From Plectonema cf. radiosum LEGE 06105 (GTDB lineage: Bacteria; Cyanobacteriota; Cyanobacteriia; Cyanobacteriales; Nostocaceae), in the NCBI RefSeq assembly GCF_015207665.1, contig NZ_JADEWL010000039.1, positions 1 through 49,497 on the forward strand: a stretch of 49,497 nucleotides of DNA, given 5' to 3'. The translations under genes and the position numbers were made by a program. Under the pieces are notes generated by a model. It was not told where the DNA came from. It made no database searches and saw only the letters and a list, made by a program, of their open reading frames with translations. This document shows, in pieces, positions 1 through 49,497 of the stretch; position 1 is the stretch's first letter; each line of letters starts with the position of its first letter.

Positions 1-105
1 GTTCATGTTGGCTACGGATTAACGGAAGTTTTACTTGGTCGTCAATGGTTGCAAAGTAAACGATTAGTGGTGGATATAAATAAGAATGAATTGACGTTAG
101 AATGA
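1..105 (+). CDS. Retropepsin-like protease, 3' end (same gene as 49113-49475)
   Basis: This is the last 34 codons and the stop of the aspartic-protease-like gene at the other end of the window, seen twice because the circle was opened inside it. It contains the C-terminal LLGRQWL motif and ends with TGA at 103-105. It is not a second gene. Confidence 0.9.
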   Translation, partial: VHVGYGLTEVLLGRQWLQSKRLVVDINKNELTLE

Positions 106-127
106 CGTTATTTATTGGTGATTATTT
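1..127. repeat. Terminal redundancy, left copy (circular molecule)
   Basis: These 127 bases are identical to 49371-49497. An exact overlap of this length at the two ends of a contig is the usual mark of a circular molecule closed by a k-mer assembler, so the circle should be 49,370 bp. A real 127-bp terminal repeat of a linear replicon is the less likely alternative, because the copy starts in the middle of a reading frame. Confidence 0.93.
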
Positions 128-212
128 CTTAATTTATAAGTCAAAGATAATATGTATTATTGTACGTTAAAACTATTTATTTAAAGGATAATTTTATATA
201 GCATTGCTATTT

Positions 213-674
213 TTATAACTCATCCACAATAGAAGTACTCTCAGATTTCCCTTCAAAATAACTACAATGCTCATCTTTTTGAAGACTAGGATTAACAGCA
301 CAAGGTAATAAATAATCGCCCGAAGCATATTTACAACCCAAGCACTGACAGGATAAATAATCTCCGCTTTCTCCCTTATCATGTTCATAATTTCTACTTA
401 ATCTAACTAGCGTATATGAAGTATCTCTATCCCCCTGGGCTGCTGCTCCTGCTCCTAATAAAATAAACCCAATTGCAAATCCACAGCTTCCAGAATTTGC
501 TTTTTTTAATGTTTCTGGAGTTTTGTTCCCTGTTAATGGTAAAGCTATTAATGCGGCTCCAGAAATAATAAATATGCTAATACTTATAGCTGTTGCCCAG
601 GATGATAAGCAAGCTAACGAATACCAAATTCCTATTTCTTGGAATTGTTGTAATTGATTTTTTATTCTATTCAT
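213..674 (-). CDS. Small membrane protein with Cys-rich tail
   Basis: A 153-residue protein of unknown function. Two hydrophobic segments are visible, about residues 17-48 and 62-79. The C-terminal third carries five cysteines (C109, C111, C114, C125, C137) in a pattern CxCxxC, PCAVNP, C that looks like a small metal-binding knuckle. A similar spacing around CAVNP/CAIHP occurs in small uncharacterised cyanobacterial proteins (DUF6464-like; recalled, not checked). It is the last gene of the minus-strand operon. Its ATG at 674 lies inside the end of the ATPase gene (8-bp overlap), so it should be translationally coupled to it. The tail probably faces one side of the membrane the ATPase sits in. 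Confidence 0.7.
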   Translation of the reverse strand: MNRIKNQLQQFQEIGIWYSLACLSSWATAISISIFIISGAALIALPLTGNKTPETLKKANSGSCGFAIGFILLGAGAAAQGDRDTSYTLVRLSRNYEHDKGESGDYLSCQCLGCKYASGDYLLPCAVNPSLQKDEHCSYFEGKSESTSIVDEL

Positions 675-2187
675 GATTAAAATCTATTGGTTTACCGTTG
701 AAATGTTGATAAATATTATTCGCTTCCAACCAATTGGGTAATGTTCTTTCTACTTCTTCCAACTCATTACCATTATCATCCACTAACCCATGTACAATTT
801 GCACTCTAGGTAATGGTGTTTCTCCATTAGCGGAAAACTTTTTAAGTTGAATTGTGCCTGATTTCCTGGCTTCAAATGTTCCTTCTACAGTGCTTTCATT
901 GGTAAAATAATGGTTAACACCAATGAAGTATTCTTTGGCTTTACGAGTATCTGTAAGGTGCATTGAGAAGAATTTTATTGCAGCATCTTTACAGCTATCA
1001 ATTTTCTTTAGGTTGGTAAATTCATCAATAATGATTTGCTGTTTGGCAGACGGTTTTTCTTTGATTCTTTGTAACCATCTATCAGTTGCATCTTCTAGAG
1101 ATTGTCCAATTTCTTCTTCTGATTCTGCTTTTAATGTTGCATCTAATAGTTTCCATACTTCCCAGTTTTCTCCTGTAGCGTGTCTGTCAATTAGTTGGTA
1201 GATTGGTGCATCGAAGCAGTATTTACGAATTAATGCGATCTGCTTGCAGCAGCGCTTCGCTATCGCACTAGCAGTATTGGTTTTACCGCTACCCTGAGAA
1301 CCAATCAGCCATAGGGGTTTAGCATTTTTGATTAGGTCATACAGCCAACCGTCTTCATGGAATTTTAGGGCTTCTATAAGGGAGTTAACTAACTGTTTAT
1401 CGCTGGTTTGATTAGTCAAGGGTTGAGATGATTTTTTATTCTGTAGCTTCTCTATTTCTTTCTCTGCTTTGTGTTTATCTAGTAGATTAGAGGCAATTTG
1501 TTTGTCCATGTCGGAATGTTTTACGGCTCTGGCTTTGAGATAATCTTCGAGTTGCAGTTGATTTTTAATAGCTTCATTCTCGTCATCGGTTAACCCTAGT
1601 TCTTTTCTTTGCTGCAAATCTTCTTGAGTTAAGCCATCTTTTAAAGTATCTGTATGTAGTTGGTTTGAGTGTTGTTTGATATCTCGGTTGCGTCTGTGTT
1701 GCTGCCAATTATAATAAGCTGTAGTTTTTTCTTCTTCTCCTAATTGGTAATCGGATTTTTTAAGCCTACCGACACGAGAAGCTAGCGTTAATGAAATACC
1801 CCACAATCCGACAATAGAAGCTACATTACCGTATATTTGATAAGGATTATCTTTGGGGATAATTCTTACTAAGCTTATGGTGCTACCCATATATGGAATA
1901 ATTGAGCCGTAGCTGTTATATTTATCCCACTCTTCTGCAAGAACATATCTTGGTTGATGGCAGTATTTACTATCTAGTTTCTTTTGTGCTTTTTCTAAGT
2001 CATAATATTTCAGTTTTTTAGCTTTATTTTTATCAGTTAAAATGTTCTCTTTTTTGTTAGCAGTTTGCGGACAGAATTGTATTTGTGCTAGTGGGTAAGG
2101 TTGACGTGAATGGGAAAAGCAGAAGCCGGTTAAGCCGACTACTGCTGATATGATAATTGCAGATAGTTCAACTATATTTCTACTCAT
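667..2187 (-). CDS. Membrane-anchored P-loop ATPase, coupling-protein-like
   Basis: A 506-residue protein. It has hydrophobic segments at about residues 8-26 and 115-137, a long charged helical stretch (about 140-260), then an ATPase domain with Walker A GSQGSGKT at about 296-303 and Walker B IIIDEFTNLKKI at about 380-392. The DEFxNLxKI sequence resembles the Walker B of TraG/VirD4 coupling proteins (LDEFANLGKI), and two N-terminal membrane segments followed by an ATPase is that family's topology. The family's usual QS/glutamine motif is not obvious, and the spacer before Walker A is longer than normal, so a HerA/FtsK-like or wholly separate pump is equally possible. The start overlaps the preceding stop by 4 bp (ATGA), which means tight coupling to 2184-2744. 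It could serve the MobV relaxase encoded at 17154 (inference). Confidence 0.75.
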   Translation of the reverse strand: MSRNIVELSAIIISAVVGLTGFCFSHSRQPYPLAQIQFCPQTANKKENILTDKNKAKKLKYYDLEKAQKKLDSKYCHQPRYVLAEEWDKYNSYGSIIPYMGSTISLVRIIPKDNPYQIYGNVASIVGLWGISLTLASRVGRLKKSDYQLGEEEKTTAYYNWQQHRRNRDIKQHSNQLHTDTLKDGLTQEDLQQRKELGLTDDENEAIKNQLQLEDYLKARAVKHSDMDKQIASNLLDKHKAEKEIEKLQNKKSSQPLTNQTSDKQLVNSLIEALKFHEDGWLYDLIKNAKPLWLIGSQGSGKTNTASAIAKRCCKQIALIRKYCFDAPIYQLIDRHATGENWEVWKLLDATLKAESEEEIGQSLEDATDRWLQRIKEKPSAKQQIIIDEFTNLKKIDSCKDAAIKFFSMHLTDTRKAKEYFIGVNHYFTNESTVEGTFEARKSGTIQLKKFSANGETPLPRVQIVHGLVDDNGNELEEVERTLPNWLEANNIYQHFNGKPIDFNHE

Positions 2188-2744
2188 CTCCTATTAATAA
2201 TAAATAACGAACCAAGTACTATACCTGCTGCAATACCAATTGATAACCAGGGGTCTAACCAAGGTCTTTCTTGGTAAATAGTCTGAATGTCTGCACTGAT
2301 TTGATAGGCGCTATCTGTAGTCATTTGCTGGAAGTATTGATAGTCTTTTATTGCAAGCCAAGTGCTTCCAGCAGCGATTACAAACCCACCGATTGTTTTT
2401 ACTGGTTTTTCCATACTTTCAACCTCAAAACCATTGTTATAATTAGCTCTAAACCCAGATAAACCAACTATTGAACTGATTGAACAAATAGAAAAACATA
2501 ATCCTGCTGCAAGCCATAGAGATGCACCACCGTTGATTAATAAAAGCAGTCGTGCAAGAAAAAATCCGCTAGCACTTAACGACCAACTTATGAAATATTT
2601 CTGTACTAGTTCCGTTGTTTGAATGACTTGCTTTCTGTGTTTTTTACGTTCTTCTAAATGCTGTATTAAGTCTTTGGGTAATTGAGTATCTGGTGTAGTT
2701 TCTGAATGTTCTTGTTCTTCTAATTCGTTAAATTGCTCAATCAT
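2184..2744 (-). CDS. Four-helix integral membrane protein, unknown
   Basis: A 186-residue protein of unknown family. The first 45 residues are charged and rich in Glu/Gln/Lys. Four hydrophobic helices follow at about 52-71, 75-97, 116-133 and 165-183, with a basic C-terminus (NRR). Its stop overlaps the start of the ATPase gene by 4 bp, so the two are almost certainly made together and may form one membrane complex. The gap to the upstream gene (2864-3517) is 119 bp and holds no recognisable gene. Confidence 0.7.
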   Translation of the reverse strand: MIEQFNELEEQEHSETTPDTQLPKDLIQHLEERKKHRKQVIQTTELVQKYFISWSLSASGFFLARLLLLINGGASLWLAAGLCFSICSISSIVGLSGFRANYNNGFEVESMEKPVKTIGGFVIAAGSTWLAIKDYQYFQQMTTDSAYQISADIQTIYQERPWLDPWLSIGIAAGIVLGSLFIINRR

Positions 2745-2863
2745 ATGTTAATGAATATTGGGGGAAGTTAGAAGTTGTATAAGTTAAAAAGTAAGAAAGA
2801 TAAATAAATGGTAGTGTTGTTATTAATCCATTAATCAGCAATTCTTCCCTCTTCTTTGAGAAA

Positions 2864-3517
2864 TTAAAATCCAAGGATTGTATCTTTGATTTTTTGAATT
2901 ATTGAACGACCTGCATATTGTTTCTTGGGTTTTAAATCATCTCTAGCATTATCACCAGCATCTAGATAATAATTACCTAGCTCTTTATCGTGCTGTAAAT
3001 CAATTGTTTGTTGCCTTACTTCTGTTTTTAATTCTTCTTGCAACATCTTGTATTCGCCATCGATTGACATCATATGTCTATCAACCCAAGCTTTTAATGT
3101 AATATGTTCTTTAGCTTGTTTATGGCGCAATTCTTCTTTGCTTTTAGCTGCTTCAAAGTCAAGGTTTAATTCTTCTAATTGATTTGCTAGTTTATCGTCG
3201 GCGAGAATGGATGATTGTATTTCTCGTTCAATACGTTCTCCACTTACACCAGCTTGTTTATAAATAGCTGCTAGAGTTGTATTTAAATCTTCTGCTCCTT
3301 TTATTGCTGCTAGCATATTGTCCTTAACTTTAGGTGCAAATTCGCTTATTTTGGCTCCATCATTGCCCATTTGACCGATTAGTTTTAGTGCTTTTTGGTC
3401 GCCCATTAATGCCCTGTAAATTAGGTTTGTGGAAGCGTTAAATTTACCACGCAGTTGTCTTTCTAGGTGGCGAGATTTGGAAGAAACCAAGTTTTTTAGC
3501 TTGCCAGTATTTTTCAC
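2864..3517 (-). CDS. Helical, coiled-coil-like protein, unknown
   Basis: A 217-residue soluble protein with no family I recognise. It is strongly charged and predicted by eye to be nearly all helical, with a heptad-like stretch at about residues 105-180. The N-terminus is basic (many Lys/Arg in the first 30 residues). The start is GTG at 3517, preceded by an AGAGAGG ribosome-binding site about ten bases upstream, which supports this start even though the first 74 bases overlap the small frame at 3444-3717. It belongs to the minus-strand operon with the ATPase. Confidence 0.65.
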   Translation of the reverse strand: MKNTGKLKNLVSSKSRHLERQLRGKFNASTNLIYRALMGDQKALKLIGQMGNDGAKISEFAPKVKDNMLAAIKGAEDLNTTLAAIYKQAGVSGERIEREIQSSILADDKLANQLEELNLDFEAAKSKEELRHKQAKEHITLKAWVDRHMMSIDGEYKMLQEELKTEVRQQTIDLQHDKELGNYYLDAGDNARDDLKPKKQYAGRSIIQKIKDTILGF

Positions 3518-3717
3518 AGCGATTAACCCTCTCTTCTGTTAATATTTCTGTACATTGGTAGTGCATCCAGTTTTGGTATTGTTCTATTTGTTCTTTCTTT
3601 TCTAGATAGGCTTGATATTTGAAGTGATAACTGATTGATTGGTAGCAATAATCTATTAGGAATAAAGCAGGGATAAGGATTGATAGTAGTTTGAATGCTT
3701 TGCTAAACGTTAAGCAT
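3444..3717 (-). pseudogene. Small single-pass membrane protein, frameshifted at its start
   Basis: An open frame ending at TAA 3444-3446 encodes a hydrophobic signal-anchor (FKLLSILIPALFLIDY) followed by a charged helix rich in Gln, Lys and Glu. It looks like a real gene but has no ATG, GTG or TTG where one is needed. The ATG at 3717 touches the TAA of the upstream gene (TAAATG, a classic coupled start) but hits TAG after four codons. Removing one base near 3708 would give a good N-terminus reading MLTFSKAFKLL. It is therefore either a one-base frameshift, a sequencing error, or a gene with a rare start codon. The 3' end overlaps the next gene by 74 bp. Confidence 0.55.
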
Positions 3718-4344
3718 TTACTGTGCTTTAAATGCTGCCGAGAGACTTTTGGAGAAGCTTTTGAGATTAGAGCTTTTTTGCTCTAACACCTCCTTTGTTG
3801 TTATGGCTCCTTCTACACTCTTTCTCTGCAAGCTAGTAGTTCTGTTATTGATATAGTCACGCAGGTTGTTATTGCTAGCATCAATTTTTTGTTCAACTTC
3901 ATCAAATTTACTTTGAGCGTAATTTTTAATTGATGAGTTGATAGTTTCTACAGCACTCACAAAGTCGGTAAATGAGTCGCTAACGGTTTGGGAGATATCT
4001 GTGATTTCTGATTCGCTCAACTCTATTCCCATAGATTGGGCTTGTACTGTTATTAATTGCTCTTTCTGTTGATTGGTAATTGCGGTTGAATTTCCCGTTT
4101 CTTGAGTAGCTTCTGATTCCGTAATAGCAGGGGGTGTATTTTCTGAATTGGGAATTTCTAGAGATTGATTATGTTTATCAATCAAATACTGTACCCCTGC
4201 TTTTATTTGTTCTTGAGTGGGATTATCTAAGTCATCGCATAAAACAGAAGAAGCTGCTTCTAAAAAATCGTTTTGCGAAAAACCCTGATAATTCTTCTTG
4301 TACAATCTTGTCCGAACGTTGTTCTGAAATTTTGTAGTAGCCAT
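3718..4344 (-). CDS. Hypothetical protein with helical C-terminal half
   Basis: A 208-residue protein, family not recognised. Residues 1-60 form a compact, mixed-charge domain. Residues 65-95 are a low-complexity Thr/Glu/Gln/Ser linker. Residues 95-208 look helical (SVSDSFTDFVSAVETINSS and a later KFDEVEQKIDAS stretch), like a scaffold or a DNA- or membrane-associated coiled coil. ATG at 4344. It is followed at once by the broken small membrane gene and lies 85 bp downstream of 4430-4942, in the same direction, so it is probably part of the same transcript. Confidence 0.65.
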   Translation of the reverse strand: MATTKFQNNVRTRLYKKNYQGFSQNDFLEAASSVLCDDLDNPTQEQIKAGVQYLIDKHNQSLEIPNSENTPPAITESEATQETGNSTAITNQQKEQLITVQAQSMGIELSESEITDISQTVSDSFTDFVSAVETINSSIKNYAQSKFDEVEQKIDASNNNLRDYINNRTTSLQRKSVEGAITTKEVLEQKSSNLKSFSKSLSAAFKAQ

Positions 4345-4429
4345 GTCGTTTTTCTCCAGTTACTTTGTTATCAATTCAAGATAGTTAACTCTAATTGTTT
4401 GATTTTGAAATTCCGTCCTTGAGTCATAT

Positions 4430-4942
4430 TCATTCAATAGCTAAAACTTCAATTCTAGGTTTGGGCGTGTTAAATTTTGAGCCAGTAATGCGCTTATTAA
4501 ATGCCCATTTGGCGGCTCCAAGTGCAACTAAAGCAAAATCATCGTTGTTGAACTTTTTATTAGCGGAATAAGACAATCCACAGCGACTAAACCAGTGATA
4601 TTTTGTACTTCTAGGTATTTCTTTTATCTCTAATGTTTTTGTTAAGTCGTGTAGAAACGAGTCACAGGTAAAGGTTTGATTGCTATTTCTATATTTATTA
4701 AAGACTTCCCAACATTCTTGAAAATCTTCACTTGTAAACGAAAATCGCTTATATCGTGACTTAAATTGTGCAACTGATTTGACTATCGCTTCACTTGAAG
4801 GATTTTCTACCGCAAACCCTAAGTGGCACTTCATCGAAGCAACCAACCTGTACCAAGTTATATCTGAGATTTTCTTCCCTAAAGTCTGCTCGTAAAGACT
4901 TCTTAGCTTGCTGTACTTCCTTAAGTAGTTCTTGTTTGCCAT
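4430..4942 (-). CDS. Hypothetical protein, first gene of the minus-strand operon
   Basis: A 170-residue basic protein rich in Lys, Arg, Trp and Phe. The stretch from about residue 112 to 150 (RSTKYHWFSRCGLSYSANK, then a helix with ALVALGAAKWAFNKR) could be a helix-turn-helix-like nucleic-acid-binding segment, but I cannot assign a family. As the first gene behind a repeat-containing control region (4943-5100), it is a plausible autoregulator of the operon (inference). ATG at 4942; no strong ribosome-binding site is visible upstream. Confidence 0.62.
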   Translation of the reverse strand: MANKNYLRKYSKLRSLYEQTLGKKISDITWYRLVASMKCHLGFAVENPSSEAIVKSVAQFKSRYKRFSFTSEDFQECWEVFNKYRNSNQTFTCDSFLHDLTKTLEIKEIPRSTKYHWFSRCGLSYSANKKFNNDDFALVALGAAKWAFNKRITGSKFNTPKPRIEVLAIE

Positions 4943-5100
4943 ATATTAAACGCTACTAATAATACATAGATATACGGTGATGATGTATCAGGTAGATGAC
5001 TATCCGTAAATTCTTAGTTATCAGGTACGTCAATAACTTTGAATCATGTATCAATACCCTTGGACACCTATCTGATAACTTGGATAATAATTGAAGAAAA
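4943..5100 (-). promoter_or_regulatory. Control region of the minus-strand operon: repeated TATCAGGTA boxes
   Basis: Two exact copies of TATCAGGTA occur at 4986-4994 and 5019-5027, 33 bp apart (about three helical turns). The second lies in AGTTATCAG (5016-5024), whose inverted copy CTGATAACT is at 5072-5080. Repeated and inverted boxes just upstream of the first gene of an operon suggest an operator. The bound protein is unknown. Confidence 0.4.
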
Positions 5101-5443
5101 ATCATCTTTACAAGACTTGAAACAACGTCTGGACAAGAGTTTTCAATGTTTTGATGTAATTAGACTCCTCTCTCTAGCACCCATATGTGTACCCCCGCTC
5201 ACACGCCGCGCTTTGGGAATGAGGCGCTGTCGCTTCCAAGAACGTTTACAAGTGAAGGCATCTGAACAGAAAGTTGCTCCCAGTTGGCGCGTGGTTGCAA
5301 CAATGTAGCCGGGGAGGGTATTTCCCACTTTTTAATGATTTTGTTCATAGGCTTAATGGAAATACGAATCTATGCCCCTCATTAGTTGTATTTTTGGCAG
5401 CGTAAGGATTTTGGGTATCTGCTATTTATGCTGATATGATAAT
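5101..5443. other. Intergenic region with a GC-rich island
   Basis: No convincing gene. The centre (about 5180-5320) is clearly GC-richer than its AT-rich surroundings and begins with a repeat-like stretch of the short palindromic kind common between cyanobacterial genes (CGCCGCGCTTTGGGAATGAG). The next 100 bases, with CAGTTGGCGCGTGGTTGCAAC and CCGGGGAGGG, could fold, and may be a remnant of an RNA or mobile element. The open frames across it, on both strands, have biased, non-protein-like composition. Confidence 0.35.
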
Positions 5444-5474
5444 AGTACTTTACCACAATGAAAAGTACATTACC
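5444..5474 (+). promoter_or_regulatory. Paired 11-bp direct repeats, likely operator of the RHH gene
   Basis: AGTACTTTACC (5444-5454) and AGTACATTACC (5464-5474) match at 10 of 11 positions with a 20-bp period (two helical turns), about 70 bp upstream of a ribbon-helix-helix gene. Such proteins typically bind direct repeats in their own promoter, so autoregulation is a reasonable inference. Confidence 0.45.
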
Positions 5475-5543
5475 TGACTATTTGTTGAGGTAAGTTTAAG
5501 AAATGATAATGAAGGAGGTGATTTTATATAGTTAAAGTTATTA

Positions 5544-5741
5544 ATGCCAACAGATAAAGCACTAGTGAGCGTATATGTCCCTAAAGACATCAAAGAAAAG
5601 CTTGAAGTATGGGCAACTGAAGAAGACAGGTCTGTCAGTTATATAGTTGGCAGACTGATCATAGAAACGATTGAAGTTAGAGAATCAAAGAAAAATATTC
5701 CCCATGATTCTAAAGACAAAGGGGATAAGGAAGATGCATGA
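5544..5741 (+). CDS. Ribbon-helix-helix (CopG/Arc-type) DNA-binding protein
   Basis: A 65-residue protein. Residues 5-14 (ALVSVYVPKD) form the expected beta-strand and residues 15-48 the two helices (IKEKLEVWATEEDRSVSYIVGRLIIE), followed by a charged tail. This is the usual size and shape of a CopG/Arc repressor or an RHH antitoxin. A perfect AAGGAGGTGA lies at 5512-5521 but 23 bases before the ATG, and a ten-codon frame beginning at ATG 5503 overlaps it, so expression may depend on a short leader. The stop overlaps the next start by 4 bp (ATGA). RHH plus GIY-YIG pairs are common in cyanobacteria. Confidence 0.75.
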   Translation: MPTDKALVSVYVPKDIKEKLEVWATEEDRSVSYIVGRLIIETIEVRESKKNIPHDSKDKGDKEDA

Positions 5742-6070
5742 ATCATTACAGTATCGACCCACTTAAATTGCCATCGTTACCATTAGCTGAACGTTCACAG
5801 ATGCCAAGACAGCCATGCGTATACTTTGTCCTAACGGACAACTGCGTTTTGCACATTGGACAAACTGTTAATCTTGCTCGCATTGTGCCTGTGCAGCTTT
5901 CTTTATTGACCTTCTTCGCCTCTCGCCTATTTTTCTATTCTTTTTTGCAATTTCTTTCACCTTTGCTCCCAGGCAATAGTATGATAAGTGCATTAGTTTT
6001 GTTTACGCAGAACAATTTTTGCTGCGATATTCAGGAGCAGCAAAAAGTAAAACTAGTTCTTATTAATTGA
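5738..6070 (+). pseudogene. GIY-YIG nuclease fragment with unrelated tail
   Basis: The first ~50 residues (PCVYFVLTDNCVLHIGQTVNLAR) match the N-terminal core of GIY-YIG nucleases, with VYF and HIG in place of GIY and YIG. After NLAR the expected catalytic arginine helix and the glutamate-containing half of the domain are missing. The remaining 60 residues are hydrophobic and unlike the family. A further open segment in another frame (6057-6137, ending ELIRLKDKKA) has protein-like composition. I read this as the remains of a longer gene broken by deletion or recombination; the residual protein is unlikely to cut DNA. ATG at 5738, coupled to the RHH gene. Confidence 0.6.
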
Positions 6071-6445
6071 TAGGGGCTTTGAATTATTTAAGGAGGTTGT
6101 AGATGAGTTGATACGTTTAAAGGACAAAAAAGCTTAAAGTAAGCGAATTTTGCCCTAAAAACTAAATATTGCAACGGAGGGTTATATCTCAAAGAACCTA
6201 ACCAGTATGGATTGCTTGGACGGCTTTTCAATTACTGTTTAAGTCTTAACCAGAGATGACTCCGCTTTGTGCTACACACACATCTTATTACAAGTTGCGT
6301 CTCTCTGTACAGCTTTTTTTGCCACAATTGGACATTTTTTAAATCGTTAAATTCCGGCTCACAAAAAGAAAGTAGTAGACAGTTGCACAAAAACGCGGAA
6401 ACCCTCCACTCTTGTTCGCTTCAGTAACCAAAACAAGGAGGAAGT
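6071..6445 (+). other. Intergenic region upstream of the replication leader
   Basis: No intact gene. It holds the tail of the degraded GIY-YIG locus up to about 6137, including AAGGAGGTTGTAG followed by ATG AGT TGA, which cannot make a protein. The rest is AT-rich. Promoters for the 6446 leader probably lie here, but none is clear enough to mark. Confidence 0.4.
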
Positions 6446-6457
6446 ATGTATTTGTAA
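6446..6457 (+). promoter_or_regulatory. Three-codon leader frame with strong ribosome-binding site
   Basis: AAGGAGGAAGT is followed by ATG TAT TTG TAA (M-Y-L-stop). The first ten bases are nearly those of the primase start at 6805 (ATG TAT TTA CCA AAA AAT), so this looks either like a translational leader or like a duplicated, broken start left behind when the structured element at 6515-6777 arrived. Confidence 0.45.
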
Positions 6458-6514
6458 AAAATTAAGCCATTTTAATATGTCAGGGAATCATGACTTTAGC
6501 GCAAGAAAAAGCTG

Positions 6515-6777
6515 GGTAGTTCGCCTTGTGCTTGGTTAATTCCTTTCCGTGCAGCCACCATAGCCACACCGCAGTAAAGCGGTAGTTCGCCTGAGTCCTA
6601 GTTCCTACAGTTGTAGTAGTTCTAGCCTCATCCGTTCCACAGACCGAAAAAACCGCGAGACGATTTGCACTCGTCTCAGCACGCTGGAAAAATACCCCAG
6701 CGAATCAAAATATTAAGATTTGTTTTCATTCTAGGCTACACGTAAAGGAATTAACCAAAACAACGCAGGCGGCTACC
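6515..6777 (+). ncRNA. Multi-stem structured element upstream of the replication gene
   Basis: The ends form a long inverted repeat: 6515-6551 against 6739-6777, with TTGGTTAATTCCTTT paired perfectly and GGTAG / CTACC closing it. Inside are several perfect stems: CCGC/GCGG at 6569-6582, GAGACGA/TCGTCTC at 6657-6677 and CGCTGG/CCAGCG at 6682-6702. The box GGTAGTTCGCCT occurs twice, at 6515 and 6581. A further CCGAT/ATCGG hairpin (6778-6795) covers the ribosome-binding region of the primase start. It could be a structured 5' leader or counter-transcript locus controlling copy number, part of the origin, or a MITE. Transcription is not shown by sequence alone. Confidence 0.5.
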
Positions 6778-6804
6778 CCGATCATCAAGCATCGGAGCAG
6801 CCAT

Positions 6805-9135
6805 ATGTATTTACCAAAAAATTCAGAAAATCCAGAAAATCCAGAAAATAACCGCTTTTCAAGCCGTGCGGCTTCTGACAATAAAAAACACAAAACCCAT
6901 TCACCTGCCGACCCCGTGGGCAAGCGCTACGTAGAATGCTTCCACCACCCTCATGGCGCAATAGTAGCCCTTACACCATGCGGAGAAGAAAAACCAGCAT
7001 GGCGTACTATTAGCTATTACCTCCAAGCTTCCACCATGTGGAACTATCACCAAGACTCGTCCAAACTGGTGGGTATCCGCTTTGGGAACAGCACGAAATT
7101 CGGCGTAATTGACCTAGATAACGGCGGCGACTACCATAACCCAGAATCCGTAAAAAAAATCCGATACGCCCTAGAAGCGATTGGCATCACCGATACAATA
7201 CCCATACAATCAAGCTATAGCGGGGGCTACCACCTAATAATCCCCTTAGAAACCCAAATACCTACCTTCTCGCTCGCCTGCGCTTTAGAAATAGCATTAA
7301 GAAAAGCAGGTTTGAGCATTCGCCAAGGACATCTAGAAGTCTTTCCCAACGCCAAACCTTACGGCAGCAACACAGTTACCAACTACAACGCCATCCGCTG
7401 CCCCATGCAGCCCTATAGCGGTGCCTTACTCCTAGATGACGACCTGCAACCGATCGGCGACAGCGTAGAAGTCTTCTTAGACCACTGCGATCGCGCAGCA
7501 AGCCGCCAAGATTTAACAAAACTTAAAAGATTCGCCACAAAAGCCAGAAAACGGATAACCAAAGAAAGGTACAGCAAAACTTATTCTAAAGATGCTCTTG
7601 AATGGCGTACCGAGTGGGAAGAAATCATCGCCACCGGGTGGACTGGAAAAGGACAAACAAACACCTACCTACAAATCCTTGTAGGCTATGGAATAGTATT
7701 TTTGGGGTTAGAGTACTCCGAATTAGTTAAACACGCCTTAGAAGTCGCTACAAACGCCCCTGGCTACACGGAATATTGCGGACACCAACATGAAATAGAA
7801 GCTAGGATACGTCAATGGGCTAGAAACAGTATCAACAACAAATGGTATTCCGAATATGCTAGCTACCCAGAACGCCCCCGTGGAAGCTTTGCAGCCACAT
7901 TCGCGGAGATAATTGCAGGTGGTAGCAATGAAGAAAGGAGGAAGAAGAAAGAAGGAAGAAGTGGATTACCTCAAACTTCTTCCCTCTTCCCTCTTCCCTC
8001 TTCCTTCACTGATAACGTAATACCATTTGACCGACGTAAAGCACAAAGCGAACGGCGCAGCCAGGAAGCCCAAAGGCGCATTCGTTGGTCGGTAAAAGCA
8101 TTGGAATGGAGTACGGGCTTACCCGAAGGAATAACCGACCGAACTTTGGCAATAAGTGCTGAATACAAACGTAGTTTTGGTAAAACCATTTCTAGAGAAA
8201 CGCTGCGGAAATATCTCCACCTGTGGCATCCGAAATTTTATGTGGAAGACCCCTGGGCAGAAAATAGCTCAAACGTTTATCAGACGGATAAGTACGGGTA
8301 TTTTAACCGTCAAATAGCTGTTGACCAAAATAAAAACGCCCGAAATACTTACCAGATGGGCGAGTACGGGTATTCACCCTATATGAAGGTTTTGTGCCTT
8401 CCTCCGGCAGACGCTCCCCCGCAGGGGGGGTCGGCTGCTTCCGAAGTGTCCGATGAAGTTGATGGAGTGGATATTGAAAGACCAGGTGTTAATGAAAATG
8501 TAAATTTTTCTAACAATTCCAACAATCAACCAAATTCTGAAACCCAAAATCCAGAAATTGAAAATTGTTTTAATAATTCAAATAACGAATTAAATCCTGA
8601 GATTGAAAATCCAGAGAATTTAGAAAATCTAGAAATCATTGAAAATGTAAATAATCTTAACAATTTCAATGATTCCAACAATGAATTTAATAATTCAAAT
8701 GATTCATCAGAATGTTTAAACAATTTTAAACCGATAGAAAATAACTCTGATAAGTATTTTAAATACCCACATGGCTGCGGCGCGGCTGAAAATGGCGATA
8801 ATAAAAACTTATCAATCAATCTTGATCGAGCGGATTGTACTGTACCTTCATCTTCTTCTGTGCCACCAAAAGTTGAGGAATTGAAACGAGCTACCCGGTT
8901 GCGACTGAAAGCATTATCCGATGCCCAGAAAGCGGTGAGGACGTATTGCGTGATAACAGGACGTTTGTTACTAGGGCAAGAGCGATCGCGATTAGAGCAA
9001 ATCGCCAAGTACCAATTTTACTTGAATTCGGGATGCTCCGTGTTGGTAGCAGAGGCAGAAGCTTGGGCAGCTGTTAATCCTGGGTGCTTGCCGTTTAGTT
9101 TGGAGTCGGCATTCAACGAACGCGCCGACGAATGA
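6805..9135 (+). CDS. AEP-type primase, probable plasmid replication protein
   Basis: A 776-residue protein. The N-terminal third has the archaeo-eukaryotic primase core: D103 and D105 in FGVIDLDNGGDY (metal-binding DxD) and H143 in SYSGGYHLIIPL (the sGxH motif), followed by GHLEVFPN. It would prime or copy DNA to start plasmid replication. Residues about 400-470 hold a basic, helical DNA-binding-like region. Residues about 560-660 are an Asn/Glu/Ser low-complexity linker, and the last 80 are helical and charged. Two intergenic-type repeats sit in frame inside it (7930-8007 and 8407-8438). ATG at 6805 follows GGAGCAGCC. It is the only replication-initiator candidate on the circle. I see no helicase domain, so it may rely on host DnaB or on the SF1 helicase at 13449. 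Confidence 0.75.
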   Translation: MYLPKNSENPENPENNRFSSRAASDNKKHKTHSPADPVGKRYVECFHHPHGAIVALTPCGEEKPAWRTISYYLQASTMWNYHQDSSKLVGIRFGNSTKFGVIDLDNGGDYHNPESVKKIRYALEAIGITDTIPIQSSYSGGYHLIIPLETQIPTFSLACALEIALRKAGLSIRQGHLEVFPNAKPYGSNTVTNYNAIRCPMQPYSGALLLDDDLQPIGDSVEVFLDHCDRAASRQDLTKLKRFATKARKRITKERYSKTYSKDALEWRTEWEEIIATGWTGKGQTNTYLQILVGYGIVFLGLEYSELVKHALEVATNAPGYTEYCGHQHEIEARIRQWARNSINNKWYSEYASYPERPRGSFAATFAEIIAGGSNEERRKKKEGRSGLPQTSSLFPLPSSFTDNVIPFDRRKAQSERRSQEAQRRIRWSVKALEWSTGLPEGITDRTLAISAEYKRSFGKTISRETLRKYLHLWHPKFYVEDPWAENSSNVYQTDKYGYFNRQIAVDQNKNARNTYQMGEYGYSPYMKVLCLPPADAPPQGGSAASEVSDEVDGVDIERPGVNENVNFSNNSNNQPNSETQNPEIENCFNNSNNELNPEIENPENLENLEIIENVNNLNNFNDSNNEFNNSNDSSECLNNFKPIENNSDKYFKYPHGCGAAENGDNKNLSINLDRADCTVPSSSSVPPKVEELKRATRLRLKALSDAQKAVRTYCVITGRLLLGQERSRLEQIAKYQFYLNSGCSVLVAEAEAWAAVNPGCLPFSLESAFNERADE
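7930..8007 (+). repeat. Heptanucleotide repeat (TTCCCTC) inside the primase gene
   Basis: A purine-only run (7930-7962) faces a pyrimidine-rich run with tandem TTCCCTC units (7976-8007). This is the short tandemly repeated sequence normally found between cyanobacterial genes. Here it is read through in frame and encodes a Lys/Arg-rich then Ser/Leu/Pro-rich loop at about residues 376-401. Confidence 0.75.
8407..8438 (+). repeat. Small palindromic repeat inside the primase gene
   Basis: GCAGACGCTCCCCC pairs imperfectly with GGGGGGGTCGGCTGC across a three-base loop. It resembles short palindromes scattered through cyanobacterial intergenic DNA and adds a Pro/Ala/Gly stretch at the border of the Asn-rich linker without breaking the frame. 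Confidence 0.6.
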
Positions 9136-9173
9136 GGCGTTACAAAATATGCCTATCAAGTAATGCTTTCATT

Positions 9174-9419
9174 TTAGATGTAATGGGGATTGAGGAAGTC
9201 GTTTAAAACGTCCTCCGGTAACGGTTCGTCAAAGTCAGGAGCGATAGACACCTTACCACAATCTAATCCTGGAATTCTTGGTGATGGCTGCCTTATTACA
9301 GGCACAATACGGGCAACGGGAGTACCAGCTTGAGAAAGAACAATTTCTTCTCCCGCCAAAACTCGGTGGAGCAGTTCTGCAAAGTCAGACTGATTGGTAG
9401 GAAGTTCTGTATTATACAT
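9174..9419 (-). CDS. Phd/YefM-type antitoxin, orphan
   Basis: The core VLAGEEIVLSQAGTPVARIVPV is the DNA-binding end of Phd/YefM antitoxins. The tail with IPGLDCGKVSIAPDFDEPLPEDVLNDF is the toxin-wrapping segment seen in those paired with VapC (PIN) toxins. The start chosen is ATG at 9419 (82 codons with stop), because MYNTELPTNQSDFAELL fits the usual family N-terminus. An upstream in-frame start at 9449 adds ten unlikely residues. The toxin would normally follow directly, but here the gene ends 39 bp from the convergent primase gene, so the partner has been lost. It may still act as a solo repressor or neutralise a host toxin. Confidence 0.75.
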   Translation of the reverse strand: MYNTELPTNQSDFAELLHRVLAGEEIVLSQAGTPVARIVPVIRQPSPRIPGLDCGKVSIAPDFDEPLPEDVLNDFLNPHYI

Positions 9420-9586
9420 TTCCAAAAAAATAACGGAATCAAGTCTCACCCTTTGACGGTGGATTATTTATAGAATTGCGAGGTGTGGCTCAATAGTTAT
9501 GAAAAATATAGTCAAATATAGCTTTTCACTCTTAGAGGACAACAATTCCGGTTTAAAACACGTTTACGATAGCAGCGGATAATTAA

Positions 9587-10834
9587 ATGTTAAAAGAAAT
9601 TCACCTCCAGCAAGTTGGTCTAGCTGACCATTTTGATGTTGAATTTGCCGATAGACTCAATATATTTACGGGCGATAACGGTTTGGGTAAAAGTTTTTTA
9701 CTCGATGTTGCTTGGTGGGTAATTACTGGAAATTGGGTAGAACAACCTGCTTATCCACAACGAAATAAAGAGGGAAACCCAAAAATTAACTGCCTAGTTA
9801 GCACCGAAAAAAACATAAAAGAATATCAAAGTGACTTTGATTTCTCAGAACAACAATGGCGTAATTTACAAATGCCTCCCTTATTAAAAGAGGTAATTAT
9901 TTACGTGCGTGTTGATGGTAGTTTTTCTGTTTTTGACCCCGCACGTAATCGGGATAATGCTTATAATTTTAATCCAGATACGCTTTGGAATGGCTTAAAA
10001 TCAAACGGTAAAGTTCTTTGTAACGGTTTGATTCAAGATTGGGTTACATGGCAAAATCAACCCAATAAATATCCATTTCAACTATTTTCTAACGTCATTA
10101 AAAAACTTGCATCTCATCCTTCTGAATGGATAGAGATTGGAGAACCAACGCGAGTTTCTGTGGAAGACGTGCGCGATATTCCTACAGTTAATCTACCTTA
10201 TGGTAACGTTCCTGTAACTCTAGCTTCTGCCGGAATGAAGCGGATTTTGGGATTAGCTTATTTACTAGTGTGGACTTGGTACGAACATAAAAAAGCTTCT
10301 GAACTGCGCCAAGAAAAGCCAACACATCAAATAGTTTTATTAATAGATGAAGTTGAATCTCACTTACATCCCCAGTGGCAAAGGGTAATTTTACCAGCTA
10401 TTTTAGATGTGGCGTGTGAATTACAAAATAGTATAAATATACAGGCTTTAGTAACTACTCATTCTCCACTGGTGCTTGCTTCCTTAGAACCAGATTTTGA
10501 TGAGGAAGAAGATAGATTATTTTTATTTGGATTAGAAGATAGAGAAGTCACTCTTAATGAAATACCTTGGTCAAAACAAGGAGATATAGTTGGATGGTTG
10601 ACATCAGAAATTTTTGGACTCAAACAAGCTCGTTCTAAAGAAGCAGAAAATGCAATTGAAGCCGCAGAAGCCTGGATGCGCCATGACGATTTGAATGTTT
10701 TTCCAGAAAACTTGAGAACCCAACCACAAATTCATCTTCAATTGCAAAGACTTTTACCCGGACACGACCCATTTTGGGCGCGTTGGATAGTCACATCAGA
10801 AAAAAGAAATTCTGCTGGGTTATCGGGGGTTTAA
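9587..10834 (+). CDS. SMC/ABC-like ATPase of a Septu-like defence pair
   Basis: A 415-residue protein. It has Walker A GDNGLGKS at about residues 29-36, a signature-like LASAGMKRILGLAYLL (about 212-228), Walker B VLLIDEVESHLHP (about 254-266) and an H-loop TTHSPLVLASL (about 290-300). These are the hallmarks of the OLD/RecF-type ATPases that partner nucleases in phage defence. The neighbour just downstream is an HNH nuclease gene, as in Septu (PtuA-PtuB) and related ATPase-HNH systems, where the ATPase senses phage and licenses the nuclease. The protein looks complete, but its partner is frameshifted, so the system is probably dead. Exact subtype not determined. Confidence 0.78.
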   Translation: MLKEIHLQQVGLADHFDVEFADRLNIFTGDNGLGKSFLLDVAWWVITGNWVEQPAYPQRNKEGNPKINCLVSTEKNIKEYQSDFDFSEQQWRNLQMPPLLKEVIIYVRVDGSFSVFDPARNRDNAYNFNPDTLWNGLKSNGKVLCNGLIQDWVTWQNQPNKYPFQLFSNVIKKLASHPSEWIEIGEPTRVSVEDVRDIPTVNLPYGNVPVTLASAGMKRILGLAYLLVWTWYEHKKASELRQEKPTHQIVLLIDEVESHLHPQWQRVILPAILDVACELQNSINIQALVTTHSPLVLASLEPDFDEEEDRLFLFGLEDREVTLNEIPWSKQGDIVGWLTSEIFGLKQARSKEAENAIEAAEAWMRHDDLNVFPENLRTQPQIHLQLQRLLPGHDPFWARWIVTSEKRNSAGLSGV

Positions 10835-10842
10835 TAACACAG

Positions 10843-11419
10843 ATGATACCGTTTGAACCTCCGCCAGAACCACCAGATTTTGATAAAAAAGCACGGCAAC
10901 CAGGAAATGCTTGGTTAGCAAAAAATCCCGACCCCAAAAAAGGAACTAGAGATTATTGGTCGCCTTTTAAAAGTAATTTAGCCGATGGCTTTAACAATCT
11001 TTGTGCATATTCAGTAATGTACGAACCAGTAGGTACTGTAGAACATTATCTTAGCCGCGATAATTATCGTAATTTGGCTTACGAATGGAGCAATTTACGT
11101 TTTGCTTCTGGTTGGATTAATAGTTGCAAAGGTACGCTTGATGACCAAGTTCTTGACCATGCATGATTTGGGAGAAGATTGGTTTGAAATTCTGCTTCCT
11201 TCTTTACAGTTAGTATTAACGAATAAAGTTCCCCCGCAACAACGTCAGAAAGCAGAATTTACCTTGGAACGGTTGCGGTTACGCGATGATGAAAGAGTTC
11301 TGCGCCAGCGTCAATCATGGTATCAATTATATTTTGATGGAGATTTAACTCTACAAGGATTAGAAAAGAAAGCTCCTCTCATCGCTCGTGCAGTTAGAAA
11401 ACAGCAGCAAGCAGATTAA
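10843..11419 (+). pseudogene. HNH nuclease partner of the ATPase, frameshifted
   Basis: Starting at ATG 10843, the frame encodes an HNH-type core (NLCAYSVMYEPVGTVEHYLS, then AYEWSNLRF, then INSCKGTLDD) and stops at TGA 11164-11166. The rest of the protein (LGEDWFEILLPSLQLV through a charged helical tail) continues in the next frame to TAA at 11419. The break sits in a tandem CATGCATG (11158-11165). Deleting one CATG restores a single frame of about 190 residues, so a 4-bp duplication is the likely lesion. The gene begins 8 bp after the ATPase stop. In the HNH core the second cysteine of the usual CxYC is serine here. The N-terminal 107 residues could still be made as a truncated nuclease. Confidence 0.75.
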
Positions 11420-11641
11420 AGGCAATAATATCAATTACCTTCTTAAAACTTCTATTATAAAAGCGACTATAGAACAGAAATAATTGTACTCTCCGACAGT
11501 CGTTATAGGAAACATAGCATAACAAAAGTTTCAGAAAATAAACGCTGATTAATTGCTGGTAAAAATAATTTTATATGATTAAAAGTACCTGTTTTTTAGC
11601 TGACAGCAACTAATCAAATTCCTCTAATAGTTATATAGTTA

Positions 11642-12411
11642 TTATCGGGACTTATTTTTTTCTAACTCTAGCAGCGCTTTAATATTTTTGATATCGCTCG
11701 GTAAAATATTGCTATCTATACATCCGTCCTTTAACAGTAAAATAATTGCGAACCTATCTTCATTACTAACAATAACTTCTAGTAAATCTAAATTTTTACA
11801 AATTTTATAAAATGTATTTTCATGCATTTTTGCATATAAACGAGAATTACCCCCAGGCGATTCCCCACCATATTTTTCAACAAGTTCGGACGCGATACGT
11901 ATAACTTCTTGTTCTTCATCAAGAAAGTTCTTTAAGTTCTCCGTTTCAAAAAGTTCTGGTTGTTGATGTCGTAAGTTGCAAAACAACGCCCATGCTAAAT
12001 CATCTTGCTTAATGCCGTTTTTGTTAAGCGCAGAAACATTACAGTTACCCGATTGTTTGATATGAGTTAAATCCACATCCCACAAACAAATCCCAGCAAC
12101 ATTACAGTTAACAAATATCGCTCCCTCTACTATCGCTTGTCGCAAATTCACATCGCTTAAGTCTGCTCCTGTGAGGTTGATATTGCTAAGATTAGCTTTA
12201 ATCAAACTGGCTTGATTCAATTTTGAATCCGTTAAAACTGCATTACTAAGATTAGCTTCATTAAGATTTACTTCAATTAAGTGTGAATTAAGCAGAGTCG
12301 CACCACTGAGGTTACAAGCCCTCATATCGGCTTGATAAAAATTTACATTTCGCAGATTTGCACCACTTAAATTAGCGCCAACAAGGTTAGTTTGATAAAA
12401 ATTAGTTGCAG
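11642..12411 (-). pseudogene. Pentapeptide-repeat protein, 5' end missing
   Basis: The protein has about 22 pentapeptide repeats of the A(D/N)LXX type (TNLVGANLSGANLRNVNF onwards), which build a right-handed quadrilateral beta-helix, then a 130-residue helical C-terminal domain of unknown function ending at TTA 11642. Repeats begin abruptly at about 12411. Upstream the frame runs into the antisense of a parB gene (12412-12472) with no family-like N-terminus, ribosome-binding site or plausible ATG. The start has therefore been removed by the same rearrangement that removed the start of the neighbouring parB. Any residual product would begin with unrelated residues. Confidence 0.7.
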
Positions 12412-13248
12412 GACAAACAACAACCCCGCCGTTATTTTGACCCCGAAAAGCTGGAAAAACTAGCGCAATCAATCCAAGAACACGGAATCCTCGAACCCCT
12501 AATAGTGCGTCCCCTGACGGATGACACCTACGAACTAATTTGTGGCGATCGCCGTTTCAAAGCTTCTCAAAAAATTGGTTTAAAAGAGGTTCCGGTTAAT
12601 GTACTTTTACTTGACGATAACCAGGTTAAGGAAATTCGCCTGATCGAAAACTTGCAACGGGAGGATTTAAACGCTTTTGAGGAAACAGAAGGTATTCTGG
12701 AATTGCTTGCAATCAAACTGGAAATGCCAACTGATAGTGTAGTATCCCTACTTTATAAGATGGCGAATGAAGAAAAAGGAAATTCTAACCAAAACGTTTT
12801 GGTTAGTTCCAAATCTCAAATAATCCAAAATTTGTTTAACGCCCTTGGTAGGTTATCTTGGCAATCGTTTGTTTCCTCAAGACTCCCCTTACTCAAGTTG
12901 TTTCCAGATATTCAACAAGCATTGAGAAACGGTTTGATTGAGTACACAAAAGCTAAATTTATTAACAAAATTAAAGACCAGTCGCAGCGTGTAGATTTTT
13001 TAGAACAAGTAGTATCCCAAAACTGGTCTTTGAGAACAATAAAAGAAAAAATTTGCGCTCTTAATAATACCCAAACTTCAACAGAAGAAAACCAAATATC
13101 AACAGAAAATGGTGATTATCCAAAGCGCGTTACGTCTGTACTTAATCAAATTAAAAAGATGCGTCTTTGGTCAGACCCCAATAAGCGCTCGAAATTAGAA
13201 CCTCTTATCACCCAATTGGAACAACTTATAGCAGCTAATTCAGCTTGA
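12406..13248 (+). pseudogene. ParB-like partition protein, N-terminus missing
   Basis: Residues correspond to ParB from the conserved DKQQPRRYFDPEKL onward, including EHGILEPLIVRPL, the CGDRRFKA box and IENLQREDLN. The helix-turn-helix and C-terminal dimer regions follow. It is a clear paralogue of the intact ParB at 44143-45087, sharing the SSRLPLLKL/TSRLPLLNL and WSDPNKRSKLEPL/WDDTRKRKKLERL segments, but it lacks about 35 N-terminal residues present there. The only possible start is TTG 12406, inside the pentapeptide junction, with no ribosome-binding site. No parA lies upstream. It probably survives from an earlier plasmid or a co-integrate; the CTP/DNA-binding core might still work if expressed. 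Confidence 0.72.
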
Positions 13249-13448
13249 TATTTTTTTCAAAATTATGCGGAAGTTAGTATAGTCATGAAATAGTTTTGTA
13301 CTGTCTTACTTTGAAGAAAGCACCACCGTTCGGTTGAAGAGAGGAAACACAGAAAAAAATGAAAGTTATGGGTATAAATCCCATCGCACGTTAATCGCAG
13401 GAACTGATGCTGCTGCTCCTTGTCAAGATTTAGTTAAACGCTATAAAA

Positions 13449-16379
13449 ATGTCCAATCACCATTCAAAAATTACCAAGATATTAGATGCTTGGCTAGATT
13501 TCTTTTACCTAGAAAACCTTTGCCGAGCGCAAATCAATGCTGCTGATGATAGCAACCAAATCTTTGATAAAGGTATTTCTATCATTGGCGATAATCTCTC
13601 ATTGCATGAATCTACTTTCAAGGAACTCAAACAGCAATATCAGCAAGTTGTCAAAAAAGGTAAAACTAATGATTTTAAAATAGCCGTGACGTTTCCTTCT
13701 ATTTGGCGAGTCATTGATAACAGCCGCCGCTTTTATCCCTTATTTGCGATTGATATTTCTGCAATATTTACGGGCAATTATCGCGCTAAAGGATGGGACT
13801 TAAATAGTTGCAGCTTTCAACCAATCATTCCTAACTTGATGGAATTCTACGAATTAGATGAAGAGGAAGCAGAAAATTTGGTAACGCTTGAAGGGTTAAA
13901 AGTTTTTTTGGAAACGACCTTTAAAAAACCCTTTCAAACTTTACAAGATTTTGTTGACTTGATTGAAATACCTCCCAAACCGTACACAACCAAGCGCAAT
14001 CCTTATTTATTTCAGTGCAGTTTGGGAAATTGGAATTACAACTTAAAAAAAGATTTGCAGAAAATTCTGGACACACCACATTCATGGGCGCAACCGGGAC
14101 ATCCTGCTTACGAATACTTGTTTGGGAAGCCCAACGAACTAACCCATGAAACATTGTATGGTGGAGCTTTTCCTACCCATCCCCCAACCGACTCGCAAGC
14201 CGCAGTTCTCAAACACGCTCAAAAAAATCCTCTTACCGCAGCTTTTGGACCACCAGGTAATGCTAAAACAACGATTACCCTACATCTTATAGCGCAGCAA
14301 GTAGTAAAAAGGGCGCTACATTTAGCACAAACAGGAGAAGATATAAGCAATCTAACTTTAGTTACCAGTACTAATAATCGGGCAGTAACTAATGTTGAGG
14401 AAAGATTATCCCCCATAACAGGAACGGAACGTTTTTATTTATCAGGAGGTAGTAAAGAGTTAATTAATCAACAATTACTGCCGAAGCTACAGGCTGCGCT
14501 TGATTGGTTGCAACAACAAAGTTTTGACGCAAGCAAATTAGCAGAAATATCTGCTCAATTGTTAGCAGTAGAAAACCAAATTCAAACTCTACAAAACCAA
14601 GACCAATTTTACGTAAAACAACAAGCTGCTGATAACGAATTATTGAAACGGTTGAATGTAGATATTCAAGTTTTGGTAGAAGAAATAGCCAACCAGGAAA
14701 GAGGAGTTAGTACAGATTCCTCTCATTTACTACGGAGTAATGCTGATTCCCATCAACTCAATCTGCAACTTATTAAAACTGACTATTCCCAATATCCATT
14801 TGATGCCTACTTGGAAATAGAACCGCATTTAAATAATGCAATTCGTGCGCTGTATTGTACTAAAAACCGATTAAATAAAGGCAGAAATAATAATTGGTGG
14901 ACAAGATTTCAACGCTGGTTAGTCAAATTCTGGCGACAATTAACTAAAACTACTGATCGACATATTCTCAAACGGCTGTACCAACAAATTGAAATTCCCA
15001 TATCTGCAACTCTAGCGACACCTTTTCCATTTCAAATGCCGTTGACGCGAGAATCGTTAATTGCTGCTAAATCTACTCTCGCGGCGCAATTGGAAGCTGC
15101 AAACCAATGGCGCGAACATTTAGGAAATATGTCAAATGCTCTTCGTCGTCTTGAAGAGATGAAAACTCGCAAATTACAGCTATCTGAGAAACTTGCATCA
15201 ATTCCCACCCAAGAAAACTGCACCCCCAGTAACACCGAACATCATCACTTACAAGTGCAGTTGTTTGAATTATCGTGGCAATATCTGCAATTAATCGCCC
15301 TCAAACGCAATTCAGAAGTAATCAACTCCATCAAAACTTATATCGCCTTTCTTAACGGCGAATGGGATGCATTCCGTACCATAGCACGTGATTGGCGCAA
15401 TATCTACCGCAACCTCAGCCTCATATTTCCTGTATTTACATCAACTCTACATTCAATCCGCAACCTCTTCCCCTACCCCGACAGCGGTTGTATTGACCGG
15501 GTAATTGTAGACGAAGCTGGGATGATACCACTCCACCAAGCATTCCCGGTATTGGTGCGCTCTCTACAAGCATTGTTTGTGGGCGACCCCATGCAACTCG
15601 AACCAGTGATGAATTTGACCCAGCAGACCCTAGAACAGTACTGTAACCAAGCTTTTAATGCACGGGGACTAACAGCAGAATATTACGACCTCTATAGCCC
15701 TACAGCTACCAGTACAGCTACTGCCTATCACCGGGCTGCTGGTGCAAACGGACAACCGGGAGACATGGGACAAGGGATTATCCTCAAAGAACACTATCGC
15801 TGCGTAGAGCCGATTATCTCATATTGCGATCGCGTTTGTAATTACGGCATGGTTGTCAAAACCCCAGATAAACCATCGTTGCTTGGCTCCAACCTAATTG
15901 CATACCACGTTCCAGGTGAATACGAATCCCACACTAACCCGGCTGAAGTCTTGGCGGTGGAAAGAATTGTGGCTCAACTACTTGAAGCGGGCTACTGCAT
16001 TAATTCACCAGACAACGATAAAACGATAGGAATCATTTCTCCCTACCGTCGTCAAGCGAATGCGCTCAAATCCCATTTGCAATCAGTTTGGCAAGATTTT
16101 TCTCCTGGCAGTATTGGCACGGTTCATACTTTCCAAGGAGGCGAAAAATCAGCGATTATTCTATCAACTCGTCAGTGTCGTTCGTCAGATAGTTTGTGGT
16201 TTATCAACCGCCGTCCAAATCTACTGAATGTGGCTGTAAGTCGCGCTAAGGAATTGTTTATTTTGGTCGGCAATTTGGAGCGTTTAGAACAAGCAGGGGG
16301 CTATTCTAAAATGCTTGTTGAGCATATTAGTCAGCATGGAGAATTACTTGATATAGCGCATCCTCGTCACGCAGCATGA
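13449..16379 (+). CDS. Large SF1 (UPF1/Dna2-like) helicase, unknown role
   Basis: A 976-residue protein. Walker A is GPPGNAKTT (267-275), Walker B VIVDEAG (685-691) with VGDPMQLEPV after it (motif III). IISPYRRQ and HTFQGGEKSAII (motif V, Q896) and NVAVSRAKELF (motif VI) complete a Superfamily 1B helicase. Residues 1-230 are an unidentified N-terminal domain. About 350-650 between motifs I and II is a long helical, coiled-coil-like insertion. Such big solo helicases occur on plasmids and in defence islands and may remodel nucleic acids or protein-DNA complexes. The gene is intact and alone between the parB fragment and a 774-bp gap. A role in replication with the AEP primase or in defence are both possible; I cannot decide. 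Confidence 0.8.
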   Translation: MSNHHSKITKILDAWLDFFYLENLCRAQINAADDSNQIFDKGISIIGDNLSLHESTFKELKQQYQQVVKKGKTNDFKIAVTFPSIWRVIDNSRRFYPLFAIDISAIFTGNYRAKGWDLNSCSFQPIIPNLMEFYELDEEEAENLVTLEGLKVFLETTFKKPFQTLQDFVDLIEIPPKPYTTKRNPYLFQCSLGNWNYNLKKDLQKILDTPHSWAQPGHPAYEYLFGKPNELTHETLYGGAFPTHPPTDSQAAVLKHAQKNPLTAAFGPPGNAKTTITLHLIAQQVVKRALHLAQTGEDISNLTLVTSTNNRAVTNVEERLSPITGTERFYLSGGSKELINQQLLPKLQAALDWLQQQSFDASKLAEISAQLLAVENQIQTLQNQDQFYVKQQAADNELLKRLNVDIQVLVEEIANQERGVSTDSSHLLRSNADSHQLNLQLIKTDYSQYPFDAYLEIEPHLNNAIRALYCTKNRLNKGRNNNWWTRFQRWLVKFWRQLTKTTDRHILKRLYQQIEIPISATLATPFPFQMPLTRESLIAAKSTLAAQLEAANQWREHLGNMSNALRRLEEMKTRKLQLSEKLASIPTQENCTPSNTEHHHLQVQLFELSWQYLQLIALKRNSEVINSIKTYIAFLNGEWDAFRTIARDWRNIYRNLSLIFPVFTSTLHSIRNLFPYPDSGCIDRVIVDEAGMIPLHQAFPVLVRSLQALFVGDPMQLEPVMNLTQQTLEQYCNQAFNARGLTAEYYDLYSPTATSTATAYHRAAGANGQPGDMGQGIILKEHYRCVEPIISYCDRVCNYGMVVKTPDKPSLLGSNLIAYHVPGEYESHTNPAEVLAVERIVAQLLEAGYCINSPDNDKTIGIISPYRRQANALKSHLQSVWQDFSPGSIGTVHTFQGGEKSAIILSTRQCRSSDSLWFINRRPNLLNVAVSRAKELFILVGNLERLEQAGGYSKMLVEHISQHGELLDIAHPRHAA

Positions 16380-17153
16380 AGATAGTTCGGTGGATGTTCT
16401 ACCAAATTGGGACTACCGCTCGTGGTGTGGTTTACGTGAATGTTATTTGTAATTAATTTATTAGCCCTCCTGCCTAATTCATCGAAACATAGAAACTTAA
16501 TTTCATTTCAATTTTATGCTCAATTATTCTTGGGGATTCTCCAGATATGTATAAGAAGGATTAAGACAAGTTAATGGGGATTAATACTTACCTGAAAAAT
16601 ATGTAAACAGGCAGAATAATAAATTTATTTTTTTTCTCGGATAGCCGCTAGCGGTGCGTTTCATCTACCACTAATAATTGCCTTTACGAAGTTCTGTTGT
16701 CTTTCTTGTGAATTAATTTCTTCTTCCAACTTCTGTGTTAATTCCGCGTCGTAAGTATCATTCAACATCTGCCGTTTTTCCCGCACACGAGCGCTGCGCT
16801 AGCTCCTTCTTCAACCCCAAGAGTGTACTTATTACGGAATTTATTTAATTCCTTCTAATTCCTTCATTAGTTATCTATTTTTATTGTAAATAGAAGGATT
16901 GAGAGATATTGAAGGACGCTTGGTACTGACTGAAGGTTTAATAAACCCAAACTGAGAATTTATTTGAAGAGGATAAAAAAGGGTGGTGTTTCGACAATTA
17001 AATAAGTCTTTACTCGTTTTCTATTTAATTACTTCACATACATAAAATACACAAGCATAGGCTCGAAAAGCACTGCGCTTCTATATTACGAATTACCTAG
17101 CATCAAACAGAAGCGCCAATGAAACATCTATAAAAATTAATAATTAAATAATT
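16380..17153. other. Intergenic region before the relaxase; possible oriT
   Basis: No full gene. Besides the fragment at 16661-16786 there is a cluster of AATTCCTTC units and their complements (16835-16935) that can fold, and a short GC-rich palindromic repeat near 16790-16803. MobV relaxases usually nick an oriT just upstream of their own gene, so 16950-17153 is where I would look. No sequence close to the known MobV nick consensus stands out to me. Confidence 0.4.
16661..16786 (-). pseudogene. C-terminal remnant of an unknown plasmid gene
   Basis: A 41-codon frame from GTG 16786 to TGA 16661-16663 encodes a Glu/Gln/Asn-rich helix (QKLEEEINSQERQQNFVKA) with strongly protein-like composition. 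It is cut off at its upstream end by a palindromic repeat containing GCGCTGCGCTAGC. It looks like the surviving tail of a longer gene. Confidence 0.35.
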
Positions 17154-18926
17154 ATGGCATACGCAATTTTTTTAACGAAAAAACTAAAAACTGGCGGACA
17201 AATTGCGGGTTCTGCTAGTCACGTTCAACGCGATAGAGAAACGCCTAATGCTAATCCTTATAAAGAGAATGTTTGGTTAATGGGCAATCCCGAACAAGAT
17301 TTAGTCCAAGACACCTTTAATCATATTGGTAATCAAACTATTCGCAAGAATGCCGTGCTTTGTGTAGAACTAGTTTTATCTGCATCCCCGGAGTTTTTTC
17401 GTCCCAGTACTCAAACCGAACCCGGTGAATACGAACAATTACAATTAAACCGTTGGCTCGATTTCAACAAGCAATGGTTGCAGGAACGATTTAACGTCAC
17501 ACCCGAAGGAATTTCCGTTCCGCACAATCGTATAATCTCAGCCGCCGCTCACTTAGATGAGGTTACACCCCACATCCACGCACATATGGTGCCAATTGAT
17601 AAACGCGGTAAACTCAATGCCAGTGCGTTTTTCGGTTCTCCTAAATTATTACGGGAATGGCAAGATGATTACGCTCAAGCGATGAAACCCCTTGGTTTGG
17701 AACGCGGGATACGGGGAAGTAAGGCGACACATATTGATATCGGACGATATTACACTAATATTAATTCTCCTCAAACAGATAATATTGAAGTACTGCGCGA
17801 TAAAGCTAGGGACAGGGATAGAGCGGAACGTCAGCGTCGGGAGATCGAAGCAACTGCACTTGCAAAACAAAAAGAAGCTGATGAATTAAGAAGACAAAAC
17901 CAACAGTTGCAGCTGCAAATTCAGATTCAAAAAAAGAAATTAGAAGAGTTATCCAAATCGCCCTATGATATTTCTTTGGAAGATGTAGCCTATCAACTGG
18001 GATTCGAGCGCGATAAAAATAAACCTTTACTTTGGCTTAGTACAGACAGGTTACTGATGATTAACGACAACAAGTTTGCTACCAAGTCTGCTTCTTCTAA
18101 TTCTGAAGAAACTGGAGAAAATCCCATCGATTTAGTACAAACAGTTTTGGATGTAGAACAACGTGAAAGCATTGGTTGGCTCGCCGATAACTTTGGTTCC
18201 GATGTGGCGATCGCCAACTTTATGAAGAAGATAAAACCAGAAATTCTCCAATACCCCACACCTAAATTCCAACCACCTTCCTCTTCGGAACAGAAATGGC
18301 AGCAAGCAAAAAGCTATCTCACCAACACCTATGGAATTAGCGACAAAGTTTTAGAAACAGAGCATTCCCACAATCGTATCTATGCTGATAATCAAGGCAA
18401 TGCTGTAATCAAGCACTACTTAATTGCCCCCAGTAGAGAACATTTAAAGCAAGGAACCGTAGTAACGGGAGCTAGTATTGTAGGTGAGAAATTCAATGGA
18501 GTAGCATTAGGTTCCAGTCGTACAGAAGGTTGGTTTGGTATAGGATTTGACGAAGGTAAACTACATCAAGTTGCTCTAGCAGATTCGCCGATTGAAGTAT
18601 TTTCCCTTGCATCGCTCAATCCAAAGCCCAAAAAACCAACGGTATTTTTAACAGCAAATGGTTCTATTTCAGAAAGTCAGATACATTTACTGCAACGCAT
18701 TCAGTCAAATGGTGGCGAAATCATCTTAGCTTATAGCGCTACATCTTCTGGAGAGAAGCTAGTCAAACAAGTATCAGAACAACTGCAAGAAACTCGTAGA
18801 GTCAAGCCTCAAGCGGGTGAAACTTGGAATGATGACTTACGACTTCTTCGCGAACAGCTTCAACAAGAAAGGGAAAGACTGCAACAAAAACAAAAATCGG
18901 TTAAGCGAGGTATTGAATTAGACTGA
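17154..18926 (+). CDS. mobV: MobV-family relaxase with DUF3991/TOPRIM-like tail
   Basis: A 590-residue protein. It has motif I around H23-R28 with NANP (HVQRDRETPNANP) and motif III H133-L-D-E-V-T-P-H-I-H142, the HxDExTPHxH metal site of MobV (Pre/Mob) relaxases. It should nick oriT and pilot the strand into a recipient. A coiled coil (about 220-265) follows. The C-terminal 250 residues resemble the DUF3991 plus TOPRIM_2 module fused to relaxases and primases (NRIYADNQGNAVIKHYL, GSSRTEGWFGIGF, PTVFLTANGSISES). The TOPRIM acidic residues are not clearly conserved by eye. The end is a Gln/Arg coiled coil. No type IV secretion genes are present, so the plasmid is mobilisable rather than self-transmissible, unless the 213-4942 operon supplies part of a channel. 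Confidence 0.88.
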   Translation: MAYAIFLTKKLKTGGQIAGSASHVQRDRETPNANPYKENVWLMGNPEQDLVQDTFNHIGNQTIRKNAVLCVELVLSASPEFFRPSTQTEPGEYEQLQLNRWLDFNKQWLQERFNVTPEGISVPHNRIISAAAHLDEVTPHIHAHMVPIDKRGKLNASAFFGSPKLLREWQDDYAQAMKPLGLERGIRGSKATHIDIGRYYTNINSPQTDNIEVLRDKARDRDRAERQRREIEATALAKQKEADELRRQNQQLQLQIQIQKKKLEELSKSPYDISLEDVAYQLGFERDKNKPLLWLSTDRLLMINDNKFATKSASSNSEETGENPIDLVQTVLDVEQRESIGWLADNFGSDVAIANFMKKIKPEILQYPTPKFQPPSSSEQKWQQAKSYLTNTYGISDKVLETEHSHNRIYADNQGNAVIKHYLIAPSREHLKQGTVVTGASIVGEKFNGVALGSSRTEGWFGIGFDEGKLHQVALADSPIEVFSLASLNPKPKKPTVFLTANGSISESQIHLLQRIQSNGGEIILAYSATSSGEKLVKQVSEQLQETRRVKPQAGETWNDDLRLLREQLQQERERLQQKQKSVKRGIELD

Positions 18927-20095
18927 TACTCCGATCGAGCCGCACCTGCGAACGCTGCGCTAAAACGGGCGATGATGCTCCCGCAATCCGCTATATTACT
19001 CGTTTATTAACGTTATTCCTCTAATGCGGGGCATCACTACGCACGTTTTTCCCAGGTGCTTTTAGCTATAACGTGTGGAATGTTTTTATAAATGATTGTA
19101 GCGTAAACACCATACCTATTGTATCTCTTAACACGCCACATCGCACGTTTCCGTGCGATAGTACTTAGATATTTTCTAGAAAGCAAGTAATAACGATAAC
19201 CGCTGTCTACATAATCGGCGTGAGGCTACAATCAATAATCACGAAAAACGCCGATGCATTCATTGCAATTCCACTGCAATAGTTCCGGAGTGTTGTTTCA
19301 GAAAACACTCAATATTGCACTTTTTTCTGACAAAACAGATTCAGATTAAACGGGAGAATGCAGTAAACTATACCAAATGCATACACCAAAACTGAGAATT
19401 ATGGCAGATATACTTAACAAAAAGTTATTTCTTTTTACCAAGTTGTTACCTTCGTAAAGATAATTACAAATACTCTTCAAAAATATTCATACTTCAAAAA
19501 CAGTCATTTTTTCAAGTAAAAGCGGTTATTTCCCAATACATCAAACTTCTTAGCCAAGAGAGATATCTTTATAAGTTCTTAATAAAAATTATACTTTCTC
19601 CGAAAATACACTGATAAAAATCATATGAATCTATAAAAATGTTCAGTATATTCACTGCTATAGGATTAATGTTTATTAGTGTTATAAAAATACTTGTGAC
19701 TGCTAAGAATTGGAAAGTACTTGGTTATATGTCGGAACTGAAGTAAAAAGGTTCGTTAAATCAATCAGTATAATTATCAACCTTTGTGCAATTACCTCCG
19801 TATCTTACGGTATCTATTTATATTTATGTTTGTGATTAATACGGAAACACCTTTTGTATCGATCCATTAACTTTACAAAGAAGAAGTAAGGAGAAAGAAG
19901 GAATATCTAATAATAAATGCGCGATAGCAAGTTTAGAGCTTCGGTAAAAAAATATGTTTTTACCTGTCTTGTTGAACTAAAAAATTAATTCTTCAATACT
20001 ATATGAGCGAACAAATTATAAAAATCATTCTTCACGATTATAGTAGACGTTGACGGCATCGTACTTTAACTTATAATTAAAAAAATCAGGGTGTT
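18927..20095. other. 1.17-kb gene-poor region before the RHS gene
   Basis: No convincing gene. Visible structures are a perfect hairpin TCGCACG/CGTGCGA with a TTTC loop (19141-19158), ATTGCA/TGCAAT (19262-19280), and GAGTGTT/AACACTC (19288-19310) with a T6 run ten bases later. These could end transcription from the relaxase or mark a small RNA. A 35-codon frame at 19639-19746 with a hydrophobic N-terminus lacks a good ribosome-binding site and is only a weak candidate membrane peptide. The last 400 bp are very AT-rich and probably hold the RHS promoter. Confidence 0.45.
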
Positions 20096-23000
20096 ATGAC
20101 AAGCATTGATATATTTGGTAAAGATACTTCTAATAATGAAGAATTTTTCTCTGCTTCCATATTAGATAATTCTGAAGAAGATATTTATGGTTTAAATGCA
20201 GCTAATAAGGTTGATAAAAATACAGGAACTGAACCCTTAGCTGCGGAAATAGAAAGACTTAAATCAGAAAATTTTAATATTGCATATAACACCGATAACA
20301 TTGGTGACGATACCGTTAATTCAGTATCGTCACCATTTTTATATAATCAAATATCTACTCCAAACCAATTATTCGGACAACAAGTAACTGATTTTAAGAA
20401 AATAAATACCGATTTAGATAAAGATTTAGATAAAACCTCGATTGATTTCATTACTGGTAATAACAAAAATAATCCTTTAGTCGGTACATTTGAACTTGAC
20501 TCAAATTTAAACTCAGATTCAAATTTATTAATAATAGAAAACGACATTGCTGCATCTCCCATCCCAATGTCAGCGTCTGCACCTACTCCTAAATATGCAA
20601 TAAGAACCGAGAAACAAGTTAGCATTAATAACGGTGGAGATTTAGACGGAAATCCTCTCGATTTAAACGACGATTCTTTAATTTATGCTGCCAAAGGTTT
20701 TACGATTAATGGCAACATTACCCTACCAGTACAAAGAGATGAAAACGGTAATCCCCTTACTAATAATTCTGGTAAATTACTTTTAGTAAATAATGCCGTT
20801 ACCGTTGCTCCGAATTACACTACCATCAATGCGAATAACAATCAATATGCTAATTTAATCCCTCCACAAGTAGTAGATGAACAAGTAATTGATATTCCAG
20901 CTTATGCAGATTTAAAACAGCAAACATTAGATAGCGTTATTGCTCCAGGTACATCAACAGTTACCTTTAATTCGAGTCAAAATCCTCTAAATAATTCTCA
21001 AGATTGGAATAACAAATTCCCAGCACCGGGTACTGAGTCAAATCCACGAGTTGTCAGAGTTACGGGTGGGGGATTAAATATTCCCGGTAATATTAATATC
21101 AGCAATTATGTTATCACCGTAGACAACGGAGATATTAACTTTAACGGCAACAACCATAACTTTAATAATATTGTATTAATTACCAACAACGGTAATATTA
21201 ATTTATCTGGGGTACAGGCAACAAATTTATCTGTATTTGCTTCTCGTTCAATTAATATGAACAGTACTGCTAGATTTGCTAGTTCTACAATGCTAGCATC
21301 TGGAAGCAATAGCGGTAGCATTAACTTCAATGGTGCGACGACAAGTACTAACTCTGATGATAATTTGAGAGTAGTTTCAGCTGGTAGAATCACCTTTAAC
21401 GCTGCATTGAATAGCCGTGGGTTATTTGAGAGTGTAGGCGATTTTACCTTCAATAATAATTCCACTTTGTACGGTACTATTGCTGCAAAGGGAAATATTA
21501 CTTTTAATAATGGTGCCAATGTTATCTACACCAACGATACAACTGAAGAAGTAGATACGGAACAACCAGTAATTACAGCTGCATTGGTTAACGATACCGC
21601 ACCAAATAATACTACCAATACAGATAGAATTACATCCGACCCCACAATTAATGGTACGGTAACTGATAATGGGGAGATAGTTGAATTCACCGCAGGGTTT
21701 GACGATACAGACATTGCCGCTTATGTCAATGTATTGCCTCAACGCTCGGCAAATGGTAATTTTAGCTTTGATAGAACAACTTTAGAATCTATTTACGGTA
21801 ACACCTTACCGGATGGAAATCATACTTTGCATCTACTCTCCAAAGATGCTTCGGGTAATGTTTCCAATTTATTCGATTTAACGTTTACGTTAGATACGGT
21901 AACAACAGCACCAGCTAATTTAGATTTAACAGCAACCGATGATAGCGGAGTTGACGACAGCGATAATATTACTAATAATTCAACTCCTGGAATTACGGGT
22001 AATGCAGAAGCTCTTTCAAAGGTAGAATTATTAAACAATGGAGTCAAGATTGGAGAAGCGGAAGCTGATAGCAACGGAAATTGGCAAATAACCACCAATA
22101 ATTTAGCAGACGGTAATTATAATATTACGGCTATTGCCACCGATATTGCTGGAAATCAAAATCAATCAGATGTACCCCTGTTGCTGACAATCGATACCAC
22201 AGCACCCCTATCTCCCATTAACTTAAAATTGTCTCCAGATAGCGATTCTGGAATTAACAACAGCGATAATATTACCAACAATAATTCTCCCACCATCACT
22301 GGTAATGCAGAACCACTATCTACAGTAAGGTTGTTGCAAAATGGAGAATTAGTCGGAGAAACAACAGCTACGGACGATGGAAGTTGGCAGATTGCCACAA
22401 ATAATCTTGCAGACGGTACTTATAACTTTATCGCGATCGCAACCGATATCGCAGGAAATACTAACAACTCTCCAACATCACTGCAAATAACGGTTGACAC
22501 TACACAACCAACAATCAACCTTACCACGAGCATTGATACAGAAGCGCTGACCCAGGGGTCAAAATTAACTGGTAACTTAGATGGTACTGGTAGCGATATC
22601 TCTACTATCAGCTACCGTTTTAACGATGGTGCAGAAATTATCGTTCCCTTTGATGCTGCGGGTGCTTTTGATGCTCAATTTGATTTAACCGGACTTAACA
22701 ACGGTGCTTATACGCTGACTGTTACTATTACCGATACCGCAGGTAACGTCAACACGATGACCTACAATGTCACCGTCGGTACGGTTACAAGTGCCTATGA
22801 AATTACAGCAGCTTTAGTCAACGATACTGCTCCTAATAATACTACCAATACTGATGGTATTACCAGTGATGCAACAATAGCTGGAAATATTAATAATTTC
22901 AGCGATAGCGTCCGTCTGCGTGTGGGTTTTGGCGATATTCCTGTATTAGATTACGTAGATGTCACCGAAGATATCAGTAGCGAAGGTAACTTTAATTTCA

Positions 23001-26000
23001 ATTTGAGTCAACTCGCTTCGATCAACCGTGCATCTTTAGAAGATGGAGCATACAGCCTCAATTTACTTTTAGAAGACTTACAAGGTAATCAGTTAAATAC
23101 TTCCACAGTTAACTTTACCCTCGATACCAGCAATCCTATTCTCGCATTAAATACGCCCTTAGATAGCGGCGAACATAGCAATAGGACGCGACTAATTGGT
23201 AACGTTAGCGATACTGGTAGCGGTTTGTTTGATACTAGCTATAGCTTGGATGGACAAGCATCTTCTCCTTTAACCATTAACGATCGAGGAAGATTTGACC
23301 AAGCCATTGTTCCCACAGGTTTGATAGATGGTTCTCACAACTTGGCATTATCGGTATTTGATATTGCTGGTAACTCTACCCAAAAGTCCGCTAACTTTAC
23401 AGTCAGCGACGATTTTATCATTGGCAGCACGGGGACACAAGGCTGGGGAATTAAGACAAACGATAGCGTAATTTTGGGCGAACAAAACAGCTTTGTCACC
23501 CAAACCGCAATAGAAATTGAACTTGGTCAAAATAAAGGTAAGCGTCAATTAGAATTTGAAATCGATGCTCAATTTGATACCACTGACATCAATACCGCAT
23601 CGTCAGACAGATTGTCACTTTATCTGGTAGATTCAATCAACCCAGAAATCACCTTACTCGACAAAGGAGAACCGGGAACCGCTTTATTTTCCCTTTCTGG
23701 AACCAATGCAGAATTCACCCCCGGACTGGTAAATTACGACGGGAATCGGGTCAGAGTTGACCTCACCAGCTTAAAAAGTCAAACCAGCGGTTCCTTAGTA
23801 TTCCAACTAATTAATAACGACAACGATACTGGTAGCGTCGTCCAAATCAAAGATATTACCAATACCGTTGACACAGAAGCAATAAATGGTCCCGTATTCC
23901 CCACAGATATTGACCGAGCGGAAATCGGCGATCAAATAAATTTAGATACTTTCAATACCTCATCTGACGTAGAATTACTGCTATCTAACGTCCGACTTGA
24001 TAGCGATACGGGGACTTACACCGCAGATTTACAAGTCCGCAATAACGGAACTACAACTCTCGGACGGGAATTAGCAGTTGTATTGACAAATCTCCCTTCG
24101 GGTGTTTCCCTAAATAACGCTTCCGGAACCCATCCTGGAGGTTCTCCCTACATCAATTTCAGTAATGCTATTCAACCGGGTGGCTTGAATCCTAAAGCCA
24201 TATCCGACGCGGTACAAATTGTCTTTGATAACCCATCCTTAACCCGCTTCGATCTGCAACCAGTATTCTTAACGGGAGCGCCAGAACAACCGCCTCAACT
24301 GGCTCCTGTAGCATCGCAGAGCGTAATGCCGGGTGGGCGGTTAGAAATACCGTTAATTGCTACCGACCCCAACGGCGACCCCATTAGCTTCTCGCTGCGT
24401 TCCGACACCCCCTTACCCAAAGGAGAACTAACCGGGGATGGAACGCTGGTTTTTACCCCCAGTCCTGACGATATTGGCACCTATAACTTCACCGTAATTG
24501 CTACTGCTGGTGGGGTAGACGTTACCCAAGACGTAACCATTACCGTAGAACCAGACCCCATTACTACTACGAGGATTTCTGGTGTTATTCAAAACACCGA
24601 CCAAGCAGCATTAGCCGGAGTAGTAATTGAATTAGGTGGAACGCAAACGACTACCGATGCGTCGGGTTACTTCCAACTTGAATTTAACGGAGAATTACCC
24701 AGCGATACCCTCAAAGTAAGGGCAGAACTACTTGCTGGCAACGATGCTTATCCGTTTATTGCCGAGAAACTGCCATTGCTATTAGAGCATGATGCCTACG
24801 CAGGGGTAAATAACGTTATTAGCCGTCCCATCTACCTGCCAGTGCTAGATACGGCAAATGCGATCGCAGTTGATCCAAATGCAGATACAACCGTGACCAC
24901 CAGTACTATTCCCGGTGCATCCGTATTTGTAGCAGCAGGTAGCTTAAAAGACCAACAGGGGAATGCTTTTACGGGCGGGTTGAGCATTACAGAAGTCCCC
25001 GCAAACTTAACACCTGCCTCCTTACCGGAAAATCTGCGTCCGGATATGGTAGTGACTATTCAGCCAGGGGAAATGGTGCTTACAACTCCTGCACCTTTGT
25101 CACTGCCCAATCGTGCTGGATATGTACCGGGGTTGGAGATGGACTTGTGGTCAATTAATCCCAATACTGGGTTGTTTGACAAAGTGGGAGTCGGAAGAGT
25201 TAGCGATGATGGTAGCGTAATTGAGACGATTGAGGGGGGGATTCGTAATAGTAGTTGGCACTTCTTTGCACCTGTTGCAGTAGGCTTATCCGACCTAGAG
25301 GAAAATCCATACAACCACAACGGAGAGTATCTTACAGAAGTAAATACATATTTTGAAGAAGTTAAAGAACTAGGTTTACATAATGCAACCAAACACGTTA
25401 AGCACGATAAATGCTCTGAGGGCGAAGCCACTCAACCAATTAACTCAGATGTAGAATTGCATTCGGGTGCGGTACAAGAAACTCACAATCTGGTTACTTA
25501 CGAGTCTTTGGGCAAAACTCGCGGTTTAGCTTTGAGTTATAGCTCCTTGCGTGCCGACCCCAAACCAATCTTACATTTTGGAGCCGATAATATTACGTAT
25601 GAGAATGCTTCTGGGAACCCAGATGATGTGCTTGAAAATTTATTCGTTGCCAAACTGAGCGTCAAGCAAGGTGATTTTGAGTATCAAGTACCAGGTGTCG
25701 CTGAAGGAAAATACGGTTTATCTGGAGGAGAAAACTTCTGGTCGATACCTGGTCGTAATCCTAACAACGAACCTTTTGATATTGATGCTGCCTTGCAGGT
25801 AGATATGCGCTCTTTACCTACTGGTAAATATGAATACAAGGTCACGGGCGGTCTACAAGTATTTACAGACGAAGAAGAATTTAATGGTTCTTCAACAACT
25901 ACAACGAGCGAGATAATTAGTGTCAACAGCATTGACAGTCCTTTCGGTAGCGGTTGGAGTTTAGCTGGATTGCAGGAAGTAGTTGAGAATGACGACGGTT

Positions 26001-29000
26001 CCGTACTGCTAGTTGATGGTGATGGTAGCCAATTCTTATTTGAAGCCCCCGCAGAACCAGGTGATTCTTATGTTTCTCCATCATTCGACTTTTCTACCTT
26101 AGAACGTGTAAACGGTACTTTCCGCCGCACCATGAAAGACCAAACCGTTTACCAGTTTGATGCCCAAAACAAACTTGAATTGGTACGCGATCGCAATGGC
26201 AATGAAACGCAGTACCAATATAATCCCGACGGTAAGCTTTCCAAAATAATTGACCCCGTAGGTTTGGAAACTGCGTTTACTTACACCAACGGTAGAGTTA
26301 GTAGCATCACTGACCCAGGAAATCGCGTTACCGAACTTAAATACGACACCAAAGGTAACTTAATTGAGATTACCGACCCCGATGAATCTTCTCGCAGTTG
26401 GGAATACGATAAATCTCACCGTATTACCGCTGCAATTGATAAACGCGATAATCGCGGAGAGGACGTTTATGATTCTTACGGTCGGGTCAAGAGTGCCGTT
26501 CGTCCGGATAAAACGGTAGTCAAGGTCAATTCAGCTCAAACACAAGGATTATACCGTCCGGAACAGACCCTTAATCCCTTCAATGCTCCTTTAGCCGATG
26601 AACTGGGTGATGCGGAAGCTAGCTATGCTGATGGTAACGGTAATGTAATTCGCACAAAACTTGACCAAGAAGGTCAGACTATTTCCTCAATAGATGGGGC
26701 TGGATTTTTGCCCGAAGTTGAGCGGAATGACAGTAATCTAGTGACAAAATCTACAAGTGCAAGAGGAGATGTCACGGAGTACACTTACGATGACAAAGGC
26801 AACATTCTCAGTATTAAGGATGAGATTTCTAGCCCTTTTCAAGGAACGGATAGCATCGCTGACCAAAGCTTATTCCCTAATGCCATTTATAAGATAGAAC
26901 AATACTCAGATCAAATCGTAGCAGCAGATTTCAATGGCGATGGCTTTCTTGATTCTGTAATTGCTAATTATTATTCCAACAATGTATCTATTCTTCTTGG
27001 AAACGAAGATGGAACATTTGGTGTTGCTACTAAATTTGAAATAGAAAACTCATCTTCTTCTATTGCAGTAGGAGATATGAATGGAGATGGTTTTCTTGAC
27101 TTAGTAAGTTTAGATAATTATTATTCCAATAATGTATTAATTGTTCTTGGGAACGGGGATGGAACATTCGGTACTACCGCTAACTTTGAATTAGAAAATG
27201 AAACTGATTCTCTCGCTGTAGGGGATATGAATGGAGATGGCTTTCTTGATTTAGTAGCTGCAACTGGATATGACTATTATTCCAACAATGTATCTATAAT
27301 CCTTGGAAATGGGGATGGAACATTCGATAATGTCACTAAAATTGAATTAGAAAATGAAGCTGATTCTCTCGCTGTAGGGGATATGAATGGAGATGGCTTT
27401 CTTGACTTAGTAGCTGCAACTGGATATGACTATTATTCCAACAATGTATCTATAATCCTTGGAAATGGGGATGGAACATTCGGTAATGTCACTAAAATTG
27501 AATTAGAAAATGCCTCTAACTTCCTTGTTTTAGGTGATTTAGATAATGATGCCGATTTAGATATTGTAGTCGCCAGCGGTGATGGCTATGGTGTTGAAGG
27601 TAGCCTATCGTTGCTGTCAAACAACGGCGACCTTACTTTTACTCAAACAGCAGACATTGCAGTAGAAGAAGTTTATAATTTCGCATTAGGTGATGCAAAT
27701 GGGGATGGTCTGCCTGACCTAATCACTGCTAACAACGATGATTATCGGGATCGATCGAGTGTATCGATACTTTTGAATGATGGAAACGCTTCTTTTGAAA
27801 CGACTGATGAAAGCACTGAATTTGAAGTTGGGCTTAATCCAGAATTCATAACATCCGGAGATATCAATCAAGATTCAGCCCCCGACTTATTGATTCTAAA
27901 TAACCCTGGTACTGGGATATTGAACCTATCCGTTTATCTTGGTAGAGGTGATGGTGTTTTCTCCGATCCAATAAATTCCGCGATTAATTTTTACACTACA
28001 TCCGTGGTTTTGGGAGATGTAAATGGCGATATCAATCTCGACTTAATAACTGCTAATGGATTGGATGATAGTGTATCGGTACTGTTAAATAATGGCAATG
28101 GTACTTTTGCTTCTGCGGTTAACTATACGGTTAGTGACAGACCACTATCGGTAGTTGTGGAAGATGTAAACGGCGATACCAATCTTGACTTAATAACTGC
28201 TAGTGAAGATGATGATAGCGTATCGGTACTGTTAAACAATGGTGATGGTACTTTTGCCACTAAGGTTGATTATGCAGTTGGAAATGGTCCAGAATCAGTA
28301 ATTGTAGAAGATATTAACGGCGATACCAATCTCGACTTAATAACTGCTAGTGAATTTGATGACAGCGTATCGGTACTGTTAAACAATGGGGATGGTACTT
28401 TTGCCTCTACGGTTGACTATACGGTTGGTAACAGACCAAGATCAGTAGTTGCAGGAGATATGAATGGAGATAACAATCTTGACTTAATAACTGTCAATGA
28501 ATTTGATGACAGCGTATCGGTACTGTTAAATAATGGGGATGGTACTTTTGAAGAAAGCATTGACTATACAGTTGGCGAAAGACCAACATCAGTAGTTGTA
28601 GAAGATTTAAATGGAGATAACAATCCTGACTTAGTAACTGTCAATAAATTTGATGACAGCGTATCGGTACTGTTAAACAATGGGGATGGTACTTTTGAAG
28701 AAAGCATTGACTATACAGTTGGCGAAAGACCAATATCAGTAATTGTAGAAGATATAAATGGGGACGGTAATTTTGATATATTTACCACTAATTCCTACGA
28801 CGATACAGTATCAGTATTGTTAAACAATGGTTCGGGTTCTTTTGATGAAGCAAATATTCGTTACTTTGCCGTAGGACGATTTCCCAAATCTATCACATTG
28901 GATGATTTTGATGGTGATGGGGATTTAGATTTTGCTACTGCTAATAAAAGTGATGCTACTGTCTCTGTAAGATTTAACAATACAGTTGGTTCTGGAGGAA

Positions 29001-32000
29001 CCGGAGGAAGTGGAGAAAATACCGAACGCCGTTACACTTACGACTCCACCTTCAACCAAGTTACAAGCGTAACCGACGAACTGGGTAGAACCACGCTCTA
29101 CAAAATCGACCCTAATAATGGAAACGTTCTTTCTACTACCAGGGTTGTAGGCGAAGTTGGTGGTAATGATGATGAAATTACCAGTTACACTTACACATCT
29201 GACGGTCAAATCGATACAATGACCGATGCGCTGAGTAGGTTAACTGACTACGATTACGATGATTTTGGCAGATTAATTAAGACAACCTTTGCCAAAGATA
29301 CAGCAGATGAAGCGGTACAGCAGTTTAAGTACAACGCTGCTGGCAACCTCACGGCGTTTATTGATGAAAACGATAATCGTACCGAGTATGAGTACGATGA
29401 CCTGAACCGTTTAATTAAAACTACCTATGCTAAAGGTACGGCAGAAGAAGCAACAGAAACAATCGAATACGACGACGCTGGAAATCAAACTGCAACTGTA
29501 GATGCAAACAACAATCGTACCGAATACGAGTACGATAAAATGAATCAGTTGGTTAAAACTACTGAGGCTGACCCAGATGGTGCGGGACCGCTAGCTTCAC
29601 CAATAACTACTTACAAATACGACTCTTCAGGTAACTTAACTTCAGTTGTTGATCCATTAAAACAAGAAACCAAGTATCGTTACGACACAAGAAACCGCTT
29701 ATTTGAAACTATATACGCCGATAACAGTAAGGAAAAACTACGCTATGACTTTGATGACAATCTAGTTGCAACTATTGATGCTAACGGAAATCAAACTCGC
29801 ATGGTTTACGATGTTCGTGACAGGTTGGTTCGTACAGTTGACCCGCTACAAAATACAACTACCTACGAATACGACGCTGCCGACCAATTAATCGCCGTAA
29901 CTGATGCCAACGAACACAAGACAAAGTACGATTACGATGATTTAGGACGGCAAGTTGCTATAACTGATGCTAAAAACGGTGTCACGACTACAGAATATAA
30001 CAAAGTTGGAAATGTTATTGCTTTAACTGATGCGAATCAACATACAACTAACTACACCTACGACAATCGCGATCGCCAAACAATCATCACCGATGCAGAA
30101 CAACAAACCACCACTACAACCTATGATGATGCCGGTAATGTCATATCTGTAACAGATGCAGAAAATGATACAGCAACATACTCCTACGATGCTCGCAACC
30201 GCCAAATTGGCATTACTGACCCGTTAAATCGCACTACAACTTATACTTACGACGATGCTAATAATTTAGTCGCAGTAGAAGATGCTTTAAATCGTACAAC
30301 CGAATACTCTTACGACGCACTCAACCGCAACACAATTGTAGAAAACGCTTTGGGCGATACTGTTGTAACTACTTATGATGCGGCAGGTAACGTTACTTCT
30401 ACCACTGACGAACTGAAGCGGAAAACTAGATATAAATACGATAAACGCAATCGTCTCACCACTACTATTGATCCGCTCAATCATCAAACCACCAGGGAAT
30501 ACGACGGTAACAGCAATTTAATTGCGCTTACAGATGCATTAAATCAAACTACTCGCTACGAATACGATGCGCTTGACCGTCAGAAGAAGATAATAGATGC
30601 TAAGTCTCAAGTAACAAGCTTTGCCTACGATAAAGTCGGCAATCTTGAAACCGTAACCGACCCAGAAGCAAATACTACTACTTATACTTACGACGAATTA
30701 GATAGGCTTAAAACCGAATCAAACGAACTCGGCTTTACGAACACCTACGATTACGATGCTGTTGGTAACTTAATCGCTACCACAGACCGCAATCAACGCT
30801 CTATCAGCTATACCTACGATAAAGTCGATCGCCAAAAAGTTGAAAACTGGCTTGATTCTCAAGGTAACGCAATACGCACTATTAATTACACTTACGATCG
30901 AGTAGGTCGCCTTACCGATACCTTTGACCCAGATTCCAGCTATTCCTACACCTACGACTCAGCCGGACAGTTAACGTCATTTGATAACGCAGGCACCCCA
31001 GGAGTTAATAACGTTGTTCTCGATTACACCTACGATGCAGTCGGCAATCTTAAAACCGTTACCGATACCATTGACGGAATCCAAAGCGGTTTAGAAGAAT
31101 TTACTTACGATGACCTCAACCGCGTAACTAGAATTACTCAAAGCGGTAATGGGGTAGCTGATAAGCGGGTTGATATGACCTACGATGCTGCGAGTCAGTT
31201 AAAGGGTATAAATCGCTATGCGGATTTAGCTGGAACCCAACTTGTTGCAGATAGCAGCTATGACTATGATGTAGCAAGTCGTCTCAAGGAATTAAAGCAT
31301 TTCAAGGGAACTGATGTTCTAGCAGCCTATGGCTTTGACTACGATGCTGGTAATCGCATTACTTCTTTCACTTCCCCGGATGGAACCAGTACTTACAGCT
31401 ACGATTTAACGAATCAGCTTACTGGTACAGACCACAGTTATCAAAATGACGAAAGCTACAGCTACGATGCTAACGGCAATCGTACCAATGATGGTTATGA
31501 CACTGGTACTGACAATCGCTTGTTAACTGATGGTAAATATAATTACTCCTATGATGATGAAGGGAATCGTACTCAACGAGTTGAAATCGCTACGGGTGAA
31601 ATAACCGAGTACAGTTGGGATTACCGGAATCGTCTGACGGAAGTTGTTGTCAAAGATACTGACGGTAACGTTATCAAGACTTCTGGGTATGCATACGATA
31701 TGTTTGACCGTCGTATTGCCAAGGAGGTAGACCCAGACGGGGATGGAGTCGCAACGGCTTTAGCAGAAAGGTTTGTTTATGATGGGGAGCATATTGCGCT
31801 CACCTTTGATGGGGATGGTAACTTAACTCATCGTTATTTACACGGTCCACAAATTGACCAGATTTTGGCAGACGAAAATGCCCAAGGTGAGGTGTTATGG
31901 GCGCTGACGGATAATCAAGGTACCGTGCGGGATGTGGTTGATAATGACGGTACCGTTGTTAATCATATTACCTACGATAGTTTTGGTCAGATTACCAGTG

Positions 32001-33091
32001 AGACAAATCCCAATGTTGATTTCCGGTTTGGGTATGCCGGAAGGGAATTTGATGAGGAGACGGGACAGTATTATTATCGGGCTAGGTATTATGACCCCGG
32101 CGTAGGTAGGTTTATCAGTGAAGACCCGATTGGTTTTGAAGCTGGCGACCCCAATTTTTACAGATACGTTAATAATAGCCCTGCTAACTTCACCGACCCA
32201 ACAGGGGAAATCTTAGACGCGCTTTATAAAAATAACACGCTTTATAACGTAGTTAATAAGCTAGACCAATTCTCGGCAGGTTTTAGTGATGCGACCACTT
32301 TTGGGTTAACAACTAAGATACGTGAGATACGGTACGGCGAAACCGCAACGCGAAACCACAGTGGAGGATTGTTTACTGCCGGTCAGGTTTTTGGTACAGC
32401 AGCCAGTACTGCCGTGGGCTTTGGTGCTGGTGGTAATGCAGCAAGAGGTGGTGGCTGGGCTATACGTGCGGCTAAAGCTTATACCGTCGCTGGGGATATT
32501 GCTGGGGTTTATCAAAGTACGAGCAAGTTGTTGGAGGGGTGTTTTACTCCTCTCGATGCGTTGGGTTTTGCCCCTGTGGCTGGTTATCTTGGTGGTCGGG
32601 TTTGGCGTGGGTTACGGGGAGCGGATGATGCCACCTTATTCACTGGTCTAGATCCCTCTGGTAAACCACCTGGAGTATATTTTGCAAATAAACCATTAGA
32701 TGGATCTATCATTGGCAGAACAGAGAATTGCGTGAACTGTGTAGTTGCTGGTGATGCTGCTTTGCAGGGTCTAAGAGCAACAGCTTTACCAAGTAATGGT
32801 CCAGTACCAAATGGACTGGCTAAGTTGCAAGAACACTTTGCTTCACAGAATGGTGGTGACGTATTTAAATTTATGAAGTTAGATAAGATTGATAAAACGT
32901 TACTTAATGCTGGTGATGGAGCGCGAGGAATTGTATATGTAAAATGGCGTCGTGGAAGTGGTGCACATGTATTTAATGCCGTTAATGACCGTGGCAGAAT
33001 TAAATATCTTGATCCTCAAACTGGCGGTTTACAGAATTTAAGCCCAGGAATCAAACCATCCTACACAGGATTTATGAGAACAAATCAATAG
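20096..33091 (+). CDS. Giant RHS polymorphic toxin with papain-fold C-terminal domain
   Basis: A 4331-residue protein, 26% of the plasmid. Approximate order: acidic low-complexity N-terminus without a signal peptide (1-160); DUF7305-like beta-rich adhesin segment (160-480); bacterial Ig-like repeats (485-1110); cadherin-like PPQLAPVASQ domain (1395-1490); carboxypeptidase-regulatory-like SGVIQNTDQAALAG (1490-1530); RHS plug/entry region (1790-2020); YD repeats (2030-2260); 14 FG-GAP repeats (2275-2965); more YD repeats (2975-3900); RHS core with YYYRARYYDPGVGRFISEDP ending in DPTGEI near 4036. The variable tip (about 4200-4331) has NCVNC (C4212/C4215), GAHVFN (H4291) and YLDPQTG (D4306), a papain-fold Tox-PL-like triad. 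The shell should encapsulate the tip and deliver it to rival cells; the export route is unknown. Confidence 0.9.
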   Translation: MTSIDIFGKDTSNNEEFFSASILDNSEEDIYGLNAANKVDKNTGTEPLAAEIERLKSENFNIAYNTDNIGDDTVNSVSSPFLYNQISTPNQLFGQQVTDFKKINTDLDKDLDKTSIDFITGNNKNNPLVGTFELDSNLNSDSNLLIIENDIAASPIPMSASAPTPKYAIRTEKQVSINNGGDLDGNPLDLNDDSLIYAAKGFTINGNITLPVQRDENGNPLTNNSGKLLLVNNAVTVAPNYTTINANNNQYANLIPPQVVDEQVIDIPAYADLKQQTLDSVIAPGTSTVTFNSSQNPLNNSQDWNNKFPAPGTESNPRVVRVTGGGLNIPGNINISNYVITVDNGDINFNGNNHNFNNIVLITNNGNINLSGVQATNLSVFASRSINMNSTARFASSTMLASGSNSGSINFNGATTSTNSDDNLRVVSAGRITFNAALNSRGLFESVGDFTFNNNSTLYGTIAAKGNITFNNGANVIYTNDTTEEVDTEQPVITAALVNDTAPNNTTNTDRITSDPTINGTVTDNGEIVEFTAGFDDTDIAAYVNVLPQRSANGNFSFDRTTLESIYGNTLPDGNHTLHLLSKDASGNVSNLFDLTFTLDTVTTAPANLDLTATDDSGVDDSDNITNNSTPGITGNAEALSKVELLNNGVKIGEAEADSNGNWQITTNNLADGNYNITAIATDIAGNQNQSDVPLLLTIDTTAPLSPINLKLSPDSDSGINNSDNITNNNSPTITGNAEPLSTVRLLQNGELVGETTATDDGSWQIATNNLADGTYNFIAIATDIAGNTNNSPTSLQITVDTTQPTINLTTSIDTEALTQGSKLTGNLDGTGSDISTISYRFNDGAEIIVPFDAAGAFDAQFDLTGLNNGAYTLTVTITDTAGNVNTMTYNVTVGTVTSAYEITAALVNDTAPNNTTNTDGITSDATIAGNINNFSDSVRLRVGFGDIPVLDYVDVTEDISSEGNFNFNLSQLASINRASLEDGAYSLNLLLEDLQGNQLNTSTVNFTLDTSNPILALNTPLDSGEHSNRTRLIGNVSDTGSGLFDTSYSLDGQASSPLTINDRGRFDQAIVPTGLIDGSHNLALSVFDIAGNSTQKSANFTVSDDFIIGSTGTQGWGIKTNDSVILGEQNSFVTQTAIEIELGQNKGKRQLEFEIDAQFDTTDINTASSDRLSLYLVDSINPEITLLDKGEPGTALFSLSGTNAEFTPGLVNYDGNRVRVDLTSLKSQTSGSLVFQLINNDNDTGSVVQIKDITNTVDTEAINGPVFPTDIDRAEIGDQINLDTFNTSSDVELLLSNVRLDSDTGTYTADLQVRNNGTTTLGRELAVVLTNLPSGVSLNNASGTHPGGSPYINFSNAIQPGGLNPKAISDAVQIVFDNPSLTRFDLQPVFLTGAPEQPPQLAPVASQSVMPGGRLEIPLIATDPNGDPISFSLRSDTPLPKGELTGDGTLVFTPSPDDIGTYNFTVIATAGGVDVTQDVTITVEPDPITTTRISGVIQNTDQAALAGVVIELGGTQTTTDASGYFQLEFNGELPSDTLKVRAELLAGNDAYPFIAEKLPLLLEHDAYAGVNNVISRPIYLPVLDTANAIAVDPNADTTVTTSTIPGASVFVAAGSLKDQQGNAFTGGLSITEVPANLTPASLPENLRPDMVVTIQPGEMVLTTPAPLSLPNRAGYVPGLEMDLWSINPNTGLFDKVGVGRVSDDGSVIETIEGGIRNSSWHFFAPVAVGLSDLEENPYNHNGEYLTEVNTYFEEVKELGLHNATKHVKHDKCSEGEATQPINSDVELHSGAVQETHNLVTYESLGKTRGLALSYSSLRADPKPILHFGADNITYENASGNPDDVLENLFVAKLSVKQGDFEYQVPGVAEGKYGLSGGENFWSIPGRNPNNEPFDIDAALQVDMRSLPTGKYEYKVTGGLQVFTDEEEFNGSSTTTTSEIISVNSIDSPFGSGWSLAGLQEVVENDDGSVLLVDGDGSQFLFEAPAEPGDSYVSPSFDFSTLERVNGTFRRTMKDQTVYQFDAQNKLELVRDRNGNETQYQYNPDGKLSKIIDPVGLETAFTYTNGRVSSITDPGNRVTELKYDTKGNLIEITDPDESSRSWEYDKSHRITAAIDKRDNRGEDVYDSYGRVKSAVRPDKTVVKVNSAQTQGLYRPEQTLNPFNAPLADELGDAEASYADGNGNVIRTKLDQEGQTISSIDGAGFLPEVERNDSNLVTKSTSARGDVTEYTYDDKGNILSIKDEISSPFQGTDSIADQSLFPNAIYKIEQYSDQIVAADFNGDGFLDSVIANYYSNNVSILLGNEDGTFGVATKFEIENSSSSIAVGDMNGDGFLDLVSLDNYYSNNVLIVLGNGDGTFGTTANFELENETDSLAVGDMNGDGFLDLVAATGYDYYSNNVSIILGNGDGTFDNVTKIELENEADSLAVGDMNGDGFLDLVAATGYDYYSNNVSIILGNGDGTFGNVTKIELENASNFLVLGDLDNDADLDIVVASGDGYGVEGSLSLLSNNGDLTFTQTADIAVEEVYNFALGDANGDGLPDLITANNDDYRDRSSVSILLNDGNASFETTDESTEFEVGLNPEFITSGDINQDSAPDLLILNNPGTGILNLSVYLGRGDGVFSDPINSAINFYTTSVVLGDVNGDINLDLITANGLDDSVSVLLNNGNGTFASAVNYTVSDRPLSVVVEDVNGDTNLDLITASEDDDSVSVLLNNGDGTFATKVDYAVGNGPESVIVEDINGDTNLDLITASEFDDSVSVLLNNGDGTFASTVDYTVGNRPRSVVAGDMNGDNNLDLITVNEFDDSVSVLLNNGDGTFEESIDYTVGERPTSVVVEDLNGDNNPDLVTVNKFDDSVSVLLNNGDGTFEESIDYTVGERPISVIVEDINGDGNFDIFTTNSYDDTVSVLLNNGSGSFDEANIRYFAVGRFPKSITLDDFDGDGDLDFATANKSDATVSVRFNNTVGSGGTGGSGENTERRYTYDSTFNQVTSVTDELGRTTLYKIDPNNGNVLSTTRVVGEVGGNDDEITSYTYTSDGQIDTMTDALSRLTDYDYDDFGRLIKTTFAKDTADEAVQQFKYNAAGNLTAFIDENDNRTEYEYDDLNRLIKTTYAKGTAEEATETIEYDDAGNQTATVDANNNRTEYEYDKMNQLVKTTEADPDGAGPLASPITTYKYDSSGNLTSVVDPLKQETKYRYDTRNRLFETIYADNSKEKLRYDFDDNLVATIDANGNQTRMVYDVRDRLVRTVDPLQNTTTYEYDAADQLIAVTDANEHKTKYDYDDLGRQVAITDAKNGVTTTEYNKVGNVIALTDANQHTTNYTYDNRDRQTIITDAEQQTTTTTYDDAGNVISVTDAENDTATYSYDARNRQIGITDPLNRTTTYTYDDANNLVAVEDALNRTTEYSYDALNRNTIVENALGDTVVTTYDAAGNVTSTTDELKRKTRYKYDKRNRLTTTIDPLNHQTTREYDGNSNLIALTDALNQTTRYEYDALDRQKKIIDAKSQVTSFAYDKVGNLETVTDPEANTTTYTYDELDRLKTESNELGFTNTYDYDAVGNLIATTDRNQRSISYTYDKVDRQKVENWLDSQGNAIRTINYTYDRVGRLTDTFDPDSSYSYTYDSAGQLTSFDNAGTPGVNNVVLDYTYDAVGNLKTVTDTIDGIQSGLEEFTYDDLNRVTRITQSGNGVADKRVDMTYDAASQLKGINRYADLAGTQLVADSSYDYDVASRLKELKHFKGTDVLAAYGFDYDAGNRITSFTSPDGTSTYSYDLTNQLTGTDHSYQNDESYSYDANGNRTNDGYDTGTDNRLLTDGKYNYSYDDEGNRTQRVEIATGEITEYSWDYRNRLTEVVVKDTDGNVIKTSGYAYDMFDRRIAKEVDPDGDGVATALAERFVYDGEHIALTFDGDGNLTHRYLHGPQIDQILADENAQGEVLWALTDNQGTVRDVVDNDGTVVNHITYDSFGQITSETNPNVDFRFGYAGREFDEETGQYYYRARYYDPGVGRFISEDPIGFEAGDPNFYRYVNNSPANFTDPTGEILDALYKNNTLYNVVNKLDQFSAGFSDATTFGLTTKIREIRYGETATRNHSGGLFTAGQVFGTAASTAVGFGAGGNAARGGGWAIRAAKAYTVAGDIAGVYQSTSKLLEGCFTPLDALGFAPVAGYLGGRVWRGLRGADDATLFTGLDPSGKPPGVYFANKPLDGSIIGRTENCVNCVVAGDAALQGLRATALPSNGPVPNGLAKLQEHFASQNGGDVFKFMKLDKIDKTLLNAGDGARGIVYVKWRRGSGAHVFNAVNDRGRIKYLDPQTGGLQNLSPGIKPSYTGFMRTNQ
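26911..28975 (+). repeat. Fourteen FG-GAP/VCBS repeats within the RHS gene
   Basis: Fourteen DxNGDG-type calcium-binding loops, each followed by a VSVLLNNGDGTF-type strand pair, about 49-52 residues per unit. Between about 27205 and 27515 two 156-bp units differ at only a few bases. From about 28060 to 28810 successive 147-bp units share long identical blocks (GACAGCGTATCGGTACTGTT). The propeller is inserted between two blocks of YD repeats, which continue on both sides. Confidence 0.85.
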
Positions 33092-33096
33092 ACACA

Positions 33097-33399
33097 ATGG
33101 TGATAGTAATGGAATACGAAGTAGCAAAACAACGAGTGCATAAATTTATTAACGACCGCTTTGATAGTGATGATGAGCTAATCATAGAGGATGAGGGGAT
33201 AATAGAGACGGATTTCGGCTGGGTTTTTCCCTACGATTCCAAAAAGTTTTTGGAGTCAGGAGAATTAATTTATGCATCAGTGGGCAATGCACCTATTATT
33301 TTTGACAATCGTGATGAATCCATACACATAACTGGAACAGCACATGACGTTGATTATTATATCAATCAACACCAAGAATATTATAATCCCCAGAGTTAA
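33097..33399 (+). CDS. Imm35-like immunity protein for the RHS toxin tip
   Basis: A 100-residue acidic protein. TDFGWVFPYDSKKFL, GNAPIIFDN and HITGTAHDVDYYI match, from memory, the conserved blocks of immunity protein 35, a family found beside papain-fold and other RHS/CDI toxins. It starts 5 bp after the toxin stop (ATG 33097, or ATG 33109 inside the same frame), which is the normal place for a cognate immunity gene. It should bind the C-terminal domain in the cytoplasm and block its active site, protecting plasmid carriers. Confidence 0.85.
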   Translation: MVIVMEYEVAKQRVHKFINDRFDSDDELIIEDEGIIETDFGWVFPYDSKKFLESGELIYASVGNAPIIFDNRDESIHITGTAHDVDYYINQHQEYYNPQS

Positions 33400-33721
33400 C
33401 ACAACTTCTCACCGTGGCGTGAGCGCGGCTCTCCTATAAACGTTCATTCATTTATTACACGCCCAATTTGGAGACAAGCAGGTCAGTATGATTAAACCTG
33501 AATCATTGCGAATAGAACGAAGTGAAACGAACCAATTGTAAAGGTTTTGATAACTTTACTTTTCTTGACTCAGTTAAGTTTAATTGTGCTTACCTACCCT
33601 AAAAGATAATTTATTGTTTATTTGGGGTATTCCAGTAAAAGTAAAAAAACTAATAAATGTTTTTTTTTGAGTAAAAAACGCGAAAAACTCAATACTTACT
33701 TAAATGGAATTGGCTGGAAAT
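33400..33721. other. Intergenic region with a cyanobacterial interspersed-repeat fragment
   Basis: No gene. At 33503-33531 the sequence TCATTGCGAATAGAACGAAG and its continuation AGTGAAACGAA match the family of interspersed repeats also seen, inverted and partial, at 36617-36639 (TGCTTCGTTTCACTCGCAAT). The remainder is AT-rich and probably holds the promoter of the next gene. Confidence 0.5.
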
Positions 33722-34087
33722 ATGTCAGAAATACAAGCAATTCAAAAATTAGAGAAGGCTGGTTTATTAGTGGTTCCAGTAGGTTCAGTCGGTCCATTTT
33801 CAAATGGATATTCTGTAGCTAAGCCCACGTCAGTCTCTGGAAATACAAGAGATGACTGCGAATGTTTATTTGGTGATGACGAAATACCTTGTGATGCGCC
33901 TGTTGCAAATATTTATCCAAAAGAAGATAAATGGATATTTGAAATTTCGGAATGGGTTCCAGGTCCAGGAATAGGAGATTTTCAGGATTCATTTGAGTCA
34001 ATAGATGATGCTGTCTCGCCAATCTTAGATTACTATTTTGGAGATCCATCACGAATGAACCCACCTGAACTACTAGAAATTGAATAG
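33722..34087 (+). CDS. Candidate second immunity protein, unknown family
   Basis: A 121-residue acidic protein starting at ATG 33722 (an in-frame ATG at 33704 would add six residues). EDKWIFEISEWVPGPGIGDF and DYYFGDPSRMNPPE are compact, well-formed segments with no family I can name. Orphan immunity genes, each matching a toxin tip lost or carried by rivals, often trail behind RHS loci, and size, acidity and position fit that idea. No toxin fragment precedes it in the intergenic DNA. An unrelated cargo protein is the alternative. Confidence 0.6.
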   Translation: MSEIQAIQKLEKAGLLVVPVGSVGPFSNGYSVAKPTSVSGNTRDDCECLFGDDEIPCDAPVANIYPKEDKWIFEISEWVPGPGIGDFQDSFESIDDAVSPILDYYFGDPSRMNPPELLEIE

Positions 34088-34651
34088 TTTTAACTTCTTA
34101 AATAAAAAGCTAAGTGAGATGTGTTGTTGCGGAATATATAATCTGTAGGGTCGAAGTAGTAAATGGTAATTTTGGTAACTCAAAATTACCTGCTAGTACC
34201 CCCTTCTTCTCATCAAAGAAAAAACATCAGAACGAGCTTACAAAATAAAATATTACTTTTAGGCTTATCCTTTTGTGAATTTTTTTATTACTAATACCCT
34301 TATTTTATAAATATTGTTAACCACTACAAATAATAATCATTGTATCAAACCCTCAAAATCAACCTGAATTTTCACGGGATGTTGAAAACGTCATTTTAGC
34401 CGCATCGAGAACCCTACTTCTTTCGTGACTAATTATCATTAGTTTATAGTTATTGATAATAACTCTGTGGAAAAAGTAACGTTTTTTGGTTGACTCAGGA
34501 CTTACCGTGAAAAGTCAGCAAAACCAACCCCTTGCCGAACTCAGTATTATAAATTACAACAGAAACTGAACTTCAACGAGCAGCCAGCAACCACACCACG
34601 GTATTGACTGCTACAAATGCTGCTGCCGTTCCTTCACGACAACTCCCAACA
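34088..34651. other. Intergenic region before the haloperoxidase gene
   Basis: No gene seen. The DNA is AT-rich up to about 34500, then shifts to GC-richer DNA that continues into the haloperoxidase gene. This base-composition step suggests the 34.5-36.2 kb segment has a different recent history from the RHS block. Confidence 0.4.
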
Positions 34652-36253
34652 ATGAAAACCCCAAAATCCCCTCAACAAAAAACCTTAAACACCAAACTCC
34701 CCCTACTCCTATCCTCCACAATCAGCATCCTCTTCAACCTCCCCTCCCCAGCAATGGACTTTTCCCTGCACACAGAAGACCCCGTACTGCTGTGGAACCA
34801 AGCAACCCTAGAAGCCATCAGCAACACCAACATGGGTCCCACTCCCACCTCCCGTGCTTTGGGCTTAGTTAATACCAGTATGTACGATGCCTGGGCAGCC
34901 TACGACCCAGTAGCAATTGACACTCAACTAGAAAACCTCCAAGTTGACCACAAAGAAATCACTCCAGAAAACAAAAGCACCGCAATTAACTACGCTGCAT
35001 ACACCACCCTCCTAGACTTATTCCCCAGCCAAGAACCTGCATTTACTCATCTCATGCAGCAACTGGGAATAGATTCCACCATTACAACCACCAACCCAAA
35101 CACCCCAGCAGGAATAGGTAACTTAGCAGCTAAAACATTACTTAATAACAAATATACCGACGGCTCCAACCAATTAAATAATTACACCGACACCACTAAC
35201 TACAAACCAGTCAACACCTGGGATAAAATAACCGACCCCAATCGCTGGCAACCAATTAGTATAGATAACGGTAACAACATTCAAGAATTTCTCACACCGC
35301 AATGGGGAGACGTTACCCCCTTTGCTTTAAAATCGGGGAGTCAATACCTACCACCACCACCCGCAGAATTCGGTACACAATCCTATATAGACCAAGCCCT
35401 GGAAGTAATTGAATACAGTTCTTCGCTTACAGACGAACAAAAAGTAATTGCCGAATACTGGGCAGACGGACCACAAACCATACTACCACCAGGTCACTGG
35501 CATTTGTTCGCCGAATATGTCTCCACCAGAGATAATTTAAGCCTAGATGATAACGTCAAACTCTTCTTCAGTTTAGGTAACGCAGTATCCGATGCAGGAA
35601 TTGCTGCATGGGATGCAAAAGAACATTACGATTACGTCCGTCCCGTCACAGCCATCCAATACCTAGCAGCAAATAATTTATTACCAGACGACCATCCCCT
35701 AGTACGTACTAACCCCCAAACCAATACACAAGAAATCTATACTTGGGCAGGTCCAGATAAAGGTACTCAATGGATAGATGGTACAACCTGGCTACCCTAC
35801 CAAGATATTACGTTTGTTACTCCTCCCTTTGCCGAATACGTATCCGGACACAGTACCTTTAGCGCTGCTGGTGCGGAAATACTCAAACGATTTACCAACA
35901 GCGATCGACTAGGAGGTTGCCATACCCAACTATCCAACACCTCCACCTTTGAAACCAATACACCTTCCAATCCAATTAAACTTTGCTGGGATACCTTTAC
36001 GAGTGCTGCGGATGAAGCTGGAATTTCTCGACTTTACGGAGGTATTCACTTCCAGGATGGGGATATTAACGGTAGGGTATTAGGACGTAAAGTTGGTGAG
36101 GCAGTTTGGGAGAAATCACAATATTATATTAACGGTGGTAAGTCAGCTAAAAGCATTCCTGAATCTTCTTCTGTGATTAGTTTGTTGACATTTGTTGCTT
36201 TTAGTGCGGTGTCATTTTTTAAAGGAAATCATAGTGCCAGATTAAGAAAATGA
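34652..36253 (+). CDS. Secreted vanadium-dependent haloperoxidase/PAP2-like enzyme
   Basis: A 533-residue protein from ATG 34652, with a signal peptide (KLPLLLSSTISILFN, then SPA). The start at TTG 34604 would add 16 residues ahead of the signal and is rejected. The vanadate/phosphate pocket is visible: DYVRPVTAIQ (RP arginine), EYVSGHSTFSAAGAE (SGH motif, about 396-410) and GIHFQDGDINGRVLGR (second His and Arg, about 464-480). Family members oxidise halides with peroxide or act as acid phosphatases; which applies here is not decidable. The C-terminus, SIPESSSVISLL plus a hydrophobic stretch and RLRK, is a degenerate PEP-CTERM sorting tail, implying exosortase processing encoded elsewhere. 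It is more C/A-rich in codon use than its neighbours. Confidence 0.82.
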   Translation: MKTPKSPQQKTLNTKLPLLLSSTISILFNLPSPAMDFSLHTEDPVLLWNQATLEAISNTNMGPTPTSRALGLVNTSMYDAWAAYDPVAIDTQLENLQVDHKEITPENKSTAINYAAYTTLLDLFPSQEPAFTHLMQQLGIDSTITTTNPNTPAGIGNLAAKTLLNNKYTDGSNQLNNYTDTTNYKPVNTWDKITDPNRWQPISIDNGNNIQEFLTPQWGDVTPFALKSGSQYLPPPPAEFGTQSYIDQALEVIEYSSSLTDEQKVIAEYWADGPQTILPPGHWHLFAEYVSTRDNLSLDDNVKLFFSLGNAVSDAGIAAWDAKEHYDYVRPVTAIQYLAANNLLPDDHPLVRTNPQTNTQEIYTWAGPDKGTQWIDGTTWLPYQDITFVTPPFAEYVSGHSTFSAAGAEILKRFTNSDRLGGCHTQLSNTSTFETNTPSNPIKLCWDTFTSAADEAGISRLYGGIHFQDGDINGRVLGRKVGEAVWEKSQYYINGGKSAKSIPESSSVISLLTFVAFSAVSFFKGNHSARLRK

Positions 36254-36506
36254 TTCGTCATTGGACAAATTTTAAATAGTGGTAATACTATATTAAAAGT
36301 ATTATTGTTAATCAAACTTGATGCAATAATTTTAGATTCAAAACTAGTCCTTTATTTTTAATTAAAGGATAGTCTGAAATCTTTTTTTATTGAATAAATT
36401 TAATCTCTTGTTGGCAGAAAATTACTGATAAAAAACCGCAGAGACGCAGAACCGAGATGAGGTAAGAGATGAAGAGAGATAATAATTAGGAGCGGGATAG
36501 GAGTAA
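36254..36506. other. Intergenic region downstream of the haloperoxidase
   Basis: No gene. It contains AACCGCAGAGACGCAGAA near 36435, a stretch that recurs as an interspersed repeat in filamentous cyanobacteria (recalled), directly before the MITE-like element. Confidence 0.4.
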
Positions 36507-36667
36507 GTAAGTCGGCACAAATAAACCAAACTATGTAACAGAATGAAAACAACCCTCAATTCCTTGCGTTAGCGAAGCGTGTCCGATAGGACATTGAGCC
36601 GCACCTTTCAGGTGAATGCTTCGTTTCACTCGCAATGACATACCTTGATTTTTTTACACCGACTTAC
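36507..36667. mobile_element. MITE-like element with GTAAGTCGG inverted ends
   Basis: The ends GTAAGTCGG (36507-36515) and CCGACTTAC (36659-36667) are perfect inverted repeats, with further AT-rich similarity inside. GTAA flanks both sides (36503-36506 and 36668-36671), consistent with a 4-bp target duplication. The 161-bp interior has no coding capacity and carries two smaller palindromic repeats (GCGTTAGCGAAGCGTGTCC and a CTTTCAGGTGAATGC stretch). It must be moved by a transposase encoded elsewhere in the host. Confidence 0.65.
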
Positions 36668-36790
36668 GTAATTTAAAATCTAAAATCTAAACCAGAAGCA
36701 ACTTATTTTCTAATAAGAGAACAATCCAAAATTTCAAAAAAGTATCCGTTGTTAAAATCCAAAATCTAAAATCCAAAATTGAATGGCTTT
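36668..36790. repeat. AAAATCT/AAAATCC heptamer repeats before the glycosyltransferase
   Basis: Tandem and dispersed AAAATCT and AAAATCC units (about 36674-36692 and 36754-36779) make up much of this stretch. They are the common cyanobacterial heptanucleotide type and lie immediately upstream of the start codon at 36791. Confidence 0.6.
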
Positions 36791-37609
36791 ATGCAACCAA
36801 AAATTTCCATAGTCATCCCAGTTTATAACCGCTCAAATTATCTCAGTACAGCCATAGAAAGCGTTCTCAAACAAACACTAACTGACTTTGAATTAATAAT
36901 TTGGGATGATGGTTCAACTGACAACTCGGTAGATATTGCTAATCATTATGCCCAACAAGATAAACGAATAAAAGTAATTGCAGCAAAACACCAGGGACAA
37001 ACTCTTTCATTACAAGGCGGATTTTCAGTTATATCTGGAACTTATACCGGGTGGATAGATAGCGACGATATCTTAGCACCAACTGCACTAGAAGAAACCG
37101 CCATCTTTTTAGATAACAATCCCCGTTGCGGACTAGTTTATACCGATTATTTAGTCATCAACGAAAAAAATCAAATGCTTGGGAAAGGAAAGCGCTGTCA
37201 AATCCCCTATTCCCCAGATAGACTACTAGTTGACTTTATGACTTTCCACTTCCGATTGATGCGTAAGGAAGTATTTAAACAAGCAGGTGGAATTGATTCA
37301 AAAGCTGAACTTGTCCAAGACTACGACTTATGCTTAAGATTATCAGAAATCACGCAAGTACATCATCTCCAACGTCCGCTATATTACTATCGTCAACATT
37401 CTGGCTGTATGTCCTCTCAACAGCGTATAGAGCTAATTTACAACTCCCAAGAAGCAATTGCAAGAGCATTACAGCGTCGGGGAATGGCATCTGACTATGA
37501 AATTGATGTAGAAATTATTGGTCGCTATCATCTTAAACGGAAAATCAAACCGCAATCAACTGCAAGAATTATTGATAATAAAGAACGTGTTGAAGAAGCG
37601 ATTGTATAA
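36791..37609 (+). CDS. Family 2 glycosyltransferase
   Basis: A 272-residue GT-A fold enzyme from ATG 36791 (the TTG at 36779 is in frame but adds only four residues). ISIVIPVYNRSNYLSTAIES is the nucleotide-binding start, WDDGSTD follows, and TGWIDSDD at about residue 88 is the DxD-type metal site. QDYDLCLRL carries the catalytic-base region. Sugar donor and acceptor are unknown. It is closely similar to the first domain of the convergent protein at 37697-39913 (shared CQIPYS, VDFMTFHFRLM/VDLMTFHFRLI and RRGMASDYE/RRGLSSDYE), so one derives from the other by duplication. Confidence 0.88.
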   Translation: MQPKISIVIPVYNRSNYLSTAIESVLKQTLTDFELIIWDDGSTDNSVDIANHYAQQDKRIKVIAAKHQGQTLSLQGGFSVISGTYTGWIDSDDILAPTALEETAIFLDNNPRCGLVYTDYLVINEKNQMLGKGKRCQIPYSPDRLLVDFMTFHFRLMRKEVFKQAGGIDSKAELVQDYDLCLRLSEITQVHHLQRPLYYYRQHSGCMSSQQRIELIYNSQEAIARALQRRGMASDYEIDVEIIGRYHLKRKIKPQSTARIIDNKERVEEAIV

Positions 37610-37696
37610 CCTAAAACTGATTGATTATTAAACAAAGCTAGAAGTTTTAAAGCAGCACACTAGTAAAAATATTATTTCTTCCATTCCCCATTCCCT

Positions 37697-39913
37697 TTAC
37701 AACTGAGCTAACAAATTCAAACTAGATTGTACGGGTGTATGTTGAACGAGCATTCCAGCATTACGTAGTTTATCTAAAGTATAAAAAACCGCTAATCTTT
37801 GTCGTTCAAATATTGGAGCAAACCAAGGAATTGTATTAACTAACGCTTTTAATTCCTCTTTATTATTGCTTGGATACTCGTCTTTATATGGATATTGAAT
37901 ATCCAACTGCGGCTGCTTCCAAGTCAATCGATCGTGATTTGAAGAATATTCAATCCCTACCCATTTTGATAGCTCCTCTACAACAAAGTCATAGCTATCA
38001 ATTTTATGAGAAACCACAATATGCTGTGCCATTAGATGTACAATTCTATGAGCATGGTCTTCTAAGGTGCAAACCGTATTAATTCTATGCAACGCGCTGA
38101 TAACCCTTGCTTCTGCTTGATTAATAGTTATCTTATATTCTGTACGACGGTCAATTAAAAAGAAACTATCCGGTGCTTTTTGCATCAGCGTTACTGGTGC
38201 TAATTTCCACAAATCCCAATTTTGTTTGAGTAGAAACCAATGTTGCTTGGTAATTCTTTGTAGTGGCTGTTGTGCTGCAATTTCTTGGAAGCGGAGATGC
38301 ATTCTTTTATAGCACCCAGCACGCCAGGAATAAGAAGCTTTACGGCTATTTTGAGTGGGCGACCAAAAATTGTAACGTACCAAAGCATTGGGAACGTAGA
38401 GGAAACGCAAGCCAATAATTGCAGCAATGGTGTAGTATTCTCTGTCTGTAGCTAAGAAAGTGTGTGGATTCCAAGCTTTTAGTTCTTGCAATTTTACTGC
38501 ACAAGCGCGACGAAGCAAATATGAGAGGGGAGGTTGCCAGTTATGAGATAAAGCTTGCAGCAAGTAATCGTCATATTGTCGCGAGGTAAAGCTGAATCGG
38601 TGCTGGCATCTTTTTTGAGGAATTATGCGTTGCGAATTTTCCCCTTCCTCCACATCAGATTGATAAAAACAATATTCCCAATCTCCATAAGCAATATCAA
38701 AGTTAGGATTTTGCTCTAATGCTGCTACTTGCAATTCAATTTTATTGGACATTAAAGAGTCATCAGCATCCAACCATTGAATATAATCGCCACTTGCTAA
38801 AGTAAACCCGTGGTTAAAAGCATGATTTTGTCCTTGAGCGTGACATTTTGTAAAGATGACACGACGAGAAGAGTTAGCTGCCAGTTGACGAGCAATTGCT
38901 AGAGAGCCGTCAGTTGAATTGTTATCGACGATGATAATTTCTATATTAGGATAGGTTTGCTCAAAACACGAGCGCAAACACCCCTCGAACATCTCACCTG
39001 GGTTATAGCAGGGAATAATTATTGAAACTAAAGGAGCGAGGGAATTTTGTTTCTCCAAAGCTGGCTTCTGAACTTTAGCGTTTAATACGTTTCCTTGAAA
39101 CCGATTGTCGGATTGACTTTCCCCTTCTTCCTCCTGCACTATACTCCCTGCCTTTTTCAGTTTAGGCTTGATACTAAAAAAAGCAGTAAGATGAGTATCC
39201 AGTTCGTAATCTGATGATAATCCCCGCCGTATGAGCGCATCATTAATTGCTTTTTGCGCCCAATAAATATTTTTCAAATTGTCGTTGGTAACATTGCTAT
39301 CGTGGCGACGATAATAATAAAGAGGTTTGGCGATATGATAAACTTCGGTGACTTCAGATAATTTCAAGCATAAATCGTAATCTTCACCAGAAGCAAAGCT
39401 ATCATCAATACCACCAATAGCATCGTAAACGCTGCGACGAATTAACCGGAAATGAAACGTCATCAAATCTACCAGCAAACCTTCTTTAGAGTAAGGAATT
39501 TGACATCGCGGTCCCAACCCATGAAGATTGCCATCCGAATCCATTAATTCGTAATCGGTGTAGACAAGTCCCACTTGAGGATGTTTGTTGAGAATTAAAC
39601 TCGTTTCCTCAATCGCTGTAGGAGCAACCATATCATCGCTATCTACCCAACCAATATAATCTCCCGTAGTAGCTGCAACTGCGGCTTTGATAGCTGGGGG
39701 AAAGCCCGTATTTTGTTCGGCAGCAATTACTCGAATACGGCGATCGCATGACGCATACTGATAGGCAATGTCTAAAGAATTATCAGTGCTTGCATCGTCC
39801 CAGATGATTAACTCAAAATCGCGATGAGTTTGATTAAGAACGCTTTCTATAGCAGATCCAAGATAATGCGAGCGGTTGTATACCGTGATAACGATGGAGA
39901 TAGTAGGGTGCAT
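37697..39913 (-). CDS. Two-domain family 2 glycosyltransferase
   Basis: A 738-residue protein. Domain 1 (about 1-255) has ISIVITVYNRSHYLGSAIES and IGWVDSDD. Domain 2 (about 290-530) has VSIIIPCYNPGEMFEGCLRS and IQWLDADD. Both are intact GT-A folds with DxD sites, so one polypeptide may add two sugars or make an alternating polymer. Residues about 590-738 form a helical, possibly winged-helix tail also seen in some cyanobacterial peptide/PqqD-like proteins (uncertain). It lies 30 bp downstream of the TIGR03032 gene in one transcript. No membrane helices, so it is cytoplasmic. Convergent with its one-domain paralogue 87 bp away. Confidence 0.88.
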   Translation of the reverse strand: MHPTISIVITVYNRSHYLGSAIESVLNQTHRDFELIIWDDASTDNSLDIAYQYASCDRRIRVIAAEQNTGFPPAIKAAVAATTGDYIGWVDSDDMVAPTAIEETSLILNKHPQVGLVYTDYELMDSDGNLHGLGPRCQIPYSKEGLLVDLMTFHFRLIRRSVYDAIGGIDDSFASGEDYDLCLKLSEVTEVYHIAKPLYYYRRHDSNVTNDNLKNIYWAQKAINDALIRRGLSSDYELDTHLTAFFSIKPKLKKAGSIVQEEEGESQSDNRFQGNVLNAKVQKPALEKQNSLAPLVSIIIPCYNPGEMFEGCLRSCFEQTYPNIEIIIVDNNSTDGSLAIARQLAANSSRRVIFTKCHAQGQNHAFNHGFTLASGDYIQWLDADDSLMSNKIELQVAALEQNPNFDIAYGDWEYCFYQSDVEEGENSQRIIPQKRCQHRFSFTSRQYDDYLLQALSHNWQPPLSYLLRRACAVKLQELKAWNPHTFLATDREYYTIAAIIGLRFLYVPNALVRYNFWSPTQNSRKASYSWRAGCYKRMHLRFQEIAAQQPLQRITKQHWFLLKQNWDLWKLAPVTLMQKAPDSFFLIDRRTEYKITINQAEARVISALHRINTVCTLEDHAHRIVHLMAQHIVVSHKIDSYDFVVEELSKWVGIEYSSNHDRLTWKQPQLDIQYPYKDEYPSNNKEELKALVNTIPWFAPIFERQRLAVFYTLDKLRNAGMLVQHTPVQSSLNLLAQL

Positions 39914-39943
39914 GAGTCGAAATATTAAACAACTTTTAACTGA

Positions 39944-41044
39944 TTACAACTCCCCCATCGAATCCAAAGTCAGCAAAGTGCTAATTTCATCATTTTGGAA
40001 CCCCAATGCCATTGGTCGCCGTACTTGCGGTAATATCTGTACATCGTACAACTCTCTAATCACCCCAGAAACAGAAACCGAATGGACGATTTCACTACTT
40101 TTTATATCAACTACCATCAATCCACAACGGGCTTCTTCTCCTTTCTCCGTTAACCTTTCATCTAACGCTAACCCAGAAAATGTTTTATCTTCTCCTCGCG
40201 GCTTAGATAACCCAATAATCGCCCACTGTTTCCAGAATGCCAGCCCGCGCAAATAACCAGGACAAAAGGCTACAACTTCAAAACTTCCCCTCTCCAAATC
40301 GACATAACCAAACTCCCCAGTTCCCGAATTCATCAGCCACAACTTACCTTGATAAAACCGAGGCGAATGAGGCATTGATAATCCAGATAAAATAATTTCA
40401 TTATTAGTAACATCAATTACACACCCTCCATTCCGACGCTTTTCTCGCCAAGCATCCTTCACGTCAGTTTGAGCAACTGCCGTTACATAGCGGGGCTTGC
40501 CGTCCACCATTGCCATCCCATTCAAGTGACAGCGGTCTTCATTCACTACCTTAGAAATAAACGACGGCTTCCACAAAGGCGTACAGCTATTGGATTCGCT
40601 TACCGTTGCCAAACAATTGAGCAAGGTACTGACAAAAACTATCCGCCCCCCATCTTCCACAGCAACATCGTGGATATCCAAATCCCCCGTAGTGTAACCA
40701 GTGCGGGGAACGTAAAGTTTATCGTAACCTTGATAGTTCTGTCCCTCTTCAAGTACGTTATCAAACTGCCATAATTGATATTTGGTACTGAGCATTAGGC
40801 GCTCAGAACCAACGGTATACAGCCCCATTGCTCGGTTAAAATTGCGCTCAAACCCAGAAAATCTTCCTTCTTGACCAATTCCCAGCAATATTAAACGACT
40901 GGTTTGATAGGTAGTAAAAGCTAAACTTATCTGTTCTTGATACAACCATCCCACAAATTGTTGGGAGCAATTTATCTCTAAAGCTGGGGAATTGGAAGTG
41001 GTTTCAACACCATTAGAATGTTGTTTGGGACTTGTAACAACCAT
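39944..41044 (-). CDS. TIGR03032-family protein (beta-propeller-like)
   Basis: A 366-residue protein. FVGWLYQEQISLAFTTYQ, YVPRTGYTTGDLDIHDVAVE, EDRCHLNGMAMVDGKPRYVTA, GGCVIDVTNNEIILSGLSMP, SPRFYQGKLWLMNSGTGEFG and RGLAFW are the conserved blocks of TIGR03032. Function is unknown. The blade-like repeats suggest a propeller, and family members are frequent beside glycosyltransferases and secretion genes in cyanobacteria. ATG at 41044. It heads a two-gene minus-strand operon with the double glycosyltransferase, so a role in building or checking a surface glycan or glycopeptide is a fair inference. Confidence 0.85.
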   Translation of the reverse strand: MVVTSPKQHSNGVETTSNSPALEINCSQQFVGWLYQEQISLAFTTYQTSRLILLGIGQEGRFSGFERNFNRAMGLYTVGSERLMLSTKYQLWQFDNVLEEGQNYQGYDKLYVPRTGYTTGDLDIHDVAVEDGGRIVFVSTLLNCLATVSESNSCTPLWKPSFISKVVNEDRCHLNGMAMVDGKPRYVTAVAQTDVKDAWREKRRNGGCVIDVTNNEIILSGLSMPHSPRFYQGKLWLMNSGTGEFGYVDLERGSFEVVAFCPGYLRGLAFWKQWAIIGLSKPRGEDKTFSGLALDERLTEKGEEARCGLMVVDIKSSEIVHSVSVSGVIRELYDVQILPQVRRPMALGFQNDEISTLLTLDSMGEL

Positions 41045-41485
41045 AATTGTATACTGTTGCGCTGTGTATGAAATATAAGTAAATTTCGCTTCCCTTAAAT
41101 TGCTGCTTGCTTGTTATAGAGTTAATAAAATTTATATATTGTTACTGCAATAGTTAATGCTTATACGTATAAATAACTAATTTACTACCATACAACATAT
41201 ATTTGTGATTGTCATATTAAGTCAACTTGCTACACCTAAGCCTGCTTCGGATTTTTAACGGCAACTCTTTCTTGTGCGCGATAACAGGTAAGCGTAATGC
41301 CATCAAAAACCGTTAAATAACTACATCCAGAGTAAGCTTCAATATTCAAATAACCGGAGCAGTTCAATACAAGTAAGTATTGGTATTGGCTGCGACGCAA
41401 TACTTACTACTCACTACAATCAATATCCAACATTGATTTTTTAAACTATGAATACTTAAATAGTTATAAAAGCAAAAGGAGCAAT
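41045..41485. other. Divergent intergenic region with an 11-bp-stem hairpin
   Basis: No gene. It lies between divergent genes, so promoters for both should be here. At 41372-41408, AGTAAGTATTG pairs perfectly with CAATACTTACT around a 15-base loop, about 80 bp before the nuclease gene. The lack of a following T-run argues against a terminator; an operator or a small mobile-element end is more likely. Confidence 0.5.
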
Positions 41486-41983
41486 ATGTCATCAAAAAAA
41501 ATATGGCAGAAATATGAGGATGTAACGAGACAACTATTACTAGACATTCGAGATTTTATTGGTTTAAGCAAAGTAGAATCGAAACAAGTAATTCAAGGAA
41601 ACAGTGGAACTGAATGGGAAATTGATGTTGTTGCTTATGACAACATTACAAGTAAAATTATTTTGGTTGAATGTAAGCATCGAACCAATTCAAGCTTACC
41701 GCAATCATTAGTAGGTGGCTTTGCTTATACAATCAAAGATACAAATGCAGAGAGGGGAATCATTGTAACAACAATTGGACTTCAAGAAGGAGCAGAAAAG
41801 GTAGCTAAACACGAAAAAATAACTCCTATCAGGTTAACAATTGATGTTACCAATAATTCTGACGATTACATTGCAAGATTATCAAATCAAATATTTGTTA
41901 AAGTTACTGACAGAATTGCTATTTCTTTCTCCTGCTTATCGGTTACAAAAGTCACACATTATAAATTTTTCAACAGACAATAA
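41486..41983 (+). CDS. Mrr-like PD-(D/E)XK restriction endonuclease domain protein
   Basis: A 165-residue protein. E45-I-D47 followed by E62-C-K64 (WEIDVVAYD, IILVECKH) is the PD-(D/E)XK active site in Mrr-type restriction enzymes, with the later AERGIIVTTIGLQEGAEKVA block also typical. It has only the catalytic domain and lacks the N-terminal winged helix Mrr uses to find methylated DNA, so its target specificity is unclear; a short fused strand region ends the protein. AAGGAG precedes ATG 41486. No methylase is encoded nearby, which fits a modification-dependent enzyme or a stand-alone defence nuclease. Confidence 0.78.
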   Translation: MSSKKIWQKYEDVTRQLLLDIRDFIGLSKVESKQVIQGNSGTEWEIDVVAYDNITSKIILVECKHRTNSSLPQSLVGGFAYTIKDTNAERGIIVTTIGLQEGAEKVAKHEKITPIRLTIDVTNNSDDYIARLSNQIFVKVTDRIAISFSCLSVTKVTHYKFFNRQ

Positions 41984-42275
41984 TTTGAAATATTAAAAGC
42001 TCTAAATTATTAAAGTATTCTCACGGTTTTAAGGATATTGTACCCTTCATTTACATTGAAATTGCTTTGTTATTTATGCTCAAGACAAAAGCCATATCAG
42101 TTAAAGTCTTACTTCGTAGATACTTTCCTCGATGATAAAAATTTCTGGTTTGATGAGTGTGAAATAAAAACAGAAAAGGATAAATTTTGAGTTAGATAAT
42201 AAAAATTTTATTTCGCCTACAATAAGTTAGCTCTTTTATGTTTTTAAGTTTGCCTGACTACTATCTTACAATAAT
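41984..42275. other. AT-rich gap between convergent genes
   Basis: Nothing recognisable: no frame with protein-like composition on either strand and no strong terminator hairpin, although the two flanking genes converge here. Confidence 0.4.
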
Positions 42276-42971
42276 TTAATCGATTCCTTCTAGTTTTAAT
42301 TCTATTAACGATATTCCTAATTTTTGCATATATCTATTACAGATTTCAACTCCTTTATGAGTTAGTTCATAAAATTGATGGAAGGAAGGAACTTGTTTAC
42401 CTAAAATTTTACCTTCATTTCTCTCTACAGCGAGAAAAAAGTCATTGCTTGCCCGATTTAAACGTCTTTCTTTTTCTTCTTTGGGTAGATTTTCAATTTC
42501 TTCTGTAGTAATCTTACCCGCACGGTATATTAACTCTCCTCCATATATATTCTGTATGTCAATATTAACTTTTTTTGGATGCAATCTATTATCTGTATGG
42601 CTAATAACTTTATCTCTCAATTGCATTAAACCATCAACAAGTTCATTTTCAGGTGTTACAAAATTTTTATCTTGTTCTAGCTGTTCAGCGTCAAGAATAT
42701 CTGGTAAGCCCCAAAATCTATATTCAGATTGGAGTATATTAATTATCTTCAAAAGACCTAAACTGTTTTTATCATATGCTCTGGTAAGCCCTATAATTCC
42801 GGCTTCATAGTGAGCCATACGTGACCAATCAAAAAAAGGTGGGTATTCCTCAAAATGAGTATTTAGTGCTTCTGTCATACTTTCATGAATTTTTAAATGA
42901 AAATGTGAAAAATACAAATTTTCTCCAACTTGGTTTATTTTGATTTCAAAATCTTCTCTAGATACTGACAT
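42276..42971 (-). CDS. HEPN (AbiU2-like) domain protein
   Basis: A 231-residue helical protein. R119-DKVIS-H125 within MQLRDKVISHTDNRLH is an Rx5H motif typical of HEPN ribonucleases, and the layout (long helices, the motif near the middle, AHYEAGIIGLTRAYD before it) resembles the AbiU2 group known from abortive-infection and toxin-antitoxin settings. If active it would cleave RNA after phage sensing. AAGGTGT precedes ATG 42971. It lies 15 bp downstream of a truncated TIR-like/DUF4062 fragment on the same strand, suggesting that sensor and effector once formed a unit. Confidence 0.65.
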   Translation of the reverse strand: MSVSREDFEIKINQVGENLYFSHFHLKIHESMTEALNTHFEEYPPFFDWSRMAHYEAGIIGLTRAYDKNSLGLLKIINILQSEYRFWGLPDILDAEQLEQDKNFVTPENELVDGLMQLRDKVISHTDNRLHPKKVNIDIQNIYGGELIYRAGKITTEEIENLPKEEKERRLNRASNDFFLAVERNEGKILGKQVPSFHQFYELTHKGVEICNRYMQKLGISLIELKLEGID

Positions 42972-42986
42972 ACACCTTTTTATTAC

Positions 42987-43184
42987 TTATATGTTTATAA
43001 TTGCTTGACCATCTTTACCATGTCCAGGGAACGCATTAGATGAGCAAATTACCTCCACTCTGACACCTTTTGAGGGAGCCACAGTACGATTTATCTCCTC
43101 AACAACTTTTAAAACGTGACTTCTTTCCGTTTTCACATCACCTGGAGAAGCAAGAAAAATTTTTATTAGTTCTACTTTTGGCAT
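42987..43184 (-). pseudogene. Truncated TIR-like/DUF4062 domain protein
   Basis: The 65-residue frame carries IKIFLASPGDVKTERSHVLKVVEEIN and a later FPGHGKDGQAIIN, the N-terminal blocks of TIR-like DUF4062 proteins, which are normally hundreds of residues long and often NAD-consuming or sensor domains in defence. It stops (TAA) right after QAIINI, in the middle of the domain, and the next gene begins 15 bp later, so the rest has been deleted. ATG at 43184. Confidence 0.65.
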
Positions 43185-43335
43185 AGCCCCATTCGCTAAG
43201 TATAAAAAATGGCTAGCCGAATAATAATATCAAAAATCCTCTATATTTCCAGTACCTTATTTTTCTCAAGCGCTTCGCCTTTCTAAAAATGTGACAGAAA
43301 CGAATTGTAAATTATTAATTACTGTGACGCTTTTG

Positions 43336-43375
43336 TCTTAAACTATCTTGTGTTATAAATCACAATATCTTAAAC
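43336..43375 (+). promoter_or_regulatory. Candidate par operator/centromere upstream of parA
   Basis: TTGTG (43348-43352) and CACAA (43361-43365) form an inverted repeat around TTATAAAT, flanked symmetrically by two direct copies of TCTTAAAC (43336-43343 and 43368-43375). The block ends 15 bp before the parA start. ParA or ParB commonly binds such sites to autoregulate the operon, and a centromere-like parS is possible. Confidence 0.45.
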
Positions 43376-43390
43376 ACTCACGTACCGGAT

Positions 43391-44143
43391 GTGACCATAA
43401 TAATTGCCATCTTCAACCAAGCAGGCGGAGTAATGAAAACCTCTCTCGCCATGAATCTTGGCTATCAACTACATCTCCAGAAACACAAAACGCTCCTCGT
43501 TGATATGGACCCGCAAGGAAGTTTAACAACTTTCATGGGTTTGGAACCCCACGAGTTAGAGCAAACCGTTGGCGATTCCATTTTCAACGAAGAAACGCCA
43601 CCTTCAATTCACGACAACCTACACGGCATGGATTTACTGCCAGCCAACATTACGCTGAGTGCCGTAGAACTGCAACTAGCTACCGTTATGGCACGAGAAA
43701 CCCGACTTAAAATAGCTTTAGAACCCCTTTTAAACCAATATCGCTTCATCATTATTGACTGTCCCCCATCATTAGGAATACTCAGCATTCTCAGCCTTAC
43801 CGCTGCTACCCACGTACTAATTCCCATTCAAACCCACTTCAAAGCTTTCAAAGGTACGGAACTGCTACTAGATACCATCAAGCAAGTCAAAAAACACGTT
43901 AACCCCCAACTAACTATTGCAGGATTCGTTCCCACACTTTACAGCAACGCCAACCAAGATAAAATTATCTTAGAAGCGCTCATTGACCAACTAGAACCAC
44001 TTGCTACCGTATACCCCCCAATCCCACGCGCTACCGCCTTTGCCGATGCAGCAATGAACCGCCAACCATTAGCCTTGTACGCACCCAAACATCCAGCAAT
44101 AACAATTTTAAATAAAATTCAATTCGGAATGGAGAAACTCTAA
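43391..44143 (+). CDS. parA: ParA-family partition ATPase
   Basis: A 250-residue ATPase driving plasmid segregation. The P-loop is IFNQAGGVMKTSLAMNLG (residues 7-24), followed by LLVDMDPQGSLTTFMG (Walker A') and IIIDCPPSLG (Walker B, about 115-124). Size and lack of an N-terminal DNA-binding domain fit a type Ib-like ParA. In the KGGxxKT motif the signature lysine is replaced by Ala11, a variant seen in cyanobacterial plasmid ParAs (recalled). The start is GTG 43391; the ATG two bases earlier runs straight into TGA. It overlaps parB by one base (TAATG), so the two are co-translated. Confidence 0.9.
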   Translation: MTIIIAIFNQAGGVMKTSLAMNLGYQLHLQKHKTLLVDMDPQGSLTTFMGLEPHELEQTVGDSIFNEETPPSIHDNLHGMDLLPANITLSAVELQLATVMARETRLKIALEPLLNQYRFIIIDCPPSLGILSILSLTAATHVLIPIQTHFKAFKGTELLLDTIKQVKKHVNPQLTIAGFVPTLYSNANQDKIILEALIDQLEPLATVYPPIPRATAFADAAMNRQPLALYAPKHPAITILNKIQFGMEKL

Positions 44144-45087
44144 TGCCAGCCAGAAAAACAACACAAGTCCCCCAAATGCGCGGCGTTCAAGACTTAATCA
44201 GCATGAATGCGGAGACAAGCCAAACCACAGTACCCATCAACAAAATTCAAACTAATGATAAGCAACCCCGCCGCTACTTTGACCAGGATAAAATGGCACA
44301 ACTAGTGCATTCCGTCAAAGAACACGGCATCCTAGAACCATTATTAGTACGCCCCTTAAAACAAGACGAATACGAACTCATCGCCGGAGAAAGAAGGCTA
44401 AGAGCAGCCAAAGAAGCAGGACTTACAGAAGTACCAATTGTCAGCAAACAATTCGACGACAAACAAGCCCTGCAAGTCGCACTTTTAGAAAACTTACAGC
44501 GAGAAGACCTCAATCCAGTAGAAGAAGTAGAAGCAATACTGGAGCTATTAACAATTCAACTAGAAGTAACCCCAGCAGAAATTAAATCAATTCTTAACGA
44601 ATCTGCCAACGCTAAAAAACGCAAATTAGAGTTAGCGGAAAACGTTTCCCGTCAATTAGAACAAATCGAAACTATCCTAGCTGGTATTGGTAGATTTAAC
44701 GCCGAAAGCTTCCGCACTAGCCGCTTACCGCTGCTAAACCTACCCTCGGATGTACTTGAAGTGCTGCGCCAAGGGAAAATAGAATATACCAAGGCGAGAG
44801 CGATTGCGAGAGTTAAAGATGAGCAGCAGCGTTCTGACTTGTTAAATGACGCAATCTCTCAAAATTTATCACTAACTCAAATCAAAGAATTAATACAACA
44901 ACATGAACTTAACCAAACCGATATTGAAGAAACCGAACAGCAACAACTAACTAGACGATACTCGGATGTTGGTAAGCGGTTGAAGAGTACCAAAATATGG
45001 GACGACACCAGAAAGCGTAAGAAGTTGGAGAGATTGTTGGGTGATTTGGAAAAGTTGCTTTTAGAAAGCGAGGTAAAGCAAAATTAA
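44143..45087 (+). CDS. parB: ParB-family partition protein
   Basis: A 314-residue protein. DKQQPRRYFDQDKM-type N-terminal region, EHGILEPLLVRPL, then the GERRLRAA box and ENLQREDLNPVEE form the CTP/DNA-binding ParB core (about 35-135). A KorB/HTH-like middle region follows and then a charged helical C-terminus (KRKKLERLLGDLEKLL). It should load onto a centromere near parA and stimulate ParA. It is complete, unlike its paralogue at 12406-13248. ATG 44143 overlaps the parA stop. No strong terminator is visible after its stop. Confidence 0.92.
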   Translation: MPARKTTQVPQMRGVQDLISMNAETSQTTVPINKIQTNDKQPRRYFDQDKMAQLVHSVKEHGILEPLLVRPLKQDEYELIAGERRLRAAKEAGLTEVPIVSKQFDDKQALQVALLENLQREDLNPVEEVEAILELLTIQLEVTPAEIKSILNESANAKKRKLELAENVSRQLEQIETILAGIGRFNAESFRTSRLPLLNLPSDVLEVLRQGKIEYTKARAIARVKDEQQRSDLLNDAISQNLSLTQIKELIQQHELNQTDIEETEQQQLTRRYSDVGKRLKSTKIWDDTRKRKKLERLLGDLEKLLLESEVKQN

Positions 45088-45379
45088 ACCGTTTCTTGAA
45101 AAATATTTTTTTGCGGTATATTAAATCCACCCGTGAGCAGTAGCCACTGATGATAACGATTATCTTTCTCATAATCAATATCAATCTTCTAAAATTGAAG
45201 TAATATTATCTTGCGACAGCCGGTATGATTATCATCGTAAATTAGCCGAGCGTATCTGGGTATTTTCTACCAAGCAATTGGAGTATTAGGAGAGGAAGAA
45301 GGTTGATTTTTTGCAATTTATGAGAAAGGTTGCTGTCTTTAAGAACAACAGGAAAATAGTTAAGCGATTAGGAAGTAAT
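45088..45379. other. Intergenic region between parB and the Doc module
   Basis: No gene seen on either strand. It should contain the promoter of the toxin-antitoxin pair. No clear palindromic operator was found by eye. Confidence 0.4.
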
Positions 45380-45577
45380 ATGGTAGCAATAACGATTAGT
45401 ATCTCAGAACATCAACTGCAAAAATTACAGGAATTAGCGCAAAAATTGGGAATCTCCACCGAAGAGTTATTATCTGCGAGTGTAGAAGATTTATTAAATC
45501 ATCCTAAAAGTGATTTTACAGAAGCTGCTAATTATGTAATGCAAAAAAATGCTGAACTTTATCGGCGATTAGGATGA
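45380..45577 (+). CDS. Antitoxin of the Doc toxin, RHH-like N-terminus
   Basis: A 65-residue protein starting at ATG 45380, chosen because TAGGAAG lies just upstream and the family-like sequence VAITISISEHQLQKLQELAQ begins there (a frame extending to 45311 adds 23 unlikely residues). Residues 2-45 form a strand and two helices able to bind DNA as an RHH dimer, and the acidic and helical tail (SDFTEAANYVMQKNAELYRR) should inhibit the toxin. It overlaps the toxin gene by 4 bp (ATGA), the usual coupled order. Confidence 0.85.
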   Translation: MVAITISISEHQLQKLQELAQKLGISTEELLSASVEDLLNHPKSDFTEAANYVMQKNAELYRRLG

Positions 45578-45960
45578 TTCGCTATTTAGTGCTTATTGAA
45601 GTTATTGAACTTCATCGTCAAATTATTGAGCAGTCTGGGGGAGCATTGGGTATAAGAGACTTTGGTGCTTTAGAATCTGCACTTGCTCAACCTTACATGA
45701 CTTTTAGCGGAGAGGAGCTTTATCCAACACTTGTCGATAAAGCTTCTGCAATTGGATTTTCGTTGGTAATGAATCATCCATTTATCGATGGTAATAAGCG
45801 AATTGGTCATGCAGCAATGGAGGTTTTTCTAGTCATGAATGGTGTAGAAATTGATGCTTCTGTAGATGAACAAGAATCTATCTTCCTATCCTTAGCATCG
45901 GGTAAACTTAACCGCGAAGCATTTACACATTGGTTAAAATCTCATGTCAAAGTTCGGTAG
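45574..45960 (+). CDS. doc: Doc-type (Fic fold) toxin
   Basis: A 128-residue protein. HPFIDGNKR (H68-R76) is the Fic/Doc catalytic loop HxFx(D/N)GNxR, preceded by the LYPTLVDKASAIGFSL helix. Doc phosphorylates elongation factor Tu and stops translation; the partner antitoxin upstream would be lost faster, so plasmid-free cells are poisoned. Length and N-terminus (RYLVLIEVIELHRQIIEQSGG) match the death-on-curing group. All catalytic residues are present, so it should be functional. Confidence 0.92.
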   Translation: MIRYLVLIEVIELHRQIIEQSGGALGIRDFGALESALAQPYMTFSGEELYPTLVDKASAIGFSLVMNHPFIDGNKRIGHAAMEVFLVMNGVEIDASVDEQESIFLSLASGKLNREAFTHWLKSHVKVR

Positions 45961-45991
45961 GGTGCGTTATGGACTTCAGTCCTAATGCACC
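45961..45991. terminator. Hairpin between convergent genes
   Basis: GGTGCGTTA pairs with TAATGCACC (one G-T pair), and the loop contains a second perfect stem GGACT/AGTCC. It sits exactly between the doc stop and the convergent recombinase stop, so it may stop transcription from both sides; there is no clear T-run. The GGTGCGTTA palindrome resembles an interspersed cyanobacterial repeat. Confidence 0.55.
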
Positions 45992-46007
45992 GAAAAATCT
46001 TGGTGTT

Positions 46008-46973
46008 TTAAACCAAATCTTCCAAAAGCGCAGTAATTTTCCCCTGTGCCTTGGTGCGGTTATCATCGTAAATCATCAAAGTATTTAAAGAAGCGTGACG
46101 GCTCAACTTTTGCACGCTTCTAACATCCCCTTGACTCGCATCCAACGCCGCCGTTACCGACGAATGCCGGATTTTGTGCGGGCTGATGATTTTAGAAATT
46201 CCCGCCTCTTTAGATATCCCCACCACAATCTTGCGGATACCGTCACCCGTCAACCTATGCCCGTAGCGCGGACGTAAAGAAACGAACAACGGCTGCTTAA
46301 TATCTAATTCCTTACGCACCCACAACCAATCCATAAGTGCCGCACAACTCTTATGATGTAAATCAATAAGTTCCTTCTGCGTACCTCGTCCCTTCCCCAA
46401 AATAGCCAGCGTCTTTGCTTCCAAATCCAAGTCTTCAATGTTACATCGAGATATTTCTTCCCTGCGTAGCGCGTTCGCCCATAACAACCGCAACAAGGCA
46501 TAATCCCGCTTACCTTTCAACGTATCCCTATCTGGTATTGCTAACATTTTTTTAAAAGCTTCGGGACTAATTCCCGTCGTATCCCGGTACTGCTTTACCT
46601 TTTCACTTTTGATATCAGCCAAAGTCCAACTGCACTTGCCCACATTATAAGCATAATTAACCAACGCCTTAATCGCCGCCAACCGCCGATTAACAGTAGC
46701 TTCCTTCAATCCCAAATCAATCAACTGTGCCTTATACCGCAACACTAAGGTTACAGCAGAAAACCTTTCCATCTCTAAAAACTGCGCCACCAACTCAGGT
46801 GTCGGCTCCTTTGCTGCCACAGCTTGAAAAAATTTTCTTAAATCCTTAGCATATTCATGACGGGTACTTTTGTTGCGCTTCCCCACCAACAACTCCTGCA
46901 ACAAATCGCGTTCTGCTGCAATGGCAAAAGGGTTAGTAATTATATCAGTATGCGACTTGTCTGGGAGTAACAT
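46008..46973 (-). CDS. Tyrosine recombinase (XerC/D-like)
   Basis: A 321-residue enzyme from ATG 46973 (a TTG at 46982 would add three residues). Numbered from that TTG, all catalytic positions are present: R173 in ANALRREEI, K197 in ILGKGRG, H269 and R272 in SPHKIRHSS, H296 in LSRHASL and Y305 in MIYDDN. The N-terminal half is a SAM-like core-binding domain. The likely job is resolving plasmid dimers, like Xer proteins, or integrating the plasmid. A 30-bp site with 12-bp inverted arms and a 6-bp spacer lies just upstream (46981-47010). Confidence 0.9.
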   Translation of the reverse strand: MLLPDKSHTDIITNPFAIAAERDLLQELLVGKRNKSTRHEYAKDLRKFFQAVAAKEPTPELVAQFLEMERFSAVTLVLRYKAQLIDLGLKEATVNRRLAAIKALVNYAYNVGKCSWTLADIKSEKVKQYRDTTGISPEAFKKMLAIPDRDTLKGKRDYALLRLLWANALRREEISRCNIEDLDLEAKTLAILGKGRGTQKELIDLHHKSCAALMDWLWVRKELDIKQPLFVSLRPRYGHRLTGDGIRKIVVGISKEAGISKIISPHKIRHSSVTAALDASQGDVRSVQKLSRHASLNTLMIYDDNRTKAQGKITALLEDLV

Positions 46974-46980
46974 AAAAAAC

Positions 46981-47010
46981 AACTATCGAAAAGTTTTATT
47001 TTCGATATTT
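46981..47010. other. Likely recombination site of the tyrosine recombinase
   Basis: AACTATCGAAAA (46981-46992) and TTTTCGATATTT (46999-47010) are inverted copies with one mismatch in twelve, around a 6-bp spacer GTTTTA. Two 11-13-bp binding arms around a 6-8-bp spacer is the core-site layout of tyrosine recombinases, and XerCD sites use a 6-bp spacer. It directly abuts the recombinase start (46973). Confidence 0.6.
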
Positions 47011-47013
47011 ATT

Positions 47014-47307
47014 CTACCGTTTCTTTGTCCTTCCCTTACACAATCCAAGTTTTCGGCAGTTATTACCCCTGTAAGTTCGCGCATAAAATGAAAATTTGTC
47101 GCGCTGGAGATGAAAACGAGTGGCTGTAATCCCTGTGTTTTCGTGACACCCTTGTAGCACCGCCGTCATAAAGAAAGCGCCGTCTTCTTTATCCTGTAAG
47201 AGGACAGCAACTTTCCGAACGGTTGAAGCAGAAATTTTCAACTTATGCGCCTTCCCTACACAATTGGCTGCAACGGGTGTAACCAATACAAGATATGCTG
47301 ATATCAT
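47014..47307 (-). CDS. Doubtful small protein upstream of the recombinase
   Basis: A 97-codon frame with reasonably protein-like composition (KVAVLLQDKEDGAFFMTAVLQ) and several cysteines, family unknown. It lies between the recombinase and the iterons, on the recombinase strand. There is no clear ribosome-binding site, and its start overlaps the region just upstream of the iterons. It may be a real small protein, a decayed gene or chance. Confidence 0.3.
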   Translation of the reverse strand: MISAYLVLVTPVAANCVGKAHKLKISASTVRKVAVLLQDKEDGAFFMTAVLQGCHENTGITATRFHLQRDKFSFYARTYRGNNCRKLGLCKGRTKKR

Positions 47308-47310
47308 TGC

Positions 47311-47343
47311 TATCGATTTGATATCGATTTGATATCGATTTGA
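47311..47343 (+). repeat. Three perfect 11-bp iterons
   Basis: TATCGATTTGA is repeated three times without a gap, one unit per helical turn, ending 25 bp before the ATG of the next gene. Such arrays bind a protein cooperatively on one face of DNA and serve as operators, centromeres or replication iterons. The TATCGA core also occurs in the arms of the site at 46981-47010. Confidence 0.75.
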
Positions 47344-47368
47344 TCGCTTGTAGTCTACGCTGTTAGCT

Positions 47369-47983
47369 ATGCCCGATTCTTCTCCAGAACATAAGCCCAG
47401 TCAAATGATTCGCGTGCCTACTCCAATAATAGGGGCAGTACGGGAATTATCCCGGTTGCATCGTCAAGGAAGAACAAGTGAAATTCTTCAAGGTTTAGAA
47501 GAGTTAATTTCAACGTTAGAAAGTAGCAGCAGTAGTAGGTACAATACTAATTCTAAAACTTTATCTGAAATAATGGAACGTCTTGATAAAGTTGAGTCAA
47601 ATAAGACGGATGAATGTAGTAGTAATGAAATTGTTGATGCCGAACGCATAAACAATTTAGAAGATAAAGTTGATTCTATTGTTTCTAGAATAGAGCAATT
47701 TACTGATGCCATCAGACAGATACAAAATCATCTAAATAATCAACATAAAAATAATAAAAAATCTTACTACAACAATTCTTCTTCCTCTAGGCAAACTCCG
47801 CGAATACAGCCGTTAACAGAGGAAGGTTTAGCTTTGAGATTCGGTGTAAGTTTAGAAACTGTACGCAAGCAAAGAATTGATTTACCATCTCCGCATTTTG
47901 TGGCGTGGTGCAAGCGTCGAGATACTTCTAATATTGGGTGGGAATATAATCAAGATACGGGTTTATATCATCCAGTAATGTAA
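47369..47983 (+). CDS. Plasmid DNA-binding protein, RHH-like N-terminus
   Basis: A 204-residue protein. Residues 10-50 (QMIRVPTPIIGAVRELSRLH and ILQGLEELISTLES) look like a strand plus two helices, as in RHH-type proteins. Residues about 60-120 are a coiled coil, about 125-148 a Ser/Asn-rich linker, and the end (LTEEGLALRFGVSLETVRKQR) resembles a helix-turn-helix. The family is widespread on cyanobacterial plasmids but of unknown role (recalled). The three iterons 25 bp upstream are its most likely target, giving autoregulation or a second partition/copy-control locus (inference). Confidence 0.7.
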   Translation: MPDSSPEHKPSQMIRVPTPIIGAVRELSRLHRQGRTSEILQGLEELISTLESSSSSRYNTNSKTLSEIMERLDKVESNKTDECSSNEIVDAERINNLEDKVDSIVSRIEQFTDAIRQIQNHLNNQHKNNKKSYYNNSSSSRQTPRIQPLTEEGLALRFGVSLETVRKQRIDLPSPHFVAWCKRRDTSNIGWEYNQDTGLYHPVM

Positions 47984-48027
47984 AGGAATAAGTAATAATT
48001 TATCTTATTGTAGGAGTAATTAATAAT

Positions 48028-48312
48028 ATGAGCAATTCTTCTTTTAGAAGCCCCTGGGTGGGAATGAGACAGTACACTAATGGATTTTCATCTAAGAAGG
48101 CAAGTCCGGGATATATTGCGCGTGCGCGTTCAATTTATAATAAGCTTTGTTCTGAATTAAGTGATAATCACGGGCGTTTGGGGTATGCTGCTATAGAATC
48201 CGATAGTGGCGAGTATTTTATTAATGCTAACAAAAAAGTCGCTCAGAGGGAACTTGCAATAAAATATCCAGGACGGTTAATTTGTACTTTTAAATTAACA
48301 AGGGCATCGTAA
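48028..48312 (+). CDS. Small protein, paralogue of the protease partner
   Basis: A 94-residue protein. The C-terminal half (AAIESDSGEYFINANKKVAQ then KYPGRLICTFKL) aligns with the C-terminal half of the protein at 48799-49116 (ITIEPLSGEYFVNKDDIHGA, then KYPGAKLYTFRI). The N-terminal 40 residues differ. The shared domain, a short alpha/beta unit around (I)ExxSGEYF, is common in cyanobacteria beside retropepsin-like genes. This copy has no protease next to it; an HNH gene follows 36 bp later. An AGGAG sits upstream of ATG 48028. Function unknown; a lost or swapped partner is possible. Confidence 0.65.
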   Translation: MSNSSFRSPWVGMRQYTNGFSSKKASPGYIARARSIYNKLCSELSDNHGRLGYAAIESDSGEYFINANKKVAQRELAIKYPGRLICTFKLTRAS

Positions 48313-48348
48313 TATAAATTGATATAAGGATAATTTGGATAGAAGAAG

Positions 48349-48654
48349 ATGACTAATAGTAATTCTCAAATATTATACCCAGACAATTGGAAAGAATTAG
48401 CCACCAGTATCAAGGCTACTAAGGATTGGAAGTGTCAAAAATGTGGTAGGATATGCATAAAACCAGGGCAAAAAATACCCTCGGATTGGAGCAATTCTCA
48501 ACGTAGGGCATACACGTTACAGGTGCATCATTGGAATAGAAATCCCGCAGATAATAGAATATCTAATTTAGCGGCATTATGCCCTGGATGTCATTTATTT
48601 TATCATACAAGAGGAAGAGGAAATATTTCAGAGCGGGCAGCTATCTTTTTTTGA
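48349..48654 (+). CDS. HNH endonuclease
   Basis: A 101-residue protein. CQKCG (C34, C37) and CPGC (C84, C87 region) form the structural zinc site; LQVHHWNRNPADNRISNLAALC carries the catalytic His-His and the Asn, and HLFYH closes the ββα-metal fold. A single-domain HNH of this size nicks or cuts DNA, as in homing or defence-associated nucleases; its target is unknown. It follows the 48028 gene by 36 bp and may be co-transcribed. No intron or intein is visible around it, so homing is not supported. Confidence 0.88.
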   Translation: MTNSNSQILYPDNWKELATSIKATKDWKCQKCGRICIKPGQKIPSDWSNSQRRAYTLQVHHWNRNPADNRISNLAALCPGCHLFYHTRGRGNISERAAIFF

Positions 48655-48798
48655 TAAGTTAGGAATTGAATCTGATGGGTAAATTAATTAAAGTCAGAAT
48701 AAATGATGAATATTCCGCTTCAGTGAGTGTCAATAAACTTTAATAAAATATATATTAATTAATCGAAGTTTATAATAATTAAAAAAGGAGAAACGATT

Positions 48799-49116
48799 AT
48801 GACAACAGATAAATCTACTCGCACCGTCCGTCGGGGAAGAATATTTCCAGAAATTCAGTGGACGGAAGAACAATTAGCGCAATGGAAAGCAGAACGCGAG
48901 GAGTTTCGGAAGCGTTGTCAAGTTATTTTTGACCGTGTAAAGCCTTCTTTAATGCAAACCCATTACAACTGGTATATAACGATTGAACCTCTGAGCGGTG
49001 AATATTTTGTTAATAAGGATGATATACATGGCGCTCAAATCGCACATGAGAAATATCCAGGTGCAAAGTTGTATACTTTCCGCATTAATGAAACCGGAGT
49101 GTGCGGAACAATATGA
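48799..49116 (+). CDS. Small partner protein of the retropepsin-like protease
   Basis: A 105-residue protein with a basic N-terminus (TRTVRRGRIF), a helical segment (EEQLAQWKAEREEFRKRCQ) and the C-terminal domain ITIEPLSGEYFVNKDDIHGA plus YPGAKLYTFRINETG. AAGGAG precedes ATG 48799. Its stop overlaps the protease start by 4 bp (ATGA), a coupling typical of toxin-antitoxin or enzyme-substrate pairs. In cyanobacteria such small proteins recur beside aspartic-protease-like genes (recalled). A DNA-binding antitoxin-like role is possible but unproven. Confidence 0.7.
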   Translation: MTTDKSTRTVRRGRIFPEIQWTEEQLAQWKAEREEFRKRCQVIFDRVKPSLMQTHYNWYITIEPLSGEYFVNKDDIHGAQIAHEKYPGAKLYTFRINETGVCGTI

Positions 49117-49475
49117 TTCCTGGTTTTTTTGGTGATGAAGATGCTTTATTTTTTGAGATTGAACTAATATCATCTGATGGTTTAGAACTGCCAGTTGATG
49201 CACTTTTTGATACTGGCTTTTCTGCTTGGTTAGCTATTAACAATCAAGATTTAGATGCGCTTGGTTGGACATATATAAAACAGCAGCCAATGTTTACCGC
49301 ACGGGGGGAAGCAGAATTTGAGATTTATTTGGGTAAAGTAATATTTGGCGGTCAAGAATACGATATTCCCGTTCATGTTGGCTACGGATTAACGGAAGTT
49401 TTACTTGGTCGTCAATGGTTGCAAAGTAAACGATTAGTGGTGGATATAAATAAGAATGAATTGACGTTAGAATGA
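49113..49475 (+). CDS. Retropepsin-like aspartic protease
   Basis: A 120-residue protein from ATG 49113, chosen because it overlaps the previous stop by 4 bp; a GTG at 49101 would add four residues. LFDTGFSAWLAI carries the D33-T-G catalytic motif of retroviral-type aspartic proteases, and VLLGRQWLQSKRLVVD is the later hydrophobic-Gly block that completes the flap-and-psi-loop fold. Such single-domain proteases work as homodimers. The substrate could be its coupled partner (48799-49116). The gene crosses the artificial end of the window; its last 105 bases appear again at 1-105. Confidence 0.85.
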   Translation: MIPGFFGDEDALFFEIELISSDGLELPVDALFDTGFSAWLAINNQDLDALGWTYIKQQPMFTARGEAEFEIYLGKVIFGGQEYDIPVHVGYGLTEVLLGRQWLQSKRLVVDINKNELTLE

Positions 49476-49497
49476 CGTTATTTATTGGTGATTATTT
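49371..49497. repeat. Terminal redundancy, right copy
   Basis: Identical to 1-127; see that entry. Removing one copy gives a circle of 49,370 bp. Confidence 0.93.

What the first reader, a model, noticed from the sequence alone, without database searches (positions are those of the whole stretch)
6446..6804. Elaborate structured element between a strong ribosome-binding site and the primase start
A 37/39-base inverted repeat with a perfect 15-bp core encloses several perfect internal stems and a duplicated GGTAGTTCGCCT box. It sits between a perfect ribosome-binding site reading M-Y-L-stop (6446) and the primase start, which also reads M-Y-L. A small hairpin (CCGAT/ATCGG) covers the primase ribosome-binding site. 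This could be a leader-peptide/RNA switch for copy number, an origin whose hairpins are primed by the AEP, or a MITE that landed in the start codon region. RNA control of copy number is known for other cyanobacterial plasmids such as pSYSA.
Basis: partly seen in the sequence, partly recalled or inferred. Interest (0 to 1): 0.72.

Follow-up and report, generated by a model that had tools for sequence, protein, structure and literature searches.

The report
RNA switch before plasmid replication gene
A cyanobacterial plasmid carries, just in front of its replication gene, a conserved RNA-type fold in which the strand next to the gene's ribosome-binding site can pair either with that site or with a matching strand far upstream, which probably sets how much replication protein is made and so the plasmid's copy number.

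Summary
The element (6435-6807) lies on an apparently complete circular plasmid (127-bp terminal overlap), is single-copy in its genome and folds far beyond chance (z -7.4). Related plasmids explain it. Box1 (GGTAGTTCGCCT, 6515-6526) is one strand of a long-range helix; its partner box5 (AGGCGGCTACC, 6767-6777) lies directly 5' of the rep Shine-Dalgarno (SD) hairpin. In 24 loci, window included, the helix scores -22.9 to -30.7 kcal/mol and is in all 24 minimum-energy folds; two further loci have it with one mismatch (-24.5). Compensatory changes occur in this helix, the SD hairpin and the closing stem. Since box5 can pair upstream or with the SD strand, the simplest reading is an RNA switch on translation of the replication initiator: like the IncI-alpha RepZ leader in logic, unrelated in sequence. 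Its sign, its action as plus-strand RNA and any antisense RNA are unproven; an origin role is not excluded. MITE is rejected. The leader ORF is conserved only in some relatives; here it is MYL-stop. No Rfam match.

The parts
6435..6457 (+). Strong ribosome-binding site (AAGGAGG) plus truncated leader ORF ATG TAT TTG TAA (MYL*)
   Evidence: by eye it corresponds to the start of the longer leader ORF of relatives such as L055 and L058
6477..6539 (+). Possible second leader ORF, 20 aa (MSGNHDFSARKSWVVRLVLG*), no SD motif, runs over box1 and stops inside the closing stem
   Evidence: same ORF with one substitution in L032
6514..6526 (+). Box1 (GGGTAGTTCGCCT): distal strand of the long-range helix
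6534..6556 (+). Closing stem, 5' arm
   Evidence: 4 compensatory double changes versus L032 over 23 positions
6581..6592 (+). Second copy of the box (GGTAGTTCGCCT); also present in L032; possible alternative partner of box5
6657..6677 (.). Conserved hairpin H3 (GAGACGA-loop-TCGTCTC); the whole hairpin is inverted in some relatives; terminator-like on the minus strand here
6682..6702 (+). Hairpin H4 (CGCTGG...CCAGCG); in several relatives its loop (CTATCCAA) is complementary to box1, by eye
6734..6756 (+). Closing stem, 3' arm
6767..6777 (+). Box5 (AGGCGGCTACC): proximal strand of the long-range helix and anti-SD strand
6771..6802 (+). SD hairpin: GGCT/AGCC outer and CCGAT/ATCGG inner pairs around the SD GGAG (6794-6797)
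   Evidence: 93.5% of cells paired, 10 double-change cells, 0 of 500 shuffles as many
6805..9135 (+). rep: 776-aa AEP/Prim-Pol-like replication protein

Best explanation
It is the structured 5' leader of the mRNA of a plasmid replication initiator, and it controls translation of that initiator. Box5, just 5' of the rep SD, contains an anti-SD sequence (CUACC[C/U]). In one fold box5 pairs with the SD strand (SD hairpin, rep off). In the other it pairs with box1 about 250 nt upstream (long-range helix stacked on a closing stem), which removes CUACC from the SD strand (rep on). Whatever occupies box1 (a leader-ORF ribosome, an antisense RNA, or the H4 loop) would then set Rep level and copy number. 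Shown here: both helices, their conservation and covariation, their overlap on box5, and the position next to the start codon. Inferred: transcription of the leader, action as RNA, the sign of the switch, and the copy-number role.
For: Helix in 24 of 24 pattern-selected loci (15 distinct box pairs), own pairings better than any of 20,000 permutations, and in 24 of 24 minimum-energy folds; the two loci that failed the box1 pattern have it too, with one mismatch. The GGGTAG/CTACC core is fixed by my search pattern; the informative part is the variable flank: C-G in L054, U-G in L038, U-A in L077 at one pair, and CCGC/GCGG to CCAC/GUGG in L005. SD hairpin: 10 double-change cells against 3.9 in shuffles, 0 of 500 as many. 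Closing stem: 4 compensatory changes window versus L032. More distant Rep relatives (L046, L047, L009, L064) show the same layout with other letters, the distal strand again resembling the SD strand. In L035 and L004 the SD strand carries GGUAG, as box1 does. Only the rep start among 19 ORF starts has so strong a partner. Rep has invariant DxD (D103, D105) and SGGxH residues (AEP motif recalled); its profile's best PDB match, E 0.0099, is 7nqd (recalled as a CRISPR-associated Prim-Pol).
Against: No expression data. Masking box1 in silico lowers predicted SD accessibility in 10 and raises it in 9 of 19 loci; in the window 0.26 to 0.27, so the sign is not supported by folding. The minus strand folds more stably in 18 of 19 loci. 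Wobble strand test ambiguous: long-range helix 8 plus versus 11 minus, SD hairpin 13 versus 6, H3 6 versus 14; in L037 and L079 the helix core has A-C on the plus strand, G-U on the minus. Column-wise count of the long-range helix not decisive: 15 double-change cells (14 of 500 shuffles as many), 5 pairs with double changes (349 of 500 as many), and partners slid by -3 give 21 cells, though 55.9% versus 78.9% of cells pair. In the SD hairpin, pairs with double changes (3; 127 of 500) and pair types (496 of 500) are not above shuffles. Best upstream partner against shuffles (of 40 at least as good): window 0, L038 0, L036 2, L035 4, L033 4; distant type L046 0, L064 1, L009 10, L047 11; L051 14 and L012 9. 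The permutation test does not correct for relatedness. Template switching can make compensatory changes and loop inversions without selection (PMC8794818, passages).
Confidence: 0.57

Rival explanations
1. It is (also) the plasmid origin: hairpins and inverted GTTGGRTAG-like motifs act as DNA, as Rep-binding sites or hairpins primed by the AEP-type Rep during replication.
For: Position next to rep; H3 is inverted between relatives (L044 versus L058 and L038 versus L005 read as exact reverse complements), which implies that the hairpin forms in DNA at least occasionally; box1, H4 loop and box5 look like one motif in both orientations (by eye); Rep is AEP-like; strand tests do not favour plus-strand RNA; the cumulative GC skew has its maximum at 5736, close to the element, though after a flat stretch.
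Against: The SD hairpin next to the start codon covaries, and partners can be about 500 nt apart, unlikely for duplex DNA. In L033/L034 the same element precedes a ParB-like gene instead of this rep.
Confidence: 0.25
2. ColE1/pSYSA-like control: the leader transcript serves as replication primer and an antisense RNA of the minus strand blocks it.
For: Proposed for pSYSA (PMC9978351, sections read); the minus strand folds more stably in 18 of 19 loci; terminator-like minus-strand sites at 6656-6678 and 6395-6409 (2 found, 0.7 +/- 0.9 expected); a minus-strand terminator-like site at H3 in 8 of 17 loci scanned.
Against: Rep is not CyRepA1; no promoter-like site of the sigma-70 consensus next to box1 on the minus strand (window only); H3 site lacks the T-run in 9 of 17 loci.
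Confidence: 0.12
3. Leader-peptide attenuation alone: translation of a leader ORF that ends at box1 controls rep, and pairing matters only as its read-out.
For: ATG leader ORF with SD-like motif overlapping box1 in 9 of 24 loci; strong SD in the window.
Against: No such ORF in 10 of 24 loci with the same helices; the strong start of the window gives only MYL*.
Confidence: 0.05
4. MITE or other mobile insertion that landed in front of rep.
For: Long imperfect inverted repeat.
Against: One copy in the genome; same position and partly alignable in relatives; covariation tied to the rep SD.
Confidence: 0.01

Closest known systems
IncI-alpha (ColIb-P9) repZ leader with Inc antisense RNA, and the related IncB and IncL/M leaders
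   Same: Rep translation set by a long-range pairing next to the rep ribosome-binding site; exclusive folds; a leader ORF in some members.
   Different: No sequence relation seen; distal strand not in a conserved hairpin loop; helix of roughly 14-20 bp rather than a short loop pseudoknot; leader ORF missing in many members; antisense RNA unknown; different Rep. Details of IncI-alpha come from passages in PMC10724649, PMC8383071 and PMC7646527 plus recall.
pSYSA ssr7036/asRNA1/CyRepA1 of Synechocystis PCC 6803
   Same: Cyanobacterial plasmid; overlapping or structured RNA region directly upstream of a rep gene; short upstream ORF.
   Different: Rep family differs; the boxes were not seen (by eye); proposed primer mechanism (PMC9978351).
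IncFII R1 CopA/CopT-tap-repA (recalled)
   Same: Leader ORF upstream of rep and structured leader.
   Different: No long-range anti-SD swap of this kind that I recall; no comparison was run.

Membership tests
IncI-alpha/IncB/IncL-M pseudoknot-controlled rep leaders | rep SD occluded by an adjacent hairpin | tested here: met
   (predicted folds)
IncI-alpha/IncB/IncL-M pseudoknot-controlled rep leaders | upstream strand complementary to the strand just 5' of the rep SD | tested here: met
   24 of 24 pattern-selected loci and the 2 others; 19 ORF starts compared
IncI-alpha/IncB/IncL-M pseudoknot-controlled rep leaders | that upstream strand lies in a hairpin loop, giving a pseudoknot | tested here: inconclusive
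   with box1 held unpaired, an 8-bp stem presents it in the window and L032; weaker enclosing stems in L038, L054, L077 (and short ones in L004, L005, L055); none in the other 8 of 16 loci; in all 16 the unconstrained fold is more stable
IncI-alpha/IncB/IncL-M pseudoknot-controlled rep leaders | translated leader peptide needed for rep expression | tested here: inconclusive
   ATG ORF with SD-like motif in 9 of 24 loci, without it or with TTG start in 5, none in 10
IncI-alpha/IncB/IncL-M pseudoknot-controlled rep leaders | countertranscribed antisense RNA against the upstream strand | not testable with these tools
   no expression data; no promoter-like site near box1 in the window
CyRepA1 plasmids (NCBIfam NF042913) | Rep matches the CyRepA1 profile | tested here: not met
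   no NCBIfam match for the window Rep; Slr7037 scores 595.8 bits; no significant BLASTP similarity
Any described RNA family (Rfam 15) | covariance-model match at the gathering score | tested here: not met
   0 matches in the window; one match of E 3.1 outside the element
MITE | multiple dispersed copies | tested here: not met
   1 copy in 7.6 Mb
AEP/Prim-Pol replication proteins | DxD and SGGxH catalytic motifs | tested here: met
   invariant D103, D105, S136, S137, G140, G141, H143 in 9 aligned proteins; motif recalled
AEP/Prim-Pol replication proteins | profile or fold match | tested here: inconclusive
   prediction failed (pLDDT 42.7); profile to PDB 7nqd E 0.0099; no Pfam match for the window Rep; pSYSG relative L049 matches PF09250 Prim-Pol at E 0.0014, below the curated cut-off

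The most novel reading that the evidence does not exclude
A so far unnamed class of plasmid-borne cis-regulatory RNA in cyanobacteria. A distal strand mimics the SD strand and competes with it for one anti-SD strand; both exclusive helices covary; the same architecture recurs with different sequence in front of more distant Prim-Pol Reps; and the module has also been placed before a ParB-like gene. It would be the copy-number switch of a large, unstudied group of Nostocales plasmids.
Probability: 0.38. Interest if true: 0.72.

Novelty: new variant of a known kind. Interest (0 to 1): 0.57.

Why it matters
Replication control of large cyanobacterial plasmids is known in few cases; the abstract of PMC10899382 says that, except for CyRepA1 on pSYSA, the Rep proteins of the large Synechocystis plasmids were unknown before its AR-seq work. 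Here a conserved, testable element is tied to a Prim-Pol-type Rep with matches in 67 plasmid records, distant ones included (most frequent names Nostoc 14 and Leptolyngbya 8); the element itself was shown in 26 loci. If right, it gives a target for copy-number engineering in laboratory cyanobacteria and an independent solution to the problem solved by the enterobacterial RepZ pseudoknot.

Tried and rejected
MITE: single copy. Known RNA family: no Rfam match. Conserved loop pseudoknot: strong enclosing stem only in the window and L032, weaker or none in the other 14 of 16 loci. Universal leader peptide: absent in 10 of 24 loci. Coding strand by wobble pairs: ambiguous. Sign by SD accessibility: mixed. 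Minus-strand terminator at H3: 8 of 17 loci. U-turn (YUGG) in box1: dropped as evidence, because my box1 pattern required these letters. pSYSA: a complementarity between ssr7036 and the slr7037 leader (0 of 40 shuffles) was not recognised, by eye, in the CyRepA1 relatives L125-L128 (L129 fetched, not examined); left open. Box1 pattern alone is not specific: 26 places in 23 of 388 genomes; of the 18 places not already known, only L151 has box5, and best downstream duplexes of the other 17 were -10.3 to -25.5. Box5-SD pattern: 8 of 388 genomes, 6 of them directly before this Rep, G040 and G104 without a listed Rep match. Viral contigs: box1 match L080 lies in phage-like coding sequence; the 44 loci were not examined; two protein scans gave one distant relative, L164, and one short match, L165. 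Rep structure prediction failed, so no fold search was run. L037 and L079 are not in the 24 because they failed the strict box1 pattern; they carry GGATAG instead and are given. Other plasmid hits with close Reps (H2, H3, H5, H6, H10, H11, H13, H14, H16) were not fetched.

Full report
What is there. The window looks like a complete circular plasmid of about 49.4 kb: its first and last 127 bases are identical, and a same-genus genome (G007; L032 is a contig of the same length, 49,479 bp) has a counterpart. Between a strong ribosome-binding site at 6435-6441 followed by ATG TAT TTG TAA (6446-6457) and the start of a 776-aa replication protein at 6805 lies a structured stretch. Its inverted repeat (about 6511-6557 with 6733-6780, -55.6 kcal/mol), the duplicated GGTAGTTCGCCT box (6515, 6581) and the small hairpin at the rep ribosome-binding site are real. 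The 6525-6765 part folds 7.4 sd below 200 shuffles. Of 19 ORF starts tested on the plasmid, only rep has an upstream partner this strong (-37.4 versus -13.7 to -21.4 kcal/mol).

Single copy and relatives. The element occurs once in the host genome. The Rep has matches in 17 of 100 near genomes and 59 of 388 genomes of the order, own genome included in both, and in 67 plasmid records. I read upstream regions of closer ones. By strict box1 and box5 patterns, 24 of 27 loci given to carry both (window included); L080 is unrelated, and L037 and L079 have a box1 with GGATAG. The shared order is: box1 (UGGGUAG...), a closing stem, two hairpins (H3, H4), then box5 (...CUACC[C/U]) abutting an SD hairpin and the start codon.

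The key pairing. Box1 and box5 are complementary in each: 15 distinct box pairs give -22.9 to -30.7 kcal/mol, and none of 20,000 permutations pairs them as well as their own partners (relatedness is not corrected for, and the GGGTAG/CTACC core is fixed by the pattern). The pairing is in the minimum-energy fold of 24 of 24 cores (5 or 6 of the 6 GGGTAG bases), although the cores are 221 to 573 nt long. L037 and L079 reach -24.5 with an A-C mismatch in the core. Informative changes in the flank include C-G (L054), U-G (L038) and U-A (L077) at one pair of near relatives, and CCGC/GCGG to CCAC/GUGG in L005. The column-wise count is weaker, because the register shifts between groups: 78.9% of cells paired; 15 double-change cells, reached by 14 of 500 shuffles; pairs with double changes not above shuffles (349 of 500); a slide of -3 gives 21 cells. 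Between the window and L032 the closing stem shows 4 compensatory double changes, 2 mismatches repaired and 1 pair lost over 23 positions.

The competing pairing. Box5 also forms the 5' side of the SD hairpin (GGCU...C[C/U]GAUG with CAUC[G/A]...GG...AGCC). This hairpin is 93.5% paired across 19 sequences with 10 double-change cells (3.9 in shuffles; 0 of 500 as many); two other measures do not exceed shuffles. In L035 and L004 the SD strand itself contains GGUAG, as box1 does. More distant Reps (35% and 34% identity for L046 and L047) have the same layout with other letters: AUCGG..AGCUGCCCACAC upstream against GUGUGGGUAGCUCCGAU, which otherwise pairs with UCAUCGGAG. In that test the number of 40 shuffles at least as good was 0 (L046), 1 (L064), 10 (L009) and 11 (L047); for the close type 0 (window), 0 (L038), 2 (L036), 4 (L035) and 4 (L033).

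How it probably works. Two exclusive partners for one anti-SD strand make a translational switch the simplest reading. I lean to the long-range helix being the ON state, because it takes CUACC away from the SD strand, as the RepZ pseudoknot is reported to enable repZ translation (PMC8383071, passages); the sign here is inference. Masking box1 lowered predicted SD accessibility in 10 and raised it in 9 of 19 loci, so it decides nothing. No promoter-like site for an antisense RNA was seen near box1 in the window.

The leader ORF. An ATG ORF with an SD-like motif running into box1 is found in L004, L035, L036, L044, L045, L055, L056, L058 and L078 (9 of 24), in five of them ending at the UAG of GGGUAG. 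The window and L032 keep a strong start but stop after MYL, and have a second, SD-less ORF over box1; ten loci have none. The leader peptide is therefore an accessory, not the core.

Protein. The window Rep has no Pfam or NCBIfam match. Invariant DxD and SGGxH residues, a weak profile match to PDB 7nqd (E 0.0099) and a sub-threshold Prim-Pol match of the pSYSG relative suggest an AEP/Prim-Pol. It is not CyRepA1. A structure prediction with two rows failed.

Against a plus-strand RNA view. The minus strand folds more stably in 18 of 19 loci (the minus strand can form more G-U pairs). H3 is inverted between relatives, so it forms as DNA at times; several H3 stems have A-C on the plus strand where the minus strand has G-U; the wobble test is mixed. 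The cumulative GC skew peaks at 5736, near the element, after a flat stretch, which would also suit an origin. In Calothrix plasmids L033 and L034 the same element precedes a ParB-like gene; L151 has the same boxes, its gene was not read. That fits a movable translational module but does not exclude a cis-acting DNA site.

Literature. In the searches run I found no report of this element or of a long-range SD switch in cyanobacterial rep leaders. Seen: PMC9978351 (abstract and three named sections), PMC10899382 (abstract and passages), PMC10724649, PMC8383071, PMC7646527 and PMC8794818 (passages).

Noticed in passing
1-127 and 49371-49497: Identical 127-bp ends: the contig is very likely a circular plasmid of about 49,370 bp.
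   Followed up: yes
6657-6677 and the same hairpin in L005, L036, L038, L044, L058: Hairpin H3 is found in both orientations among relatives; L044/L058 and L038/L005 read as exact reverse complements, a footprint of hairpin inversion.
   Followed up: partly
L033 4939-5258, L034 4939-5258, L151: Same element upstream of a ParB-like gene (L033, L034) instead of the Prim-Pol Rep; gene of L151 not read.
   Followed up: partly
L048 about 866-880 and 1105-1120 (pSYSA): CACAGAAGGGGUU inside ssr7036, under the published asRNA1 footprint, is complementary to AACCCUUCUGU in the slr7037 leader (-29.8 versus -24.2 +/- 2.0 in 40 shuffles); not recognised in relatives.
   Followed up: partly
6400-6441: CCTCC upstream is complementary to the leader SD GGAGG; L035 shows the same arrangement by eye, so the leader start may be occluded too.
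   Followed up: no
20096-33091: A single 4331-aa ORF covers about a quarter of the plasmid.
   Followed up: no
9587-10834, 13449-16379, 17154-18926: AAA ATPase weakly similar to PtuA, IGHMBP2-like helicase (below cut-off), and MobV relaxase.
   Followed up: no
L003/L019/L029 and L032: In the nearest relative the rep match comes in three pieces with a stop inside one of them, so that copy may be broken or misassembled.
   Followed up: no
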